Positions 1 to 64,000 of a stretch of DNA of 64,000 nt are shown here, piece by piece. Source of the DNA: Salibaculum halophilum (GTDB lineage: Bacteria > Pseudomonadota > Alphaproteobacteria > Rhodobacterales > Rhodobacteraceae); contig NZ_MSIT01000009.1 of the NCBI RefSeq assembly GCF_002094885.1, positions 1-64,000 on the forward strand, read 5' to 3'. The notes below the pieces were generated by a model. It did not search any database. It was not told where the DNA came from and was given only the letters and a program-made list of their open reading frames with translations. The position numbers and the translations under genes are program-made. Positions within the stretch are counted from its first letter, which is position 1. Every line of letters begins with the position of its first letter.

Positions 1-759
1 GCCGCCCCCGCCGCCCAGCGCCGCGGCGATGTCGCGGTAGGCCTGCGCGGCCGGCCCGTCGGGCGCGGCCTGCACCAGCGGGCGGCCGTCATCGCCGCAA
101 TCGACCACGTGCGGGTCAAGCGGCACGCTGCCAAGGAAATCGACGCCCAGGTCGCGGGAGATTGCCGCGCCGCCGCCTTGGTGGAAGATATGCGTGACCG
201 TGCCGCAGGACGGGCAGGTGAAACCGCTCATGTTCTCGATCACGCCCAGGATGGGCACGTTGACCTGTTCCATCATGCGCAGGCCCCGCTGTGCGATCTT
301 GAGGCTGACGTCCTGCGGCGTGCTGACCACCACCGCGCCGGACAGCGGGAAGGCCTGCGCCAGCGTCAGCTGGATGTCGCCGGTGCCCGGCGGCAAGTCC
401 AGCAGCAGCACGTCCAGTTCGCCCCAGTCCACTTGGCGGACGAACATCTGCAGGTATTTCGTCACCATGGGCCCGCGCAGGATCGCCGGCTTGTCGTCAT
501 CCGTCAGCATCGCCATGGAGATCACCTTGACCCCGTGCGCCCGCGCGGGGACGACCTTTTCGTCCGGGGTCATGGTGGGCTTGTCCGCCCCGATGCCCAG
601 CATGCGCGGAATCGAGGGGCCGTAGATGTCGGCGTCCACCACCCCCACGGCCAGGCCGGCCTCGGCCATGGCCACGGCGATGTTGGCGGTGACGGTGGAT
701 TTGCCCACGCCGCCCTTGCCGCTGCTGATGGCGATCATGCGAGGCTCTTGTCGGGTCAT
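1..759 (-). CDS. mrp: Mrp/ApbC-family P-loop ATPase, iron-sulfur cluster carrier (3' end outside window)
   Basis: Translation from the ATG at 759 gives a P-loop protein of the Mrp/NBP35 family: the deviant Walker A GKGGVGKST lies at about residues 14-22 and a conserved CPSC pair follows about 190 residues in. Family members carry Fe-S clusters on the CxxC cysteines and deliver them to apoproteins in the cytoplasm. The ATG is 1 nt after the stop of the MarR gene (TGAC-ATG), so the two are probably cotranscribed. The N-terminal DUF59/MIP18 domain of long Mrp proteins is absent: the P-loop comes almost immediately. 253 codons lie in the window and the C-terminus is cut off. Family assignment is firm; the cellular target is unknown. 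Confidence 0.9.
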   Translation of the reverse strand, partial: MTRQEPRMIAISSGKGGVGKSTVTANIAVAMAEAGLAVGVVDADIYGPSIPRMLGIGADKPTMTPDEKVVPARAHGVKVISMAMLTDDDKPAILRGPMVTKYLQMFVRQVDWGELDVLLLDLPPGTGDIQLTLAQAFPLSGAVVVSTPQDVSLKIAQRGLRMMEQVNVPILGVIENMSGFTCPSCGTVTHIFHQGGGAAISRDLGVDFLGSVPLDPHVVDCGDDGRPLVQAAPDGPAAQAYRDIAAALGGGGG

Positions 760-760
760 G

Positions 761-1351
761 TCAATCTCCTTCGGGGGGCGTCACGTCGCCATTCTCGGCT
801 GCGAAACTCGCGCACAGCCTGTCGATCTCGCTCCGGTCCAGGTCGGCGGCCATGCAGGCGCAATGCGCGCGCCCACCGCTGTCGGAAAAATGCGCGCAAT
901 CGCGGCACGACCCGAAGGCCGGTACATCGCGCTGCAGGGCCAGATCCGCCGCGATCCGCGTCAGCGTCGCCCGGAACCGGGCCTGCTCGCCCGCCTCCAG
1001 CGTGCCGATGATGCGCATCACTTCGGCCAGTGGGTCCTGGTCGAGCATGGCCGCGCCGCTGTCGGTCAGGTCGAAGCGCACGCTGCGCCGGTCCTGCTGG
1101 GACCGGCAGCGGACAAGCAGGCCCTGGCCCTCGAGCGACTTGATGATCTGCGAGGCGGTGCCGCGGGTCGTCGCCTGAAAGCCGGCAAAACCCGAGGGCG
1201 TGCGCGTGCTGTCATTGGCCCGAGCAAAGAACCGCAGGCAGGCCCATTGCGCCGGGGTCAGCCGGGCACCGCCGGTCTCGCACCGCGCGAGCCGGCCCAG
1301 GTGGACCAGCAGTTCGGCGATCATCTCGGGGTCGGCCGGGGCATGCGTCAT
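761..1351 (-). CDS. MarR-family regulator with C-terminal cysteine cluster
   Basis: 196 aa. Residues 10-130 fit a MarR winged helix: LTPAQWACLRFF, then a recognition region TRGTASQIIKSLEGQGLL and a wing with QQDRRSVRFDLTDSG. The last 50 residues are not usual for MarR proteins: C149-x2-C152, C164-x-C166 and C180, suggesting a metal or Fe-S site. It lies 69 bp downstream of the ferric-reductase-like gene and 1 nt before the Mrp-type ATPase, so it may sense redox or Fe-S status. A short inverted repeat GGTAG...CTACC at 1360-1379, just upstream of the ATG, could be an autoregulatory operator. The fold is confident; the ligand is inference. Confidence 0.85.
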   Translation of the reverse strand: MTHAPADPEMIAELLVHLGRLARCETGGARLTPAQWACLRFFARANDSTRTPSGFAGFQATTRGTASQIIKSLEGQGLLVRCRSQQDRRSVRFDLTDSGAAMLDQDPLAEVMRIIGTLEAGEQARFRATLTRIAADLALQRDVPAFGSCRDCAHFSDSGGRAHCACMAADLDRSEIDRLCASFAAENGDVTPPEGD

Positions 1352-1420
1352 GACCGTGAGGTAGCGATCCGAAACTACCCTGACAAGGGCGGGCGCGCGT
1401 GATACGGTGTTGCCGAGCTG

Positions 1421-2914
1421 TCAGCCCGCCGCAAGCACGAAAGCCGCCAGCCCGAGGCCCAGCCCCGCGCCCAGCGCCAGGAACCGCCGCCGCAGCCGCA
1501 GGTCGAGCCGCGAGGCCCCCTCGGAATAGTCGAACCGTTCGTACATGACACGGTCCATGGGCAGGCCAAGGTCGATCAGCGTTTCGGCCACCGCCGTCAC
1601 CATCGGCCCGGGGCCGCAGATCATCGCCATGGTGCGCTGCGGGTCGAGGCCGTGCAGCATCTGCCCCAGCCTGTCACGATCAAGCCGTCCCACCTCGCCG
1701 GGCCAATCCGGTGCGGCGGTCTCGCTCAGCAGCAGGGTCTGAAGGTCGAGGTCGCCGGCCGCTTCCGCGATCTCGTCGCCGCAGGCCAGGTTGTCGGGGG
1801 CGCCCACGGCGTAGGCCAGCCGCACCGGCCGGTCGTGGCCGCGCGCGCGCAGGTCGCGCAGCAGCCCCATGATCGGCGCGATCCCGACCCCGCCCGCGAT
1901 CAGCAGCACCGCGTCGTCGCCGTGCCCCTCCAGCGTGAAATGGCCGTAGGGTCCGTCCACGCCCACGGGCGTGCCGGGGGCCAGATCACCGATCCGGTCG
2001 GTGAAATCGCCCGCCTCCTTGACGATCAGGCTCAGGCCCGCGCGCCGGGGGCTGCCGGCAATGGAAAACGGGTGATCGAACAGCGGAAAGCGCCGCGCGC
2101 CTTCGGTGATCCAGACGAACTGCCCGGCGCGATAGGGCAAGGCCGCGGTGCCCGGCGCGGGCTGGATGTCGAGCTCCCACATGCGGTCGGCCCGCCGCGT
2201 GACCGAGGCCAGCCACCAGGGCCGCCGGTGCAGCCGCGCCCAGCGCAGCCCGTAAAGCACGGCCAGCAGGCCCGCCACCGCGGCCCCCACGCCCCACCAG
2301 TAGCCATGCAGCGCCCCGAGGACACTGAAGCGGCCGACGGTGGCCGCATGGTGCAGCCCGCCGGCGACGGCGGTGATTGCGAGGATCACATGCGCCCCGC
2401 GCCAGGCCTCGTAGCGCAGCGGCAGGCGCTCGCGCAGGGCCGAACCCAGAACCAGTAGCGCCAGCGCGCCCAGGGCGATGACGCCGGTGCGATAATCCGG
2501 CAGGGTCAGGTAGGCGACCAGCCGTTCGAGACCCAGCGCCGGGTCGGCCCGGACGGTCGGCACGACATAGGCCAGCGGGTGGACCACCAGCGCGCCCAGC
2601 ACCCACCAGGCGGCGGTCTTGTGAAAAGCCATCACCCGGTCAATCCCCAGCCGGCCGGAGATCAGTTGGAACCGGCCCGAGGTGACGAACTGCACCGCCA
2701 TGGCGGCCAGCCCGATTAGCCCCAGCCCCGCCGCGGCGATTTCCCAGGTGGCGGCCGGGGCGACAGGGCGCGTGAGGGCCAGCCCCAGCGGGGCGAGGCA
2801 GACCACCAGGTAGAGCAGCGCCACGAGGCCGACGGGCAGGCGCAGCCCATCGCCATTACCCGGTGTTTTGCCCGCGGTCCGACCGTTACCCTGTGACTGG
2901 CTCTTGTCCGGCAT
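1421..2914 (-). CDS. ferric-reductase-like transmembrane flavocytochrome (FRE/NOX-type oxidoreductase)
   Basis: 497 aa. About six membrane helices fill residues 25-225 and hold two histidine pairs spaced as in ferric reductases and NADPH oxidases: H98/H112 and H175/H188-189, likely ligands of two b hemes. Residues 235-340 form a FAD domain with HPFSIAGSP and GVDGPYGHF; residues 340-460 form an NAD(P) domain with GGVGIAPIMG and CGPGPMV. A hydrophobic C-terminal helix (about 478-496) is an extra. It should pass electrons from NAD(P)H across the membrane. The start has AAGGA 7 nt upstream. It diverges from the pentaheme cytochrome gene, a likely redox partner; the acceptor is unknown. Confidence 0.88.
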   Translation of the reverse strand: MPDKSQSQGNGRTAGKTPGNGDGLRLPVGLVALLYLVVCLAPLGLALTRPVAPAATWEIAAAGLGLIGLAAMAVQFVTSGRFQLISGRLGIDRVMAFHKTAAWWVLGALVVHPLAYVVPTVRADPALGLERLVAYLTLPDYRTGVIALGALALLVLGSALRERLPLRYEAWRGAHVILAITAVAGGLHHAATVGRFSVLGALHGYWWGVGAAVAGLLAVLYGLRWARLHRRPWWLASVTRRADRMWELDIQPAPGTAALPYRAGQFVWITEGARRFPLFDHPFSIAGSPRRAGLSLIVKEAGDFTDRIGDLAPGTPVGVDGPYGHFTLEGHGDDAVLLIAGGVGIAPIMGLLRDLRARGHDRPVRLAYAVGAPDNLACGDEIAEAAGDLDLQTLLLSETAAPDWPGEVGRLDRDRLGQMLHGLDPQRTMAMICGPGPMVTAVAETLIDLGLPMDRVMYERFDYSEGASRLDLRLRRRFLALGAGLGLGLAAFVLAAG

Positions 2915-2968
2915 CTCGGCGTCCTTTCCCTGCTGGGGCCTGTCTCGTCCTGCGGTGCGCCCGCGTCG

Positions 2969-3010
2969 TTGATTTCGGTCAACCGCCTGTCACGGATACT
3001 GTGCTACACT
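2969..3010 (+). promoter_or_regulatory. FNR/CRP-superfamily box with downstream -10 element
   Basis: TTGATTTCGGTCAA at 2969-2982 matches the FNR-type consensus TTGAT-N4-ATCAA at 9 of 10 positions. A -10-like TACACT lies at 3005-3010. A transcript starting about 7 nt later (near 3017) would put the box centre (2975.5) at -41.5, the class II activator position. The site lies in the 144-bp divergent region between the flavocytochrome and cytochrome c genes. FnrL or a Dnr/Nnr-type regulator is the likely binder; which one cannot be told. Confidence 0.65.
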
Positions 3011-3058
3011 AACGGATAAGTGATGCAGACCGCGATGGCCGAGCCAGGAGACCCCGCC

Positions 3059-4138
3059 ATGCCCGTTTCGATCAAGCCCCTTGCCCTGACAGTATTTCTT
3101 CTGGTCCCGTCCGCGCCGCTGGACGCACACGAGATGAGCCTGACCGACATCACCGAGGCCTGGCTGATGGGGCCGCACGCCGACCATGATTCGTCCTCGT
3201 TCACGCATTGGAACGCGGACGGCGCGGTGCCCGAGGCCTGCGCCGCCTGCCATTCCGAAACGGGCATGCTCGACTGGCTGGGCGCCGACGGCACCGAGGC
3301 CGGCGTCGTTAACCACCCCGGCACGATCAACACGGTGATCGGCTGCGCCTCTTGCCACGTTTCCGAGGCCGAGGCGCTGGACGCGGTGCCCTTCCCCTCG
3401 GGCGTGGAGGTCTCGGGGCTGGGCGGCAACGCGACCTGCACCATGTGCCATTCCGGCCGCGCCGCGACCGGCGACGTGACCGCGGCGACCGCCGACATGG
3501 ACCTCGATACGGTGTCCGCCGACCTGTCCTTCATCAACGTCCATTACGGGGTCGCCGCTGCCACGATGCACGGCTCAGAGGTCAGCGGCGGCTTCGAATA
3601 CGAGGGGCAGACCTACGCCGGGCGCTTTGCCCATGTGCCCAGCGCCAACACCTGCCTCGACTGCCACGAGCCGCACACCACCGAGGTCGCCACCGACGGC
3701 TGCGCGGCCTGTCACCAGGGGGTCGACGACATCACCGCGATCCGCACCCAGCCCGCCGATTTCGACGGCGACGGCGTGACCAGCGGCGGCATCCGCGACG
3801 AGATCGACGGCCTGCACGCCCGCCTTGACGCGGCGATCCGCGCCTACGCGTCCGAGGTCGCGGGCCAGCCCATCGGCTACAACGCCGACAGCTATCCATA
3901 TTTCTTCATCGACGGAAACGATGACGGGACCATCGACGCGGGCGAGGCGATCTTTCCCAACCAGTATGACAGCTGGACGCCGCGCCTGCTGATGGCGGCC
4001 TACAACTACCAGGTGGTCGCCAAGGATGGCGGGGCCTGGGCGCACAACCCGCGCTACGCGCTGCAGCTGCTGCACGACAGCGTGCTGAGCCTCTCCGAAC
4101 GGGTCGAACTGGACACCGGCGGTATCGGGCGGCCCTGA
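3059..4138 (+). CDS. periplasmic pentaheme cytochrome c with EF-hand-like loops
   Basis: 359 aa from the ATG at 3059, chosen because AGGAG lies 8 nt upstream and a signal peptide begins there (MPVSIKPLALTVFLL, predicted cleavage after LDA). Five CxxCH heme motifs: CAACH, CASCH, CTMCH, CLDCH and CAACH. The C-terminal half has two calcium-loop-like motifs, DFDGDGVTSG and DGNDDGTIDAGE, the second a full EF-hand pattern; the last 120 residues carry no heme motif. Transcribed divergently from the ferric-reductase-like gene behind a probable FNR box, it probably takes part in low-oxygen periplasmic electron transfer. I do not recognise a named family beyond multiheme cytochrome c. Confidence 0.88.
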   Translation: MPVSIKPLALTVFLLVPSAPLDAHEMSLTDITEAWLMGPHADHDSSSFTHWNADGAVPEACAACHSETGMLDWLGADGTEAGVVNHPGTINTVIGCASCHVSEAEALDAVPFPSGVEVSGLGGNATCTMCHSGRAATGDVTAATADMDLDTVSADLSFINVHYGVAAATMHGSEVSGGFEYEGQTYAGRFAHVPSANTCLDCHEPHTTEVATDGCAACHQGVDDITAIRTQPADFDGDGVTSGGIRDEIDGLHARLDAAIRAYASEVAGQPIGYNADSYPYFFIDGNDDGTIDAGEAIFPNQYDSWTPRLLMAAYNYQVVAKDGGAWAHNPRYALQLLHDSVLSLSERVELDTGGIGRP

Positions 4139-4167
4139 GGGCCGGTTGGCCCCGGCCGCTCCGGCCC
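4139..4167. terminator. possible shared terminator hairpin
   Basis: Perfect 7-bp inverted repeat GGGCCGG (4139-4145) / CCGGCCC (4161-4167) in the 34-bp gap between the convergent cytochrome c and ilvD genes. There is no T-run, so the role is inferred from position only. Confidence 0.35.
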
Positions 4168-4172
4168 GGGGG

Positions 4173-5930
4173 TCACAAGTCCATGTAGACGTGCTTTTCG
4201 GCCTTGCCGCCGGGGTGGGTCACCGCGCCCTTGTAGGTTTCGCCCACGAGTTCGGCGAATTTCCAGATGGCGCCGCTGGCATAGATCGTCTCGCGCGGGC
4301 CGGGCCAGTTTTCCTTGCGCCGGGCCAGCTCGTCATCCGACAGGTCCACGCTCAAGGCGCCGGTGATGGCGTCGATGGTGACGACATCGCCGGTCTCGAT
4401 CAGCGCGATGGGGCCGCCGTGCGCCGCCTCGGGGCCGACATGGCCGACACAGAATCCGCGCGTCGCGCCGGAAAAGCGGCCGTCGGTGATCAGCGCCACC
4501 TTCTTGCCCATGCCCTGCCCGGACAGTGCGGCGGTGGTGGCTAGCATCTCGCGCATGCCGGGCCCGCCCGCGGGGCCCTCGTTGCGGATCACGATGACCT
4601 CGCCTTCCGCATATTCGCGGGCGCGCACGGCGGCAAAGGCATCCTCCTCGCACTCGAAGACCCGCGCCGGGCCGGTGAAGACCTGGTTCTCGGCGGCGAT
4701 GCCGGCGACCTTCACGATGGCGCCCTGCGGGGCGAGGTTGCCCTTGAGGCCAACCACCCCGCCGGTCGCGGTCAGCGGTTTGTCGATGGGGTAGATCACG
4801 CGGCCATCGGCCTCGCGGTCGATGCGGTCCAGTTCCTCGCCGATGCTGTGGCCATTGGCCGTCAGGCAGTCGGCGTGGATCAGCCCGGCCTTGCGCAGCT
4901 CCTTCATCACCACCGGAATGCCGCCGGCCTCGTAAAGATCCTTGGCAACGTATTGCCCGCCGGGCTTGAGGTCCACGAAATAGGGGGTGTCGCGGAAGAT
5001 CTCGCAGACGTCGTCGAGGTAGAATTCGATCCCCGCCTCGTGGGCGATGGCCGGCAGGTGCAGCCCGGCGTTGGTCGACCCGCCGGTGGCGGCCACCACG
5101 CGGGCGGCGTTTTCCATGCTTTGCCGGGTGACGACGTCGCGGGCGCGGATGTTCTGTTCCAGCAGGGTCATCACCGCCCGGCCCGAGGCCTCGCCGTACT
5201 GGTCACGGGATTCGTAGGGCGCGGGCATTCCGCTCGAGTTCATCAGCGCCAGCCCGATCGCCTCGGACACGCAGGCCATGGTGTTGGCGGTGAACTGCCC
5301 GCCACAGGCCCCGGAACTGGGACAGGCCACCTTTTCCAGAAGCGCCAGCGCCTTGTCGGACAGCTGCTGGTTCTGGTGGCGGCCCACGGCCTCGAACATG
5401 TCCTGCACGGTCAGGTCGCGGGTGCGGAAATCGTCCGGGATCTCGTCGTCCTGCGGCGCCCGGCCCGGCAGGATCGAGCCGCCGTAAAGGAAGACCGAGG
5501 GCACGTTGAGCCGCACCATGGCCATCATCATCCCCGGCAGCGACTTGTCGCAGCCGGCCAGCCCCACCAGCGCGTCATAGCAGTGCCCGCGCATGGTCAG
5601 CTCGACCGTGTCGGCGATGGCCTCGCGGCTGGCCAGCGAGCTGCGCATGCCCTCGTGGCCCATGGCGATGCCGTCGGTCACGGTGATGGTGGTGAACTCG
5701 CGCGGGCTGCCCTGGCCCTCGGTCACGCCGGTCTTGACCGATTGCGCCTGGCGCGCCAGCGCGATGTTGCAGGGCGCGGCCTCGTTCCAGCAGGTGGCGA
5801 CCCCGACCAGAGGCTGGTGAATCTCTTCCTCGGTCATGCCCATGGCGTAGTAGTAGGACCGGTGCGGCGCGCGCTGCGGGCCTTCGGTCACATGGCGGCT
5901 GGGAAGCTTGGTCTTGTCGAACTTGGTCAT
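4173..5930 (-). CDS. ilvD: dihydroxy-acid dehydratase
   Basis: 585 aa, normal for IlvD. The enzyme dehydrates 2,3-dihydroxy-isovalerate and 2,3-dihydroxy-3-methylvalerate to 2-oxo acids in valine and isoleucine synthesis. Family cysteines for the Fe-S cluster are visible in [10 protein letters not shown] (about residue 47), GCDKSLPGM (about 127) and [10 protein letters not shown] (about 200). The C-terminal [19 protein letters not shown] motif is also typical. It is a single gene, convergent with the cytochrome c gene and 90 bp upstream of the transglycosylase gene in minus-strand order. No leader peptide or attenuator was seen. Confidence 0.97.
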
Positions 5931-6020
5931 CTCGGGCCCTGTTGTCTGGCGCGGCGGTCAGCGCGTCTCGCACCTCTAGTAGCGCCAAGCGGCGGCTTTG
6001 GCAATCGCGCCCCGGCGCCG

Positions 6021-7157
6021 TTACTGCAGGCGCGCCAGCAGCGCCCGGTCGGCCTGCCCGGTGACCGCCAGCCCCTGCGCGGCCTGAAAATCACGGATCG
6101 CCGCCGCGCTCGCCGGGCCGATCACTCCGTCGATGGGGCCGACCTCGTATCCCCGCTTGGCCAGGGCGCGCTGCACCGCGATCCGGTCCGCGCGGGTCAA
6201 CCCGTTCGCATCGGGCGGAAAGCTGCCGCGCAACGGCCCGCCCCCGGCCAGCCGGTCGGCCAGGTGACCCACGGTGGCGGCGTAGAAATCCGAGTTGTTG
6301 TAGCGCTTGAGCACGTCGAAATTGCGCGTGACGGTAAAGCGCGGCCCGCCCGCCTGCGGCCGGATGGTCCGGCCCGACAGCGGGCCGGTGCCGGCCTCCT
6401 CGCCCCAGGGCAGGCCGCTGCGCCAGCCGTTGCGCGCCAGGTAGCTGGCGGTCGCGGCCAGCGCATCGGCCGGGTCGTCGCCCCAGACGTCGCGCCGTCC
6501 GTCGCCATCGAAATCCACGGCGTGGGCCAGATAGGATGTAGGGATGAACTGCGTGTGCCCCATGGCCCCGGCCCAGCTGCCGCGCAACCCGTCCGGCGTG
6601 GTCTCGCCCGCTTGCAGGATGCGCAGGGCGGCTATCAACTGATCTTCCCAGAAGGCGCCGCGCCGCCCGTCGAAGGCCAGCGTGGCGGTGGCCGAAACGA
6701 CCGGGATGCGCCCGCGGCGCTCCCCGAACGCGCTTTCCACGCCCCAGATGGCGGCGACGATGTGACGCGAGACGCCGAAGCGGGCCTCGATGGCCGCGAG
6801 GGTGCCCCCGTGCCGGCGCAGGGCCGCCCGGCCCCGCGCCAGCCGCGCGTCCGAGGTGGCGATGGACAGGTAATCCTCGAAACTGCGGCGGGTCTGGATC
6901 TGGGTGCGGTCGCGCCGCACCACCCCGGGCAGGTAGCCCGCCCCGGCCAGGCCAGCCTCCAGCGCGGCCGGCGAAATGCCCCGCGCCGCCGCGCGGCCGC
7001 GAAAGCCCGACAGCCAGGCGTCAAAGGCGGCGTTGGCCTGCGGGCGCAGGTCGGCGGGCAGCGCCGGGGTGTCCTGCGCGGGCACCGGCCCGGGGCCACA
7101 GGCGGCAAGGCTCCAGGCGGTCATCAGGGTCAGCAACCGGCGGCGGGTCGGAGTCAT
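6021..7157 (-). CDS. lytic murein transglycosylase, MltB type, lipoprotein with peptidoglycan-binding domain
   Basis: 378 aa from the ATG at 7157, chosen because it follows GGGGTG and starts a lipoprotein signal peptide (lipobox LAAC near residue 20). Residues 40-300 match the SLT_2/MltB domain: catalytic Glu in WGVESAFG, then GSWAGAMGHTQFIP and WGDDPADALAATASYL. The last 60 residues are a PG_binding_1 repeat (RALAKRGYEVGPIDGVIGP). It should cleave peptidoglycan glycan strands by forming 1,6-anhydro ends, anchored in a membrane and facing the periplasm. The reading frame extends 28 codons further upstream but lacks an RBS there. Confidence 0.92.
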   Translation of the reverse strand: MTPTRRRLLTLMTAWSLAACGPGPVPAQDTPALPADLRPQANAAFDAWLSGFRGRAAARGISPAALEAGLAGAGYLPGVVRRDRTQIQTRRSFEDYLSIATSDARLARGRAALRRHGGTLAAIEARFGVSRHIVAAIWGVESAFGERRGRIPVVSATATLAFDGRRGAFWEDQLIAALRILQAGETTPDGLRGSWAGAMGHTQFIPTSYLAHAVDFDGDGRRDVWGDDPADALAATASYLARNGWRSGLPWGEEAGTGPLSGRTIRPQAGGPRFTVTRNFDVLKRYNNSDFYAATVGHLADRLAGGGPLRGSFPPDANGLTRADRIAVQRALAKRGYEVGPIDGVIGPASAAAIRDFQAAQGLAVTGQADRALLARLQ

Positions 7158-7386
7158 CACCCCGCCACGATAGGCGGGCCGCCGGGACCCGGCAATCGGC
7201 CGTGCGGACCGCCGGCCGATCCTTGCCGGGGTTTTGCACAATCGTAACCCCGTTGCGTCACGGTGTCGGCGCGCGCCCTGCCGAGGGCGTTGCTTCCTTG
7301 TGTAACCAGTGTGTTGACGAGCATCCGGGTAACGGTGCGGGCCTTGCGCCGCGGGCGCAGTGCCCGGTTTCCGGCTGCCGGCCAGA

Positions 7387-8430
7387 TCACTCGTAGCCGG
7401 TCATTTCCAGATACCCCGTGCCGTCGTGGCTGCCGCTGACCGTGACCGGCCCCTCCCAGTAGGGCACGCTGACCCCCATCCAGGCGCGCGGGTTCAGCGC
7501 CGCAACGGTCACGTCCACCCCCCGCGCGGGAAGGTCCAGCCGCCAGCGGGTGGGCACCGTGCGCCCGGCGACCTCGGTCCGGGCCTGCGGCGCGGCGCTG
7601 ATCGCGCCATCGGGCAAGGCCGTCGTCGTGCCGTCCGGTTCGATCCATGTGCCCGAACTGTAGGTGCTCCCGTCGCTTTGGCGTAACTGGAACGCCATAA
7701 GTTTCGCGCCGCTCTCGAAGCTCAGGGAAAACCAGTCCCAGCCGTCCTGATCGGCCGCCAGCGGTTGCGAGGACCACTCGCGATCCAGCCAGGCCGCGCC
7801 GCTAACCGGCACACCACCCTCGGGCAGGGTCAGGGTGCCCGCGATCCGGTAGAAGGGCTGCGAGTAGTAATAACTCGCTTGCCCCTGGTCGGACTTGACC
7901 GAGTAGCCGCCGTCGCCGTGAAACACCAGCGGCCCCTCGGCCTGCAGGTTCATGTCGTAGGCGAAGTCCGGGCCTGTCGCCGTCAGCTCCATGTCGTCCA
8001 GCGACGGCCCGGCCATGCGCCAGTCGTCGATCCGGGCTTCGAACGGATCGGCCCGCACCCCCGCCTGGCCAATGCCGCCGCGGGCAAAGCGCTCGGTGAA
8101 GAAGTGAGCCTCGGGCGTGGTGACGGCAGCGTGGGCAAACCAGACCTGCGGGCTGTCCCAGCCCTCGCGCGCGCCCGGGGCGAGCGCCGAGCGGAACAGC
8201 GTCCATTGCAGGCCGTAGCGCCGCCCCTCCGGCCCTTCCAGATTGGCGGTCAGATACCACCACTCGATCCGGTAGTCGGGATGCGGGCCGTGATCGGCGG
8301 GAAAATCGAACGCCGGGTCGGGGGCGGGGGCGGCAAAGCCCTCGGCCTCGGTGCCCATGCCGGCAAAGCCCTGCGCCAGCGCGGGCGTGGCCAGAAGCGC
8401 CAGACAGAACAGGATCACCTTACGCGTCAT
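7387..8430 (-). CDS. AttH/CrtC-like lipocalin-fold protein, partner of the ABC exporter
   Basis: 347 aa from the ATG at 8430; the frame could also open at TTG 8436. It overlaps the end of the permease gene by 11 nt. A signal peptide (MTRKVILFCLALLATPALA) is followed by the AttH/carotenoid 1,2-hydratase-like domain, with HPDYRIEWWYLTANL, GLQWTLFRSA and AAWLDREWSSQPL. The order ATPase, permease, lipocalin-like protein matches the att-type ABC system of Agrobacterium, so a role binding or releasing a hydrophobic exported molecule is more likely than carotenoid hydration. No crt genes lie nearby. Substrate unknown. Confidence 0.85.
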   Translation of the reverse strand: MTRKVILFCLALLATPALAQGFAGMGTEAEGFAAPAPDPAFDFPADHGPHPDYRIEWWYLTANLEGPEGRRYGLQWTLFRSALAPGAREGWDSPQVWFAHAAVTTPEAHFFTERFARGGIGQAGVRADPFEARIDDWRMAGPSLDDMELTATGPDFAYDMNLQAEGPLVFHGDGGYSVKSDQGQASYYYSQPFYRIAGTLTLPEGGVPVSGAAWLDREWSSQPLAADQDGWDWFSLSFESGAKLMAFQLRQSDGSTYSSGTWIEPDGTTTALPDGAISAAPQARTEVAGRTVPTRWRLDLPARGVDVTVAALNPRAWMGVSVPYWEGPVTVSGSHDGTGYLEMTGYE

Positions 8431-10822
8431 TGGCAAACACCTTCAGCAGTTCGGAGGGCGGCGTGCGCGCCAGCCGCCACGCGGGCCAGAGCGCGGCCAG
8501 CAGCGCGGCCAGCAGCGCAAAGCCGCCCAGCACCGCGTAATCGCCCGGAAACAGGAACATCGGCAGGCGCCAGCCGAAGGCCTCGACGTTGATGACGGCC
8601 AGCAACAGCCAGGCCAGCGCCAGCCCCAGCGGCAGCGCCACCAGCCCCGTCAGCGCCGCCAGCACCAGCGCGCGCAGCACTTCCAGCCGGCCCAGGCTGG
8701 CCCGCGTCAGCCCCAACGCCCAGGCCGGGGCCAGTTGCGGCACGCGCATCGCCGCCAGGGTCAGCAGGCTCATCAGGATGGCAAAGCCCGCCACCGCCAG
8801 CGTCAGCACGTTCAGCGCCGCGGTGACCGTGAAGGTCCGCTCGAACACACCCAGCGAGAATTGCTTGAGCGCCGCCTGGTCGGTGATCTGCCCGGCGGCA
8901 AGCCCGAGGTCATCCTGCAGCGCCGCGCGCAGGGCCGCGGGTGTGTCGGTGACAAGGCCGAACCGCTCGGGCGCGGCCGCGGGGAAAAGACGCTCGAACA
9001 GCCCTTCGCCGATGACCACCTGCCCGATCGGGTTGCCGTAGTCGCCGACGACCCCGGCAATGGGCAGGGTCCGGTCGGCGGCAAGGGGCAGCGGATCGCC
9101 CGGCCAGAGGTCCGCGCGCCGGGCCAGTTGTTCATTGATGATCGCCGCCGCGCCGTCCGCGACACGATCCCAGACCGCGCTGTCGGTGCCGTCCTGCGCG
9201 ATGAAGCGCCAGTTCTCGACATAGGCCGGGGCGACGCGGGTGCCGTAGACCTCGGCCGCCTGGCCGGCGATGTGCGTATCGACCCACTGGATCGGCAGCA
9301 CCGTCGCGCCCCGGTCCTGCACGAAATCGGCCACGGCGGCACCCTGTGTGGTGTCCTCGGCCTCTACGTAAAGCTCTGCGAAGAGGCGCTGGTCTAGGAA
9401 CCCGGTGAAGGTCATCCGGAAGCTTGACACCATGGTCGAGACCCCGATGTTCGCGGCCATGGCCAGCAGCAGCGCCATGAGCGCGAGGCTCAGGCCCGGC
9501 AATTGCTGGCGCGTGTCGGCGAGGAACCATTCGGTGCGCACGCCCCGCGCGAAGGCCTCGCCCAGCGCCAGCAGCCGGTCCAGCACCAGCGGCAGCGCCA
9601 AGGCGGCGCCCAGCAGCAGGCAGGCGAGGCTGGCAAATCCCGCGATCAGCCCGCCGCCCAGCAGCGTGCCCAGCCCGGCCAGCCCCAGCAGCGCCAGCGC
9701 CGCGGCCCCCTGACAGCCGCGGCCGCGCCCGGTGGCCACGGCCCAGGCCCGCGCGCCGGTGGCCAGCACCGGCATCCGAATGATCTTCCAGAAGGCGCCC
9801 GCCCCGGCCAGCACCGCCCCGAGCAGCGCGATCCCCAGGCCCGACAGCCACCAGACCGGGTCAAGCTGCAAGCCACCCGCGACCTGCGCGCCGTAAAGCC
9901 CCTCCAGCGTGGCGGCCACATCCGGCAACAGCCCGGCGGCCAGCACGTAGCCCAGTGCCACGCCGATGCCGCCCGCCACCAGCGCGATCAGCGCCAGTTC
10001 CAGCCCCATCAGCACCATCAGCCGCCGCAGCGACAGCCCCAGCGTGCGCAGGGTGCGGATCATGGCGCGGCGCTGTTCGAAAGCCAGGCCGATCGCGCCG
10101 TGAACGATGAAGATACCGACGGCAAAGCTCAGCAAGCCGAAGGCGGTCAGGTTCAGGTGGAAACTGTCGGTCAGTTGCCCGATGTCCGAGGCCTGCTGCG
10201 ACGCGCGCCGGATCAGGCCGGGGGCGACGTCGGACAGGTCGGGCCGGCCGATGGGCTGATCCTCGGCCAGGATCAGGCGGCTGAGGTCATCTCGGCCCAG
10301 CAGGCGCTGCGCCACGCCGATATCGGTGATCGCCGTATCGGGGGCGAGCCCCGGGTCCGCGACCACGCGTTGCGACAGCGTCCCGGCCAGCGCCTCGGCG
10401 ATGCCGGGGTGGGCAAAGACCACGCCCTCGGACAGGAAGGCGGGCAGCGTGGCGGCCTCGCTGCGGGTCATCGGGCCGACACCGCCCGGGGCGGTCAGCG
10501 GGTCGATCCCCACCAGGCGCACGCGGGCCTGCCTGGCCTGCAACGGCCCCTCCAGCACCGGCGAGACCTGCCAGCCCGCCCGGCGCAGTGCGAGGTAGCT
10601 GTCCTGGGCGACGGTCTCGCCCGCGGCCGGGATCAGCTGGTCATAACGCCCCTCGCCCAGCACGGCCGCGGCCGCGTCGTAGCTGGCGCGCGCCTGCGCG
10701 TTCAGCGCCTGCACCCCGGACCAGAGCGCGGTGGCCAGCGCCAGCCCCGCCACCAGCGTGAACAGCTGCAGCGGGTTGCGCCGCCAGAAGGACCAGAGCG
10801 CGGACAGCCCCGCGCGCGTCAT
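8420..10822 (-). CDS. FtsX/MacB-like ABC transporter permease
   Basis: 800 aa, with the double-FtsX layout: a first helix at about 20-40, a periplasmic domain, three helices around 240-360, a second membrane block at 370-460, another extracytoplasmic domain, and terminal helices at about 670-790. LRTLGLSLRRLMVLMGLELALIAL is a typical FtsX-like segment. Permeases of this class move lipophilic substrates or lipoproteins with a LolD-type ATPase. It overlaps the ATPase gene by 4 nt (ATGA) and the AttH-like gene by 11 nt, so the three form one translationally coupled operon. Confidence 0.9.
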   Translation of the reverse strand: MTRAGLSALWSFWRRNPLQLFTLVAGLALATALWSGVQALNAQARASYDAAAAVLGEGRYDQLIPAAGETVAQDSYLALRRAGWQVSPVLEGPLQARQARVRLVGIDPLTAPGGVGPMTRSEAATLPAFLSEGVVFAHPGIAEALAGTLSQRVVADPGLAPDTAITDIGVAQRLLGRDDLSRLILAEDQPIGRPDLSDVAPGLIRRASQQASDIGQLTDSFHLNLTAFGLLSFAVGIFIVHGAIGLAFEQRRAMIRTLRTLGLSLRRLMVLMGLELALIALVAGGIGVALGYVLAAGLLPDVAATLEGLYGAQVAGGLQLDPVWWLSGLGIALLGAVLAGAGAFWKIIRMPVLATGARAWAVATGRGRGCQGAAALALLGLAGLGTLLGGGLIAGFASLACLLLGAALALPLVLDRLLALGEAFARGVRTEWFLADTRQQLPGLSLALMALLLAMAANIGVSTMVSSFRMTFTGFLDQRLFAELYVEAEDTTQGAAVADFVQDRGATVLPIQWVDTHIAGQAAEVYGTRVAPAYVENWRFIAQDGTDSAVWDRVADGAAAIINEQLARRADLWPGDPLPLAADRTLPIAGVVGDYGNPIGQVVIGEGLFERLFPAAAPERFGLVTDTPAALRAALQDDLGLAAGQITDQAALKQFSLGVFERTFTVTAALNVLTLAVAGFAILMSLLTLAAMRVPQLAPAWALGLTRASLGRLEVLRALVLAALTGLVALPLGLALAWLLLAVINVEAFGWRLPMFLFPGDYAVLGGFALLAALLAALWPAWRLARTPPSELLKVFANDA

Positions 10823-11475
10823 GCCAGCCGCCCCTGGCGCAGGTGCAGTTGCCGCCCCAGCCGCCCGGCCAGGTCGGGCGAGTGGGTGACCATCATCAGC
10901 CCCGCGCCGGTCTCGGCCACCAGCGCCAGCATCTGGTCCATGACCGCCGCCGCCGTCGCCTCGTCCAGGTTGCCCGTGGGCTCGTCAGCCAGCACCAACG
11001 CCGGCCGCGCGGCCAGCGTGCGGGCTATGGCGACCCGCTGCTGCTGCCCGCCCGACAGCTGCTCGGGATACTTGTCGAGCTGCGCGGTCAGGCCCAGCGC
11101 ATCGGCCAGCCGCGCCGCGCGCGCGGCGTCGTGCCGCCCCGCCAGCCGGGCCTGGAAGGCGATGTTGGCGCGCACGTTCAGCGAGGGGATCAGGTTGAAC
11201 TGCTGGAAGATCACCCCGACCGTGCCGCGCCGAAGGGCAGCGCGGCCGGGATCGTCCAGCCCCGTGACATCCTGCCCGTCGATCGCGATGCGGCCCGCGT
11301 CGGCGCGGTCCAGGCCGCCGACGAGATGCAACAGCGTGCTCTTGCCCGAGCCCGACTCGCCGCGCAGGGCCAGGGTCTCGCCCGCGCGCAACTGCAAACC
11401 CACCCCGCGCAGCACCGGCACGGGCCCCTCGGGGCCGGGATAGGCCTTGGACAGGTTTTCGACCCTCAGCAACAT
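10819..11475 (-). CDS. LolD/MacB-type ABC transporter ATP-binding protein
   Basis: 218 aa. Walker A GESGSGKST (about residues 39-47), Q-loop FQQFNLIPSL, signature LSGGQQQRVAIARTL, Walker B LVLADEPTGNLD and the H-loop THSPDLA are all present. The sequence fits the LolD/MacB group, which drives FtsX-type permeases. It is the first gene of the three-gene ABC operon and overlaps the permease start by 4 nt. Two GC hairpins at 11545-11588 separate it from the pirin gene upstream. Confidence 0.95.
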   Translation of the reverse strand: MLLRVENLSKAYPGPEGPVPVLRGVGLQLRAGETLALRGESGSGKSTLLHLVGGLDRADAGRIAIDGQDVTGLDDPGRAALRRGTVGVIFQQFNLIPSLNVRANIAFQARLAGRHDAARAARLADALGLTAQLDKYPEQLSGGQQQRVAIARTLAARPALVLADEPTGNLDEATAAAVMDQMLALVAETGAGLMMVTHSPDLAGRLGRQLHLRQGRLA

Positions 11476-11544
11476 GCGCGCCCCTTTCCGCCGGTGAAGC
11501 TATGGCAAAGGGGCGCGAATGAAAGCCGAAATATCCGCGGCGCG

Positions 11545-11566
11545 CACGCGCGGTCGACCGCGCGTG
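11545..11566. repeat. perfect 22-bp palindrome
   Basis: A perfect self-complementary sequence, half-site CACGCGCGGTC, 70-91 bp upstream of the ABC ATPase start. It could be an operator for that operon or a cruciform/terminator stem. It has no spacer, so as RNA it would form a poor hairpin, which favours a DNA-level role. Confidence 0.5.
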
Positions 11567-11568
11567 GC

Positions 11569-11588
11569 ACGGCGCGTCCACGCGCCGT
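11569..11588 (-). terminator. hairpin downstream of pirin gene
   Basis: Arms ACGGCGCGT (11569-11577) and ACGCGCCGT (11580-11588) form a 9-bp stem with a 2-nt spacer, 10 bp beyond the pirin stop. It is a plausible terminator or transcript-end stabiliser. No T-run follows. Confidence 0.45.
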
Positions 11589-11598
11589 CCGCCCGAGG

Positions 11599-12510
11599 CT
11601 ACTGGGCGGGCCGGATGAAGGTGCCGTTGCGCAGGTCGCGGACGGCCTGCTGGATCTCTTCGCGGGTGTTCATCACGATGGGGCCGTGCCAGGCCACCGG
11701 TTCCTGGATCGGCGCGCCCGAGACCAGCAGGAAGCGCACGCCCTCGGGGCCCGCCTGCACCTTGACCTCGTCGCCGGTGCCGAAGCGGACCAGCGTGCGG
11801 TCACCCGACATGTCGCGGATATTGACCTCCTGGCCCATGACCTCCTTTTCCAGCAGCACGCCCGCGGGCGCGCTGGCGTCAACAAAGGCCCCCTGCCCGG
11901 CAAAGACATAGGCGAAGGCGCGACGGTAGGTGTCGATGCGAAAGGTCTTGGTCACGCCCGGCGGCACCGACACGTCGAGGTACTGCGGATCGGCGGCGAT
12001 CCCGTCGACCGGGCCGGTCCGGCCCCAGAATTCACCGACGATGACGCGCACCACGGTGCCGTCATCGTCGATCACCTCGGGAATGTCCTTGGCCTGCACG
12101 TCCTGATAGCGCGGCGCGGTCATCTTCTGGCTGCCGGGGAGGTTGCCCCAGAGCTGAAAGCCGTGCATCTGTCCGGCCGCATTGCCCTTGGGCATCTCCT
12201 GGTGCAGGATACCCGACCCGGCGGTCATCCATTGCACGTCGCCCGCACCCAGCGTGCCGGTGTTGCCCAGGCTGTCGCCGTGGTCCACGGTGCCGTTGAG
12301 AACATAGGTGATGGTCTCGATGCCGCGGTGCGGGTGCCAGGGAAAGCCGCGCAGGTAGTGATCGGGATCATCGTTGCGGAAATCGTCGAACAGCAGGAAC
12401 GGGTCCAGCTCGGACGGGTCTTGGAAGCCGAAGGCGCGGTGCAGATGCACACCGGCCCCTTCCATGGTCGGCGTGGCCTTGCGGGTTTCGAGGGTGGGGC
12501 GAATGGACAT
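11599..12510 (-). CDS. pirin-family bicupin protein
   Basis: 303 aa. The N-terminal cupin holds the pirin metal-site pattern (HPHRGIETITYVLNG, then VDHGDSLGN and LHQEMPKG), and a second cupin follows in the C-terminal half (about residues 180-285). Pirins bind Fe(II); some are quercetinases and others transcription cofactors, and the sequence does not decide. It is a single gene between the waaA gene (minus) and a hairpin. The ATG at 12510 is preceded by a GAGG-containing region. Confidence 0.93.
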   Translation of the reverse strand: MSIRPTLETRKATPTMEGAGVHLHRAFGFQDPSELDPFLLFDDFRNDDPDHYLRGFPWHPHRGIETITYVLNGTVDHGDSLGNTGTLGAGDVQWMTAGSGILHQEMPKGNAAGQMHGFQLWGNLPGSQKMTAPRYQDVQAKDIPEVIDDDGTVVRVIVGEFWGRTGPVDGIAADPQYLDVSVPPGVTKTFRIDTYRRAFAYVFAGQGAFVDASAPAGVLLEKEVMGQEVNIRDMSGDRTLVRFGTGDEVKVQAGPEGVRFLLVSGAPIQEPVAWHGPIVMNTREEIQQAVRDLRNGTFIRPAQ

Positions 12511-12606
12511 GGCAGCCTCCTCAGTGTCTACGCGGGTGATCTAGGATCGGCACCGCCCGGCGCTCAAGCCGCACCGCCCAACCGCCCATGTGCACATGCG
12601 CACAGA

Positions 12607-13866
12607 TCAATAGGCCAGCTGTTCGAGGATCGACTGCAGCGCGGCCTCGGTCGCGCCCCGGGCGCGGCGCACGACCCCGGCCGCCACCCGCGCCATCCTT
12701 TCGTGATCGCCTGCCTGCAGGCGGCGCACGGCCGCGGCCAGGTCCGCGTCCCCGGTCACCTCCAGCGCACCGCCCTCGGCATCCAGCGCGGTGTAGATCT
12801 CGGCAAAATTGTCCACGTGGGGGCCGTGCAGGATCGCCGTGTCCAGTTGTGCGGGCTCATAGGGGTTGTGCCCGCCGATGCGCGCCAGCGAGCCGCCGAC
12901 GAAGGCCACCGGCGCGAGGCGGAACCACAGCCCCATCTCGCCCATGGTATCGGCCAGGTAGACATCCGTCTGCGCGTCCGGCACCTCGCCCCGGCTGCGC
13001 CGGGCCAGGGTCAGCCCGGCCGCGCGCGCAAGGGCGGCGATCGAGTCAGCCCGTTCGGCATGGCGCGGGGCGAGGATCAGCAAACCGCCGACCCGAGCGT
13101 GGGCCGCCAGCACAACCTCGTCCTCGCCCGGGTGCGTCGACGCGGCGCACCAGACCGCCCGGTCGCCGATCGCCGCGCGCAGCCGGGCCAGCACCGCCGG
13201 ATCATGCGGCAGCGCCGGGCGGTCCTGCTTGAGCGCGCCGGTCAGACGCAGAAGCTCGCCGGTCACGCCGACCCCCTGCATCGCCGCCAGCGTCGTTTCC
13301 TCCTGCACGTGGATCTGGCGGAACGGGGCCAGAAGCGACCGGGCCGTGCCGGCGAAGCGCCGCCAGCGCGCCGCCGTCCGGGCCGAGACCCGTGCGTTGA
13401 GCAGCAGCATCGGCACGTCACGCCGCGCCACCTCGTAGAGCATCCGCGGCCAGAGTTCACTTTCCACCCAGACCGCGACATTGGGCTGCCAGTGGCGCAG
13501 GAACCGCCGGCAGGCGCCCTTGGTGTCATAGGGCGCCACCTGGTGGAAGGCCCGCGGCGGCAGGTCGCGCGCCAGCATCCGCGCCGAACTGCGGGTGGTC
13601 GAGGTCACCATCACCTGCACGTCCGGCACGGTATCCAGAAGCCGCGCGATCAGCGGCAGGATCGACTGGGTTTCGCCGACACTGGCGGCGTGGAACCACA
13701 CGAGACGGCCCTCGGGCCGCTCGCGTCCGGTGCGGCCCCAGCGTTCGCCGCGCCGGTCGGGGTCCTCCTTGCCGTTGGCCAGCGCGCGGCGCTGCCACAA
13801 TGCGAAGGCCGGGCCGGTGAAGCGGCTGGCGGCCAGGTAGACCGCATGCGGGATCGAGAATGCCAT
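12607..13866 (-). CDS. waaA: 3-deoxy-D-manno-octulosonic acid transferase
   Basis: 419 aa from the ATG at 13866, chosen over an upstream frame opening because it follows GAGGGGT and avoids overlapping the acyltransferase gene. The N-terminal Rossmann half carries the family motif FHAASVGETQ with its catalytic Glu, and the C-terminal GT-B half holds FVGGSLARIGGHNPYEPA. The enzyme adds Kdo from CMP-Kdo to lipid A precursor at the inner membrane. It follows an LpxL-type acyltransferase by 14 bp, forming a lipid A assembly pair. Confidence 0.95.
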   Translation of the reverse strand: MAFSIPHAVYLAASRFTGPAFALWQRRALANGKEDPDRRGERWGRTGRERPEGRLVWFHAASVGETQSILPLIARLLDTVPDVQVMVTSTTRSSARMLARDLPPRAFHQVAPYDTKGACRRFLRHWQPNVAVWVESELWPRMLYEVARRDVPMLLLNARVSARTAARWRRFAGTARSLLAPFRQIHVQEETTLAAMQGVGVTGELLRLTGALKQDRPALPHDPAVLARLRAAIGDRAVWCAASTHPGEDEVVLAAHARVGGLLILAPRHAERADSIAALARAAGLTLARRSRGEVPDAQTDVYLADTMGEMGLWFRLAPVAFVGGSLARIGGHNPYEPAQLDTAILHGPHVDNFAEIYTALDAEGGALEVTGDADLAAAVRRLQAGDHERMARVAAGVVRRARGATEAALQSILEQLAY

Positions 13867-13880
13867 GGCCTGACCCCTCG

Positions 13881-14777
13881 TCAGCCGGCGGCCCTGCGGG
13901 CCTTGCGCCGCCGCGTTTTCCAACGCCGGTGTGTCCAGATCCACTGGCCCATGTGCGCGCGCACCCGCGCCTCCAGGCTGTCGTTGAGCGCCTGGGTCAT
14001 GGTCAGCGCGTCGGTATGCGGGATCGGGGCCTCGGTGATCAGGTCGAAATGCAGCCCGTCCGGCTTTCGGATGCCGTAAAAGGGCACGAGCAGCGCGTCG
14101 TATTTCAGTGCCAGGTCGGCGGCGGAGGTCGCGGTCATGGCCGGCTTGCCGAAAAAGCGCAGCTCGGCCCCGCGGTCCATGTGCTGATCATGAAGCACCC
14201 CCAGCACACCGCCGGCGCGCAGATGGCGCACCATGCCGGCCATCCCGGCCCGCCCGCGCGCGAACATCTGGCCGCCGCCGCGTTCCATCACCGCGCGGTA
14301 GCGGCGGTCGAAGGCACGGTTGTTGAAGGGCCGGTAGAGCGCGCCGACATCGAACCCGCGCTGCAACAGCGCCCGGCGGTAGGCGTCGTAGTTGCCGATA
14401 TGGCCCGAGGCGATGATGACGGGGCGGCCGGCGGCCCGGGCCTCCTCCAGTTCGGCGACCCCGTCACCCCCGAAGTCGGACGCGCGCGCCATCCGGTCCA
14501 GCCCGTCGGGCGAGAATTCCTCGACGAACACCCGCCCGATGGTGTCGGGCACCGCACGCTCCAGCGCCGCGACCTCGGCGGCGGGCAGGTCGGGCAGGAC
14601 ATGGGCCAGATTCTCGCGCATGCGCGCCCGCAGGCCCAGCGGCCCCGACAGCGCCACCATGGCCCGGCCCGCCAGCCGCACCCGCGCGGCATAGGGCAAC
14701 CCGCGCAACAGGCCCAGCCCGGCGGCCAGCCCCGCGTCTTCCACCCTGTCGCGCATCGTCACCGGCCCGTTGGCCAT
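13881..14777 (-). CDS. lipid A lauroyl/myristoyl acyltransferase, LpxL/HtrB family
   Basis: 298 aa from the ATG at 14777, which has AAGGAGG in front; a longer frame exists upstream without an RBS. The HX4D catalytic motif is visible as HIGNYD (about residue 121). Other family hallmarks are VIIASGHIGNYDAYRRAL, LYRPFNN and LGVLHDQHMDRG. The enzyme adds a secondary acyl chain to Kdo-lipid A at the inner membrane, which fits its place just before waaA. A basic tail ends the protein. Whether it is LpxL or LpxM by specificity cannot be told. Confidence 0.93.
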   Translation of the reverse strand: MANGPVTMRDRVEDAGLAAGLGLLRGLPYAARVRLAGRAMVALSGPLGLRARMRENLAHVLPDLPAAEVAALERAVPDTIGRVFVEEFSPDGLDRMARASDFGGDGVAELEEARAAGRPVIIASGHIGNYDAYRRALLQRGFDVGALYRPFNNRAFDRRYRAVMERGGGQMFARGRAGMAGMVRHLRAGGVLGVLHDQHMDRGAELRFFGKPAMTATSAADLALKYDALLVPFYGIRKPDGLHFDLITEAPIPHTDALTMTQALNDSLEARVRAHMGQWIWTHRRWKTRRRKARRAAG

Positions 14778-14905
14778 GCCCGCCTCCTTGTCGTCGGAGC
14801 CACGCCATAGCACCAAGCTCGCGCGGCGGGAACACCCCGCCGGGCGCGCTTGTCCCGGCGCGCCGGTCGGGCTATGCACCGCGGCAGGATCATGCCGGGG
14901 CGCCT

Positions 14906-15559
14906 ATGACATCGTTTGGACAGAGACTGCGCCGTTGGCGCAAGGCCCGGCAGCACAACACACTGGCCAGCCCGGCCGACCGCCGCCAGGCGCGGCGCTA
15001 TGTGCACTGGGTCGACCACGGTTTCCTGCGCAACCTATGGCACAACCAGTCGGAGTTCGCCCCCGGCGCCTGGCGGTCCAACTACCCCGACGAACCGCGG
15101 ATCGCGCGTCTGGCGCAGATGGGCATCCGCAGCATCATCACCCTGCGCGGGACCGGGCCGTCGCCCTTCTACCTGCTGGAACAGGAGTCCTGCACGCGCC
15201 ACGGCATCGCCCTGCACGGGGTCGCCCTGCAGTCGCGCGCGGCCCCCCGCAAGGAGGCGCTGCAGGCGATGATCGCGCTGTTTCGCGAGGTCGAGCGCCC
15301 GCTGCTGATCCACTGCAAGTCGGGCGCCGACCGCGCCGGGCTGGCCAGCGCCGTCTACCTGATGGTGATTGAGGGTGCGCCGGTCTCGCGCGCGCGCCGG
15401 ATGCTGTCGGCGCGCTACATCCACTTCCGCTGGACCCGGACCGGCGTGCTCGACATGCTGCTGGACGATTACGCCGCCTCCGACGCGCCGGACTTCGAGA
15501 CCTGGCTGGCCCGCGACTACGACGCCGCCGCCCTGCAGGCCCGGTTTGATGCGCGTTAA
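14906..15559 (+). CDS. dual-specificity/tyrosine phosphatase-like protein
   Basis: 217 aa. The phosphatase signature C-x5-R is present as HCKSGADRAGLAS (about residue 136), with a general-acid region upstream (ITLRGTGPSPF) and an (I)HFRWTRTG segment after it. Such proteins near lipid A genes in this family probably act on a phosphorylated carbohydrate, lipid or protein; the substrate is not evident. It is divergent from the LpxL gene with 128 bp between starts. Its TAA stop overlaps the stop of the facing gene as TTAA at 15556-15559. Confidence 0.85.
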   Translation: MTSFGQRLRRWRKARQHNTLASPADRRQARRYVHWVDHGFLRNLWHNQSEFAPGAWRSNYPDEPRIARLAQMGIRSIITLRGTGPSPFYLLEQESCTRHGIALHGVALQSRAAPRKEALQAMIALFREVERPLLIHCKSGADRAGLASAVYLMVIEGAPVSRARRMLSARYIHFRWTRTGVLDMLLDDYAASDAPDFETWLARDYDAAALQARFDAR

Positions 15560-16119
15560 TCCTTGCGCCCCACCAGGCCGGTCAGCACGGCGGCGCCCAC
15601 CGCGGTGATCAGCCAGCCGGCCATCTGGATCGGCATGCGCAGGGCGTAGCCCAGCCAGCCAAGCCAGCCCCGGTCGCGCGAGGGCGCCCAGGCACGTTCC
15701 TGGCCCAGCGCGTCCAGCGGCACGAACAGATCGAGCGCGTACAGCCCGCCTTTGAAGCTCTCGTAGTCGTCGGCTGCGGGGGCCGTGGCCAGCCAATCGT
15801 GCAGGGGCATGGTGCAGTCCACGTTGATCGGGGCCGTCAGCGACCAGCCCACCGCCGCCCAGTCCACCGGCGCGCAGCCGGCCGCCACCGCCACCCACCA
15901 GGCGCCGGAGGTCAGCACGACATCCGAGTTGGGCGCCATCTGCCCGGCCGCGTAGGCGGTGCCGTAAACCGCCCATGCCACCGCGAGGATCACGGCCACC
16001 CAGATCAGCGCACGCGCCGGGGCGTGGCCATAGCCGAAAAACCCTTTGAACAGAAACTGACCCGCAATGCGCAGCCGCGCCGCCACCCAAGGGACAATCG
16101 GCCAGGGGGTCAGCGCCAA
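15556..16119 (-). pseudogene. C-terminal membrane part of a repeat-rich protein, cut off by an in-frame TAG
   Basis: This frame is the direct in-frame continuation of the gene at 16138-17223, separated only by the TAG at 16138-16140. Codons after the TAG read ARRHEALALTPWPIVPWV and then a membrane segment (GYGHAPARALIWVAVILAVA) and a second helix near the end (MPIQMAGWLITAVGAAVLTG). It has no ATG or RBS of its own: the first possible start is a TTG at 16119. A helix starting with a GYGHxPxRAL motif after a cytoplasmic repeat domain is how I would expect the intact protein to end. It is most simply the tail of a single 555-codon gene, silent unless the stop is read through. Confidence 0.6.
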
Positions 16120-16137
16120 GGCCTCATGCCGCCGCGC

Positions 16138-17223
16138 CTAGTCCGCCCGGCGCAGGCCATCCTCGCGCCGTTCCCGCACGCGGGCCGCAACCCGGCGATG
16201 GCCCAGCTTGTCGGCGGTTGCGGCCAGTTGGGTGTAGGGTTGCGGGTCGAACCTGGCCGGGTCGTCGGGGCTACCGTGGTCCAGCCAGGCCAGCCGATCA
16301 GCGGCCGTGCCAAGGTCGGCGATCCGGTCATAGTGAAAATTTCCGAGCTTGAGGGCGGTAAAAGCCCCCCAGGCCGCCGGATCATCCCGAAGCACACCGC
16401 AGGACGCATCCGTCAGATTGGCGACACCGCCCGCCCGCTCAGGTGCGTCGGGCCGCTGCGCGCCCGGTTGCCACGGGCCGAAGATTTCCGCCCCGCGCAA
16501 GCCGGTCAGGAACAACCCTTCCGTGACCCGCGCGGCTTCAAGGTCGATCCCGTCGGCCAGGGTCGCCTGTTCGATCCGCAGATTTCCCTCGATCCGGGCG
16601 CGGATGAAATTGACCAGCCCCGTCGCGTGAAACGCGTCGCTCAGGAAGACATCCGCCCCAACGGTTGCTGCATCGGCGTTCAGCGCCCATCCCCCGGCCC
16701 CATCGAACCGGCCATCGGCGCAAGACAACTGCCCGGTGATCCGGGCACCCGCTAGGTCGACCAGCCCGATGGCGTGGAACCCGTTGCGCAGATGCACGTT
16801 GGTTTCGACCTGCAACCGCTGCAAGTCCAGGCCAGTTTCGGCGCGGCTGCCGGACAGGTAGAGGCCGCCGAGCTCCGCGTCGCAAAAGCTCGGGCGCTGG
16901 GGAAACAGGCAGTGGTGCAGGGCCAGGTCCAGCTCCGTTCGGCACCCTTGCAAGTCGAGTTCACCGTCGATCCAGCCGCCCAGCAGCTTGACGCCCCTTG
17001 GATTGGGGCGGACGCCATCGGCGCAGCCACCTTCCAACAGGTAGCGGATCAGGGCGGAGCGCACCCGGCGGGCGGGGCCCTGCGTGTTCGCAGGGCAATC
17101 ATCCTTGTCTGCCAGCAGGGCCATGCGCCCCAGCCGGCATTCGGCCAGCAAGTCCTGTTCCAGCGCCGACCATGGGACCCCGCCCTTCACCTCGTCGATT
17201 TTCAGCCCGCCGGTTGTAACCAT
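16138..17223 (-). CDS. repeat-rich (beta-helix-like) protein, N-terminal part, likely interrupted by a nonsense codon
   Basis: 361 aa from the ATG at 17223 (GGAGG 5 nt upstream; an ATG at 17241 lacks an RBS). The middle part has imperfect repeats of about 20 residues (GVKLLGGWIDGELDLQGC, GLYLSGSRAETGLDLQRL, AIGLVDLAGARITGQLSC, ATGLVNFIRARIEGNLRI, EAARVTEGLFLTGLRGA), as in right-handed beta-helix or pentapeptide-like folds. The end, FDPQPYTQLAATADKLGHR, normally leads to a membrane tail in such proteins; here a TAG follows, and the same frame resumes to 15556. Function unknown; some relatives are labelled membrane-associated oxidoreductases without support. Confidence 0.7.
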   Translation of the reverse strand: MVTTGGLKIDEVKGGVPWSALEQDLLAECRLGRMALLADKDDCPANTQGPARRVRSALIRYLLEGGCADGVRPNPRGVKLLGGWIDGELDLQGCRTELDLALHHCLFPQRPSFCDAELGGLYLSGSRAETGLDLQRLQVETNVHLRNGFHAIGLVDLAGARITGQLSCADGRFDGAGGWALNADAATVGADVFLSDAFHATGLVNFIRARIEGNLRIEQATLADGIDLEAARVTEGLFLTGLRGAEIFGPWQPGAQRPDAPERAGGVANLTDASCGVLRDDPAAWGAFTALKLGNFHYDRIADLGTAADRLAWLDHGSPDDPARFDPQPYTQLAATADKLGHRRVAARVRERREDGLRRAD

Positions 17224-17280
17224 AACGCCCTCCACACGCATCGCAGCATGGGCGGGGTGGGGGCGGGGGTCAATCCGCGC

Positions 17281-17982
17281 TCAGGTGCGGGCCGCCTCGA
17301 AGGCCGCCCAGGCGGCCTCGAACCGTTCGAAGTCGAATCCGGGGTCGCGGGCCGGCTCCAGCACCAGGCGCTCGGTCTCCAGCAGCTTGGGGATGGCGCG
17401 GGCCAGCTCGGGCAGGTGGCCCGCGGGGATGACCAGCGCGCCGTGGCGGTCGGCATGGACCAGGTCGCCATCGGCCACCTCCAGCCCGAAGACCCTGACC
17501 GGCGTGCCGATCTCGCGCACATGGACAAAGGCGTGGCTCGGCCCCACCGACCCGGCGATCACCGGGAACCCCTCGGGCAGGTCGCCGAGGTCGCGCATCA
17601 CGCCGTTGGTCAGCGCGCCGGACAGGCCAAAGCCCTTGTGAACGGTGGTGTTGATCTCGCCCCAGAAGGCGCCGACGGCCGCGGCGCCGTCGATGTCCTC
17701 GACCACCGCCAGCGCGGGGCGCGGACCCTGCGACATGTGGCGGTAATAGTCCATGCGGCGGGCGCGGATGACCTCGGGCGCCTCCTCGGGCGGGGCGGCG
17801 GCGGCGATACGCGCGGTGCGGGCATGGCCCACGATCGCGCCGGCCTCGGGGGCGCTGCACAGCACCGTGCCGCGGGTGAAACGATCGAAGCCGCGTTTGC
17901 CCTCGACCACCTCGATGGCATTGCACACGGTGGGGGTATCGACCCGCCGCAGCAGGTCCAGCAGGGATTGGTCCATTGTCAT
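17281..17982 (-). CDS. RraA-like / HMG-CHA aldolase-fold protein
   Basis: 233 aa from the ATG at 17982, which has GGAGGAG upstream and overlaps the alpha/beta hydrolase stop (ATGA). Matches the RraA/methyltransferase-4-like fold: GALTNGVMRDL (substrate and metal region), FPVIAGSVGPSHAF, and GLEVADGDLVHADRHGALVIP. In catabolic clusters such proteins are often 4-hydroxy-4-methyl-2-oxoglutarate or 4-carboxy-4-hydroxy-2-oxoadipate aldolases making pyruvate or oxaloacetate. It is the last gene of cluster A and could do the final cleavage. The role as RNase E inhibitor is unlikely here. Confidence 0.82.
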   Translation of the reverse strand: MTMDQSLLDLLRRVDTPTVCNAIEVVEGKRGFDRFTRGTVLCSAPEAGAIVGHARTARIAAAAPPEEAPEVIRARRMDYYRHMSQGPRPALAVVEDIDGAAAVGAFWGEINTTVHKGFGLSGALTNGVMRDLGDLPEGFPVIAGSVGPSHAFVHVREIGTPVRVFGLEVADGDLVHADRHGALVIPAGHLPELARAIPKLLETERLVLEPARDPGFDFERFEAAWAAFEAART

Positions 17983-18665
17983 GTCTCCTCCAGCCAGCGG
18001 CGCAGGGCCTGCGTGGTCTTTTCCGGTTGTTCCAGGGTCGGCAAGTGCCCGGCCCCGTCGATCACGGTCAGGGTCGAATTGGGCAGCAGGTCGTGCATCA
18101 GTTCGTGCCGGGCCGGCGGGCACAGCCCGTCGTCACGCCCGCAGAGCACCAGCGCGGGCCGCTCGAAGCGGCGCAGCGTGGCGCACTGGTCGGGCCGGTC
18201 GCGCAGGGCGCGCGACTGGCGCAGGAAAACCTCCGGCCCGAGGTCCAGCGCCATCTGCATGCACAGGTCGAGGATCGCCGCGCGCCCCGGCCCGTCGGTC
18301 AGGTAGTTGGGCTTCATCTCGTCGCGCATCACCGCGGCCAGCCCGCCGGCGGCGGCGCGGTCCATCTGCGGCTGGCGGCGGGCCTTGACGTGCGCGGCCT
18401 CGGCCAGCGGGTTGGTGTCCATCAGCGCCAGCCCGGTGACGCGGGCGGGAGCCTGCCGGGCCACCTCCATCGCGACGATGCCGCCCATCGACAGCCCGCC
18501 CAGCGCGAACCGGTCCGGGGCCTGCGCCAGAACCTCGGCCGCCAGCGCCGGCACGGTCTCGGCCCCTGTGACGGGCAGCACGGTCGCGTCCAGCGCCGCG
18601 ACCTGCGCATCAAAAAGCCGCGCGTCGCACATCATGCCCGGCAGCAGGACCAGTGGCGCCGTCAC
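17979..18665 (-). CDS. alpha/beta hydrolase
   Basis: 228 aa from a GTG at 18665 that overlaps the stop of the MetE-like gene (GTGA). The family's catalytic triad is visible: Ser in GLSMGG, Asp in CGRDDGLCP and His in GAGHLPTLEQPE. Its size and motifs fit the enol-lactonase/ester hydrolase group. Translational coupling on both sides places it in cluster A; it probably opens an ester or lactone intermediate. The substrate is not known. Confidence 0.88.
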   Translation of the reverse strand: MTAPLVLLPGMMCDARLFDAQVAALDATVLPVTGAETVPALAAEVLAQAPDRFALGGLSMGGIVAMEVARQAPARVTGLALMDTNPLAEAAHVKARRQPQMDRAAAGGLAAVMRDEMKPNYLTDGPGRAAILDLCMQMALDLGPEVFLRQSRALRDRPDQCATLRRFERPALVLCGRDDGLCPPARHELMHDLLPNSTLTVIDGAGHLPTLEQPEKTTQALRRWLEET

Positions 18666-19783
18666 CCGACCCGCGCCGCGCCGTCGGCCAGCGCGCCCAG
18701 CTTGGCATAGGCGATCTCGGGGTCGACGGCGCCGTAACCCGCGAAGGTGCCGAAGCCGCAATCGGACCCGGCGATCACCCGGTCCGCGCCGACGATGTCG
18801 ACGAAGCGCCCGATCCGCTGGGCCACGAGGTCGGGGTGTTCGACGAAATTCGTCGTCGTGTCCACCGCGCCGGGCACCAGCACCTTGTCGTCGGGGATAT
18901 CCGGCTTGCGGTCGCGGAACACCGTCCATTCGTGGCCGTGGCGGGGGTTCGAGGTCTCGAACAGCACGTAGCGCGCCCGGGTCGCCATCAGCGTGTCGAA
19001 CATGCTGGCCATGGAGATATCGCAGACATGCGGGCCCTCGTAGTTGCCCCAGCAGATATGCACGCGCACCCTGTCGGCGGGCACGTCGGCCAGCGCGTGA
19101 TTGAGCGCTTCGACATGGGAATTGGCGATCTTCAGGAACTCGGCATCGGACAGGTCGTTGAACAGCATGTGCCGCGACAGCGCCAGGTCGGGGCAGTCCA
19201 GCTGCAGGTCGAGGCCCGAGGCGACGATGGTCTCGTATTCTTCCTTCATCGCGTCGGCCAGCGCGGCGAGGTAGGCCTCGCGCGTGGGGTAATGATCGTT
19301 CTGCAGGAAAAGCGAGATCACGCCGGGGCTGGCGGCGTTCATGAAACCGCGCTCGGCCCCGTGCTCGGCCATCGCCGCCTTGAGGTTGGCGATGTCCTTG
19401 CGCAAATCGTCCTGCCCCTTGGACTTCACCTCGCCCACGCACATCGGCCGGGCGTATTGCGGCGTGCCGCCGTCATCGGCCAGCCGCTTGAGGAAACTGG
19501 GAAACTGCTTGAGGTCGGCGGGCGCGTTGCGCGGGCTGTCACCGTCGAAGCCGGTGTAGCGGTCCTTGACGTAGGTGGCATAACTGATCTTGGAGGTTTC
19601 GCCATCGGAAACAATGTCGATGCCGGCCTCTTTCTGTTTGCGCACCGTGTCTGACACGGCCGCCGTCATGCAGGCGTCGAAAGCGGCCGGGTCATAGCCG
19701 GTGCCATGCTCGCGGGCGAAGATGAAATCCACGACCTCCTGCGTGCGCGGCAATGATCCCACGTGGCTTGTCTTGATCGGCAT
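18662..19783 (-). CDS. cobalamin-independent methionine synthase II-like protein
   Basis: 373 aa, matching the C-terminal half of MetE. Zinc-ligand regions are visible as RVHICWGNYEG and AGSDCGFGTF, plus SHVGSLPRT at the N-terminus. Stand-alone proteins of this type usually transfer methyl groups between small thiols or act on other substrates, and are not the main methionine synthase. In cluster A it sits between a methyltransferase and a hydrolase, so it may handle a methylated or thiol intermediate. It ends 4 nt inside the hydrolase start. Confidence 0.87.
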   Translation of the reverse strand: MPIKTSHVGSLPRTQEVVDFIFAREHGTGYDPAAFDACMTAAVSDTVRKQKEAGIDIVSDGETSKISYATYVKDRYTGFDGDSPRNAPADLKQFPSFLKRLADDGGTPQYARPMCVGEVKSKGQDDLRKDIANLKAAMAEHGAERGFMNAASPGVISLFLQNDHYPTREAYLAALADAMKEEYETIVASGLDLQLDCPDLALSRHMLFNDLSDAEFLKIANSHVEALNHALADVPADRVRVHICWGNYEGPHVCDISMASMFDTLMATRARYVLFETSNPRHGHEWTVFRDRKPDIPDDKVLVPGAVDTTTNFVEHPDLVAQRIGRFVDIVGADRVIAGSDCGFGTFAGYGAVDPEIAYAKLGALADGAARVG

Positions 19784-19787
19784 CTGG

Positions 19788-20393
19788 TCAGTCCTCCTTG
19801 CGCGCCATCAGCACGCTGTGCTTGTCGGTTTCGGGGTCCTCGGCGAGGAACCCGGTCAGCCGCATGCGGTGATCCTCCAGGCAGGCGGCATACTGCGCGG
19901 GCGAGAGAGAGGCATGGTAGACCGGTTCGCCGCCGACATCGCCCGTGGCCTCGCCCGCCTTGGGGCCGACCGTCACCAGCAGCGCCCCGCCGGGGGCGAG
20001 GTGCGCGGCCATGCGGCCCAGGGTCTGCCGCTGGGCCTGGGGGTCGAGGTGAAAGAAGCTGTCCCATGCGACGATGCCCGCGAAGGTCTCGCCCAGTTCG
20101 AGGTCGCGCATGTCGCCTTCGCGCCAGTCGCCGTCGGGCCAGCGCCCGCGTGCAATCTCCAGCATCGGGGCGGCCAGGTCCAGCCCGGTGACGTGAAAGC
20201 CCTCGGCCATGAACCAGCGCGCGATGGGCTCGCCCGCGCCGCAGCCCAGGTCGAGCACCCGCCCGCCCGTTGGCAGCGCCGCGGCAAAACGCGCCAGCCA
20301 GCGCGCCTCGAACAGCACGCGCGAGCGTTGCGCGTCATAGACCGCCGCCTGGCGTTCGTAGACCCCGCGGATATCCTCGGGCCGGCCGTTCAC
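19788..20393 (-). CDS. class I SAM-dependent methyltransferase
   Basis: 201 aa. Motif I VLDLGCGAGEPIARWF (about residue 48), acidic end of beta 2 in VTGLDLAAPMLEIAR, and GIVAWDSFFHLDP are typical of class I methyltransferases. It overlaps the HAD-like gene upstream by 4 nt and lies 4 nt from the MetE-like gene. The methyl acceptor cannot be predicted. Confidence 0.88.
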   Translation of the reverse strand: MNGRPEDIRGVYERQAAVYDAQRSRVLFEARWLARFAAALPTGGRVLDLGCGAGEPIARWFMAEGFHVTGLDLAAPMLEIARGRWPDGDWREGDMRDLELGETFAGIVAWDSFFHLDPQAQRQTLGRMAAHLAPGGALLVTVGPKAGEATGDVGGEPVYHASLSPAQYAACLEDHRMRLTGFLAEDPETDKHSVLMARKED

Positions 20394-21031
20394 ACCGCGA
20401 CCTTGCCGGCCGGGGCCAGCGAGCGGACCACGGCCTCGGCATCCTCGAAGTTGGCGTCGTCATGCAACGCGCCGGGAAAGGCGGTGCAGGTCAGCCCTGC
20501 ACCGAGGGCCGCGCGCAGCCCGTCGGGGTTGTCCTCGACGGCGCGGGCGGCGGGGGTGCCCAGCCGCGACAGCGCCAGCGTGTAGACCTCGGGGGCCGGC
20601 TTGGGATCGGCGACATCGGCGCGGGTGAGGATCAGGTCGAAATCCGCCTCCGACAGACCCGTCGCCGCCAGAACCGCCGTGACGTTGGCGGCACTCGTCG
20701 TCGTCACCAGCGCCACCGCGTCGCCCGCGTCGCGCGCGGCCTGCATCGTCTCGGCCACGCCAGGGCGCAACGGCACGCCCCGGGTCAAGTCTTGCTGGAA
20801 CAGCGCGCTCTTGCGGGCGTGCAGGGCCGCGACGTCGACCGAGGCGCCCCGGCGGTCCGCCTCGGCGGCGATCCGGTCGGCCCCGCCCGAGCGCGCCAGC
20901 AGGGCGCGATAGCGCGCCTCGGACCAGTGCCAGTCCAGCCCGGCCTCGGCAAAAGCCGCGTTGAAGGCCGCGCGCTGCAGGTGCGAGGTTTCGGCCAGAA
21001 CGCCGATGGACCCGAGGAGAAGTGCCGCCAA
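20390..21031 (-). CDS. HAD-superfamily protein lacking the motif I nucleophile
   Basis: 213 aa from a TTG at 21031 with AAGGA 8 nt upstream. Overall it matches the CbbY/phosphoglucomutase-like HADs (HLQRAAFNAAFAEAGLDW, LVTTTSAANV for motif II, DPKPAPEVY for motif III, VEDNPDG for motif IV). Motif I, normally DxDGT, reads LLGSIGVLAET: both aspartates are gone. Since the first Asp is the phosphorylated nucleophile, ordinary HAD phosphatase chemistry should be lost. It might be a binding protein or use altered chemistry. The frame is otherwise intact. Confidence 0.82.
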   Translation of the reverse strand: MAALLLGSIGVLAETSHLQRAAFNAAFAEAGLDWHWSEARYRALLARSGGADRIAAEADRRGASVDVAALHARKSALFQQDLTRGVPLRPGVAETMQAARDAGDAVALVTTTSAANVTAVLAATGLSEADFDLILTRADVADPKPAPEVYTLALSRLGTPAARAVEDNPDGLRAALGAGLTCTAFPGALHDDANFEDAEAVVRSLAPAGKVAV

Positions 21032-21062
21032 GGGGTTTTTCCTTTCGTGCTGCGGGCCGGGG

Positions 21063-22028
21063 TCAGCCTTGCCAGGTCGGCCCGGCGGGATCGTCCGTGC
21101 CCACGATGTGGTAAAGCGCGGCCGCGCCGGTCATCGACGGCACCACGCTGTGGGACAGGTTTTCGGGCACCGACATGGTGTCGCCGGGCGCAAGGGTGGC
21201 GCGGCCGCCCTCCCAGTCAACCCGCCAATGGCCCGTCACCGGCATCAGCACGCTGGGCCGGTCGTGGCTGTGCCTGTCCTCGGTCGCGCTCTCGCGGGTG
21301 AGGAAGTCCACCTCGAAGCCGGGCTTGTCGCGCAGCATGCCGGTTTCCCCGATCACCCTGGCCGGGGCCTTGTCCGCCAGTGCGACCATGTCCCAGTAGC
21401 GCGCGACATGGTTGGGCAGAACATCGGCCGTGGTCGGCTCGGGGCGCTTGGCCAGCTCGTCCGCGCTCATCAGGGGCATCGGCTTGACCCCCTCGGGCAG
21501 GGCCTGGCCCGCCTTGGTGTCGTAGAGCTTGCCGGTCTCGGCCAGAACGAGGCCGTGATCGGCCGCCTCCTCGATGACCTGGGGCGCCCACATGACGCCG
21601 CCGCCGGCATCGTCACCGCCGAGGATGGCCATGATCATCCCGTAGTCGGTGCCGATATTCTCGAAACCGCGGAAAATGCCGGTGGGGATGTTGAAGATAT
21701 CGCCCGGCTCCAGCGTGACCTCGCCCGCGGTGCCCCAGCGCCCCCAGAAGAAGCGCCAGCGCCCCGAGAGGACGAAGAACGCCTCGGCGGTGTGGTGGTC
21801 GTGCAGCGAGTTGCGCACGCGCGGCGGCTGCCCGGCCGCGCCAATGTTGAAGCCGTGCGGGATGGTGATGTGCACGTGCTGGTCGGGGGATTCCGACACG
21901 CCCCCGCCGATGATCGTGAAGTTCTCCTTCTGGTCCGAACCCGGCGTGTGCGCGTCGATGAAGGCGGTCTTGCAGGGCTGCAGTTCGCCATAGCGGACGA
22001 TGCGGTGTTCCATTTCTTGCGGTGTCAT
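21063..22028 (-). CDS. bicupin protein, possible dioxygenase
   Basis: 321 aa. The first cupin (about residues 60-140) has HDHHTAEAFFVLSGRWRFFWG with metal-type histidines and glutamate. The second (about 235-310) keeps DRHSHDRPSVLMPVTGHW and GDTMSVPENLSHSV. Such bicupins include gentisate- and homogentisate-type ring-cleaving enzymes and many unassigned proteins. It is in cluster A, 31 bp upstream of the HAD-like gene. Two overlapping hairpins lie just before its start (22049-22092). Confidence 0.8.
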   Translation of the reverse strand: MTPQEMEHRIVRYGELQPCKTAFIDAHTPGSDQKENFTIIGGGVSESPDQHVHITIPHGFNIGAAGQPPRVRNSLHDHHTAEAFFVLSGRWRFFWGRWGTAGEVTLEPGDIFNIPTGIFRGFENIGTDYGMIMAILGGDDAGGGVMWAPQVIEEAADHGLVLAETGKLYDTKAGQALPEGVKPMPLMSADELAKRPEPTTADVLPNHVARYWDMVALADKAPARVIGETGMLRDKPGFEVDFLTRESATEDRHSHDRPSVLMPVTGHWRVDWEGGRATLAPGDTMSVPENLSHSVVPSMTGAAALYHIVGTDDPAGPTWQG

Positions 22029-22048
22029 ATGCTTAATCCTTTCGGGGT

Positions 22049-22092
22049 GGTGTCCTGATTGGTCGCGCGTCAGGACACCCGCCCCGGCGGGT
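22049..22092 (-). other. two overlapping, mutually exclusive hairpins in operon leader of the bicupin gene
   Basis: Perfect arms GGTGTCCTGA (22049-22058) / TCAGGACACC (22070-22079), and a second stem ACCCGCC (22077-22083) / GGCGGGT (22086-22092). The first right arm and second left arm share 22077-22079, so only one full stem can form at a time. They lie between the NTF2-like gene end (22165) and the bicupin start (22028), on the transcript of both. Could set relative expression or act as an attenuator. Confidence 0.5.
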
Positions 22093-22164
22093 GCGGGTTC
22101 AGGCGCACGGACCGGCGCGCCTGGAACAGCATGTGCAGCCGTCGTATGCCCTCGGGTTGATGCG

Positions 22165-23154
22165 TCACAGCGCGCCCGTGTGCATGAGGATCTGTTTCCA
22201 GATCGCGGTTTCGTCGAAGAGCGTCCATTCGCGGCGCAGCTTGACCTGCCCCGAGATCACCTCGCCCCACTCGGCCTGGGAAATCCCCAGCAGGTAGACC
22301 TCGGCCCCGGTGGGCGCGCCGAAGGCGCCCCAGCCCGAATGCGTGCCGTGCAGCGACCAGCGGATCGCCGAGCGCGGCGGCATGTTGGGATCATCCCGCC
22401 CGATCTGGTGGTCGATGGTGAAGGTGGCATCGGGCAGGGCCGCGCGCAGCCGCATCCAGAAGCCGTCGGCGGCGGCCCAGCCGTGGCCCGTCTCGCCGCC
22501 GGGGTAATGCACGGTCGCGGCGCGGTCGTATTCGGCCTCGATCGCGGCCATGTCGGCCCCCATGATCCGGCCCAGCAGGTCGGCGTGGCGCTGGCCCCAT
22601 GCGTTGTCGTTGCCCCGGCCCTTGTAGGGGCCGGCGGTGTCGGTCGCGGGGGTCAGCGGGCGCACGCAGGCCTCCGGCCCGCCCTCGCGCGCGATCAGGT
22701 CGCGGGCATAGGCCTCGGGCGCCCAGCCGATCTGTTTCACGATCGCGGTCTGGTCGCGGATCAGCCACTCGTCGTCGATGGCGTTGTTCCGGGCATGGCA
22801 ATCGGCGAGGATGCGGTATTGCAGCTTCGCCCCCGAGGCCGCGCCATAGACCCCGTCGCGCGCATGGGTCGCGGTCGAGATGATCCGGTGGCTCGACAAC
22901 ATGCCGTCCTCGGGCGTGCCCGACCAGATCACGTCCTCGCCCAGAAGTTCGCGGTCGGGAAACTCGGCCAGCGTTGCCATGGTCGCCGCGATCACGCCCT
23001 GGTTGCCCACCACGACAGAGGCCGGCGAGCGCACGACGATATCCGGCGCATAGTAGTCGTGCAGCGTGGCGATGCCGCGGTCTTCCCAGATTTCCTTGGT
23101 GATGCCGATGATGTAGTCGGGAAAATCGGCGAATTTCGGGTCGAAGCCCTTCAT
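22165..23154 (-). CDS. NTF2/SnoaL-like double-domain protein
   Basis: 329 aa from the ATG at 23154, which has AAGGA 8 nt upstream and overlaps the LacI-gene stop (ATGA); an ATG at 23163 is also in frame. Two NTF2-like halves: residues 10-130 (WEDRGIATLHDYYAPDIVVRSPAS) and 175-325 (ADMAAIEAEYDRAATVHYPGG, then FWMRLRAALPDATFTIDHQ). One of four such proteins in cluster A. The fold serves cyclases, dehydratases, isomerases and binding proteins, so the reaction is open. Confidence 0.83.
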   Translation of the reverse strand: MKGFDPKFADFPDYIIGITKEIWEDRGIATLHDYYAPDIVVRSPASVVVGNQGVIAATMATLAEFPDRELLGEDVIWSGTPEDGMLSSHRIISTATHARDGVYGAASGAKLQYRILADCHARNNAIDDEWLIRDQTAIVKQIGWAPEAYARDLIAREGGPEACVRPLTPATDTAGPYKGRGNDNAWGQRHADLLGRIMGADMAAIEAEYDRAATVHYPGGETGHGWAAADGFWMRLRAALPDATFTIDHQIGRDDPNMPPRSAIRWSLHGTHSGWGAFGAPTGAEVYLLGISQAEWGEVISGQVKLRREWTLFDETAIWKQILMHTGAL

Positions 23155-24173
23155 GCTGTCCATCCTTCGGGAATACGGGCCGAGCCGCGCAGGATCAGCT
23201 GGCCCTCGATTTCGATCTGCTGCGGCGCGGTGCCGGGAATTTCGACCTGCGCCAGTATCGTCTCGACGGCCGCGTCCACCATCCGGTTCACCGGCTGGCG
23301 GATCGTCGTCAGGTCATAGGCCGGCCAGCCCGCCAGCGGCACGTCGTCGTAGCCCACCACCGAGATGTCGCGCCCCGGCACCAGCCCGCCCTCGCGCAGC
23401 GCGTCCATCACGGCAAAGGCCATGTGGTCATTGCCCACGAAGATCGCGTCGGGCCGGTCCCGGCCGCCGATCAGCTGGCGCGCACATTCCATGGCGACCT
23501 CGCGCTTGTACATGCCGTCGACCATGGCGAAGGGCGTCACGCCGGCCTCTTGCAGCACCGACAGGAACCCCGCCTGCCGGTCGCGGCCCGTCGAACTGCC
23601 CTGCCAGCCCGCGATATGGGCGATCCGCGCGTGCCCGCCGGCCAGCAGGAATTCCGCCGCCCTGCGGCCCCCCTCGAAATTGGTCGAGGTGACCGAGGAA
23701 AAGCCGCTGTCGTCCTGGCCACGGTTGAACAGCACCACCGGGATGCCGGCCGCGTTGGCCCGGTCGGCCAGGGTCGAGCTTATGGCAACCGAGGCGGTGA
23801 GGATCCCGTCGACCTGGTAATCCATGAGGTCCTGCACGACCACGTCGGCGTCGTCGATCGAGTTCGTCGCCGTGAAGATCAGGATGTGATAGCCCTGCGC
23901 CTGCAGGGCATTGGACAGCCGCTCCAGCGCCACCGGGTAGAACTGGTTTTCCAGGTAGGCCACCACCAGCCCGATGATCCGGCTCTTGCCCGACACCATG
24001 GCCCGGGCGAGGACATTGGGCCGGTAGCCCAGTTCGGCGGCGGCCCGGCGCACCTTCTCGATGGTGCGCGGCGAGGCCGAGGCGCCGGGCGTGAAGACCC
24101 GGCTGACCGCCGACTGGCTGACCCCGGCCTTTTCGGCGACCTCTGCCGATGTTATTCGCGCGCGATCCATCAT
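23151..24173 (-). CDS. LacI-family transcriptional regulator
   Basis: 340 aa from the ATG at 24173, which overlaps the SDR stop. N-terminal helix-turn-helix ITSAEVAEKAGVSQSAVSRV with the hinge VLARAMVSGKSRIIGLVV, then a periplasmic-binding-protein-like sensor domain (FEGGRRAAEFLLAGGHARIAH, GNDHMAFAVMDALREGG, SVVGYDDVPLAGWPAYDLTTI). It sits inside cluster A and is the obvious candidate to bind the two palindromes at 32716-32729 and 32771-32784. The effector is likely the substrate of the MalEFGK-type importer or a derivative. Confidence 0.94.
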   Translation of the reverse strand: MMDRARITSAEVAEKAGVSQSAVSRVFTPGASASPRTIEKVRRAAAELGYRPNVLARAMVSGKSRIIGLVVAYLENQFYPVALERLSNALQAQGYHILIFTATNSIDDADVVVQDLMDYQVDGILTASVAISSTLADRANAAGIPVVLFNRGQDDSGFSSVTSTNFEGGRRAAEFLLAGGHARIAHIAGWQGSSTGRDRQAGFLSVLQEAGVTPFAMVDGMYKREVAMECARQLIGGRDRPDAIFVGNDHMAFAVMDALREGGLVPGRDISVVGYDDVPLAGWPAYDLTTIRQPVNRMVDAAVETILAQVEIPGTAPQQIEIEGQLILRGSARIPEGWTA

Positions 24174-24931
24174 CCGGCCGTCCAGCCCCCGTCCACCACA
24201 AGCGACGTGCCCGTGACCAGCGCCGCGGCGGGCGTCGCCAGGTAGACCACCGCGCCCATGATGTCGGCAACCTCGCCGACGCGGCCCAGCTTGATCTTCT
24301 CCTCGATCCAGCGCACCCGCTCGGGGTTGTCGAAGGTCGCCTCGGTCAGCGGGGTCCGGATGAAGGTCGGGCAGATGCTGTTGATGCGGATGCCGCTGGC
24401 CCCCCATTCGATGGCCATGGATTTCACCATGCCCTCCAGCCCGTGCTTGGAGGCGGCATAGACCGCCCTGTCGATTCCGCCGACATGCGCCATCTGGGAC
24501 GAAACATGGATGATCGACCCGCCCTGCCCGGCCGCCTGCATGGCCCGCGCGGCCTGTTGCGACAGGAAATAGGCCCCGCGCAGGTTCACGCCCATGACCG
24601 CGTCGTAATCGGCCGGGTCGGTCTCCAGCGCCGGGCCATGGCGGGCCAGCCCGGCGGCATTGACGACAACGTCGAAGGGGGCCCCGGCGAAGGCGTCGCG
24701 CACCGCCGCCGCGTCGGCCACGTCCAGCGCGCGGGCCTCGGCGCTGAACCCGGCCGCCTGCATCGCCGCGACCGCCTCGGCCAGCCGAGCCGCGCCGCGC
24801 GCGGCGCAGATCACATGCGCCCCGGCCTCGGCCAGCGCCACCGCGGCGCCCAGCCCGATGCCGGAGGAGGCACCGGTCACCAGCGCGCGCTTGCCGTCAA
24901 GGCGGAAACTGGGCATGCGCGGCAACTCCAT
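24170..24931 (-). CDS. short-chain dehydrogenase/reductase (SDR)
   Basis: 253 aa from the ATG at 24931, sharing one base with the upstream stop (TGATG). Classical SDR: cofactor loop TGASSGIGLGAA, NAAG, catalytic Ser in VSSQMAH, YAASKHG for Tyr and Lys, and C-terminal GTSLVVDGGWTAG. Should oxidise or reduce an alcohol/ketone with NAD(P). Coupled to the NTF2-like gene upstream and the LacI gene downstream in cluster A. Confidence 0.92.
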   Translation of the reverse strand: MELPRMPSFRLDGKRALVTGASSGIGLGAAVALAEAGAHVICAARGAARLAEAVAAMQAAGFSAEARALDVADAAAVRDAFAGAPFDVVVNAAGLARHGPALETDPADYDAVMGVNLRGAYFLSQQAARAMQAAGQGGSIIHVSSQMAHVGGIDRAVYAASKHGLEGMVKSMAIEWGASGIRINSICPTFIRTPLTEATFDNPERVRWIEEKIKLGRVGEVADIMGAVVYLATPAAALVTGTSLVVDGGWTAG

Positions 24932-25983
24932 CACGCCGCCCCCACAGGAAAGGGCACCGACCCGGGCACCCGCGCCTTGTTGAATTCGCGCAGCCGGGCA
25001 AAGACATCGACGCCCAACTGCCGATAGGCGTCGAGGATATCCACCATGACCCAGTTCTCGCGGATACGGCCCTGCTCCAGCCGCCAGAAATCGAGGCTCT
25101 TCATGGTGATCTTCTTGCCGGAGGGCGCGATGCCCATCCAGCCGTCATGGCTGACGGTCTGGATCATGTTGGGCCAGCCGGTCACGGCGACGTAGTCGTT
25201 GTCGCCGAAGAAGTGATAGGTGATCTCGTCCACGTAGCGTCCCCGGTCGGGCATGGCATTCAGGAACGGGATCTGGTGCCAGTTGCGGAACCCTGCGATG
25301 CCCCGGCCGGTGCCGATACCGGCGGGGCCGTACCAGGTCATGGTCTCGTGCCAGAAGCGCGGCATTTCCATCACTTCTGCGCCCCCCTCGCCGGGATGGC
25401 GCTTCATGTGGTCCAGCATGTCCACGATGATCCGCTGGCTCGCGCGGCTGTGGGCCTCGTCCCGCGCGGCGCGGACCAGCCCGTCGCCACTGGCCGGGCC
25501 GGGCACGCAAAGCTCACGCCCCAGCGACGGCGCCATGGGCCAGGCCCCCGCCTGCATCATCACCTCGGGAATGTCCCAAAGCGCCTGGTATTCGACCACG
25601 CGGCCCGCCGCGACGCGGTAGAACTCGTGGAACCGCATATGCGCCAGATGCCCGGTGGGCGGAATGTCCAGGAACGGTGCCGCGAAGGTGCCGATGAAAT
25701 GGCCCCCGCAACCGACCCAGTCACCGCCGTGGTCGTCGGTGCCGGCCATGACGATCCAGTCGCGCCGCTCCACGTCGGGCCAGGCGGCGCGCAGCACCGC
25801 CAGGGCCTGATCGTGAAAGGCCTGCGGGCCGGTCATCTCGCCGAAGGGATGGGCGAGCCGAAACACCGCCTCGGGCGCACAGACAGCATCCAGTGCCGCC
25901 CGGATCGCGCCCGCATCCCAGTCGTATTGCGCCGCCCGCACCCGCTCCAGCAGGCGCCTGTTTTCCAAATGTCGATCCGTCAT
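24931..25983 (-). CDS. NTF2/SnoaL-like double-domain protein
   Basis: 350 aa from the ATG at 25983. Two NTF2-like halves: residues 15-150 (YDWDAGAIRAALDAVCAPEA, MRFHEFYRVAAGRVVEYQAL) and 190-340 (WHETMTWYGPAGIGTGRGIA, LDFWRLEQGRIRENWVMVDI). The ending ENWVMVDILDAYRQLGVDVF is shared almost word for word with the NTF2-like proteins at 27385 and 32810, so they are paralogues. The start codon directly follows an intergenic repeat whose end supplies a weak RBS (CAGGG). Function within cluster A unknown. Confidence 0.83.
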   Translation of the reverse strand: MTDRHLENRRLLERVRAAQYDWDAGAIRAALDAVCAPEAVFRLAHPFGEMTGPQAFHDQALAVLRAAWPDVERRDWIVMAGTDDHGGDWVGCGGHFIGTFAAPFLDIPPTGHLAHMRFHEFYRVAAGRVVEYQALWDIPEVMMQAGAWPMAPSLGRELCVPGPASGDGLVRAARDEAHSRASQRIIVDMLDHMKRHPGEGGAEVMEMPRFWHETMTWYGPAGIGTGRGIAGFRNWHQIPFLNAMPDRGRYVDEITYHFFGDNDYVAVTGWPNMIQTVSHDGWMGIAPSGKKITMKSLDFWRLEQGRIRENWVMVDILDAYRQLGVDVFARLREFNKARVPGSVPFPVGAA

Positions 25984-25987
25984 CCCT

Positions 25988-26037
25988 GTCTTCTGGCCCA
26001 AAATATCCCGGGGGGTCCGGGGGGCAGCGCCCCCCGG
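25988..26037 (-). repeat. intergenic hairpin repeat, copy A
   Basis: On the minus strand: a GC stem (GGGGGG/CCCCCC), then GGACCCCCCGGGATATTTT and GGGCCAGAAGAC. The same core occurs at 43142-43188 and 58023-58074. It lies between the HisD-like and NTF2-like genes and ends 4 nt before the NTF2-like start codon. Confidence 0.75.
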
Positions 26038-26068
26038 CGGATCGGCGCGCCGCCGGCGCGTCGACCGC

Positions 26069-27379
26069 TCATTCCACAGCCGTGCCGTAGGCGACGTTGC
26101 GCCCGCCATAGCGGCGCACGCGGATGTTGCACTGTTCGGCGTGGCCGACAAACCCTTCGAGCATGCACAGCCGCGAGCCGTATTCCCCGACCTGCGCCGC
26201 GGCCGCGTCGCTCGTGACCTTCTGGTAGCTGTGGGTCTTCAGGAACTTGCCCACCCAGAGCCCGCCGGTATAGCGCCCCGCCTTCTTGGTCGGCAGGGTG
26301 TGGTTGGTGCCGATCACCTTGTCGCCGTTGGCCACGTTGGTGCGCGGCCCCAGGAACAGTGCGCCGTAGCTGTGCATGTGCTCGAGGAACCAGTCGTCGC
26401 GGTCGGTCATGACCTGGACGTGTTCATAGGCCATGTCGTTGGCCACCTGCAGCATCTCGTCGTAGCCCTCGCACAAGATCACGTCGCCGTAGTCGCGCCA
26501 GGACACGGCGGCGGTCTCGGCCGTGGGCAGGATAGCCAGCAGGCGGTCCACCTCGGCCAGCGTGTCCTCGGCCAGCTTGCGGCTGTTGGTGATCAGGCAG
26601 GCGGGCGAGTTGAACCCGTGCTCGGCCTGGCCAAGCAGGTCGGTGGCGCAGAGCTCGGCATCGACGCTGTCGTCGGCGATCACCATGGTCTCGGTCGGCC
26701 CGGCGAAAAGATCGATGCCGACGCGCCCGAAGAGCTGCCGCTTGGCCTCGGCCACGAAGGCGTTGCCCGGGCCGACAAGCATATGGACCGGGTCGAGGCT
26801 CTCGGTGCCGATGGCCATCGCCCCCACGGCCTGGATACCGCCGAGGCAAAGGATCTCGTGCGCCCCGCCCATGTGCATCGCCGCGACGATGGCCGGGTGC
26901 GGCTCCCCGTTCACCGGCGGGGCGCTGGCCACGATGCGCGGCACGCCGGCCACGCTGGCCGTCAGCACCGACATGTGCGCGCTGGCGACCATGGGAAACT
27001 TGCCGCCGGGCACGTAGCAGCCCACCGATTGCACGGGGATATTCTTGTGCCCCAGCACGACGCCCGGCAGGGTCTCGACCTCGATATCGGTCATGCTGGC
27101 GCGCTGCGCCTCGGCAAAGCGGCGGATCTGGTCCTGCGCAAACTTGATATCCTCCATCTCGCGCGCGCTGACCTTCTGCATGGCCGCCTCGATCTCGGAT
27201 TGTGTCAGGCGGAAGCTCTCGGGCGTGTAGCCGTCGAATTTTTCGGACAGCTCGCGCACGGCCGCATCGCCGCGTGTCTCGATATCGCGCAGCGTGCCTT
27301 CGACCGCCGTGCGGACCTTGGTGTCATCCTCGAGGCGCTCGGCCTCGGGTTTGCTTTTCTTAAGGTGTTCGATTCTCAT
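26069..27379 (-). CDS. HisD-family dehydrogenase (histidinol- or sulfopropanediol-dehydrogenase-like)
   Basis: 436 aa from the ATG at 27379 (AAGG upstream, 5 nt after the NTF2 stop). HisD landmarks are clear: [43 protein letters not shown] and LLGQAEHG with the Gln and His zinc-site residues, and [20 protein letters not shown]. No other his genes are near, and the catabolic setting argues against histidine synthesis. HisD-like proteins such as HpsN (sulfopropanediol 3-dehydrogenase) oxidise alcohols to acids in two steps, and this is the better analogy. The true substrate is unknown. Confidence 0.88.
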
Positions 27380-27384
27380 GTCTT

Positions 27385-27921
27385 TCAACCTTGCTCTTGC
27401 GGTTGGGGCGGGGTGACCTCGCCCCGGTCAAATCGTTCCCAGCCCTGGCCGTCGAAGACATCCACGCCCAGCTGGGCAAGCACATGCGGGAAATCGACCA
27501 TGACCCGGTTTTCGGTGATCTTGCCGTCCTCTACCTTCCAGAAATCCATGTAGCGGATCTCGACCCGCTTGCCGGAAGGGGCGACCCCCATGAAGGTACC
27601 CGAATGCGTCGCCTCCTGCCGGCCGAAGGCGGCGGCCCATTCGCCCATGTAAAGCCGCGCCTCGTCGACGCAGACCTTGTCGGAAAAGGCGGCCTGGAAG
27701 GGGCGCTGCCAGTTGTCCTGAAATTCGCGCAGGCCCGTCTTGGTGCCGCAGCCCTGATTGCCCCTCCAGCGGAAGTTTTCGGCGAAGAACTGGCCGATAT
27801 CGTCGATGCGGTGATCGTTCAGACCGTTGACCATGCCCTCGATCACGGCGCGGGTCTCGTCGGTCTTGCGCAGGTCCGTGTCGCGGGTCAGCACGGCCTG
27901 TTCGGGGCGGGAACCTCTCAT
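27385..27921 (-). CDS. NTF2/SnoaL-like single-domain protein
   Basis: 178 aa, one NTF2-like domain only (about residues 20-160): [45 protein letters not shown] and [22 protein letters not shown]. The end matches the C-terminal halves of the two longer paralogues at 24931 and 32810. The ATG at 27921 has AGGAG upstream. It lies between the 41-codon frame and the HisD-like gene in cluster A. Confidence 0.83.
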
Positions 27922-27925
27922 CGGG

Positions 27926-28051
27926 TCACTCCTGTGGGGTCGGATAGAAGGCGGCGTGATGGGTGACGCCCTCCTCCGACAGGAAGTCCCGCGGCATCCG
28001 GTTCAGCGCCGGGTGCCGACCCGTCGCCGCGTGACGAAAGGTGCGGCTCAT
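27926..28051 (-). CDS. possible 41-aa small protein coupled to the permease gene
   Basis: An ATG at 28051 overlaps the stop of the MalG-type permease (ATGA), and the frame runs 41 codons to a TGA 4 nt before the next ATG. The product (MSRTFRHAATGRHPALNRM..., ending FYPTPQE) matches no family I know and has no membrane helix. The exact packing between two genes is what makes it plausible; conservation would decide. Confidence 0.4.
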   Translation of the reverse strand: MSRTFRHAATGRHPALNRMPRDFLSEEGVTHHAAFYPTPQE

Positions 28052-29202
28052 CCCTTCACCGCCCCGGCGGTCAGCCCGCTGACGATCTGGCGCTGGAACA
28101 CCATGACCAGCAGGAACAGCGGCGCGGTGATCGACACGGCCGCGGCCACGGCAACCACCTGGTCGGTCGTCGTGGTCTCGCGGTTGAACATGCCCGCGAT
28201 GGCCGGAACCATGGTCTGGTTCGAGGCATCCAGCAGCAGCGAGGTCACGAGAAAGTCGTTGTAGGCCAGCAGGAAGCTGAACAGCCCCGTGGTGATGACG
28301 CCGGGCCACATGACCGGCATGATGACCAGCCGGAAGGCCTTGAAATGCGAACAGCCATCGACGCGCGCGGCCTCGTCCAGGTCGGCGGGGATGTTGGCGA
28401 AGAAACTGCGCAGCATCCAGATGGTGAAGGGCTGGTTTATCGCCACCAGCACCGCGATCACCGCCGCCGGCTTGCCGTAGAGCGTGGGCGCGTTCTCGCC
28501 CAGGATCGGCGCCAGCCACTCGGCCGAGTTGATGAAGACCGGCAGGTAACCTGCCACCAGCACCGAATGCGGCAGCGAGCGGAAGATCAGCGCGATGATC
28601 AGGATCCAGAAGGCCAGCGTCGAACCCGACCGCGCCAGGCCGTAGCCCGCCAGCGTGCCCACGGTCAGCGAAATGGTCACCACCCCGGTGGTCACGATCA
28701 GCGAGTTGCGGAAATTGTCGATGAAGCCGCGCTCGATCCAGACGGTCTGGTAGTGCTCGGTCGTGGCCCCGATGATGTCGCGCCCGAGCGGGCCGAGGAT
28801 CGGGTTGAGAAGATCCGTGACCAGCGGCAGCAGCCCGAAGAAGACCAGCACGAAGCCAAGCCCGATCAGCACCGCCGCCACGATCCAGCCCAGCGCGACG
28901 TAGCCGCCGGGGCTGTAGCTGGCCACCAGCGGCGGTGCCCGGCGCACGGTCAACCGCGCCGTGACCCAGATCACCGCAAGGCCCAGCCCGATCTCGAGGA
29001 TCGACCAGCCCGAGCCGTCGGCGCGGGTGGCCGGCCCGAAGATCACGTTTAGAGGGTTTGAGTCGAAGGCGTCCACCGGCGACTTGAAGCTCATCACCGC
29101 GATCCAGGCGATGGGAAAGGCGGCGATCAGGCACCAGAAGGCGAGGAACGCCCCTGACACGATGCGCAGCGAGGCGGGTTGGCGCAGGGCTTTCGCGGTC
29201 AT
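28048..29202 (-). CDS. ABC transporter permease, MalG type, with extra membrane insert
   Basis: 384 aa, about 100 longer than usual MalG-type permeases. The normal core is C-terminal: NSLIVTTGVVTISLTVGTLAGYGLA and the EAA loop DEAARVDGCSHFKAFRLVIMP. Between the first helix (about 17-40) and this core, residues 45-150 hold an insert with two or three additional hydrophobic segments (ILEIGLGLAVIWVTARLTV, VALGWIVAAVLIGLGFVLVF). It shares 1 nt with the MalF-type gene (TGATG). Part of the cluster A importer. Confidence 0.92.
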   Translation of the reverse strand: MTAKALRQPASLRIVSGAFLAFWCLIAAFPIAWIAVMSFKSPVDAFDSNPLNVIFGPATRADGSGWSILEIGLGLAVIWVTARLTVRRAPPLVASYSPGGYVALGWIVAAVLIGLGFVLVFFGLLPLVTDLLNPILGPLGRDIIGATTEHYQTVWIERGFIDNFRNSLIVTTGVVTISLTVGTLAGYGLARSGSTLAFWILIIALIFRSLPHSVLVAGYLPVFINSAEWLAPILGENAPTLYGKPAAVIAVLVAINQPFTIWMLRSFFANIPADLDEAARVDGCSHFKAFRLVIMPVMWPGVITTGLFSFLLAYNDFLVTSLLLDASNQTMVPAIAGMFNRETTTTDQVVAVAAAVSITAPLFLLVMVFQRQIVSGLTAGAVKG

Positions 29203-30224
29203 CAGTGGCTCCCCTTGTGGTCACGCCAGGTGCGCTTGAGCAGCGGCACCAGCAGGATGGCGATCCCGATCATCGTCAGCATGGCCGAGGCCGAGGCGCG
29301 GCTGATCGAGCGGTTCCCCGCCTGGTCGGGGGTCAGGAAATCGTAGGTGAGCCACTGCAGCGAGATCACGTAGCCCTCGGCGCGGAAGCCGACGACCTCC
29401 TCGAAGACGCGGTAGGTGTCCATCAGGTGGATCATCGCCACGAAGATCAGCAGCGGCGCGAGATGCGGGATCACGATCAGGCGCAGCCGCTGCCAGCGGC
29501 TGGCCCCGTCGATCACCGCGCTTTCGAGGCTGTCCTGGTTGACGGTCTGAAGCCCGGCGTAGAACACGATCGCGGCAAAGGGCGCGACGTGCCAGACACG
29601 GTAGAACATCATCATCAGCTCGATGGTCCAGGCCTGTGCGAAGAGGGCCAGGTCCTGTTCCAGCCACCATTCCAGAAACGCGGTCAGGATGCCGTCGCCG
29701 CGGAACAGCCAGTTGATCGACAGCGCCCCGATCACTGGCGTGATGATGAATGGCAGCAGCGACAGGAAGATCACCGGCCCCTTGATCTTTTGCGAGGCGT
29801 TGTTGATGACCAGCGCGATCGCCAGGCCCACCCCCAGCACCAGCGGCAGCGTGACCAGCGTGAACATCAGCGTGAAGCGCAACGCCTTCCAGAAGTCGAT
29901 GTTCTGCAACGCGGTCCAGGAGCGGTCCTTCACGGCCTCCCAGAAGCGGCCCATCTCGAGGACGTTCTGATAGGTCTGAAAACCCACGAACTCGGTCTGG
30001 CGCCGGATCTCGCCGCTTTCGTCCAGAACGGGGCGGGTTTCCATCTCGGTGGTGCAGGTCTGTTCCAGGAACCCGGCGGTGCAGTTCTCGACCTCGACGG
30101 TCTCGTAGACCGGCTGGGTGACGACGAAACTGTTCCAGAAGACCGACACCAGCGGAAAGGCGATGAACAGCAGCATCATGAAGATGGACGGGCCGACGAA
30201 GGCGGCGAACACTTTGGGCTTCAT
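29202..30224 (-). CDS. ABC transporter permease, MalF type
   Basis: 340 aa, with about six helices and the EAA loop ESAVIDGASRWQRLRLIVIPHL. After the first helix, a periplasmic loop (residues 35-90) carries two cysteines (VENCTAGFLEQTCTTE) that could form a disulfide. Pairs with the MalG-type permease to form the membrane channel for the solute bound by the protein at 30358. Confidence 0.93.
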   Translation of the reverse strand: MKPKVFAAFVGPSIFMMLLFIAFPLVSVFWNSFVVTQPVYETVEVENCTAGFLEQTCTTEMETRPVLDESGEIRRQTEFVGFQTYQNVLEMGRFWEAVKDRSWTALQNIDFWKALRFTLMFTLVTLPLVLGVGLAIALVINNASQKIKGPVIFLSLLPFIITPVIGALSINWLFRGDGILTAFLEWWLEQDLALFAQAWTIELMMMFYRVWHVAPFAAIVFYAGLQTVNQDSLESAVIDGASRWQRLRLIVIPHLAPLLIFVAMIHLMDTYRVFEEVVGFRAEGYVISLQWLTYDFLTPDQAGNRSISRASASAMLTMIGIAILLVPLLKRTWRDHKGSH

Positions 30225-30319
30225 GGGTCCTCTCCGGTTCGGGGCCCGGCGTGGCGGGTCGATCTGGGCGGCTTGTCCAATTTGGCCCGCGTCGGGGCAA
30301 GCCGGGGCAAGCCGGTGGC

Positions 30320-30345
30320 GCGGGGCCGCGCGATGGCGGCCCCGC
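30320..30345 (-). other. stable hairpin after the solute-binding protein gene
   Basis: GCGGGGCCGC (30320-30329) / GCGGCCCCGC (30336-30345), a perfect 10-bp stem with a 6-nt loop, 13 bp beyond the solute-binding protein stop and before the permease genes. Such stems often protect the upstream message or terminate partly, giving more binding protein than permease. Confidence 0.55.
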
Positions 30346-30357
30346 TCCGGTCGGGGG

Positions 30358-31566
30358 TCACTCGACCAGGCCGGCCTCTTCGGCCGAGGTCATGTAGGCC
30401 GCCTCGATGTCGGCCAGCGTGGTCTCGGCATCCTTGTTGCCGTTCAGGTAGGGGGCGATCCCGTTGCCCAGCACGCTGTGCATGATCCCCATGGCCGAGG
30501 AGGCCGGATAGGGCCGCGCGCCGTTGGCCGCGGTGGCGGCGGCACCGGCGGCGAGATCACCCGGCTCGTAGCCGTCGATCAGCCAGACCGCGGCCTCGGG
30601 GCTTTCCTGCACGGTCTCGGTGTCAATGCCCTCCATGGCGACGCGGAAAGCGGCCTCGGCCTCTTCATCGGTGATGTTGGAGGCGATCACGATGCCGTCC
30701 CACCAGATCGAGGACACGGGCGCCTCGGGACCCATCGGGGCCGAGGCCATCGTGACCTTGCCCACGACCTGGCTTTCCTCGGGGTCGTCCATCGCGCCCG
30801 CGCGGCTGGCCCAGAGGTTGGCCATGGCGATCTGGCCCTGCTGGAACTGCTGCTGGACGTAGGTCGAATCGGCGGCGAGGTATTCGGGATCCATGTATTG
30901 GGTCGCCGCCTTGAGCTTTTCCAGCGAGGCGATGCCCATCTCGTTGTTGATCGTGGGCATGTTGTTGTCGTCCACGAAATCGCCGCCATGCGCGAGGAAC
31001 ATGTTCACGAATTCCTCGCCCAGGTTCCAGCCCGAGGCGAAGGTGCCGCCCAGCGGATACTCGACGACGTCGGCCTCCTGGATGACCGCGGCGGCCTCGA
31101 GCATCTCGTCATAGGTGGTGGGCACCTCGAGGTCGAGGTCGTTCAGGATGTCCTCGCGATACATCAGGTGCTGGTTGTTCACCATCATGGCGATGGCCAT
31201 GATGTCGCCGTCCACGGTGATCAGCTGGTTCGGGCTCAGGTGCTGGCCGTATTCCTCGACCAGGTCATTGAGCGGGCGGATCGTGCCGGCATTCAGCAGC
31301 GGGATCATGGTCGAGTTGGCCACACCACCGATGTGATAGAGCGACGGGTCGGCGGCGAAGGCCTCGGGCTGCTTCTCGCGGAATTCCTGGTCGAGGTTGG
31401 CCTCGAAGTTGCCGCACTCGGCCATGTTGTCGGTGACGGCTTTCCAGGCCTCGAACCCGGCGGTGAGCGAGCGCAGCGGCACCTCGTTTTCAAAGGCACA
31501 TTCGGCGGCGCCGGCGCTGGCGACCGCGCTCATGGCCCCGGCCATCAGGATGGTCTTGAGTTTCAT
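30358..31566 (-). CDS. ABC transporter solute-binding protein, family 1 (MalE type)
   Basis: 402 aa with a signal peptide (MKLKTILMAGAMSAVASAGAA, cleavage after GAA). Family 1 features include YHIGGVANSTMIPLLNAGTI, MAIAMMVNNQHLMYREDIL and PTTYDEMLEAAAVI. Periplasmic receptor for the cluster A importer; the family takes sugars, polyols, glycerol phosphate and others, and the specificity cannot be read. It lies second in the operon, after the ATPase. Confidence 0.93.
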   Translation of the reverse strand: MKLKTILMAGAMSAVASAGAAECAFENEVPLRSLTAGFEAWKAVTDNMAECGNFEANLDQEFREKQPEAFAADPSLYHIGGVANSTMIPLLNAGTIRPLNDLVEEYGQHLSPNQLITVDGDIMAIAMMVNNQHLMYREDILNDLDLEVPTTYDEMLEAAAVIQEADVVEYPLGGTFASGWNLGEEFVNMFLAHGGDFVDDNNMPTINNEMGIASLEKLKAATQYMDPEYLAADSTYVQQQFQQGQIAMANLWASRAGAMDDPEESQVVGKVTMASAPMGPEAPVSSIWWDGIVIASNITDEEAEAAFRVAMEGIDTETVQESPEAAVWLIDGYEPGDLAAGAAATAANGARPYPASSAMGIMHSVLGNGIAPYLNGNKDAETTLADIEAAYMTSAEEAGLVE

Positions 31567-31631
31567 GCGGAGTGTCTCCCTGGTCTGTTGCGGGCCGCGC
31601 TGCAGTCGCAGCCCGGTCGGTGTTGAGGGCC

Positions 31632-32684
31632 TCAGCCCCCGATACGCTCACCCGTCCGGGTATCGAACAGGTGGCAATGCTCTTGCGGGACATGGATCGT
31701 GACCATGTCGCCGATCTCGGCGCGGAAGGTCTTGTCGGCCTTGGCCGCGACCAGAACCCCGCCGAGGCGGACGCTGACCATTGTGGCATCGCCCAGCAAT
31801 TCGAGAGTGTAGATCGGCGCGGTGATCTGTCCGCCCTCGCCGGGGCGCACCTCGGCGTCCTCGGCCCGGAACCCGAGCGTCACCGGCCCGTCGGCCACGT
31901 CGAGACCCGCGATCCGGGTGCTGTCGGTGGTGAAAACGCCGCCCGCGCAGTCGCCCTCGATCAGGTTCATGGCGGGCGAGCCGATGAAGCCGGCGACAAA
32001 GGTGTTGGCCGGCCGGTCGTAAATCTCGGTCGGGCTGCCGACCTGCTGGACGATGCCCTTTTCCATGACCACGACGCGATCGGCCAGCGTCATCGCCTCG
32101 ATCTGGTCGTGGGTGACATAGATCGTCGTCACCGCCAGTTCGTGACTGAGGTTCTTGATCTGCGCGCGGGTGCTGACCCGCAGCTTGGCATCGAGGTTCG
32201 ACAGCGGCTCGTCCATCAGGAAGACGTTGGGCTCGCGGACGATGGCGCGGGCGAGCGCCACGCGCTGGCGCTGGCCGCCCGAGAGTTCCGAGGGCTTGCG
32301 GTGCAGGAAATCGTCCAGTTCCACCATGGCGCTGGCGCGCATGACCCGTTGCTCGTGGTGGGCGGGGTCGGTGCCGCGCACCCGCAGCGGAAAGCGGATG
32401 TTCTCGTAGACGTTCAGATTGGGATAGAGCGCGTAGGACTGGAACACCATGGCCACGTCGCGGTCCTTGGGCTCCAGGTCATTGATGACCCGGCCGCCGA
32501 CGGTGATCTCGCCGTCGGTTGGGTCCTCCAGCCCGGCGATCATGCGCATGGTCGTCGTCTTGCCGCAGCCCGAGGGCCCCAGCAGCACCAGGAATTCCCG
32601 ATCCGCGATCGTCAGGTCGAAATTGTCGACCCCGACGAAATTGCCCCAGCGCTTCGTCACGCCGTGCAGCTGGATTTCGGCCAT
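31632..32684 (-). CDS. ABC transporter ATP-binding protein, MalK/UgpC type
   Basis: 350 aa from the ATG at 32684, chosen for GAGGAGG upstream; a frame opening at 32720 would run through the operator. Walker A GPSGCGKTT, signature LSGGQRQRVALARA, Walker B VFLMDEPLSNLD and THDQIEAMT are present, followed by the TOBE-type regulatory domain (residues 240-350). Energises the cluster A importer and is the first gene of the minus operon. Confidence 0.95.
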   Translation of the reverse strand: MAEIQLHGVTKRWGNFVGVDNFDLTIADREFLVLLGPSGCGKTTTMRMIAGLEDPTDGEITVGGRVINDLEPKDRDVAMVFQSYALYPNLNVYENIRFPLRVRGTDPAHHEQRVMRASAMVELDDFLHRKPSELSGGQRQRVALARAIVREPNVFLMDEPLSNLDAKLRVSTRAQIKNLSHELAVTTIYVTHDQIEAMTLADRVVVMEKGIVQQVGSPTEIYDRPANTFVAGFIGSPAMNLIEGDCAGGVFTTDSTRIAGLDVADGPVTLGFRAEDAEVRPGEGGQITAPIYTLELLGDATMVSVRLGGVLVAAKADKTFRAEIGDMVTIHVPQEHCHLFDTRTGERIGG

Positions 32685-32715
32685 GGGGCCCCTCCTCTGT
32701 GGATGCACGTATTTT

Positions 32716-32729
32716 TGCATACGTTTGCA
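32716..32729. promoter_or_regulatory. LacI-type operator 1
   Basis: TGCATACGTTTGCA, a near-palindrome centred on CG as for LacI/GalR proteins. The reverse complement of operator 2 is TGCATGCGTTTGCA, one mismatch away. A possible plus-strand promoter TTGCAT (32715-32720), 16 bp, TAGACT (32737-32742) overlaps it, so binding would block the divergent genes. Confidence 0.65.
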
Positions 32730-32770
32730 GGAAGCCTAGACTCTCGGGGCCGCTTTCGGCAAGCTCTTTG

Positions 32771-32784
32771 TGCAAACGCATGCA
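32771..32784. promoter_or_regulatory. LacI-type operator 2
   Basis: TGCAAACGCATGCA, 55 bp (centre to centre) from operator 1 and nearly its inverted copy. The pair spans the divergent promoter between the MalK-type gene and the NTF2-like gene. The LacI regulator at 23151-24173 is the likely binder. Confidence 0.65.
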
Positions 32785-32809
32785 ACAAACAGGACAAGAT
32801 ACCGCCACC

Positions 32810-33811
32810 ATGGCAGATTTTCAGGCAGAGAAGGACACCGTGCAGGCATATCACGCAGCCCTCGACACCGCCGACCCCGATTCGGAGGCGCAGGTTCTGG
32901 CAGACTGCACCACCCCCGGGTATCGCTGGCGCGGGTTCCACCCCTTCGGCGAGCTGACCGGGCCGCAGACGGTGGCCGAAACCTTCTGGGCCCCGCTCAA
33001 GACGGCGCTGACCCGGCTGCAGCGGCGGCAAGACGTCTTCCTTGCGGGCACGAACGAGGTCGACGGCCACGCCAGCACTTGGGTCGTCTCCATGGGCCAC
33101 CTGATGGGGCTTTTCGACGCGCCCTGGCTGGGCATCCGCCCCACCCGCAAGATCGCCATGCTGCGCTATTGCGAGTTCAACCGCGTCGAAAACGGCCGCA
33201 TCGCCGAGACGGCGATGTATTTCGACATTCCGCACCTGATGGTGCAGGCCGGCCAGAATCCGTTTCCGCCGCAGACCGGCGCCGAGCTTGTCCAGCCCGG
33301 GCCGATGACGCACGACGGGCTTTTGACCACCGCCCGGCCGCCCGAAGAGGGCGCGGCGACTCTCGCCCTCATCAACGCCATGGTCGCCGATCTGGGGCAG
33401 TGGAACTCGGGGCTGGACCTGCACGAGGAACTGGCCCGCACCTGGCATGACGACATGGTCTGGTGGGGGCCGACCGGTATCGGGGCCACCTACACGATCG
33501 ACCGCTACGCGCAGCAGCACTCGGGCGTTTTCCGGTCCGCCTTCACCGACCGGTCAAAGACGACGCACCTGTGCCGGCTGGCCGAGGGGCATTACGGCGG
33601 TTTCTTCGGCTGGGCCAACTTCACCGCCCGGCCCACGGGCGGATTCATGGGCATGCCCGCCACCGGCGCGCCCGGCGAGTTTCGCATCATCGATATCTAC
33701 CGGCGCGACGGCGACAAGCTCGCCGAAAACTGGGTCTTCGTGGACCTGCTGCACTTCTGGAAGACCCAGGGCGTGGACATCCTGGCACGCACGACGGAGA
33801 TCGGGGCATGA
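32810..33811 (+). CDS. NTF2/SnoaL-like double-domain protein
   Basis: 333 aa from the ATG at 32810; an in-frame ATG at 32780 lies inside operator 2 and has no RBS. The RBS for 32810 (AGGA at 32791) is rather distant. Two NTF2-like halves: residues 5-140 and 175-330, the second ending LAENWVFVDLLHFWKTQGVDIL, the same signature as its paralogues at 24931 and 27385. First gene of the plus-strand arm of cluster A, overlapping the amidohydrolase by 4 nt (ATGA). Confidence 0.83.
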   Translation: MADFQAEKDTVQAYHAALDTADPDSEAQVLADCTTPGYRWRGFHPFGELTGPQTVAETFWAPLKTALTRLQRRQDVFLAGTNEVDGHASTWVVSMGHLMGLFDAPWLGIRPTRKIAMLRYCEFNRVENGRIAETAMYFDIPHLMVQAGQNPFPPQTGAELVQPGPMTHDGLLTTARPPEEGAATLALINAMVADLGQWNSGLDLHEELARTWHDDMVWWGPTGIGATYTIDRYAQQHSGVFRSAFTDRSKTTHLCRLAEGHYGGFFGWANFTARPTGGFMGMPATGAPGEFRIIDIYRRDGDKLAENWVFVDLLHFWKTQGVDILARTTEIGA

Positions 33812-34674
33812 GGATCGACGCGCATCATCACCTCTGGGATCTCGCGGCGGTGCATTACCCGTGGCTCATGGCGCGGGGCGTCACGCGGTTTTTCGGCGAC
33901 CCCGGCCCGATCCAGCGCGACTACCTGCTGGAAGAGTTCCGCCGCGATGCCGCCGGATTCGACGCCTCGGTGCATATCCAGGTCGGGGCCGCGGACGGCT
34001 GGGCCGAGGCGCAATGGGTCCAGGCCGTCGCCGATGCCGCGCCCGACTGGCCGCTGGCACAGGTGGCCTTTTGCGACCTGACCGACCAGGCGCACGAGGA
34101 CCACCTCGACCGCTTGCAAACCCTGCCGAGCGTCCGAGGCGTCCGCCAGATCGTCGGCCGCGCACCGGACGAGGACGCGGCAACCGGCACCAACGCCCTG
34201 CTGGACGACCCGGCCTTTGCCGTGGGGCTGCGCACCCTCGGCACGCGCGGTCTGTCCTTCGATCTGCAACTGATCCCCGAGCTCTACGCGGGCATGGCGC
34301 GGGTGCTCGACCGCGCGCCGGACACGCCCGTTGCCCTGTGCCACGCGGGCAGCCCGCATGACCGCAGCCCGGCCGGCCTGCGCGCCTGGGCCGACCAGTT
34401 GCGGCTGTTGTCGGATCGCCCACAGGTCACCTGCAAGCTGTCGGGCTTGGGCATGTTCGATCACGCCTGGACCCGGGACAGCCTGCGCCCGGTGATCGAG
34501 ACCTGCCTTGACCAATTCGGACCCGACCGCTGCATGTTCGGGTCGAATTTCCCGGTGGATTCGTTGTATTCCGACTATGCCGCCATCGTGACCGCCCAGG
34601 AGGCCATCGTGCCGCAAACCGCACAAACAGCCGTTTTCCAAGACACCGCCGCCCGGTTCTACGCCCTGCCTTGA
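33808..34674 (+). CDS. amidohydrolase-superfamily hydrolase (COG3618-like)
   Basis: 288 aa. Metal-site landmarks of the TIM-barrel amidohydrolases related to fuconolactonase and 2-pyrone-4,6-dicarboxylate hydrolase: RIDAHHHLWD at the N-terminus, ALCHAGSPHD, CKLSGLGMF and FGSNFPVDS. Likely hydrolyses a lactone in cluster A. ATGA overlap with the NTF2-like gene upstream and TTGA overlap with the thioesterase downstream show tight coupling. Confidence 0.9.
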   Translation: MRIDAHHHLWDLAAVHYPWLMARGVTRFFGDPGPIQRDYLLEEFRRDAAGFDASVHIQVGAADGWAEAQWVQAVADAAPDWPLAQVAFCDLTDQAHEDHLDRLQTLPSVRGVRQIVGRAPDEDAATGTNALLDDPAFAVGLRTLGTRGLSFDLQLIPELYAGMARVLDRAPDTPVALCHAGSPHDRSPAGLRAWADQLRLLSDRPQVTCKLSGLGMFDHAWTRDSLRPVIETCLDQFGPDRCMFGSNFPVDSLYSDYAAIVTAQEAIVPQTAQTAVFQDTAARFYALP

Positions 34675-35132
34675 CCGACCCGTTCGAATATCACACCACC
34701 GTCCGGACCGAGTGGATCGATTACAACGACCACATGCGCGACGCCTATTACGGGCTGGTCTTCAGCTACGCGGTCGATGCCTTTCAGGATGCCGTCGGGC
34801 TGGACGCGGCCTATCGTGCGCGCAGCGGCTGCACGATCTACCTGGTCGAGGATCACAAGCACTTCCTGCGCGAGGTCAAGCGCGGGGCGGCAATCACGGT
34901 CGAAACACGCCTGCTCGACCACGACGCCAAACGGTTCCACCTCTGGTCGGTGATGCGCGAGGACGAGGCGGTGCTGGCCGTGGCCGAGATGATGCAGCTG
35001 CACGTCGCCCGCGACCCCGGCCCGCGCGTTGCGCCCATGCCCGAGGAGATCCAGGCGCGGCTGCGCGCGGCGCAGATGCCCGCCGACGCGGTCGCCGACC
35101 TGCCGCATCGCGCGCGGCCCATTTCGGTGTAA
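34671..35132 (+). CDS. hot-dog-fold thioesterase
   Basis: 153 aa starting at a TTG whose last two bases begin the amidohydrolase stop (TTGA). The hot-dog acyl-CoA thioesterase pattern is visible: VRTEWIDYNDHMRDAYYGLVF, a long helix, then VEDHKHFLREVKRGAAITVETRL. It resembles the small thioesterases found with carnitine and other CoA-linked pathways. Suggests that at least one intermediate of cluster A is a CoA thioester. Last gene of this arm. Confidence 0.85.
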   Translation: MTDPFEYHTTVRTEWIDYNDHMRDAYYGLVFSYAVDAFQDAVGLDAAYRARSGCTIYLVEDHKHFLREVKRGAAITVETRLLDHDAKRFHLWSVMREDEAVLAVAEMMQLHVARDPGPRVAPMPEEIQARLRAAQMPADAVADLPHRARPISV

Positions 35133-35296
35133 GCGCACCGCGCAACGGCTGAGACCCGCCGGTCTGTCACCCCCGAGCGCAGGGCGCGATTGCAAAATCG
35201 CCGGGGCCGGCGCATACTCTTCGCAACGGCGCATAGGGATACCGGGCCAACCGGGCAGCGCCGATGATACGGGCAGTCAGTCAGGGCGTGAACGAC

Positions 35297-35641
35297 ATGC
35301 GGGCATTTCTTCTTTTGGGGGGCCTCTCTCTCGGCCTCGCGGCCTGCGGCGGCAGCAGCCACCCGGACGCGCGCGAGGCGCCGGTCGCGGCCTTTGCCAC
35401 CGGGCCGATCTACAGCGCCTGCCGCGCTTCGGACCGCGACGCCGCCGGCCGCCAGTTGTGCGGCTGCATCCAGGCCGTCGCCGACCAGACGCTCTCGGGC
35501 CGCGACACGCGCCGCATCGCCGGGTTTTTCGACGACCCCGAAGAGGCGCACGCGGTCAAGATCTCGGACAGCTGGCGCAACGATGCCTTCTGGGACCGCT
35601 ACCGCGACTACGTCAGCGCGGCGCGGCGAACCTGCGGCTGA
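35297..35641 (+). CDS. small lipoprotein of unknown function
   Basis: 114 aa from the ATG at 35297, with a lipoprotein signal (MRAFLLLGGLSLGLAAC, lipobox LAAC). The mature part has three further cysteines (YSACRAS, LCGCIQAVADQTL and a C-terminal RRTCG). Relatives in Rhodobacteraceae are sometimes labelled arginine transporters, which nothing in the sequence supports. The 3' end overlaps the facing phosphatase gene by 29 bp. Confidence 0.75.
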   Translation: MRAFLLLGGLSLGLAACGGSSHPDAREAPVAAFATGPIYSACRASDRDAAGRQLCGCIQAVADQTLSGRDTRRIAGFFDDPEEAHAVKISDSWRNDAFWDRYRDYVSAARRTCG

Positions 35642-36050
35642 GCGCCGCCGCGCAAGCCTCGATCAGGTCGAGACAGCCCTCGAAATCGCGGGTGTAATAG
35701 GGGTCGGGCACCGCGTCCGCCCCGGCCAACGCGGCGAAATTCTCGACCGGCGTTGTTTTGCCGCGGGGCCGCTGGGCCTCGATATAGCGCATGTTGGCGT
35801 CGTCCATGGCGAAGATCATATCGAAGTTCGCGAAATCCGCCGGTCCGAACTGCCGCGCGCGCAGGGCGGACAGGTCATACCCCCGCGCCCGAGCCGCAGC
35901 CTGCATCGGGCCGTAGGGCGCCGCCCCGACGTGCCAGCCGCCGGTGCCCGCGCTGTCGAGCATCAACTCGGGCAGGCGGCGGCGTACCACGCCCTCGGCC
36001 GCGGGCGAGCGGCAGATGTTGCCCAGACAGACAAAGAGAATAGACTGCAT
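35613..36050 (-). CDS. low-molecular-weight protein tyrosine phosphatase
   Basis: 145 aa from the ATG at 36050. The P-loop VCLGNICRSP (C-x5-R) at residues 7-16 and the general-acid PDPYY near residue 117 are complete. Acts on phosphotyrosine proteins or related phosphoesters in the cytoplasm. Divergent from the sirtuin gene (64 bp between starts) and overlapping the lipoprotein gene tail to tail by 29 bp. Confidence 0.94.
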   Translation of the reverse strand: MQSILFVCLGNICRSPAAEGVVRRRLPELMLDSAGTGGWHVGAAPYGPMQAAARARGYDLSALRARQFGPADFANFDMIFAMDDANMRYIEAQRPRGKTTPVENFAALAGADAVPDPYYTRDFEGCLDLIEACAAALSRRFAAPR

Positions 36051-36114
36051 GCGACAGCTCCGGTCCGGTTGCCCCGGACAGGAAACCGGAAAAGCGAGGG
36101 CAAGGAAAGGGCGA

Positions 36115-36804
36115 ATGCGGATCGTCATCCTGACGGGTGCGGGGATTTCGGCGGAGAGCGGGCTGGACACCTTTCGCGATGCCGGCGGGCTCTGGGCGCG
36201 GCACGACCTGGCCGACCTCGCCACGCCCGAGGGCTTTGCCCGCGATCCCGCCCTGGTGCTGGATTTCTACAACCAGCGGCGGCGCGCGGCCTGCGCGGCC
36301 AAACCGAACCCGGCGCACGCGGCGCTTGCCAGATTGCAAAAGGACAACGGCGACCAGGTAACACTGGTCACCCAGAACATCGACGACCTGCACGAACGGG
36401 CCGGGTCCGACCCGGTGATCCACATGCATGGAAGCCTGTTCGGCGCGCTCTGCGGCGCCTGCGGGCACCGCTGGCCAGCGCCCAAGGTCATGCGCCTCGC
36501 CGACGGCTGCCAGGCCTGCGGCGCCGGATCCCCCCGCCCCGATGTGGTCTGGTTCGGCGAGATGCCCCACCAGTTGGACCGGATCAGTGCCGCCCTCGCG
36601 CGGTGCGATCTGTTCGTGGCCGTGGGCACGAGCGGGGCGGTCTATCCCGCGGCCGGTTTCGTCGACCTGGCCCGCGACAGCGGCGCCGAGACGCTGGAAC
36701 TCAACCTCGAACCCGGCGATCGCGCCAGCGCCTTCGACACTGGCCGGGCGGGCCCGGCCAGTGACCTTGTCCCCGCCTGGGTCGACGAGGTTCTCGGGCG
36801 CTAG
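36115..36804 (+). CDS. NAD-dependent protein deacylase (sirtuin, CobB type)
   Basis: 229 aa from the ATG at 36115 with AAGGAAAGG upstream. GAGISAESGLDTFR for NAD binding, TQNIDDLHERAG, catalytic His in MHGSLFG, and the zinc pairs CGAC and CQAC are present. Removes acyl groups from lysines and regulates enzymes such as acetyl-CoA synthetase. Its TAG stop overlaps that of the copper chaperone gene (CTAG at 36801-36804). Confidence 0.95.
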   Translation: MRIVILTGAGISAESGLDTFRDAGGLWARHDLADLATPEGFARDPALVLDFYNQRRRAACAAKPNPAHAALARLQKDNGDQVTLVTQNIDDLHERAGSDPVIHMHGSLFGALCGACGHRWPAPKVMRLADGCQACGAGSPRPDVVWFGEMPHQLDRISAALARCDLFVAVGTSGAVYPAAGFVDLARDSGAETLELNLEPGDRASAFDTGRAGPASDLVPAWVDEVLGR

Positions 36805-37304
36805 CCGTCGCCGTCGGTGCCATGGTCCATGTCGCCGTGGTCCATGTCGCCGTGGTCCATGCCCATGCCGGTGCGCTCGTTGTCGATGGGGACCTCCACC
36901 GTCATCTCGCCGGCGTTTTCGAAGGTCAGGGTCACGCTGATAGTCTCGCCCTGCTCGAAGGGCTGGCGCAGCCCCATGAGCATCACGTGATCGCCCCCGC
37001 GCGCGAGGCTGTGCGCCTCGCCGGCCGGGATGGCAAAGCCCTCTTCGACCTCGATCATGCGCATCACGTCGCCATCGGCGACATGGGTGTGCAGTTCGAC
37101 CCGGTCGGCCACGTCCGACTGCGCCGCGACCAGCCGATCGGCGATGGCGCTGTCGTTGCGGATCGTCATGAAGGCGGCCCCGGCCATGGCCGAGGCCCCG
37201 GCGGCGCGGGCGTAGGGATCTTCGATCGCGATATCCTCGGCGACTGCGGGCAGAGCAAGGGCGAGTGCGGCCGTCAGGCCGAGGGTTGCGGATTTGAGCG
37301 TCAT
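36801..37304 (-). CDS. periplasmic copper chaperone PCu(A)C with His/Met-rich tail
   Basis: 167 aa with signal peptide (cleavage after AVA). The copper site pattern is visible: ELHTHVADGDVMRM, then HVMLMGLRQPF, matching H-M-x10-M-x21-H-x-M. The tail has three MDHGD-type repeats (from residue about 147) ending GTDGDG, an added metal-binding arm. Delivers copper to cytochrome oxidase. The next upstream gene is a DUF2946-like protein, a common companion. Confidence 0.93.
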   Translation of the reverse strand: MTLKSATLGLTAALALALPAVAEDIAIEDPYARAAGASAMAGAAFMTIRNDSAIADRLVAAQSDVADRVELHTHVADGDVMRMIEVEEGFAIPAGEAHSLARGGDHVMLMGLRQPFEQGETISVTLTFENAGEMTVEVPIDNERTGMGMDHGDMDHGDMDHGTDGDG

Positions 37305-37366
37305 GTCTGCTCTCCTGTCTGGTGGCGGGGTCGGCCCCGCAAGGTTGAAATCTGAAAAGGCTGGTT

Positions 37367-37714
37367 TCAGGCAGACAGGGGCGGGTCGCGGGCCCGCGCA
37401 GGAATGTGGACATGCGAAATCGCGTCCGTGGACTCACGGTCCTGCGCCAGACGCTGGATATGGACAACTGGTATCGCACCCGGTTCGGGCGCGGCCAGCG
37501 CCGCCATCAGCGCAAGCGCCACGTCGGGGCAGATACGGGTCGGGCCGACGGGGTTGCCATGGCGATCCACGGCAACAGTGACGATGCGGCCATCGGCGCA
37601 GAGTTCAATCTGACCGGCGGCCTGCGGCTGACCGCGGGCAACGGCCATATTCTGCGCGGTCAAGGCGACCAGCAGCGCCAGTAGCGCCGGGATTATGGCG
37701 CGGCGAAACGTCAT
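37367..37714 (-). CDS. DUF2946-like exported protein
   Basis: 115 aa. An N-terminal hydrophobic segment (RRAIIPALLALLVALTA) may be a signal peptide or anchor. It has two cysteines (ELCADG and RICPDVALAL) and a late VVHIQRL/ISHVHI histidine region, like DUF2946 proteins found beside copper genes. It precedes the PCu(A)C gene by 62 bp, so copper handling is a fair guess only. Confidence 0.7.
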   Translation of the reverse strand: MTFRRAIIPALLALLVALTAQNMAVARGQPQAAGQIELCADGRIVTVAVDRHGNPVGPTRICPDVALALMAALAAPEPGAIPVVHIQRLAQDRESTDAISHVHIPARARDPPLSA

Positions 37715-37826
37715 GCCCTTGTCTTAGACACGAAACAGAGGCGCCGGTATCGGACAATGCGCCGCGCCGATACGGTTTGCCTGGTCGCCAGCGGCGGCCG
37801 GGCCAGTTGCATCCTTGCGGGCGGAT

Positions 37827-38114
37827 TCAGGCCGTGGCCTGCGCCTTGAGGATGTCCTTCTTGACCTTCAGCGCATCGACGGACAGTGTCTCGTCCTTGG
37901 CCTTGGCCATGAACTGGTCCAGCCCGCCACGGTGATCGACGGTCCGCAATGCAGCCGAGGACACGCGGAACCGGAAGCTGCGGCCCAGCACGTCGGACTG
38001 CAGCGTCACGTCCTGCAGGTTGGGCAGGTAGCGGCGCTTGGTCTTGTTGTTGGCGTGGCTGACATTGTTGCCAGTCAGCGGGCCTTTACCGGTCAGTTCG
38101 CAACGGCGCGACAT
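37827..38114 (-). CDS. rpmB: 50S ribosomal protein L28
   Basis: 95 aa from the ATG at 38114 (AAGGAA upstream). [20 protein letters not shown] is the L28 N-terminus, and [12 protein letters not shown] follows. A single gene with its own probable promoter at 38214-38242. Confidence 0.98.
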
Positions 38115-38178
38115 CTTCTTGTTCCTTGTCCAGACAGGGCCCTGCGGGCGGGCGAGCCCTTCGTTCAAACGGCACAGA

Positions 38179-38196
38179 CCCCGCCGCGGCGCGGGG
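38179..38196. other. GC hairpin in the rpmB leader
   Basis: CCCCGC (38179-38184) / GCGGGG (38191-38196) with a 6-nt spacer, 65 bp upstream of the rpmB start. If transcription starts near the promoter at 38214-38242, it is in the leader; otherwise it may be the end of the meaB transcript. No T-run. Confidence 0.35.
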
Positions 38197-38213
38197 CCTC
38201 AATTCAGTGCATC

Positions 38214-38242
38214 CGCTTAGGCGGATTCCGCGACGCCGTCAA
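38214..38242 (-). promoter_or_regulatory. probable rpmB promoter
   Basis: On the minus strand, TTGACG (38242-38237), 17-bp spacer, TAAGCG (38219-38214). The -35 is strong for alphaproteobacteria; the -10 is weak. It lies 100 bp upstream of rpmB. Confidence 0.4.
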
Positions 38243-38269
38243 CCCGCCGGGGGCAGTTTCCCGATCACC

Positions 38270-39250
38270 CTAGCCCTTGCCCCAAAAGCGCTGCACCAAC
38301 TGGTCGGCGGCCAGCGCCGGGAGCAGTTCGCCCCGGGCGACGCGGGTCTGCAGATCCTCCAGCAGGGCTGCGATGGCCGGGTCGTCTTCCAGCGCGGCCA
38401 GCAGCCCGGCGCGCACCTCCTCGCGGAACCAGAACAGGGCCTGACCGGCGCGGCGTTCGTCCCAGACGCCGGTGTCGCGGCGCCATTGCGCCAGCGCCCG
38501 CATCTCGGCCCAGGCCGCCTCGATCCCGCCGGTCTCGAACGCGGAAACGGTCAGCGCCTTGGGAAATCCCTCGGGGTCCTGCGACCGCCGGCGCAGCAGG
38601 CGCAGCGCCCCGGCGTAATCCGAACAGGTGCGGATCGCCTGTGGGCGCAACTCGCCATCGGCCTTGTTGACGAGGATCATGTCGCAGGTCTCCATGATGC
38701 CGCGCTTGACCCCCTGCAATTCGTCGCCGCCCGCCGGGGCCAGCAGCAACAGGAACAAGTCCGACATCTCGGCCACGGCCGTTTCCGACTGGCCCACGCC
38801 CACGGTCTCGATCAGCACCACGTCGAAGCCCGCCCCCTCGCACAGTGCGATGGCCTCGCGGGTGCGGCGGGCGACACCGCCCAACTGGCTCTGGCTGGGC
38901 GAGGGGCGGATGAAGGCGTTGGGGTCGCGCGAGAGCTGTTCCATCCGCGTCTTGTCGCCCAGGATCGACCCGCCCGAGCGCGCGCTGGAGGGGTCGACCG
39001 CCAGCACCGCAACGCGCTTGCCCTGCCCTGTCAGCATCAGGCCGAAGCTTTCGATGAAGGTGGACTTGCCGACACCGGGCGTGCCCGACAGCCCGATGCG
39101 CAGCGCCTGGCGCGTGGTGTCAAGCGCCGCCAGAACCTCGGCGGCCTGGGCGCGGTGATCGGGGCGCGCGCTTTCGACCAGGGTGATGGCCCGGGCCAGG
39201 GCACGCCGGTCGCCGCGGGCGATCTTGTCTGCCAACTCGGTCGTCTCCAT
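38270..39250 (-). CDS. meaB: methylmalonyl-CoA mutase-associated GTPase MeaB (ArgK family)
   Basis: 326 aa. Walker A GTPGVGKST (about residue 54), AVDPSSARSGGSILGDKTRM, VLIETVGVGQSE and the base-specificity motif NKAD. The G3E GTPase protects and reloads the B12-dependent mutase. No mutase gene lies in the window. Divergent from hrpB with 92 bp between starts. Confidence 0.95.
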   Translation of the reverse strand: METTELADKIARGDRRALARAITLVESARPDHRAQAAEVLAALDTTRQALRIGLSGTPGVGKSTFIESFGLMLTGQGKRVAVLAVDPSSARSGGSILGDKTRMEQLSRDPNAFIRPSPSQSQLGGVARRTREAIALCEGAGFDVVLIETVGVGQSETAVAEMSDLFLLLLAPAGGDELQGVKRGIMETCDMILVNKADGELRPQAIRTCSDYAGALRLLRRRSQDPEGFPKALTVSAFETGGIEAAWAEMRALAQWRRDTGVWDERRAGQALFWFREEVRAGLLAALEDDPAIAALLEDLQTRVARGELLPALAADQLVQRFWGKG

Positions 39251-39342
39251 GGCCGGACTTGTCGCCCGGCGTAGCGCGACTGTCCAGAGGCCCCGAAACG
39301 CGCGGTCTTGACCTTCGGCGCCGGGCGGGCTGCAAGGGAGCG

Positions 39343-41754
39343 ATGCACCGCCTGCCCATCGACGACTGCCTGCCCGAGCTGATCGAGGCCCTGCGCGCGC
39401 AGGGCCGCGCTGTGCTGCAGGCCCCGCCCGGCGCGGGCAAGACCACCCGCGTGCCGCTGGCCATGCTGGAGGCCGGGCTGACCCAGGGCCGCATCGTCAT
39501 GCTGGAGCCGCGCCGGCTGGCCACGCGCGCCGCCGCCGAACGGCTGGCCGAGGGGCTGGGCGAGGCGCCGGGCGGCCGCGTGGGCTACAGGATGCGTGGG
39601 GCCAACGTGCCGGGGGCGCGGGTCGAGGTCGTGACAGAGGGCATCCTGACTCGCATGCTGCAATCCGACCCGGAATTGCCCGGTATCGGGGCAGTGATCT
39701 TCGACGAGTTTCACGAACGCTCGCTCAATGCCGACCTCGGGTTGGCGCTGGTGCTGGAGGCGCGCGCGGCGCTGCGCCCGGACCTGCAGGTGCTGGCCAT
39801 GTCGGCAACGCTGGACGCCGTGCCGGTGGCCGCGTTGATGGACGACGCGCCGGTCATCACCGCGCAGGGGCGCAGCTATCCGGTGGAGACCCGGTTTCTC
39901 GATACGCCCGTGCCCAAGGCCACGCGGCTGGAGGCGGCCACCGCGCGGCTGATCGAACGGGCCGTGGCCGAGACGACGGGCGGCGTGCTGGCCTTCCTGC
40001 CCGGCGAGGGCGAGATCCGGCGCACCATGGCAAAGCTGTCACTGCCAGACGACTGCCATGTCCGGCCGCTTTTCGGCGCCCTGCCCTTTGCCGAGCAGCG
40101 CGCGGCGATCGCGCCGGCGGACCAGGGGCGCAAGGTGGTGCTGGCCACGTCGATCGCCGAAACCTCGCTGACCATTTCGGATATCCGTGTGGTCGTGGAT
40201 GCGGGCCGGGCGCGGCGGGCGCGCTTCGATCCCGGATCGGGGATGTCGCGGCTGGTGACGGAGCCGGTCAGCCGCGCCGAGGCCACGCAACGCGCGGGCC
40301 GCGCCGGCCGGGTCGCCGAAGGAGTGTGCTACAGGCTGTGGACACGCGGGGCCGACGGCGCCCTGCCCGCCTTCGCCCCGCCCGAGATCGAGGTGGCCGA
40401 CCTGACCGGGCTGGCGCTGGAACTGGCACTGTGGGGCAGTGCCGACCTGCCCTTCCTGACACCGCCGCCGCCGCGCGCGCTCGAGGCGGCACGCGCGCTG
40501 CTGCGCGACCTGGGCGCGCTGGACCGGGCCGACAGGATTACGCCGCATGGTCGCGCCCTGGCCCGCCTGCCGCTGCATCCCCGGCTGGGGCACATGCTGC
40601 AGGTGGCAGGGCGCGACGCCGCGCCGCTGGCCGCCCTGCTGGCCGAGCGCGACATCCTGCGCGGCGCGCCGGCAGACCTGACCCTGCGGCTGGCGGCGCT
40701 GAGGGGCCACCATGACGGGCCGGGCGAGGTGATCCCCGCCGCCCGCGACCGGGTGCGCGCCGAGGCCAAGCGGCTGGCCAAGGGGGCGCCGCGTTCGACG
40801 GATACCTTCACCCCCGCGCAGATGGCCGCACTCGCCTATCCCGACCGGGTGGGCCTGCGCCGCGCGGGCGAGGCCCCGCGCTATGTCCTCTCGGGCGGCA
40901 AGGGCGCGGTGCTGGACGCGGCCGACCCGCTGGCCGGGCAGCGCCTGCTGGTCGTCACCGACACCGACGGCAACCCGCGCGAGGCCCGCATCCGCGCCGC
41001 CCTGCCGCTGACCGAGGGCGAGCTGCGCGAAGTGCATGGGGGCCGCATCGCCTGGCAGGACCACTGCGCCTGGTCGCGCCGCTCGGGGCGGGTGATCACC
41101 CGCCAGCAGGAACGGTTCGGCGCGCTGGTGCTGGACGACCGGCGCTGGCCCGACGCCCCGCCCGAGGCGGTGGCCCGCGCCATGCTGGCGGGCATCCGCG
41201 AGATCGGCCTGCAGCTGTCGCCCGCCGCGGACCGGTTCCGCGCGCGGGTCGCGCTGCTGCGCGCGCGGGACGGCGACCTGCCCGACATGGGCGACGCGGC
41301 CCTGCTCGACGGGTTGGAAGACTGGGCGCTGCCCTTTCTGGCGGGCCTGCGCACGGCGGAGGACTGGAAGGGTTTCGACAAGCTGTCCGCGCTTGAGGCG
41401 ATGCTGGACTGGCCCCAGCGCGCCCGGCTGGACCGCGCGGTGCCCGCGACGTTCACCACGCCGCTGGGCCGCAAGGTGCCGATCGACTACGGCGGCGCGG
41501 CCCCCGAGATCACCCTGCGCCTGCAGGAGATGTTCGGCCAGACGACGCATCCGCAGGTGGCCGGCCGGCCGCTGCGGGTGACGTTGCTCTCGCCGGCGGG
41601 GCGGCCGGTTCAGACGACGATGGACCTGCCCGGGTTCTGGGCCGAGTCCTACATGGAGGTGCGCAAGGACATGCGCGGGCAATACCCCAAGCACCCATGG
41701 CCCGAGGACCCGACGCGCGCCGACCCCACCCTGCGCACCAAGCGGCGGGGCTAG
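39343..41754 (+). CDS. hrpB: ATP-dependent RNA helicase HrpB
   Basis: 803 aa from the ATG at 39343 (GGGAG upstream). DEAH-box helicase motifs: APPGAGKTT, DEFHERS, MSATLDAVPV, TSIAETSLTI and QRAGRAGRV, then the long HrpB-specific C-terminal region ending GFWAESYMEVRKDMRGQYPKHPWPEDP. A probable RNA helicase of unknown target in bacteria. Length is normal. Confidence 0.95.
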   Translation: MHRLPIDDCLPELIEALRAQGRAVLQAPPGAGKTTRVPLAMLEAGLTQGRIVMLEPRRLATRAAAERLAEGLGEAPGGRVGYRMRGANVPGARVEVVTEGILTRMLQSDPELPGIGAVIFDEFHERSLNADLGLALVLEARAALRPDLQVLAMSATLDAVPVAALMDDAPVITAQGRSYPVETRFLDTPVPKATRLEAATARLIERAVAETTGGVLAFLPGEGEIRRTMAKLSLPDDCHVRPLFGALPFAEQRAAIAPADQGRKVVLATSIAETSLTISDIRVVVDAGRARRARFDPGSGMSRLVTEPVSRAEATQRAGRAGRVAEGVCYRLWTRGADGALPAFAPPEIEVADLTGLALELALWGSADLPFLTPPPPRALEAARALLRDLGALDRADRITPHGRALARLPLHPRLGHMLQVAGRDAAPLAALLAERDILRGAPADLTLRLAALRGHHDGPGEVIPAARDRVRAEAKRLAKGAPRSTDTFTPAQMAALAYPDRVGLRRAGEAPRYVLSGGKGAVLDAADPLAGQRLLVVTDTDGNPREARIRAALPLTEGELREVHGGRIAWQDHCAWSRRSGRVITRQQERFGALVLDDRRWPDAPPEAVARAMLAGIREIGLQLSPAADRFRARVALLRARDGDLPDMGDAALLDGLEDWALPFLAGLRTAEDWKGFDKLSALEAMLDWPQRARLDRAVPATFTTPLGRKVPIDYGGAAPEITLRLQEMFGQTTHPQVAGRPLRVTLLSPAGRPVQTTMDLPGFWAESYMEVRKDMRGQYPKHPWPEDPTRADPTLRTKRRG

Positions 41755-41785
41755 CGGGCGGCAGGCCCCATCCGCGCCGGGGCGC

Positions 41786-41817
41786 GGACTCCCCCGCGGT
41801 ATTTGACACCCGAAGAC
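41786..41817 (+). repeat. degenerate copy of intergenic repeat (copy D)
   Basis: GGACTCCCCCGCGGTATTT followed by GACACCCGAAGAC, 32 bp after hrpB. It follows the pattern of copies A-C (GGACCCCCC, GATATTT, GGCCAGAAGAC) with many changes and no GC stem in front. The match is weaker than among A, B and C. Confidence 0.4.
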
Positions 41818-41888
41818 GCCTGGGCGGGAGCAGTGCGATGCGCGGGGCGCAGGCCGGGTGCGGCGGAGGGGACGCCGCGCCGCCCCGC

Positions 41889-42186
41889 TCAGACGCAGAG
41901 GCAGTGGTGAAGGATCGCCCTTTGCGCGCGCAGCCGGGTCTCGGCCTCGTCCCCGGTGAAACGCAGTTTCGCCGACCGCGGGAAAGTGATCGGCGCAGGC
42001 CGATTGCGGCCGTGGATGGGACGCCCTGCCGCTGCGCTCAGACGCCCAGGCAGTGCCGAAGGATCGCCTTCTGCGCGTGCAGGCGGTTTTCGGCCTCGTC
42101 CTAGGTGAAACGCAGTTTCGCCGACCGCGGGAAAGCGATCGGCGCAGGCCGATTGCGGCCGCGGATGGGACGCCGCGCCGCCCCGC
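41889..42186 (-). repeat. two tandem decayed copies of the argF 3' end (149-bp period)
   Basis: The stop and last 20 or so codons of argF recur at 42038-42102 and 41889-41953, each followed by the same 84-bp spacer. In argF orientation the nearer copy still reads [17 protein letters not shown]-stop without change, and the farther copy reads ETRLRAQRAILHHCLCV-stop. The 432-bp stretch 41755-42186 holds these units, repeat copy D and no other gene I can support. Confidence 0.85.
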
Positions 42187-43113
42187 TCAGACGCCCAGGC
42201 AGTGCCGAAGGATCGCCTTCTGCGCGTGCAGGCGGTTCTCGGCCTCGTCCCAGATCACCGAGTGCGGGCCGTCCATGACCTCGGAAGTGGCCTCGTCGTC
42301 GCGGTGTGCAGGCAGGCAGTGCATGAAGAGCGCATCCGCCTTGGCCCGCGCCATCAGCGCGGCGTTGACCTGGTAGCCGCGCAGCTGGTTGTGGCGGCGT
42401 TCGCGGGCCGACTGGGGGTCGTGCATGCTGACCCAGGTGTCGGTGACAACGAGGTCGGCCCCGGCGACCGCGCGGTGCGGGTCGCGCTCGATCTCGACCC
42501 GCGCGCCCCGGGCGCGGGCCTCGTCGACGACGGCCTGGTCTGGGTCGAGCGGTTCGGGGCCGGTGAAGGTCAGGTCGAAGCCGAACTGCCCGGCGGCGTG
42601 GATGAAGCTGGCGCAGACGTTGTTTCCGTCGCCCGACCAGACGACCTTGCGGCCCGCGATGGGGCCGCGGTGTTCCTCGTAGGTGAGGATGTCGGCCATG
42701 ATCTGGCAGGGGTGGCTGCGGTCGGTCAGCCCGTTGATGACCGGCACGTCGGCGTGTTCGGCCATTTCCAGCAGGGTCTGCTCCTCGAAGGTGCGTATCA
42801 TGATCAGATCGACATAGCGCGACAGGACGCGGGCGGTGTCGGCGATGGTCTCGCCGTGGCCCAGCTGCATGTCGGAGCCCGACAGCACCATGGTCTGCCC
42901 ACCCATCTGGCGCACGCCCACGTCGAAGGAGATGCGCGTGCGGGTCGAGGGTTTCTCGAAGATCAGCGCCACCATGTGCCCGGCCAGCGGCATGGCGTCG
43001 TCGGGGCTGCCGCGGGGGCGGCCGTTGCGCGCCGATTTCATCGCCGCGGCCGTGTCGATGATCTGACGCAGCTCGGTTGGGCTGGTTTTGTCTATATCGA
43101 GGAAATGGGTCAT
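42187..43113 (-). CDS. argF: ornithine carbamoyltransferase
   Basis: 308 aa from the ATG at 43113. Carbamoyl-phosphate motif [15 protein letters not shown], ornithine motif [15 protein letters not shown], and [23 protein letters not shown]. Makes citrulline in arginine synthesis. It follows argD by 76 bp with repeat copy B in between. Its last codons have been copied twice downstream. Confidence 0.97.
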
Positions 43114-43141
43114 GTCAGTCTCGCTTTGGGCCGGTCGCACC

Positions 43142-43188
43142 GGGGGGCCAGCCCCCCGGACCCCCCGGGATATTTGGGGCCAGAAGAC
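43142..43188 (+). repeat. intergenic hairpin repeat, copy B
   Basis: GGGGGG/CCCCCC stem, then GGACCCCCCGGGATATTTG and GGGCCAGAAGAC, on the plus strand. Lies between argD and argF, antisense to them, ending 2 bp before the argD stop. Confidence 0.75.
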
Positions 43189-43189
43189 A

Positions 43190-44362
43190 TCAGGCGTGCA
43201 GGCCCGTTGCCGCCGCATCCAGACGGGCGAGCGCCTCGGTCATGTCGTCGTCGGTCAGGTTGAGCGGCGGCACCAGGCGCACGACATTATCGGCGGCCGG
43301 CACGGTCAGGATCTGCTGTGCGTGACCCGCCTGCAACACCTCGGTGTTGGCGGCCTTGCATTTCAGGCCCAGCATCAGGCCGGTGCCGCGCACCGCCTCG
43401 AAAACCTCGGGGTGGCCGGCGACCAGCCCCTCGAGACCCTGGCGCAACCGGGCGGCCTTGCGGCGCACCTCGGCCAGGAAGGCGGGGTCGGCCACGATTT
43501 CCATGACCGTGCAGCCGACGGCACAGGCCAGCGGGTTGCCGCCGTAGGTGGAGCCGTGCGTGCCCGCCGTCATGGGCTGTGCGGCCGTTTCGCTGGCCAG
43601 CACCGCGCCCAGGGGAAAGCCCCCGCCGATGCCCTTGGCCACCATCATGATATCCGGCGCCACCCCGGCCCAGTCATGCGCGAAGAGCTTGCCGGTGCGC
43701 CCCATGCCGCATTGCACCTCGTCGAGGATCAGTAGCAGGCCGTGGGCGTCGCAGAGTTCGCGCAGGCCCTGCAGGCAGGGGTCGGGCAACGGACGGATGC
43801 CGCCCTCGCCCTGCACCGGCTCAATCAGGATGGCGCCGACATCGGGCTGCGCGGCGGCGGCCCGGAGCGCGTCATGGTCGCCCCAGGGCAGGCTGCGGAA
43901 CCCGGGCAGGAGCGGGCCGAACCCCTTGGTCATCTTCTCGGATCCGGCAGCGGCGATCCCGGCGCTGGAGCGGCCGTGGAACGCGCCCTCGAAGGTGAGG
44001 ATCGTGGGGCGGTCCGCGCCGCGGTCGTGCCAGTATTTGCGGGCCATCTTGACGGCCAGTTCGCAGGCCTCGGTGCCCGAATTGGTAAAGAAGGCCGTGT
44101 CGGCGAAGGTCGCCTCGACCAGTAGATCCGCCAGCCGCTGTTGCGGTTCGATCTGGTAGAGGTTCGAGACATGCCAGAGCTTGCCGGCCTGGTCGGTCAG
44201 GGCCTGCACCAGGTCCGGGTGGGCATGGCCCAGCGCGTTCACCGCGATCCCCGCGCCGAAATCGAGGAAGCGTCGCCCGTCCTGCTCCGTCAGCCAGCTG
44301 CCGTCGCCCGCCACGAAGCTAAGCGGCGCACGCGTGTAGGTGGGGAGAACGGTGGGGATCAT
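43190..44362 (-). CDS. argD: acetylornithine aminotransferase
   Basis: 390 aa from the ATG at 44362. Class III aminotransferase with [45 protein letters not shown] and the PLP lysine in [15 protein letters not shown]. Converts N-acetylglutamate semialdehyde to N-acetylornithine; may also serve lysine synthesis. Heads the argD-argF operon. Confidence 0.95.
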
Positions 44363-44389
44363 CCTGATGGTCCTTGCTTGGAAAGCCCG

Positions 44390-44418
44390 AGTGATGCCGA
44401 CACGACGGGCCGTGTCAA
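44390..44418 (-). promoter_or_regulatory. probable argD-argF promoter with inverted repeat
   Basis: Minus-strand TTGACA (44418-44413), 17-bp spacer, ATCACT (44395-44390), 28 bp before the argD ATG. The inverted repeat GACACG/CGTGTC (44399-44416) fills the spacer and overlaps the -35, suggesting a repressor site. The rest of 44363-44594 shows nothing further except the terminator near its end. Confidence 0.4.
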
Positions 44419-44578
44419 TCTGTCGGGCGGGACGTCGTCGGGAAAAGCTGCGCAAACATGGCGGCGCGGACGCAGTGTCAGCGTCGGCGGCGGGTGTCGG
44501 CGGTGGGCATCGCGCAGTTCATGCGTTGGCGTTTAGGTTAATCGGCCCGGTTTGGGAACCCCTTTTCAACGGCGTGAC

Positions 44579-44593
44579 GCGGGGCGCCCCCGC
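44579..44593 (-). terminator. terminator-like hairpin after the ABC-2 permease
   Basis: GCGGGG (44579-44584) / CCCCGC (44588-44593), 3-nt loop, directly after the stop of the permease gene on its strand. No T-run. Confidence 0.45.
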
Positions 44594-44594
44594 C

Positions 44595-45398
44595 TCAGGC
44601 CTTGAGCCGGTAGCCCCGTTTGAGCCACGTCCAGACCAGCCCGAGGATCACGGCGGCCGCGCCCAGCACCATCGCCAGCCCCAGCCAGGGCGAACTGTCG
44701 GACACGCCGATGGCCCCGTAGCGCACCCCGTCGATCATGTAGAAGAACGGGTTGAGGTGGCTGATCATCTGCACCGGCGGCGGCAGCGCCTCTATCGAGT
44801 AGAAGGTGCCCGACAGGAAGGCCAGCGGCGTGATGACGAAATTCGTCAGGGCAGCGAGTTGATCGAACTTGTTGGCATAGATGCCACCGATCATGCCCAG
44901 CCCGCCGAGGACGACCGACCCCGCGACCACGAAGGTCAGCGACCACAGCGGGTGCGGCCAGGCAACATCCAGGAACAGCCAGGCCCCGATGGCAATGACC
45001 AGCGCCACGAGAAGCCCGCGCGCGACGGCCCCGGCCAGGTACCCCACGAGCAGTTCGGCCGGCGACAAGGGGGGCATCAGCGTATCGACGATATTGCCCT
45101 GCACCTTGGCGGAGGCGATCGAGGAGGAGGTATTCGCAAAGGCGTTCTGGATCACCGTCATGGTCAGGATGCCCGGCGCGATGAATTCCAGGAAGGGAAC
45201 GCCCATGACATCGCCCCGGCGGCTGCCGATCGCGATGGTGAAGATCAGCAGCAGAAGCGCCGCGTTGATCAGCGGCGCCATCACCGTCTGGGTCCAGACA
45301 TTGATGAAACGCTGCACCTCGCGCCGGGCCAGCGTCCAGGTGCCAAGCCAGTTCACCGCGCCGAATCGGCGCACGCCCATTTCCGGATTATCGGTCAT
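44595..45398 (-). CDS. ABC-2 type transporter permease
   Basis: 267 aa with about six helices and the ABC-2 family pattern seen in NodJ/YadH-type exporters (FINVWTQTVMAPLINAALLLLIF, FLSGTFYSIEALPPPVQMISHLNPFFYMIDG). These work with a separate ATPase, usually next door; none is adjacent here, so the partner must be encoded elsewhere. Divergent from gcrA. Confidence 0.9.
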   Translation of the reverse strand: MTDNPEMGVRRFGAVNWLGTWTLARREVQRFINVWTQTVMAPLINAALLLLIFTIAIGSRRGDVMGVPFLEFIAPGILTMTVIQNAFANTSSSIASAKVQGNIVDTLMPPLSPAELLVGYLAGAVARGLLVALVIAIGAWLFLDVAWPHPLWSLTFVVAGSVVLGGLGMIGGIYANKFDQLAALTNFVITPLAFLSGTFYSIEALPPPVQMISHLNPFFYMIDGVRYGAIGVSDSSPWLGLAMVLGAAAVILGLVWTWLKRGYRLKA

Positions 45399-45425
45399 CC
45401 GCCCGTCCTTTTGCCCGCGATCCGC

Positions 45426-45453
45426 TTGTATCTGCAGTGCGTGTGCTTAGAAT
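45426..45453 (+). promoter_or_regulatory. possible gcrA promoter
   Basis: TTGTAT (45426-45431), 16-bp spacer, TAGAAT (45448-45453), about 80 bp before the gcrA start. The -10 is one base from consensus; the -35 is weak. No GANTC methylation site is visible in the 133-bp gap. Confidence 0.4.
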
Positions 45454-45531
45454 AGGATGCTGACCCGAGATACAACCCCCTGCGCGGTGCCCGAGCGGCG
45501 CCCGGGGCCAGACCGAGCGGATTGGAAGCAG

Positions 45532-46158
45532 ATGTCCTGGAGCGACGAGCGCGTCGAGACGTTGAAGAAGATGTGGACCGAAGGCCAGTCGGCCAGCCAG
45601 ATCGCCAAGGAGCTGGGCGGCGTGACCCGCAACGCCGTGATCGGCAAGGTGCACCGGCTGGGGTTGTCGAATCGGGCCGGTACGGCCGGGGCGCCCGCAG
45701 CGACAGCCGCGGCGCCGGCGCCCGAGGCCCCGGCGAAACCGGCCCCGGCCGCCAAGCCGACCGCCCAGCCCGAGGCCCGGCCCGAGCCGGAGGCCGAAAG
45801 CCCGGCCCCCGCAGCGCCCGAGCCGGACGCGGAGGATCACGAAGAGGCCGCAGAAGAGGCGCCGCGCACCGCCGCGCGTCGGGCCATCATCCCTGCGGGC
45901 CAGCCGCTGCCACCCCAGCCCAGCGCCAACGAGATCGACCCCGAGGCGCTGGCGAAGGTGAGCGAGGTCGAGAAGACCGCCAAGAAGCTCAGCCTGATGG
46001 AGTTGACCGAACGGACCTGCAAGTGGCCCATCGGCGACCCGGCGACCGAGGATTTCTATTTCTGCGGCCTGCCGGTGCAGCAGGGCAAACCCTATTGCGA
46101 GGCCCATGTCGGCGTCGCCTTCCAGCCCATGTCCAGCCGCCGCGACCGCAAGCGCTAG
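45532..46158 (+). CDS. gcrA: GcrA cell-cycle regulator
   Basis: 208 aa from the ATG at 45532 (GGAAG upstream). N-terminal DNA-binding part SWSDERVETLKKMWTEGQSA...GVTRNAVIGKVHRLGLSNR, a long Ala/Pro/Glu-rich linker (about 55-135) and the C-terminal region CKWPIGDPATEDFYFCGLP...YCEAH that binds sigma-70. GcrA activates promoters carrying CcrM-methylated GANTC sites in alphaproteobacteria. Its TAG overlaps the facing stop (CTAG 46155-46158). Confidence 0.97.
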   Translation: MSWSDERVETLKKMWTEGQSASQIAKELGGVTRNAVIGKVHRLGLSNRAGTAGAPAATAAAPAPEAPAKPAPAAKPTAQPEARPEPEAESPAPAAPEPDAEDHEEAAEEAPRTAARRAIIPAGQPLPPQPSANEIDPEALAKVSEVEKTAKKLSLMELTERTCKWPIGDPATEDFYFCGLPVQQGKPYCEAHVGVAFQPMSSRRDRKR

Positions 46159-46751
46159 AGGATCTCCCGGACCCGCTGGCGCAGCGCCGGCAGGATCTCC
46201 GCCTCGATCCAGGGGTGGCGGCGCAGCACGGCGGTGTTGCGCCACGACGGATGCGGCAGGACGAAGGTGCCCGGCGCATGGGCGCGCCAGTTGCGCAGGG
46301 TCTCGACCACCCCCGCCCGCGCGGCCTGCGGGCCGAGGTGCCAGCGCTGGGCGTGGCCGCCAATCACAACGGTCGTCCTGATATCAGGCAGGTGCGCGAG
46401 GACCGCCGCGCGCCAGGTTTCCGCGCAGCGCCGCGGCGGCGGCCGGTCGCTGCCGCGCGCATCATACCCCGGAAAGCAGAAGGCCATGGGCACGATCGCC
46501 ACCCTGTCGGTGTCGTAGAACTCCGCGCGGCTCAGGCCCAGCCAGTCGCGCAGCCGATCGCCCGACCGATCGTCGAATGGCACCCCGCTTTCATGCACGC
46601 GCATCCCCGGCGCCTGCCCCGCGATCAGCAGACGGGCACCGGGCCGGAACCAGGCCACCGGGCGCGGGGCATGGGCAGTTTTCGTGGCCGCAAAATCCTC
46701 GGCGCAAAGCGAACAGGACCGGATACGGGATTTCAGCGTGTCGGCGTCCAC
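46155..46751 (-). CDS. uracil-DNA glycosylase-like protein
   Basis: 198 aa from a GTG at 46751 with GGGAG 9 nt upstream; no ATG fits. UDG-superfamily motifs: LLIAGQAPGMRVHESGVPFDD near residue 40 and LPHPSWRNT near residue 165. Starts with a CSLC pair. Removes uracil or other damaged bases; the subfamily is unclear. Ends stop-to-stop with gcrA. Confidence 0.85.
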   Translation of the reverse strand: MDADTLKSRIRSCSLCAEDFAATKTAHAPRPVAWFRPGARLLIAGQAPGMRVHESGVPFDDRSGDRLRDWLGLSRAEFYDTDRVAIVPMAFCFPGYDARGSDRPPPRRCAETWRAAVLAHLPDIRTTVVIGGHAQRWHLGPQAARAGVVETLRNWRAHAPGTFVLPHPSWRNTAVLRRHPWIEAEILPALRQRVREIL

Positions 46752-46801
46752 GATCGACGGCTCCCTTCGGAGCGGCAACCTAGCGCCGTGCCGCCGCGCT
46801 G

Positions 46802-47518
46802 TCAGCCCGCCGCCTGCTTGCCCTCGGCGGCCCATATGGCGCCGCGTCGGATCATCTCGGTCACCTGCGGAACCTTCAGATCGTCCAGTTCGTGCCCGAT
46901 GGAGCAATAGAACACCCGACCCTTGTCCCACCGGCGGGTCCAGGTGACTGGGATGACCGTGCCCTCGATCCACCAAAGATGGTCGCCGGAAAAGGTAGTC
47001 GTGGCCAGCACGTTGTTCGAGGGATCCGTGAGCATGTAGTACTGCTCGGACTTAATGCGAAAACTGCCGATACCCGCGACCAGCGGATGGTCAGGCTGGC
47101 AGATGGTCACATCGTAGTCGATGTAGTCTTCCCTGGGCTGGAGGTTGTCCGGCCAGCCCGGCGGGTGCGCCACGAACTGCCCGCCGATCAGGAAGTGATA
47201 TGTGGGCCGGTCGCGAAAGGCGTCACCCATGTGCCCGTGCCAGCCGGCCAGCCCGCAGCCGTCCCCGATCAGCTTGAGCAATCCGTCTTCCTGCGGCTTG
47301 GTCATGTTGCCGAACTCGATCTGATGGCCCGACCGGGCCGATGACCAGATCGGCGTGATCAGGTCCAGGTCGGCCAGGTCATCGGGGCATTCCAGCGGTG
47401 CTAGCGTGTCGTAGACATCGACCTCGAAACCGTTCGCCGCCAGAAGCTCTTTGTACCAGTCGGCAAAGTGGGTGGGCGTGTGGCCTTCCCATCCGCCGAC
47501 GAAAAGCGCGGCCTTCAT
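46802..47518 (-). CDS. ThuA-like (trehalose utilization) protein
   Basis: 238 aa. ThuA fold, class I glutamine-amidotransferase-like: VGGWEGHTPTHFADWYKELL, then GLAGWHGHMGDAFRD and HPPGWPDNLQ, and VTWTRRWDKGRVFYCSIGHE near the end. ThuA proteins occur in sugar-catabolic operons, with 3-keto-sugar processing proposed. Last gene of the cluster B minus operon, ATGA overlap with the dehydrogenase upstream. Confidence 0.9.
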   Translation of the reverse strand: MKAALFVGGWEGHTPTHFADWYKELLAANGFEVDVYDTLAPLECPDDLADLDLITPIWSSARSGHQIEFGNMTKPQEDGLLKLIGDGCGLAGWHGHMGDAFRDRPTYHFLIGGQFVAHPPGWPDNLQPREDYIDYDVTICQPDHPLVAGIGSFRIKSEQYYMLTDPSNNVLATTTFSGDHLWWIEGTVIPVTWTRRWDKGRVFYCSIGHELDDLKVPQVTEMIRRGAIWAAEGKQAAG

Positions 47519-48384
47519 GCCTTGTCCCCTCGCGTGAATGGCAGGATCGCGGCCATGTCGCGGGCGCCATAGCCCTCAGCCTCGGCCCTGAGTAGTCTGT
47601 CCAGAGTCACCCGCCCCTGCGGCATGGCGATGCCCAGCCTGTCGGCCAGAGCGGCGGTGACTTCCATGTCCTTGCGCGCCAGTGCCACGGTGAAGGTCAC
47701 GTCATGCGCGGCCTCGTCGAGGTAGAGCGGCCGACGGTATTTCAGCATCGGCGCGGCGGCGGCGCTCTTCTCGATCACGTCAAAGGCCGCGTCGCGTGCG
47801 ATGCCCGCCGCCTCGGCCAGGGTCATGGCCTCGGCAAGGGTCTGGTTGATGCCGTGGATCAGCGAGTTGACGGCGAGCTTCATGACCGCCCCGGCGCCCG
47901 TGGCGCCAAGGCAGATCGTGGCCCGGCCCATGGCGTCGAACAGCAGCCTGAGCGGCGCGGCCTCATCCTCGGTGCAACCGGCCATGATCAGCAGTTGCGC
48001 CTGTTCGGCGGCCTGCGTCGCCCCGGAGACCGGCGCGTCGATCACCTGGCATCCTTCCGGCGCGTTCGAAGCCAGCATCGCGATGTGATCCGGCGACATG
48101 GTGCCCATTTCCAGGAAGACCCGCGCGCCCCGCCCCGCGAACAACCCGTCCGCGTCGAGGTGCACCGCCTCGGACGACGAGTCATCGGCCAGCATGGTCA
48201 CGACGACCTCCACCGCTTCGGTCATCGCCGCGGGGCTGTCGGCGACGGAGCAGCCGGTCCGGTCGGCCAGCGCCCGCGCCTTGTCGGGCGTGCGGTTCCA
48301 GACGGTGACGTCATGCCCGGCCGCCACGAGATTGGCAGCCATATGCGCGCCCATACGGCCAAGTCCCGCGAATCCGACGCGCAT
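47515..48384 (-). CDS. 3-hydroxyisobutyrate dehydrogenase-like oxidoreductase
   Basis: 289 aa. Beta-hydroxyacid dehydrogenase family: GFAGLGRMGAHMAANL for NAD(P), DAPVSGATQAAEQAQLL for substrate and the catalytic Lys in KLAVNSLIHGINQTLAEAM. Could be tartronate semialdehyde reductase or a relative. ATPase gene ends 1 nt before its ATG. Confidence 0.92.
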   Translation of the reverse strand: MRVGFAGLGRMGAHMAANLVAAGHDVTVWNRTPDKARALADRTGCSVADSPAAMTEAVEVVVTMLADDSSSEAVHLDADGLFAGRGARVFLEMGTMSPDHIAMLASNAPEGCQVIDAPVSGATQAAEQAQLLIMAGCTEDEAAPLRLLFDAMGRATICLGATGAGAVMKLAVNSLIHGINQTLAEAMTLAEAAGIARDAAFDVIEKSAAAAPMLKYRRPLYLDEAAHDVTFTVALARKDMEVTAALADRLGIAMPQGRVTLDRLLRAEAEGYGARDMAAILPFTRGDKA

Positions 48385-48385
48385 C

Positions 48386-49897
48386 TCAGGCCACTTTGTC
48401 GCCCTGCAGGCCGGAAATCGCCTGGATCAGGCTGTCTTCAGTGACCTCGTCCGAGGTGAAGGTGCGCATAACCCGGCCCGAGAACATCGCGACGATCCGG
48501 TCGGAGACATGCAGCACCTCGGGCATTTCCGAACTGATGACGATGACCGCGTAGCCCTGCGCGGCAAGGTCGCGGATCAGGTTGTGAATCTCGGACTTCG
48601 AGCCGACGTCGATGCCGCGCGTCGGCTCGTCGACGATGAGCACCTCGGGGCGCATCGACAGCCACTTGCCGATGACAATCTTCTGCTGGTTGCCGCCCGA
48701 CAGGTTGCCGACGGTCTGGCGCCAGCCCGGCGTTCGGATGTCGAGCTTGTCGCGATACTGGTCGAAGATCGAGATCTCGGCCCCGTCGCTGACGAAGGGC
48801 CCGGCGGTCAGGTCGTCGACCTGCGGCAAGGTCATGTTGTCGCGGCAGTTCATGCCCAGCACGAGGCCCTGGCCCTTGCGATCCTCGGGCACCAGCGAGA
48901 TTCCCCGCGCAATGGCCTCGATCGGGGAATGGATACGCACCTCCTCCCCGCCCAGCAGGATCTGCCCCTCGGACGGATCGCGCAGGCCGAAGATCGTCTC
49001 GGCGATCTCGGTGCGGCCCGCGCCGACCAGCCCGTAGAAGCCCACGACCTCGCCCCGGTGGACGGTGAAGCTGACATCATTGAACAGATGACCGCAGGAC
49101 AGGCCGCGCACTTCCAGCGCCACATCGCCCATCTCGTGATGGCTCTCGTTGCGGCTCAGGTCCAGCTTGCGCCCGATCATCAGCTGCGTGACCGCTTCCT
49201 CATCGGTTTCGGCGGTGTTCAGCGTGCCGCGATACTGGCCGTCGCGCAGGACGCTGATCCGGTCGGTGATCTTGAAGATTTCCTCCATCCGGTGCGAGAT
49301 ATAGATGATCCCGACGCCCCTTGATTGCAGATCCGCAATCACCTTGAAGAGCACGACCTTCTCGGCATCGGTCAGCGAGGCCGTGGGTTCGTCGAAGATG
49401 ACCGCGCGCGGATCGACGGTCAGCGCGCGGGCGATCTCGACCATCTGCTGGTTGGCGATCGACAGGTCCCCGACCCGGGTGCGCGCATCGAAGCTGACAT
49501 TGAGCGTCTTGAGGATCGCGTCGGTATCCGCGTAGAGCTTGCCCCAATCCACCCGGCCGAAGGATTTAAGAGGCAACTCGCCAAGCCAGATGTTTTCGGC
49601 CACTGTGAGTTCGTCCGCGAGGCTCAGTTCCTGGTGGATGAAAACCACGCCGCGGGCCTTGGCCTGCATGGGCGAGGTGATCTCGACCTGTTCCTCGGCC
49701 ACGCAGATTTGACCCTCGTTGGGGTCGTAGATGCCGCCCAGGACCTTCATCAGTGTCGACTTTCCGGCACCGTTCTCGCCCATGAGGGCGTGAACCTCGC
49801 CGGGGCGCAGGTCGAAAGAGACACCATCAAGGGCGCGCACGCCGGGGAAGGTCTTGACCACCCCTTCCAGGCGCAGAACAGGGGGTTGATCCGTCAT
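48386..49897 (-). CDS. sugar ABC transporter ATP-binding protein, RbsA/MglA type
   Basis: 503 aa, two fused nucleotide-binding domains: the first with GENGAGKST, the second with SGGNQQKIVIGKWL and VLIVDEPTRGIDVGSK. The second Walker A is degenerate (GLVGAGRTE), as normal for RbsA. Powers the two RbsC-type permeases. ATGA overlap with the permease upstream. Confidence 0.95.
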   Translation of the reverse strand: MTDQPPVLRLEGVVKTFPGVRALDGVSFDLRPGEVHALMGENGAGKSTLMKVLGGIYDPNEGQICVAEEQVEITSPMQAKARGVVFIHQELSLADELTVAENIWLGELPLKSFGRVDWGKLYADTDAILKTLNVSFDARTRVGDLSIANQQMVEIARALTVDPRAVIFDEPTASLTDAEKVVLFKVIADLQSRGVGIIYISHRMEEIFKITDRISVLRDGQYRGTLNTAETDEEAVTQLMIGRKLDLSRNESHHEMGDVALEVRGLSCGHLFNDVSFTVHRGEVVGFYGLVGAGRTEIAETIFGLRDPSEGQILLGGEEVRIHSPIEAIARGISLVPEDRKGQGLVLGMNCRDNMTLPQVDDLTAGPFVSDGAEISIFDQYRDKLDIRTPGWRQTVGNLSGGNQQKIVIGKWLSMRPEVLIVDEPTRGIDVGSKSEIHNLIRDLAAQGYAVIVISSEMPEVLHVSDRIVAMFSGRVMRTFTSDEVTEDSLIQAISGLQGDKVA

Positions 49898-50895
49898 GTC
49901 TTGAGCTCCTCCTTGCCCTTGCGGTTCAATTGGCGATCCAGGAACAGCACCGCGATCAGGATCAGGCCGATCACGAGGTTCACCGTTTCCGTGTCGGCGC
50001 CGATGTGGCCCAGCCCCTTGCGCAGCAGCTGGATGGCGATGACCCCGCCGAGAGTCGAGACGATCGAGCCGTAGCCCCCCGCCAGCTTGGTGCCGCCCAG
50101 GACCACGGCGGTGATCGCCCAGAGCTCGTAGAGCATGCCGTCATTGGGGTTCACCGAGCCGCTTTCCGAGTAGAAGACGACAGCCGACAGCGCCGCGAGA
50201 AAACCGATCAGCATGAAATTCAGCAGGAAGTGCGGCCCGACCCGGATACCGGCGTTCACCGCCGCATCGCGGTTGTTGCCGATGGCATAGGCATTGCGGC
50301 CGTGCACCGTCCGGGTCATGACCAGCCAGAGGATCAGCGCCACCGCGAGCAGGAACCAGCTTGCCGTGTGCAGCCCCAGGAACTGCGCCTCGGCGAAATC
50401 CACCAGCGTCCAGTTCAGGTGGCTGGTGGGCTGTTCGCCGTTGTACATGAACACCAGCCCGCGAAAGCCCAGCATCGACCCCAGCGTGACGATGAAGGCA
50501 TCGACCCCGGTCTTCCAGACGATCAGGCCGTTGATCGCCCCGAGCACGACCCCGGTCAGCAGCGCGAAGCCCCAGGCCAGCGGGATGGCCCAGTCGCCCA
50601 GCGCCTGCATGAAGGGCCAAGTCATGCTGTCCAGCATCACGATCGCAGCCAGCGCGAAGGTCGCGCCGACGCTCAGGTCGATGTTGCCGTTGATCATGAT
50701 GATGGTCATGCCCAGCGCGATGATCCCGATCGGTGCCGACTGCTTGAGCAGCAGCAGCATGTTGTCGAAATCCATGAAGGCCGTGTCAGTGACCGACAGG
50801 TAGTTTCCCGCGATCGAGAAGAAGGCCAGTTCGAGGACGATGAAGCCCCAGATCGCGCCCTGCTTGAGCAGGTCCTTGCGTCTTTCCGTAAACAT
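49894..50895 (-). CDS. sugar ABC transporter permease, RbsC type (1)
   Basis: 333 aa, 8-10 helices; family motif GMTIIMINGNIDLSVGATFALAAIV and GGTKLAGGYGSIVSTLGG. Forms a heterodimer with the next permease upstream at 50908, 12 bp away. Confidence 0.94.
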   Translation of the reverse strand: MFTERRKDLLKQGAIWGFIVLELAFFSIAGNYLSVTDTAFMDFDNMLLLLKQSAPIGIIALGMTIIMINGNIDLSVGATFALAAIVMLDSMTWPFMQALGDWAIPLAWGFALLTGVVLGAINGLIVWKTGVDAFIVTLGSMLGFRGLVFMYNGEQPTSHLNWTLVDFAEAQFLGLHTASWFLLAVALILWLVMTRTVHGRNAYAIGNNRDAAVNAGIRVGPHFLLNFMLIGFLAALSAVVFYSESGSVNPNDGMLYELWAITAVVLGGTKLAGGYGSIVSTLGGVIAIQLLRKGLGHIGADTETVNLVIGLILIAVLFLDRQLNRKGKEELKT

Positions 50896-50907
50896 GGTGT
50901 CCCTCCC

Positions 50908-51882
50908 TCAGGCGATCGGCGACCAGAGACGGCCCCGCTTGGCGGCGATGTCCAGCCAGACCGCCAGGATGATGACCGCCCAGATCACGACGTCCTGGAC
51001 ATAGAATTCGAGGCCGATCAGCAGCAGGCCGTTCTCGATGAAGCCGAAGATCAGGACGCCGATCACCGTCTTTAGGATCGTGCCCGACCCGCCCAGAAGC
51101 GACGCGCCGCCGAGGATGACCATGGCCAGCACCTCGAGCTCGTAGCCCTGGCCCACGGTGTTCTGGCTGCCCAGGCTGCGGCTGGCCTGCAGCAGGCCGG
51201 CCGTGGCCACGCAGAAGGCCGAGATCAGGTAGGTGAAGAACACCACCCGCGCCCGCGGAATGCCCGAGAAGGTTGCCGCCTGGCCGTTACCACCGACGGC
51301 GTAGACCTTGCGGCCGAAGGGGGTCTTGGACAGCACCAGGCTCAGCACGAGGGCGAGCGTTCCGAAGATGACGATCGGCATGGGGACGCCGAGGATATCA
51401 CCGCGCCCGAAGAGACCGAACCAGGTGCCCTCCTTGTCGGCGATGTCCATGTTCTGGCCGCCCGACCATGTCAGCGTCAGACCGTGGATCGCCGAAAGCA
51501 TGCCCAGCGTCACGATCAGGGAATTAAGTTTCAGATACCCCACGAGGAACCCGATGAAGGCCCCGAGCGCCAGCGTCAGCCCGAACATCGCAGGGATCGC
51601 CAGCGTCGGGCCCAGCGTGTCGTGCAAATCCAGCACCACGATGGTCGAGAACGACATCATCGACCCGACCGACAGGTCGAGGTTGCCGCCGATCACCACA
51701 AAGGTCACGCCCAGCGCCATCACCCCGAGGATGGCCGAGGACCGGATCACCCCGAAGATGTTGTCGATCGCGATAAATCGCTGATTGGCCAGCGCGAAGC
51801 CGACCATGAACAGCACGAAGGCGACGAGGATGCCCTGCCGGGCCAAGAAGCCGCCGATGCCCTTTTTCGTCAAGTCCGCCAT
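50908..51882 (-). CDS. sugar ABC transporter permease, RbsC type (2)
   Basis: 324 aa, 8-10 helices; GVTFVVIGGNLDLSVGSMMSF and LGGASLLGGSGTILKTVIGVL. With the protein at 49894 makes the membrane pore of the cluster B importer. SDR gene 39 bp upstream. Confidence 0.94.
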   Translation of the reverse strand: MADLTKKGIGGFLARQGILVAFVLFMVGFALANQRFIAIDNIFGVIRSSAILGVMALGVTFVVIGGNLDLSVGSMMSFSTIVVLDLHDTLGPTLAIPAMFGLTLALGAFIGFLVGYLKLNSLIVTLGMLSAIHGLTLTWSGGQNMDIADKEGTWFGLFGRGDILGVPMPIVIFGTLALVLSLVLSKTPFGRKVYAVGGNGQAATFSGIPRARVVFFTYLISAFCVATAGLLQASRSLGSQNTVGQGYELEVLAMVILGGASLLGGSGTILKTVIGVLIFGFIENGLLLIGLEFYVQDVVIWAVIILAVWLDIAAKRGRLWSPIA

Positions 51883-51921
51883 GTCATCCTCCCAGATGGT
51901 GCGCCGCGGCCCGCGGCCCGG

Positions 51922-52719
51922 TCACACCAAGGTCATCCCACCGTCGATCATCACGATCTGCCCGGTCATGTAGTCGCTGTCCTTCGAGGCCAGGAACGTC
52001 GTCGTCCCGGTGATATCCTCGGGGCGGGCGACGCGGCCCTTGAGGATCTCTGCCGAAAATTCCTCCATCGCCTGCCCGGGGCGGTCGGCGGCGCCGATCT
52101 CCATCAGGTCGCGGTCGACCTGTTCCCACATCTCGGTGGCGACGACGCCCGGGGCGAAGCCCGTCACCGTGATATCATGTTTTGCCAGATCGCGTGCCCC
52201 CGATTGCGTGAGCGCGACAACCGCCCACTTGCTGGCACAATAGGGCGCGACGTTGTCGAACCCCTGCCGGCTGGCGATGCTGGCGGTGTTGACGATCTTG
52301 CCGCCGCCGCCCTGGGCGATCATCTGCCGGGCCGCTTCCTGCATGCCGATCATGCAGCCCATCCCGTTGACGCCCATGATGAAATTCCAGTTATCCTCGG
52401 TCACGTCGAGAAAATTCATCGGCTTGTTCACGCCCGCGTTGTTGAACTTGACGTCCAGCCGCCCGAAGACCTCGACGGTGTGGGCAATCATCGCGCGAAC
52501 CTGATCGCGATCGGTGACATCGACCACAGCGTGGGTCACGTCAGCGCCGGCCCGCGCGGCGCGAGCGGCGTTCTGCGCGGCGACCTCGGCGATCTTGTGC
52601 GCGTTCATGTCGGCGAAACAGACATTCGCGCCCTCATCCAGGAGCGCCTCTCCGATCGCGCGGCCAATGCCCTGTGCCGCGCCAGTGACGATGCAGGACC
52701 GCCCCGAGACTCGCGTCAT
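51922..52719 (-). CDS. short-chain dehydrogenase/reductase (SDR), cluster B copy 1
   Basis: 265 aa from the ATG at 52719. TGAAQGIGRAIGEAL, NNAGVNKPMNF, catalytic YCASKWA, and C-terminal DYMTGQIVMIDGGMTL. Closely similar to the SDR at 55813 (shared ENWxxIMxVN, MQEAARQMIAQG, ASIASRQ, GFAPGVVATEMWEQVDRDL). Such pairs oxidise polyols or sugar acids at two positions. Between permease and binding protein in the minus operon. Confidence 0.93.
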   Translation of the reverse strand: MTRVSGRSCIVTGAAQGIGRAIGEALLDEGANVCFADMNAHKIAEVAAQNAARAARAGADVTHAVVDVTDRDQVRAMIAHTVEVFGRLDVKFNNAGVNKPMNFLDVTEDNWNFIMGVNGMGCMIGMQEAARQMIAQGGGGKIVNTASIASRQGFDNVAPYCASKWAVVALTQSGARDLAKHDITVTGFAPGVVATEMWEQVDRDLMEIGAADRPGQAMEEFSAEILKGRVARPEDITGTTTFLASKDSDYMTGQIVMIDGGMTLV

Positions 52720-52797
52720 CACACGCCCCTCTCCGTCTTGTCGTGGAACGCAAAATGCGCGGGGCAGACAGGCCGCCCCGCGCATTCCGGGAGAGAC

Positions 52798-53754
52798 CTA
52801 GAACACCGGCTTGTCGAACTCGTCCATGTTGTCCTGAGTGATCTTCGGCGTGTCGAAGTAGTTCAGGAACGGGACATCCTCACCATCGAGAACGTCGATC
52901 GCGGTCCGCAGCGCGGCCTCGGCGTCATCAACCGGCGACTGGTAGATAGACCCCCAGTAATCACCTTCGCCCATGGCCTCGTAGCCCACGGCAAAGTTGG
53001 TCGCGCCCACGAAGGTGATCCCGTCACGCCCCGCGGCCTTGGCGGCGTTCAGCGCGCCCACGCCCATGTTGTCGTCGCCGGCATAGACGCCGTCGATATC
53101 GTCGTACTTGACGAGGAAGGCTTCCATGACTTGCTGCGACTTCTCGCGGTTCCAGTCACCGGGCTGGCTTTCGACAAGCTCGACGTTCGGGCAGACCTCG
53201 GGCAGGCGGTCCTGGAAACCGTCGGAGCGTTCGATCGCGGTGGTGTAACCGGGCTGGCCGGTGATCTCGACCACGCGGGCCTCGTCAGCGATGCCCAGCT
53301 CCTTGAAGCGATCACACATGATCTCGGCCGAACGCGAGCCCTGGGTGATGTTGTCGGGGCCCGAGAAGGAGGCGACGAAGTCGAAACCGGCCTCCGCGAT
53401 GTTCGAGTTGGTGACGACGACCGGGATGCCGGCCTGGTCTGCCTTGCGCACGGCCGGGATCACCGCTTCGCCGTTGGTCGGCCAGATGATGATGGCATCG
53501 ACCTCCTGCTGGATCAGGTCTTCCATCTGGGCGATCTGGCGGGCCACGTCGCCGCCGGCGTCCAGCACCACGACCTCGACGTTGTCGTTGGCCTCGGCGG
53601 CGGCGATGAAGGCCTGCTCGTAGGTTGTCTGGTAGCTGTCGACGCCCACGTTGTTCTGAGTGATGCCGATGGTATAGGTGTCATCCTGCGCCAGCGCCGA
53701 CGTGCCGATCATGGCCGTCGAACAGGCGAGCGCGGCTTTCAGTGTCTTATTCAT
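52798..53754 (-). CDS. sugar ABC transporter substrate-binding protein, ribose type
   Basis: 318 aa from the ATG at 53754; signal peptide MNKTLKAALACSTAMIGTSALA. Periplasmic-binding type 1 fold: YTIGITQNNVGVDSYQTTYE, DAIIIWPTNGEAVIPAVRKA, GIPVVVTNSN and VYAGDDNMGVGALNAAKAAG. First gene of the cluster B minus operon. The bound sugar is unknown. Confidence 0.95.
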   Translation of the reverse strand: MNKTLKAALACSTAMIGTSALAQDDTYTIGITQNNVGVDSYQTTYEQAFIAAAEANDNVEVVVLDAGGDVARQIAQMEDLIQQEVDAIIIWPTNGEAVIPAVRKADQAGIPVVVTNSNIAEAGFDFVASFSGPDNITQGSRSAEIMCDRFKELGIADEARVVEITGQPGYTTAIERSDGFQDRLPEVCPNVELVESQPGDWNREKSQQVMEAFLVKYDDIDGVYAGDDNMGVGALNAAKAAGRDGITFVGATNFAVGYEAMGEGDYWGSIYQSPVDDAEAALRTAIDVLDGEDVPFLNYFDTPKITQDNMDEFDKPVF

Positions 53755-53883
53755 TCCTGGATCCTCCCATTGGATGTATCGCGCGGATCGCGGCTGTCCT
53801 CCCAGACCGGGACGACACCCGGCGCAATCCTGCCCCGAATAAGGCGCGATTCTGCGCCACATGTGATCGGCCGTTTTGTTCAA

Positions 53884-53911
53884 ATCGGATATTCTTGTAT
53901 CCGATACGGAT
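53884..53911. promoter_or_regulatory. overlapping inverted repeats, putative operator for the fusion regulator
   Basis: Perfect ATCGGATA (53884-53891), 6-nt spacer, TATCCGAT (53898-53905). A second repeat ATCCG-ATA-CGGAT (53899-53911) shares its left arm with the first. In the 208-bp gap between the divergent solute-binding-protein and regulator genes. Probably bound by the regulator at 53963, allowing switching between two dimer positions. Confidence 0.65.
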
Positions 53912-53962
53912 TTTTTATCCATACTGGCGCCAGCCCAAATTGAACATTTTGAGGACAATCCG

Positions 53963-55831
53963 ATGAACGACGCGACCCGCGCCCCCGCAACCTCCGACAC
54001 GCCGCGAGCCATGCACCAGCCTGCCGCTAAAGATATCCAAATCGGACAATCCGCTGTCGCCCCCGCTGACGGCCTGTCCGGCGTGGCGGCCGGCCCCGAT
54101 CTGGAACGCATCGTGCATTTTTTGCAGGACTTCTGCGTCGAGATCGACACGGCGATCGACCCGAACACGCCAAACCCGCATCTCAACATGATCCTGCACC
54201 TGCTGCGCGGGCACCTCGAAGGGCGCGTGATCTCGCCCTCGTCCATGGTCGCCGCCGCCGGGGTGCCCTACGCCACAGGCACCCGCAAGCTGACCGATCT
54301 GCGCGGCGCTGGGCTGATCGAGCAGCGCCCGCGCACCAAGACCGGCAAGAGCTTCTCGCTGCATCCCAGCCCGCAGTTGCTGGACAGTTTCAGCCAGCTG
54401 GCCGACCGGGTCGACCGCATGGCCCGGGCCACGCTGCTTCAGACCTCCGGCGACGGCGGGGACACCGACTATTACTTCGGGCGCTCCTATCAGCCGGGCC
54501 TGGCCGCCATCGCGCCGCCCAGCGCCCTGCCGCAGCCGCTCAAGCTGGCCGGCGGGCTGCGCATCCTGGTTCACGGCGACCCCACCTTCATGGTCATGGA
54601 GACGCTCAAGCGGCAGTTCGAACAGATCGTCGGCACCGGCATCCATCAGCGCGCCTTTTCCATCGACCGGCTGCGCGAAGAGGCGCTGCGCAACGCCGCC
54701 CGCCCCAAGAGCCGCTATGACCTGATCGCGGTGGATCTGCCCTGGCTGGGCGAGTTCGTCAGCCGGGGCGTCATCCGTCCGCTGGCCGAGGTCATGGATG
54801 TCGACCGCCTCGACCCCAGCGATTTTCACACCGCCGGCTGGCGCGCGGCGCACTGGGGCGGCACACCCTACGGCGTGCCCAGCCAGACGACGCCGGAACT
54901 GATGTTCTACCGCAAGGACTGGTTCGCCGCCGCCGGGCTGGAGCCGCCGGCAACCACCGAGGCGGTGATCGCCGCCGCCCGGCACCTGCACGACCCGCGC
55001 CACGGCCGCTACGGCGTGGCCTGGAACGCCGCGCGCGGCACCGCGCTGGGGCATACCTTCATGATGACCTGCGCGGCCTTCGGCCAGCCCATCATCGACA
55101 TTCCGCCCATCGCCGGCGGGTTCGACGCCGACAACCTGGCCGAGGGCGGCTTTGCCCCGCGGTTCGATACCGACCGCGCGCATGCAGCGGCCGACTACCT
55201 GATGCAGTTGATGGATGTCTCGCCGCCCGACATCCTGTCGATGTCGTGGTACGAACGCGTCCGCCCCTATGCCGAGGGCAAGGTCGCCATGGCCTATGGC
55301 TATACCCTGCTGGCCCCCTATTTCGAACTCGACAGCAGCTGCCCGGCCCACGGCAACACGGGCTATCTGCCGCATCCGCACGGGCCCGAGGGCGCGCCGA
55401 TCGCGCCGGTGGGGGGCTACGTGCTCTGCGTGCCCTCGAACCTGGCCGAGGACCGCGTTGCCGATGCCGCCGAGGCGCTGGTCGCCTTCACCTCGCCGGC
55501 GGCGCAGAAGCTCTATGCCCAGAACGGCAGCCGCACCGCGCCGCGCTACTCGGTCGGGGCCGACCCCGAGGTGCGCCGCCTCTCGCCCGTCTTCGAGATG
55601 GTCGACCAGATGTCCTGGCGCGACGAGCTGCAGTTCTGGCCGCGCCCGCCGATCCCGAAAATCTCGGACATCATCCGCATCTGCGGGCACGAATTGCACG
55701 ACATGCTGCGCGGGATCGTCGCCCCGCGCGAGGCACTTGCGCGGGTGCAGGCCCGCGCGGAGGACATTTTGCGACACCCCGACAGCCCGTCCGTCACACA
55801 AGGGAGGAAACCATGGACCCCAACCGCCTGA
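53963..55831 (+). CDS. fusion regulator: winged-helix DNA-binding domain plus family 1 solute-binding domain
   Basis: 622 aa from the ATG at 53963 (GAGGA upstream). No signal peptide: the first 45 residues are polar. Residues 70-150 look like a winged helix (HLNMILHLLRGHLEG, SPSSMVAAAGVPYATGTRKL, DLRGAGLIEQRPR, KTGKSFSLHPS). From about 198 to 600 a MalE-type (SBP_bac_1) domain follows: GLRILVHGDPTFMVMETLKRQ, YGVPSQTTPELMFYRKDWF and GKVAMAYGYTLLAPYF. So the sensor is a cytoplasmic binding protein, as LacI uses a type 1 fold, but from another family. Overlaps the SDR start by 19 nt. Likely regulates both cluster B operons. Confidence 0.85.
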   Translation: MNDATRAPATSDTPRAMHQPAAKDIQIGQSAVAPADGLSGVAAGPDLERIVHFLQDFCVEIDTAIDPNTPNPHLNMILHLLRGHLEGRVISPSSMVAAAGVPYATGTRKLTDLRGAGLIEQRPRTKTGKSFSLHPSPQLLDSFSQLADRVDRMARATLLQTSGDGGDTDYYFGRSYQPGLAAIAPPSALPQPLKLAGGLRILVHGDPTFMVMETLKRQFEQIVGTGIHQRAFSIDRLREEALRNAARPKSRYDLIAVDLPWLGEFVSRGVIRPLAEVMDVDRLDPSDFHTAGWRAAHWGGTPYGVPSQTTPELMFYRKDWFAAAGLEPPATTEAVIAAARHLHDPRHGRYGVAWNAARGTALGHTFMMTCAAFGQPIIDIPPIAGGFDADNLAEGGFAPRFDTDRAHAAADYLMQLMDVSPPDILSMSWYERVRPYAEGKVAMAYGYTLLAPYFELDSSCPAHGNTGYLPHPHGPEGAPIAPVGGYVLCVPSNLAEDRVADAAEALVAFTSPAAQKLYAQNGSRTAPRYSVGADPEVRRLSPVFEMVDQMSWRDELQFWPRPPIPKISDIIRICGHELHDMLRGIVAPREALARVQARAEDILRHPDSPSVTQGRKPWTPTA

Positions 55832-56622
55832 CCGGCAAGAACATCCTTATCACCGGCGCCGCCCGCGGCATGGGCGCCGCCAATGCCCAAGTCTTCGCCG
55901 CCCAGGGCGCCAATGTCTGTCTCGGCGACCTCGACCTCGCCGCCGCGCAGGAGATGGCAGACACGATCAACGCCGCCGGAAACGGCAAGGCGATCGCCGC
56001 CCGGATGGACGTGACAAAGCGCGAGGATAACGCCGCCGCCGTCAAGGCAACGGTCGAGGCCTTCGGGTCGATCAACGTCGGCGTGTTCAACGCCGGCCTG
56101 AACAAGCCCCGGTTCTTCATGGATATCGACGAAGAGAACTGGGACATGATCATGAACGTCAACACCAAGGCGATGTGGCTGGGGATGCAGGAGGTCGCCC
56201 GCCAGATGATCGCCCAGGGCCCCATGGAGGACCACCCCTACAAGCTGATCAACGTCGGTTCCATCGCCAGCCGCAAGCCCCTGGTCGACGTCACCGTCTA
56301 CTGCACCTCGAAATACGGCTGCCTGGCGCTGACCGAATGCGGCGCGCTGGGGCTGGCCGAGCACAACATCACCGTGAACGGCTACGCGCCGGGCGTCGTC
56401 GTCACCCCGCTGTGGGAACAGCTCGACAAGGACCTGGTCGATATCGGCTTCAAGGAGCGCGAGGGCCAGGCCTATGACGACATTGTCGCCAACAACCTGG
56501 TGATCAAGCGCGTCTCCTACCCTGACGACATCACCGGCACTGCCTCTTTCCTGGCCAGCGACGACAGCGACTACATGACCGGCCAGATGATCCACATCGA
56601 CGGGGGCTGGGTCACCAAGTAA
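55813..56622 (+). CDS. short-chain dehydrogenase/reductase (SDR), cluster B copy 2
   Basis: 269 aa from the ATG at 55813 (GGGAGGA upstream, inside the regulator's last codons). TGAARGMGAANAQVF, FNAGLNKPRFF, catalytic YCTSKYG and GQMIHIDGGWVTK. Paralogue of the SDR at 51922 on the other arm. Probably acts on the same substrate or the next intermediate. Confidence 0.93.
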   Translation: MDPNRLTGKNILITGAARGMGAANAQVFAAQGANVCLGDLDLAAAQEMADTINAAGNGKAIAARMDVTKREDNAAAVKATVEAFGSINVGVFNAGLNKPRFFMDIDEENWDMIMNVNTKAMWLGMQEVARQMIAQGPMEDHPYKLINVGSIASRKPLVDVTVYCTSKYGCLALTECGALGLAEHNITVNGYAPGVVVTPLWEQLDKDLVDIGFKEREGQAYDDIVANNLVIKRVSYPDDITGTASFLASDDSDYMTGQMIHIDGGWVTK

Positions 56623-56688
56623 CCCCGCCTATCCACAACCGCACCCGCAGACCACAACGCCGGGGCACGGCCCCGCAAGGAGTTCGTC

Positions 56689-57999
56689 ATGTCAGACCGT
56701 CCGGGCAATGCCCTGATGCCGAACCTGCTGACCCCGCAGGACCTGAAACCCAACTGGCAGTGGGAGGCCAAGCTGCCCTCGCCCGGCCACATGTCCGTCG
56801 ATTTCGAGCGCCGGGTCGATCACGACCGGCTGCGCCGCTACCGGCTGGCGCGCACGCGGCAGAGCTTGCAGGCCTCGCAGGCCGGCTCGCTGCTGCTGTT
56901 CGACGTCAACAACATCCGCTACGTCTCCGCCACCAAGATCGGCGAGTGGGAGCGGGACAAGATGTGCCGGTTCTGCCTGCTGACCGGCGACGACAGCCCT
57001 TACGTCTGGGACTTCGGCTCGGCCGCGGTGCACCACCAGAAGTATTCCGACTGGCTGGAACCCGACCACTGCCTGGCCGGGGTCGTGGGCATGCGCGGCA
57101 CGATCCCGCCCGAGTTCGGGCTGATGCGCAAGTATGCCAAGATGATCGCCGAGCTGATCAAGGACGCCGGCATGGCCGACATGCCGGTGGGCGTGGACTA
57201 TGCCGAAACGGCGATGTTCCACGCGCTTCAGGAAGAGGGCATCAAGGTCGTCGACGGCCAGCAGATCATGCTGTCGGCGCGCGAGATCAAGAACTGGGAC
57301 GAGATCCAGTTGCTGACCCAGGCGGCCAGCATGGTCGACGGCGTCTACCACATGATCTACGAGGAGTTGAAACCGGGCGTGCGGGAAAACGACATCGTCG
57401 CGCTGTCCAACAAGATGCTCTACGAGATGGGCAGTGACGACGTCGAGGCGATCAACGCGATCTCGGGCGAGCGCTGCAATCCGCATCCGCACAACTTCAC
57501 CGACCGGCTGATCCGGCCCGGCGACCAGGCCTTCTTCGACATCCTGCAGTCCTACCAGGGTTACCGGACGTGCTATTACCGCACGTTCAACGTGGGCCGC
57601 GCCACCCCGGCGCAGAACGACGCCTACGTCAAGGCGCGCGAATGGATCGACGCCTCGATCGCGATGATCAGGCCGGGTGTCACCACCGACAAGGTGGCCG
57701 AGGTCTGGCCCACCGCCGAAAGCCTTGGCTTTCCGAACGAGGACGCGGCCTTCGGGTTGCAGTTCGGGCACGGACTGGGGCTGGCGCTGCACGAGCGCCC
57801 GATCATTTCCCGCGCGGTATCACTCGATCACCCGATGGAAATCCAGACCGGCATGGTCTTCGCGCTGGAGACCTACTGCCCGGCGACCGACGGCTATTCC
57901 GCCGCCCGGATCGAGGAAGAGGTCGTGGTGACCGAGACCGGCTGCGAGGTGATCAGCCTGTTCCCGGCCGAGGACCTGCCGATCGCCAACCGCTACTGA
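56689..57999 (+). CDS. M24 (creatinase/Xaa-Pro peptidase-fold) protein with one altered metal ligand
   Basis: 436 aa. N-terminal creatinase-like domain (about 40-190), then the pita-bread fold. Metal-site positions: Asp in FFDILQSYQGYRTC present, but the second Asp of the D-x10-D pair is Cys (RTCYYRTF); His in HGLGLALHERP, Glu in FALETYCP and Glu in ARIEEEVVV remain. Might be a C-N or C-S bond hydrolase rather than a peptidase. DMSP lyase DddP shares the fold, but the motif DxDLIGSYGICVD does not fit. Follows the SDR by 66 bp. Confidence 0.85.
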   Translation: MSDRPGNALMPNLLTPQDLKPNWQWEAKLPSPGHMSVDFERRVDHDRLRRYRLARTRQSLQASQAGSLLLFDVNNIRYVSATKIGEWERDKMCRFCLLTGDDSPYVWDFGSAAVHHQKYSDWLEPDHCLAGVVGMRGTIPPEFGLMRKYAKMIAELIKDAGMADMPVGVDYAETAMFHALQEEGIKVVDGQQIMLSAREIKNWDEIQLLTQAASMVDGVYHMIYEELKPGVRENDIVALSNKMLYEMGSDDVEAINAISGERCNPHPHNFTDRLIRPGDQAFFDILQSYQGYRTCYYRTFNVGRATPAQNDAYVKAREWIDASIAMIRPGVTTDKVAEVWPTAESLGFPNEDAAFGLQFGHGLGLALHERPIISRAVSLDHPMEIQTGMVFALETYCPATDGYSAARIEEEVVVTETGCEVISLFPAEDLPIANRY

Positions 58000-58022
58000 C
58001 CCGCCCGTTGCACCAGCAAACG

Positions 58023-58074
58023 TGGGGGGCCGTCTGCCCCCCACACCCCCCGAGGATATTTGCGGCCAGAAGAA
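58023..58074 (+). repeat. intergenic hairpin repeat, copy C
   Basis: GGGGGG/CCCCCC stem, then CACCCCCCGAGGATATTTG and CGGCCAGAAGAA. On the plus strand between the M24 and E1 alpha genes. Two or three positions differ from copies A and B. Confidence 0.7.
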
Positions 58075-58107
58075 CCACCGACGGCCGCCCCGCAAAGGAC
58101 ACGGAAC

Positions 58108-59085
58108 ATGGCCAAGGCCAAGACCAATACCGAGGACTACCTGCGCATGTATCGCCAGATGGTGCGCATCCGCACCTTCGAGGACAATGCCAACCAGCTT
58201 TACCTCTCGGCCAAGATGCCGGGCCTGACGCACATGTATTCCGGCGAAGAGGGCGTGGCCGTGGGCATCTGCGAGGCGCTGACCGATTCCGACCGCATCA
58301 CCTCGACCCATCGCGGCCACGGGCATTGCGTCGCCAAGGGGGCGAATTTCAAACAGATGTTCTGCGAGCTACTTGGAAAGGAAGAGGGGTATTGCCGGGG
58401 CAAGGGCGGGTCGATGCATATCGCCGACCAGAGCCACGGCAACCTCGGGGCCAATGCCATCGTCGGCGGCTCCATGGGGATCGCCACGGGCTCGGCTTTG
58501 CGCGCGAAACTGCAGGGGGCCGACGACGTGACCGTTTGCTTTTTCGGCGACGGGGCGACGGCGCAGGGGCTGCTTTACGAGGTCATGAACATGGCCGCGC
58601 TGTGGAACCTGCCCGTCATCTATGCCTGCGAGAACAACGGCTATTCCGAATACACCAAGACCGAGGAAATCGCCGCCGGGTCGATCACCGCGCGGGCCGA
58701 GGCCTTCGGCATCGAGGCCCACACGGTGGACGGCCAGGACGTGCTGGCCGTCAACGAGCTGACGCAGGACCTGGTCGCGCGTGCGCGCCGCGGCGAGGGG
58801 CCGTTCTTTCTGGAGCTGGAAACCTACCGCTACCACGGCCACCACGTGGGCGACATCAACCGCGAGTATTACCGGTCCAAGGACGAGGAAAAGGACTGGA
58901 AGGAAAATCGCGACCCGATCGTGCGCTTTCGCGGCTGGCTGGTCGAACAGGGCATCGCCACCGAGGACGAAATCGAGGCGATGAACGCCGAGATCGAGAC
59001 CGACGCCACCGAGGCGGTCGCCTATGCCGAGGCTGCCAGGTACCCCGACGTGTCCGAGGTCGACATGCATGTCCATTCGGACTGA
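58108..59085 (+). CDS. TPP-dependent 2-oxoacid dehydrogenase E1 alpha subunit (pyruvate/acetoin type)
   Basis: 325 aa from the ATG at 58108 (AAAGGA upstream). TPP motif GDGATAQGLLYEVMNMAALW...ENN complete; GYCRGKGGSMHIAD and STHRGHGHCVAKG are typical of PDH/acetoin E1 alpha. Decarboxylates a 2-oxo acid or cleaves acetoin. 10 bp before E1 beta. Confidence 0.92.
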   Translation: MAKAKTNTEDYLRMYRQMVRIRTFEDNANQLYLSAKMPGLTHMYSGEEGVAVGICEALTDSDRITSTHRGHGHCVAKGANFKQMFCELLGKEEGYCRGKGGSMHIADQSHGNLGANAIVGGSMGIATGSALRAKLQGADDVTVCFFGDGATAQGLLYEVMNMAALWNLPVIYACENNGYSEYTKTEEIAAGSITARAEAFGIEAHTVDGQDVLAVNELTQDLVARARRGEGPFFLELETYRYHGHHVGDINREYYRSKDEEKDWKENRDPIVRFRGWLVEQGIATEDEIEAMNAEIETDATEAVAYAEAARYPDVSEVDMHVHSD

Positions 59086-59095
59086 GGAGAGAGAA

Positions 59096-60091
59096 ATGCG
59101 AGAGATCACACTGTCCCAGGCCGTGAACGAGGCCATCGCAGAGGAAATGCGCCGCGACGAGACGGTCTTCCTGATGGGCGAGGACGTGGCCGAGGCCGGC
59201 ACGCCCTTCAAGGTCCTGTCCGGCCTGGTCGAGGAGTTCGGCACGGGCCGTGTCATCGACACGCCCATCGCCGAGCCGGGCTTTGTCGGCCTCGCCGTGG
59301 GCGCGGCAATGACCGGCGGGCGGCCCGTCGTGGACCTGATGTTCGGCGATTTTTTGTACCTGGTCATGGATCAGCTGTGCAACCAGGCAGCCAAGCAGCA
59401 CTACATGTCGGGTGGCAAGCTGACGGTGCCGATGGTCCTGCGCACCAACCTCGGGGCAACGCGTCGCTCGGCCGCGCAGCACTCGCAGAGCTTGCAGGCG
59501 CTGGTGGCGCATATCCCGGGGCTGAAGGTGGCGATGCCCTCGTCGGCCTACGAGGCCAAGGGCCTGATGAAGACGGCGATCCGCGACAACAACCCGGTCG
59601 TCATCTTCGAGGACAAGCTGATGTACCAGGACAAGGCGCCGATACCGGAGGAGGACTACCTGATTCCCTTCGGCGAAGCGCATATCAAGCGCGAGGGGTC
59701 GGACATCACGCTGATCGGCACGTCCTCGATGGTGCAGGTGGCCGAGGCGGCCGCCGACATGCTCTCGGCCGAGGGCATCAGCGCCGAGGTCATCGACCCG
59801 CGCACCCTCGTGCCGCTGGACGAGGCGGCGCTGGTCGAAAGCGTCAAACGGACCAGCCGTGCCATCGTCATAGACGAGGGGCATCAGAGCTATGGCGTGA
59901 CCTCGGAAATCGCCTCGCGGCTCAACGAAAAGGCCTTCTATCACCTGGATGCGCCGGTGCTGCGCATGGGCGCAATGGACGTGCCGGTGCCCTTCTCGCC
60001 CGCGCTGGAGGACATCACTGTGCCGACGCCCGAAGGCGTGGCCGAAAACGCGCGCAAGCTTTGCTCCGGGGAACTCATTCATGCAGCGTGA
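59096..60091 (+). CDS. 2-oxoacid dehydrogenase E1 beta subunit
   Basis: 331 aa from the ATG at 59096 (GGAGAGAG upstream). FLMGEDVAEAGTPFKVLSGL, DTPIAEPGFVGLAVGAAM, HSQSLQALVAHIPGLKV and VIDPRTLVPLD are typical. Forms the alpha2beta2 E1 with the preceding gene. Its last 11 nt overlap the lipoyl protein gene. Confidence 0.93.
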   Translation: MREITLSQAVNEAIAEEMRRDETVFLMGEDVAEAGTPFKVLSGLVEEFGTGRVIDTPIAEPGFVGLAVGAAMTGGRPVVDLMFGDFLYLVMDQLCNQAAKQHYMSGGKLTVPMVLRTNLGATRRSAAQHSQSLQALVAHIPGLKVAMPSSAYEAKGLMKTAIRDNNPVVIFEDKLMYQDKAPIPEEDYLIPFGEAHIKREGSDITLIGTSSMVQVAEAAADMLSAEGISAEVIDPRTLVPLDEAALVESVKRTSRAIVIDEGHQSYGVTSEIASRLNEKAFYHLDAPVLRMGAMDVPVPFSPALEDITVPTPEGVAENARKLCSGELIHAA

Positions 60092-61376
60092 CGACCAGAC
60101 AGTCACGCGGCGTGACGTGACGATGCCGCAACTGGGCATGGCGCAGGATGCGGGCAAGATCGTGTCCTGGCTGAAAGCCCCGGGCGATGCGGTCGCCAAG
60201 GGCGAGGCCCTCTTCGAGGTGGAAACCGACAAGGCCACGATGGAAGTCGAGGCGCAGGCGGCAGGCTTCCTGACCGGGGTGGCAGCGGCCGAGGGCGACG
60301 ACGTGCCCGTGGGCGCCGTGATCGCCCGGATCAGCGACAGTGCCGAGGATGACACCCCTGCCCCCGCGGCCCCGGTGGCGGAGGTACCGGCAGACGCCCT
60401 GCCCGAGGGCCATTCGGTGACCATGCCGCAACTTGGCATGGCCCAGGATACCGGGCTGCTGGTCGGCTGGCTGAAATCGCCGGGTGATGCCGTCGCGGCG
60501 GCGGACGTGCTTTTCGAGGTCGAGACCGACAAGAGCACCATGGAGGTCGAGGCGGGCCGGGATGGATACCTGGCCGCGACGCTGGCTCAGGCGGGCGAAG
60601 AGGTGCCCGTGGGCGGACCGGTGGCCGTGATAAGCAACGCCGCCCCGGACAATCCCGTAGCCCGGTCCGTGGCCGCGGCCCCGGCGCCGCCCGCACAAGA
60701 GGCAAAGCCGGAGCCGGCGGCCGAACCAGCCCGGAAACCGGCCGCGCCACAACCGGTCCTGCAGCCGACAGGCGGGCGCATCCTGGCCTCGCCCAAGGCG
60801 CGGCGGCTGGCGCTGGAACAGGGGCTGGACCTGGCCCGCCTGGCCGAGGCGGGCCATCCGCAGCCCTATCACGTCAGCGACCTGGACACGCTGCGCAGCC
60901 TACCGGCCGTCACCCCCGCGGCCGAGGCGGGCGAGGCCAGCCGGCGCCTTGTTGCCGAGGTGCCCGAGGATGGCGTGCCGGCGTTCGCGGCCTGGGCGGC
61001 CGCGGCGCATGGCCTCACGGATGCCGACGCGATCCTCGCCGGGTTGACGGCCGCGTCACTGCCCGACCCCGGCCCCGTGGCTGTCGAACGGCACGGCACG
61101 ATGACGACCTATGCCCTGCCCGCCGACCGCGCCCTGTCGGGCGTGGCCGAGACCGGGGACGACCCGGCACTGATACTGCGCGATCTGCGCGGCAGCCGGC
61201 TGACCAACGTCGAGATGGGCGGCGAGTCCACCCCGGTTCTGACCCTGACACCGAAGGCGACGGGCCTGACCCTCACCCTGGAATGCGCCGCGTCCCGGCT
61301 GGACGCGCGGGCCGCGATCCAGCTTCTGACCGACGTCGCGGACCGGGTGGAACAACCGCTCCGCCATCTGCTCTGA
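60081..61376 (+). CDS. two-lipoyl-domain E2-like protein with degenerate catalytic domain
   Basis: 431 aa. Two lipoyl domains with an exact 100-residue period: lipoyl lysines K51 and K151 (ETDKATMEVEA, ETDKSTMEVEA). An Ala/Pro linker, then a peripheral-subunit-binding domain (ILASPKARRLALEQGLDLARLAE, about 234-258). Residues 290-431 look like a shrunken acyltransferase domain: the end QLLTDVADRVEQPLRHLL is E2-like but HxxxDG is missing. Carries the acyl group; the catalytic step must be done by the chain at 62826. Confidence 0.9.
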   Translation: MQRDDQTVTRRDVTMPQLGMAQDAGKIVSWLKAPGDAVAKGEALFEVETDKATMEVEAQAAGFLTGVAAAEGDDVPVGAVIARISDSAEDDTPAPAAPVAEVPADALPEGHSVTMPQLGMAQDTGLLVGWLKSPGDAVAAADVLFEVETDKSTMEVEAGRDGYLAATLAQAGEEVPVGGPVAVISNAAPDNPVARSVAAAPAPPAQEAKPEPAAEPARKPAAPQPVLQPTGGRILASPKARRLALEQGLDLARLAEAGHPQPYHVSDLDTLRSLPAVTPAAEAGEASRRLVAEVPEDGVPAFAAWAAAAHGLTDADAILAGLTAASLPDPGPVAVERHGTMTTYALPADRALSGVAETGDDPALILRDLRGSRLTNVEMGGESTPVLTLTPKATGLTLTLECAASRLDARAAIQLLTDVADRVEQPLRHLL

Positions 61377-61391
61377 CCCCTGGAGACCGAC

Positions 61392-62816
61392 ATGGACTAC
61401 ACCGATCTCTACATAAACGGCGCGTGGCACGCGACCGACACGCGCTTTGACGTGATCAACCCGGCCACCGAAGAGGTGCTGGCCACTGTCGCCTCGGCCG
61501 AGACCGCCGATGCCGATGCCGCGCTTGATGCCGCCGAGGCGGCCATGGCCGACTGGGCGGCGCGCACGCCGCGGCAGCGGTCAGAGGTGCTGCGCAAGGC
61601 CTGGGAATTGATGACCGCGCGACTGGATCACTTCGCCCACCTCATCACGCTTGAAAACGGCAAGGCCGGCGTCGACGCCCGCGGCGAGGCCGCCTATGCC
61701 GCCGAGTTCTTTCGCTGGTTCGCGGAAGAGGCCGTGCGCGCCGACGGGCTGATCACGCAGGCCCCCGCCTCGGGCGCGCGCATCGTGGTGCAGCACAAGC
61801 CCGCCGGGCTGGCGGTGCTGGTCACGCCGTGGAACTACCCGGCGGCCATGGGCACCCGCAAGATCGCGCCCGCGCTGGCCGCGGGCTGTGGCGTCATCAT
61901 CAAGCCCGCCTCGGAGACGCCGCTGACCATGCTGGCGCTGATGCCGCTGCTGGAAGAGGCGGGCGTGCCGCCGGGGCTGGTCAACGTGTTGCCCAGCACG
62001 CGTACCGGCGCGCTGGTCGATCACATGCTGCATGATGCGCGCGTGCGCGTCGTCAGCTTTACCGGGTCGACGGGTGTGGGGCGCAAGCTGCTAAAATCCG
62101 CCGCCGACCAAGTGCTCAAACCGGCCATGGAACTGGGCGGCAACGCGCCCTGCATCGTCTTCGAGGACGCCGATATCGAAGCGGCCGTCGAGGGCACAAT
62201 GCTGGCCAAGATGCGCAACCTCGGCGAGGCCTGCACCGCGGCCAACCGCATCTATGTGCACCGCGACGTGGCCGACGAATTCACCCGCCGCCTGACCGAA
62301 CGCATGGCCGCGCTCAAGCTGGGCTGTGGCACCGACCCGTCGGTGGATGTCGGCCCGCTGGTCAATGCCGACACGCGCGACAAGGTGGCCGCCTTCGTCG
62401 CCGATGCCGTGGCCAAGGGGGCCAAGGTCGAATGCGGTGGCACCACGCCCGATGGGACGGGGTATTTCTACCCACCCACCGTGCTGTCGGGCGTCACCGA
62501 GGATGCCGATTGCGTGCATGACGAGATCTTCGGCCCCGTTGCCGCGATCCAGAGCTTTTCCGACCAGGAGGACGTGATCGCCCGCGCCAACGCCACCGAA
62601 TACGGCCTTGTCGCCTATGTCTTCTCAGAAGATTTCAAGCGCGCGCTGCAGGTCTGCGAGCGGCTGGACTACGGCATGGTCGGCCTCAACCGCGGGCTGG
62701 TCAGCGACCCGGCCGCCCCCTTCGGCGGCACCAAGCAATCGGGCCTCGGCCGCGAAGGCGGGCACGAGGGTATGCTGGAGTTCATGGAAACCCAGTATAT
62801 CTCGGCCAACTGGTAG
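61392..62816 (+). CDS. NAD(P)-dependent aldehyde dehydrogenase (succinate-semialdehyde type)
   Basis: 474 aa. TPWNYPAAMGTRKIAPALAAG, Glu in MELGGNAPCIVFEDAD, the catalytic Cys in NLGEACTAANRIYVH, and GLGREGGHEGMLEF. Group resembles succinate-semialdehyde dehydrogenases (GabD). Oxidises an aldehyde from cluster B to its acid. Intrudes between the two E2-type genes. Confidence 0.93.
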   Translation: MDYTDLYINGAWHATDTRFDVINPATEEVLATVASAETADADAALDAAEAAMADWAARTPRQRSEVLRKAWELMTARLDHFAHLITLENGKAGVDARGEAAYAAEFFRWFAEEAVRADGLITQAPASGARIVVQHKPAGLAVLVTPWNYPAAMGTRKIAPALAAGCGVIIKPASETPLTMLALMPLLEEAGVPPGLVNVLPSTRTGALVDHMLHDARVRVVSFTGSTGVGRKLLKSAADQVLKPAMELGGNAPCIVFEDADIEAAVEGTMLAKMRNLGEACTAANRIYVHRDVADEFTRRLTERMAALKLGCGTDPSVDVGPLVNADTRDKVAAFVADAVAKGAKVECGGTTPDGTGYFYPPTVLSGVTEDADCVHDEIFGPVAAIQSFSDQEDVIARANATEYGLVAYVFSEDFKRALQVCERLDYGMVGLNRGLVSDPAAPFGGTKQSGLGREGGHEGMLEFMETQYISANW

Positions 62817-62825
62817 GGGGTGGAC

Positions 62826-63707
62826 ATGTCGGACATCATCGCCAGCCCCTCGACCCGCCGTCTCGCGCGGGACAATGACGTGGATATCGAGGCCCTCGCC
62901 CGGCGCCTAGGGCGCACAACGATCGGCCCCGAGGACATCACCGGCAAGGCCCCTGCGCCCGCGGGGCCCGGGGGCGACACCGCCTTCTGGGACGTTGACC
63001 ACGGCCAGTACGGCCCGGTGCGTGAAGAGCCGATGAGCCGCTTTGCTCAGGTGGCCGCCGGAAACCTTGCCGCCGCGCAGGCGCTGATCCCGGCGGTGAC
63101 GCATCACGACCGCGCCGACGTCAGCGCCGTCGAGGCCTTTCGCACAGCCCTGAAACCCGAGGCGCAGGCGCGCGGCGTCAAGCTGACCGCGCTGGCCTTT
63201 CATGTCGCGGCGCTGGCGCGGTGCCTGCGCGCCTTTCCGCGCTTCAATGCCTCGCTCACGCCTGATGGCGAAACGCTGGTGCTCAAGGATTTCGTCCATA
63301 TCGGCATCGCCGTGGACACGCCACACGGCCTGATGGTGCCGGTGATCCGCGATGCGGATACCAAGGGGCTGTGGCAGATCGGGGCCGAGATCGCCGACCT
63401 CGCCGCGCGCGCGCAGGCCCGCAAGATCGGGCCTGATGAAATGGGCGGGGCGTCCATGACCATCACCAACCTTGGCGGGATCGGCGGCACCGGGTTCACC
63501 CCCATCGTCAACCCGCCCGAGGTGGCGATCCTCGGCATCACGCGGACCGAGACCATCACGGTCTGGGACGGCGACACGCCGCGCCCGGTGCCGATGGTGC
63601 CGCTGGACCTGTCCTACGATCACCGCGTGATCAACGGCGCCGACGCGGCGCGCTTCCTGGCGCATTACGCGGGCCTGATCGGCGATCCGCGCAACATGCT
63701 GATCTGA
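62826..63707 (+). CDS. E2 acyltransferase catalytic chain without lipoyl domain
   Basis: 293 aa from the ATG at 62826 (GGGGG 5 nt upstream; an in-frame GTG lies at 62820). Starts directly with a subunit-binding domain (IIASPSTRRLARDNDVDIEA), then the 2-oxoacid_dh catalytic domain (MSRFAQVAAGNLAAAQALIP, FVHIGIAVDTPHGLMVPVIRD, MTITNLGGIGGTGFTPIVN). The active site reads DHRVINGADAARFL: HxxxNG instead of HxxxDG. With the lipoyl chain at 60081 it makes up a split E2. No E3 gene lies in the window. Confidence 0.92.
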   Translation: MSDIIASPSTRRLARDNDVDIEALARRLGRTTIGPEDITGKAPAPAGPGGDTAFWDVDHGQYGPVREEPMSRFAQVAAGNLAAAQALIPAVTHHDRADVSAVEAFRTALKPEAQARGVKLTALAFHVAALARCLRAFPRFNASLTPDGETLVLKDFVHIGIAVDTPHGLMVPVIRDADTKGLWQIGAEIADLAARAQARKIGPDEMGGASMTITNLGGIGGTGFTPIVNPPEVAILGITRTETITVWDGDTPRPVPMVPLDLSYDHRVINGADAARFLAHYAGLIGDPRNMLI

Positions 63708-63721
63708 GGCCGACAAACACA

Positions 63722-63749
63722 AAACGGCGCCCCCGCGGGGGCGCCGTTT
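63722..63749. terminator. bidirectional terminator
   Basis: 13-bp perfect stem: AAACGGCGCCCCC (63722-63734) and GGGGGCGCCGTTT (63737-63749) with a 2-nt loop, flanked by A/T. Between the convergent E2 and katG genes. Confidence 0.85.
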
Positions 63750-63773
63750 GACTGTCGTTGTGTCGCGGGCCGA

Positions 63774-64000
<227 letters not shown>

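Follow-up and report, generated by a model that had tools for sequence, protein, structure and literature searches.

Does a protein that looks like an external sugar catcher act outside the cell or within it? The question is raised by a locus in a 64,000-nucleotide stretch of Salibaculum halophilum DNA (the window), where a reading frame at 53963-55831 (ATG at 53963, stop codon at 55829-55831) encodes a 622-residue product, here called REG. We conclude that REG, despite its label as a catcher of sugar outside the cell, very probably works intracellularly as a DNA-binding switch. The surrounding genes and the two domains of REG are arranged as follows.

46802..47518, minus strand: ThuA-family protein (PF06283)
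47515..48384, minus strand: 3-hydroxyisobutyrate-dehydrogenase-like oxidoreductase (HIBADH)
48386..49897, minus strand: RbsA-type ATPase
49894..50895, minus strand: RbsC-type permease
50908..51882, minus strand: RbsC-type permease
51922..52785, minus strand: SDR1 dehydrogenase
52798..53754, minus strand: RbsB-type periplasmic receptor (PF13407), divergent from REG
53963..55831, plus strand: REG, MarR-like winged helix and family 1 solute-binding domain, 622 aa
54095..54442, plus strand: MarR-like winged-helix DNA-binding domain, REG residues 45-160
54548..55777, plus strand: family 1 (MalE-type) solute-binding domain, REG residues ~196-605
55813..56622, plus strand: SDR2 dehydrogenase, whose start overlaps the REG end by 19 nt
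56689..57999, plus strand: M24 (creatinase/DddP-fold) family protein
58108..63707, plus strand: E1 alpha, E1 beta, lipoyl protein (two-lipoyl in this cluster), aldehyde dehydrogenase and acyltransferase core

A scan of species genomes yielded 79 loci, of which 55 (L002-L056) match along the protein at 62-86% identity. These close relatives lie divergent from an RbsABC importer, and the frame is uninterrupted in 54 of the 55. The interrupted one (L054) was excluded from protein alignments and retained in DNA counts, and a locus with no clear start (L047) was excluded from DNA counts, so that n=55 in those counts means the window plus 54 loci. The remaining 24 loci (L057-L080) match in the solute-binding domain only, with frames of 367-484 aa that are too short for the fusion; a lipoprotein-like cysteine occurs in two of these, within the stretch shown.

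The combination of a winged helix and a family 1 solute-binding domain in one 622-residue chain, as claimed in the preliminary description, is borne out by Pfam and by predicted structures. PF01547 matches residues 251-515 (E 1.1e-20, 75.3 bits, curated cut-off 26), which places the protein in that family, and PF13416 also matches (E 6.9e-17, 62.6 bits against a cut-off of 27). The nearest sequence match in the PDB is the sugar-importer receptor 5iai, over residues 199-600 (E 6.3e-25). Superposition of the REG model on 5iai (Z 28.3, 353 residues aligned, rmsd 3.6) delimits a domain of about 196-605, so that the full family 1 domain anticipated at about 198-600 is indeed present; the model also resembles 5ci5 (Z 27.5) and SmoF (Z 26.2). 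The sensor thus shares fold and sequence with family 1 receptors for sugars and polyols, although 5iai, 5ci5 and SmoF are extracytoplasmic receptors of ABC importers whereas REG is, by prediction, a cytosolic regulator. The reported crystal ligands are ribitol for 5iai and tagatose for 5ci5. The full-length AlphaFold2 model, built from 44 orthologues (44 sequences out of 55 aligned), is mediocre (pLDDT 66.7, pTM 0.60), and its probable pocket loops (355-361, 423-449 and 522-551) have pLDDT below 50. Ten residues that we guess to line the pocket (W261, Q308, E312, W354, R358, W429, Y430, G484, G485 and R524) are invariant in the 44 sequences.

Identifying the N-terminal domain depends more on structure. 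An HMM search for both domains in one chain, as suggested in the preliminary description, recovered the solute-binding half and no winged helix, as the full-length protein gave no Pfam HTH match at E≤1 and matched only PF01547 and PF13416. When N-terminal domains were isolated and searched at a loose limit of E≤10, all 22 matched MarR_2 (best 1.5e-5), with IclR matched by 16 and TrmB by 15; the window's own domain reached E 0.04 and 14.5 bits against MarR_2, below the cut-off of 27. The alignment of these domains comprised 22 out of 32 diverse sequences. After a variable, hydrophilic stretch of 45 residues in the orthologue alignment, the REG models place helices at 72-86, 92-98 and 103-115, strands at 119-123 and 131-135, and a further helix at 137-158. 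A winged-helix-like segment had been suspected at about 70-150, and structure prediction locates the winged helix itself at 72-135. Modelled alone, the N-terminal domain is confident (pLDDT 89.5, pTM 0.79). Foldseek with this model returned MexR, HpaR and MarR at E 2e-4 to 5e-4, and MepR aligned with Z 11.5 and rmsd 3.6 over 111 residues, flanking helices included; this Z is good for a small domain, yet it lies below the caution line of 13 that the tool sets where folds are mostly helical. With MexR, MarR and MepR at the top and the full domain aligned, the N-terminal domain of REG is predicted to have the MarR winged-helix fold. MarR proteins are about 140 aa long and bind their ligand within the dimer, and their operators are palindromic. 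REG shares the predicted DNA-binding-domain fold with MepR and MexR, including the flanking helices, but differs in having 622 residues with a separate 400-residue sensor and in falling below the Pfam MarR and MarR_2 cut-offs.

The N termini of the REGs were compared with those of neighbouring proteins for export signals. With the starts chosen, partly by hand and from ribosome-binding-site scores, the best 12-residue hydrophobicity within the first 38 residues has a median of 0.04 and a maximum of 1.07 in 55 REGs, against a median of 1.80 and a minimum of -0.08 in the 55 neighbouring RbsB proteins. By this simple hydropathy measure, as distinct from a trained predictor, none of the 55 REGs exceeds the RbsB median, while 38 exceed the RbsB minimum, and a lipobox is present in none. 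Extending the frames upstream produces 15-residue windows of 1.64-2.36 hydrophobicity at eight loci; these are translated promoter DNA. The assertion that REG has no signal peptide stands accordingly, and relatives carrying one, which would have spoken against the assignment, were not found with the chosen starts.

A candidate operator accompanies the gene. The recurring unit at these loci is a 15-bp palindrome, TATCCANNNTGGATA, found as follows (no strand assigned).

53877..53891: predicted operator O1, TGTTCAAATCGGATA, from the comparative motif
53898..53912: predicted operator O2, TATCCGATACGGATT, 21 bp from O1, from the comparative motif
53932..53946: weak operator-like site O3, AGCCCAAATTGAACA, near the ribosome-binding site; a site is there in 30/55 loci
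54034..54048: predicted operator O4, TATCCAAATCGGACA, inside the REG coding sequence, codons 24-29, from a synonymous-recoding test

The divergent intergenic region is 208 bp long; O1 sits roughly 87 bp and O2 roughly 66 bp upstream of the REG start. Their spacing is 21 bp at 53/55 loci, the two exceptions having 20 and 22. Pairwise identity across loci is 0.64 for O1 and 0.69 for O2, in a comparison that is anchored on the best O2 site and so favours O2; it falls to 0.31-0.36 just upstream and to 0.42-0.46 in the spacer and just downstream. O4 was scored within the first 150 coding bases by a matrix trained on O1 and O2 only. The best coding-start site outscores 500 synonymous recodings of its gene at p≤0.01 in 43/55 loci and at p≤0.05 in 51/55, the exceptions being L008, L034, L046 and L055, with the reservation that the loci are related by descent and are not 55 independent events. 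Codon choice, and not only the peptide, therefore keeps O4. The usual position of this best site is +71 (39/55 loci). Six loci have it at 68 or 74, another six at 13-16 and two at 83, and in L008 and L039 it is elsewhere; its scores are low (5.8-10.4) in L008, L022, L024, L026 and L039. The distance from O2 to O4 is 135-139 bp in 44 of 54 loci and 83-85 bp in six, with 97, 107 and 150 also seen, and given this variation looping in strict phase stays a proposal.

The preliminary description had taken overlapping palindromes at 53884-53911 to be the operator. The repeat is real, as an inverted repeat with 8-bp arms at 53884-53905 that is reached by 9 of 300 shuffles, but it is made of the right half of O1 and the left half of O2. 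We reject the palindrome at 53884-53911 as the operator unit, as single 15-bp sites stand alone elsewhere (O4; position 14993 in L114; position 8292 in L115). An intrinsic terminator at 53884-53905 was likewise rejected, its sequence being accounted for by the O1 and O2 half-sites; two terminator-like sites were listed in the promoter scan region against 0.3 expected. The promoter scan found no sigma-70-like promoter in 53700-54100, and any overlap of the operator sites with promoters is accordingly conjectural. A loosely conserved 'ATACT'-like element after O2 could be the -10 box of the REG promoter.

In the organism's own genome, 36 places fit a loose operator pattern, compared with 13 for a reversed control. 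Among the 36, O1 and O4 are the only ones with an A/T-only spacer, a criterion picked after the list was seen, and O2 itself has no match to the pattern. These counts are consistent with a local regulator. Another matrix match in the window, of 16.0 bits, lies 13.8 kb upstream, and matches recur across loci near +5000 (12) and -3000 (11) from REG, in what are coding regions by gene order.

The family extends well beyond the close relatives. In Rhodobacterales, 54 of 292 genomes and 37 of 112 genera match a DNA-binding-domain profile at E≤1e-12, with at most three matches per genome. Across the class, 40 of 385 genomes match at E≤1e-3; in eight class genomes the match is strong (E≤3.3e-20) and its frame is 564-654 aa long, full-length similarity having been checked in seven (G154 being the other). 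A few of the weaker class-level matches were looked at, and L091, L100 and L103 proved to be receiver-domain proteins (PF00072) that end in a related winged helix. At the phylum level, 26 of 398 genomes match at E≤1e-7, six of them strongly and in long frames, and G795, outside the class, has 48% full-length identity. Of 163 matching plasmid records, 34 cover at least 80% of the query, from Phaeobacter, Tritonibacter, Skermanella, Agrobacterium, Rhizobium, Shinella, Aminobacter, Paraburkholderia and other hosts, and 'extracellular solute-binding protein' is the annotation of 26 of these 34 full-length copies. Other Alphaproteobacteria and two Paraburkholderia plasmids carry relatives that match over the full length at 27-49% identity. 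In six plasmid contexts, read by annotation, a sugar ABC importer accompanies the gene in Phaeobacter, Skermanella, Agrobacterium (two) and Aminobacter, and a sugar ABC receptor with an inositol dehydrogenase in Paraburkholderia; Sinorhizobium B11 has dehydrogenases near REG and no importer within 7 kb. By similarity, all 14 further genome loci have ABC importer components near REG, L120 with a family 1 receptor and a permease. The REG family, apparently undescribed, mostly adjoins sugar-uptake and sugar-breakdown genes.

These distant members allow the motif to be tried outside its training set. The matrix was trained on the upstream O1 and O2 copies, and the test set was six plasmid loci carrying relatives of 27-65% identity, one of them (L127) orthologous to the training loci. 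Five of the six loci together contain nine sites of at least 15 bits, every one of them in intergenic DNA. L127 has a single site, in the rbsB-REG gap, and L128 has three. The site in L129 separates REG from the next gene. Of the two in L130, one falls in the gap of a divergent SDR-HIBADH pair and the other precedes a reductase gene; the two in L131 lie upstream of the ABC cluster and between HIBADH and YciI. L132 has no site of at least 15 bits. Intergenic DNA makes up 6-24% of the five site-bearing loci, and on these five (L132 being excluded from this control) 60 permuted palindromic matrices placed on average 2.55 of 9 sites in intergenic DNA (maximum 7) and found 0.12 sites of at least 15 bits (maximum 1). 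At the 14 further genome loci, the top three sites score 16.4 on average versus 9.1 for controls (maximum 13.2). Their placement is not decisive alone: 27 of 42 top sites lie outside gene bodies, defined without the first 150 bases of each gene, against a control mean of 16.2 and a maximum of 28. In L114 the gap from SDR2 to the receptor gene contains a pair of sites at 20-bp spacing, and a third site precedes M24. TATTCA..TGAATA palindromes in L115-L117 stand upstream of SDR2 and also between REG and the receptor gene, or within the opening bases of the REG frame as called. The matrix scan gave no good operator site in L123 or L124. The operator is common to members down to 28% identity.

Across loci the order is [thuA]-[HIBADH]-rbsA-rbsC-rbsC-SDR1-rbsB <- -> REG-SDR2-M24. 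At the 55 loci, counted at ≥50% identity and with some contigs ending early, the four importer genes are present on the divergent strand in all 55. SDR2 occurs in 54, and SDR1 and M24 in 50 loci apiece; the counts are 47 for aldehyde dehydrogenase, 43 for the acyltransferase core, 31 for thuA and 29 for HIBADH. The 19-nt overlap with SDR2 makes it probable that REG shares a transcript with its pathway and controls its own expression. Beside REG in L114, L115-L117 and L125, the importers have only 20-36% identity to that of the window; retention of REG with such dissimilar importers would fit a ligand tied to the pathway. L125 is a case in point, with identities to the window of 46% for REG, 86% for M24, 82% for aldehyde dehydrogenase and 78% for ThuA, against 36% for RbsA and 28% for RbsC. 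These values suggest that it is the pathway, and not the importer, that REG accompanies. In the tree the REGs of L114, L115-L117 and L125 do not group together, and because M24-linked REGs do not form one clade we make no such claim.

Taken as a whole, we think it likely that REG is a cytosolic one-component regulator of the importer and catabolic operons that is switched by a ligand, with repression favoured. The reading of this gene as a regulator with a solute-binding sensor had been advanced before; it gains support here, and the family-wide operator is the evidence added, giving strong comparative backing to specific DNA binding. Based on the fold and the palindromic sites, we propose that a REG dimer binds each TATCCANNNTGGATA palindrome through its MarR-type winged helix. 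O1 and O2, separated by 21 bp, or two helical turns, and so on the same face of the helix, would be occupied as a cooperative pair between the rbsB and REG operons, and REG would bind further at O4 inside its own gene. The solute-binding domain may then close on a cytosolic substrate or intermediate that resembles a sugar or polyol, and this would change the DNA-binding state, such that import (rbsB-SDR1-rbsCCA-HIBADH-thuA) and catabolism (REG-SDR2-M24-E1/E2-ALDH) would be expressed when the compound is present. In the version that we favour, the ligand relieves repression of both operons, and O4 may either be held in a loop with O1/O2 or act as a roadblock. REG is probably a repressor, and it is possible that sensor and receptor see different molecules.

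It may be instead that REG activates these operons, or that its solute-binding domain senses a protein contact, for example with the importer ATPase; we regard this as rather unlikely. Two tandem sites at this 21-bp spacing in a divergent promoter would serve an activator as well, whereas a site within the reading frame better suits repression. The importer ATPase is encoded in the same cluster, but REG and the enzymes persist where the importers are only 20-36% identical (L114, L115-L117 and L125), and the guessed pocket-lining residues are invariant in the 44 sequences. That the operator belongs to another regulator encoded elsewhere, while REG controls something else, seems to us very improbable: the link between REG and the motif is drawn from co-occurrence only, yet the sites lie within REG's own promoter and gene in orthologues, divergent REGs on unrelated plasmids again have the motif nearby, and a Pfam scan of 14 neighbouring proteins found no second regulator. 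We give hardly any credence to REG being, as annotated, an exported or membrane-tethered solute-binding protein of the importer whose N-terminal domain does not bind DNA, a role that its public annotation and full solute-binding domain would suit, but which we reject in view of 55 proteins without signal peptide or lipobox, and against which the MarR-like predicted N-terminal fold, the co-distribution of the operator with the REG family and the importer's own receptor gene also stand.

A ligand-switched cytosolic REG has relatives in concept. According to PMC13060122, SgrR and DsvR of E. coli and V. cholerae are HTH and SBP_bac_5 regulators linked to sugar genes, and on that account REG shares with them the layout of an N-terminal HTH and a C-terminal solute-binding domain, as well as the sugar-gene link. 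They differ in that their domain belongs to family 5 whereas that of REG belongs to family 1, with no SgrR_N or SBP_bac_5 match at E≤1. To our knowledge, neither SgrR nor DsvR is encoded beside a dedicated importer. The preliminary description knew of no characterised example with a family 1 domain in this role. SgrR is a characterised precedent for the idea with another solute-binding family, and searches of open-licence papers gave no description of a family 1 version, of the REG family or of the cluster. GntR-SBP fusions could be a wider precedent and may exist elsewhere; in the genomes of L063 and L064, no GntR frame is longer than 528 aa, and SBP_bac_8 has 397 matches in four genomes with, among the matches listed, one frame of 1089 aa.

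LacI-family proteins are local regulators that respond to sugars through a sensor descended from a periplasmic binding protein; their systems have several operators, and one of these may be intragenic. They combine the LacI HTH with a type 1 fold, whereas REG combines a winged helix with a type 2 (MalE) fold and has no LacI HTH or type 1 periplasmic-binding match (Pfam, E≤1). The LysR family joins a winged helix to a type 2 periplasmic-binding fold; its effector domain is short and its HTH family differs from that of REG, which has no LysR HTH or LysR substrate-binding match (Pfam, E≤1). The design of REG is shared by engineered chimeric regulators from synthetic libraries, in which DNA-binding domains are fused to periplasmic binding proteins (PMC6079105); REG would be a natural example.

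We are inclined to think, with less assurance than for REG itself, that natural cytosolic regulators of this MarR and family 1 solute-binding type occur across Alphaproteobacteria and beyond, serving varied importers and pathways with one operator code, TATCCANNNTGGATA, and that in Rhodobacterales they use upstream operators together with an intragenic one. Because the operator is common to members down to 28% identity, this claim is quickly testable. If it is true, a complete family 1 solute-binding domain in the cytosol would be an added sensor fold for one-component sugar regulators, and a recurrent mislabel, carried by 26 of the 34 full-length plasmid copies, would be corrected. REG proteins may also offer natural templates for biosensors like the fusions of PMC6079105, in a scaffold class with many ligand-bound structures. 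Through REG, the neighbouring orphan importers and pathways would gain a candidate regulator, an operator and a ligand probe.

A conserved catabolic gene cluster surrounds REG, the proposed cytosolic regulator with a MarR-like winged helix and a family 1 solute-binding domain, and E2 in this cluster is divided between two genes:

46802-63707, the whole cluster: ThuA, a HIBADH-like protein, two SDRs, an M24 (creatinase/DddP-fold) protein, E1 alpha/beta, an aldehyde dehydrogenase and the split E2
60081-61376, the two-lipoyl E2 gene
62820-63707, the E2 catalytic-core gene

The same SDR2/M24/E1 pathway accompanies REG at loci L114, L115-L117 and L125, where the ribose-type importer is just 20-36% identical to that of the window. 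The transporter appears to have been replaced at these loci. At L118 and L119, a single importer and Gfo/Idh/MocA cluster is flanked on either side by a different REG paralogue, one of the two being adjoined by a GMC oxidoreductase gene; one pathway may be under dual control. On two plasmids (L130, L131), intradiol dioxygenase and YciI genes adjoin REG relatives, with a maleylacetate reductase gene also present in L131. These gene sets could encode a sugar- or cyclitol-to-hydroxyquinol pathway.

The predicted operators are intact in Marinicella sp. W31 (L054), even though the REG reading frame is broken there about three fifths along. An additional operator-like match (16.0 bits) lies at about 40169 in the window, and such matches recur among the loci, 12 near +5000 and 11 near -3000 from the REG start.

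Outside the REG family, receiver-domain (PF00072) proteins at L091, L100 and L103 carry a C-terminal winged helix related to that of REG. It is possible that the DNA-binding domain of REG was derived from receiver-protein winged helices of this kind.
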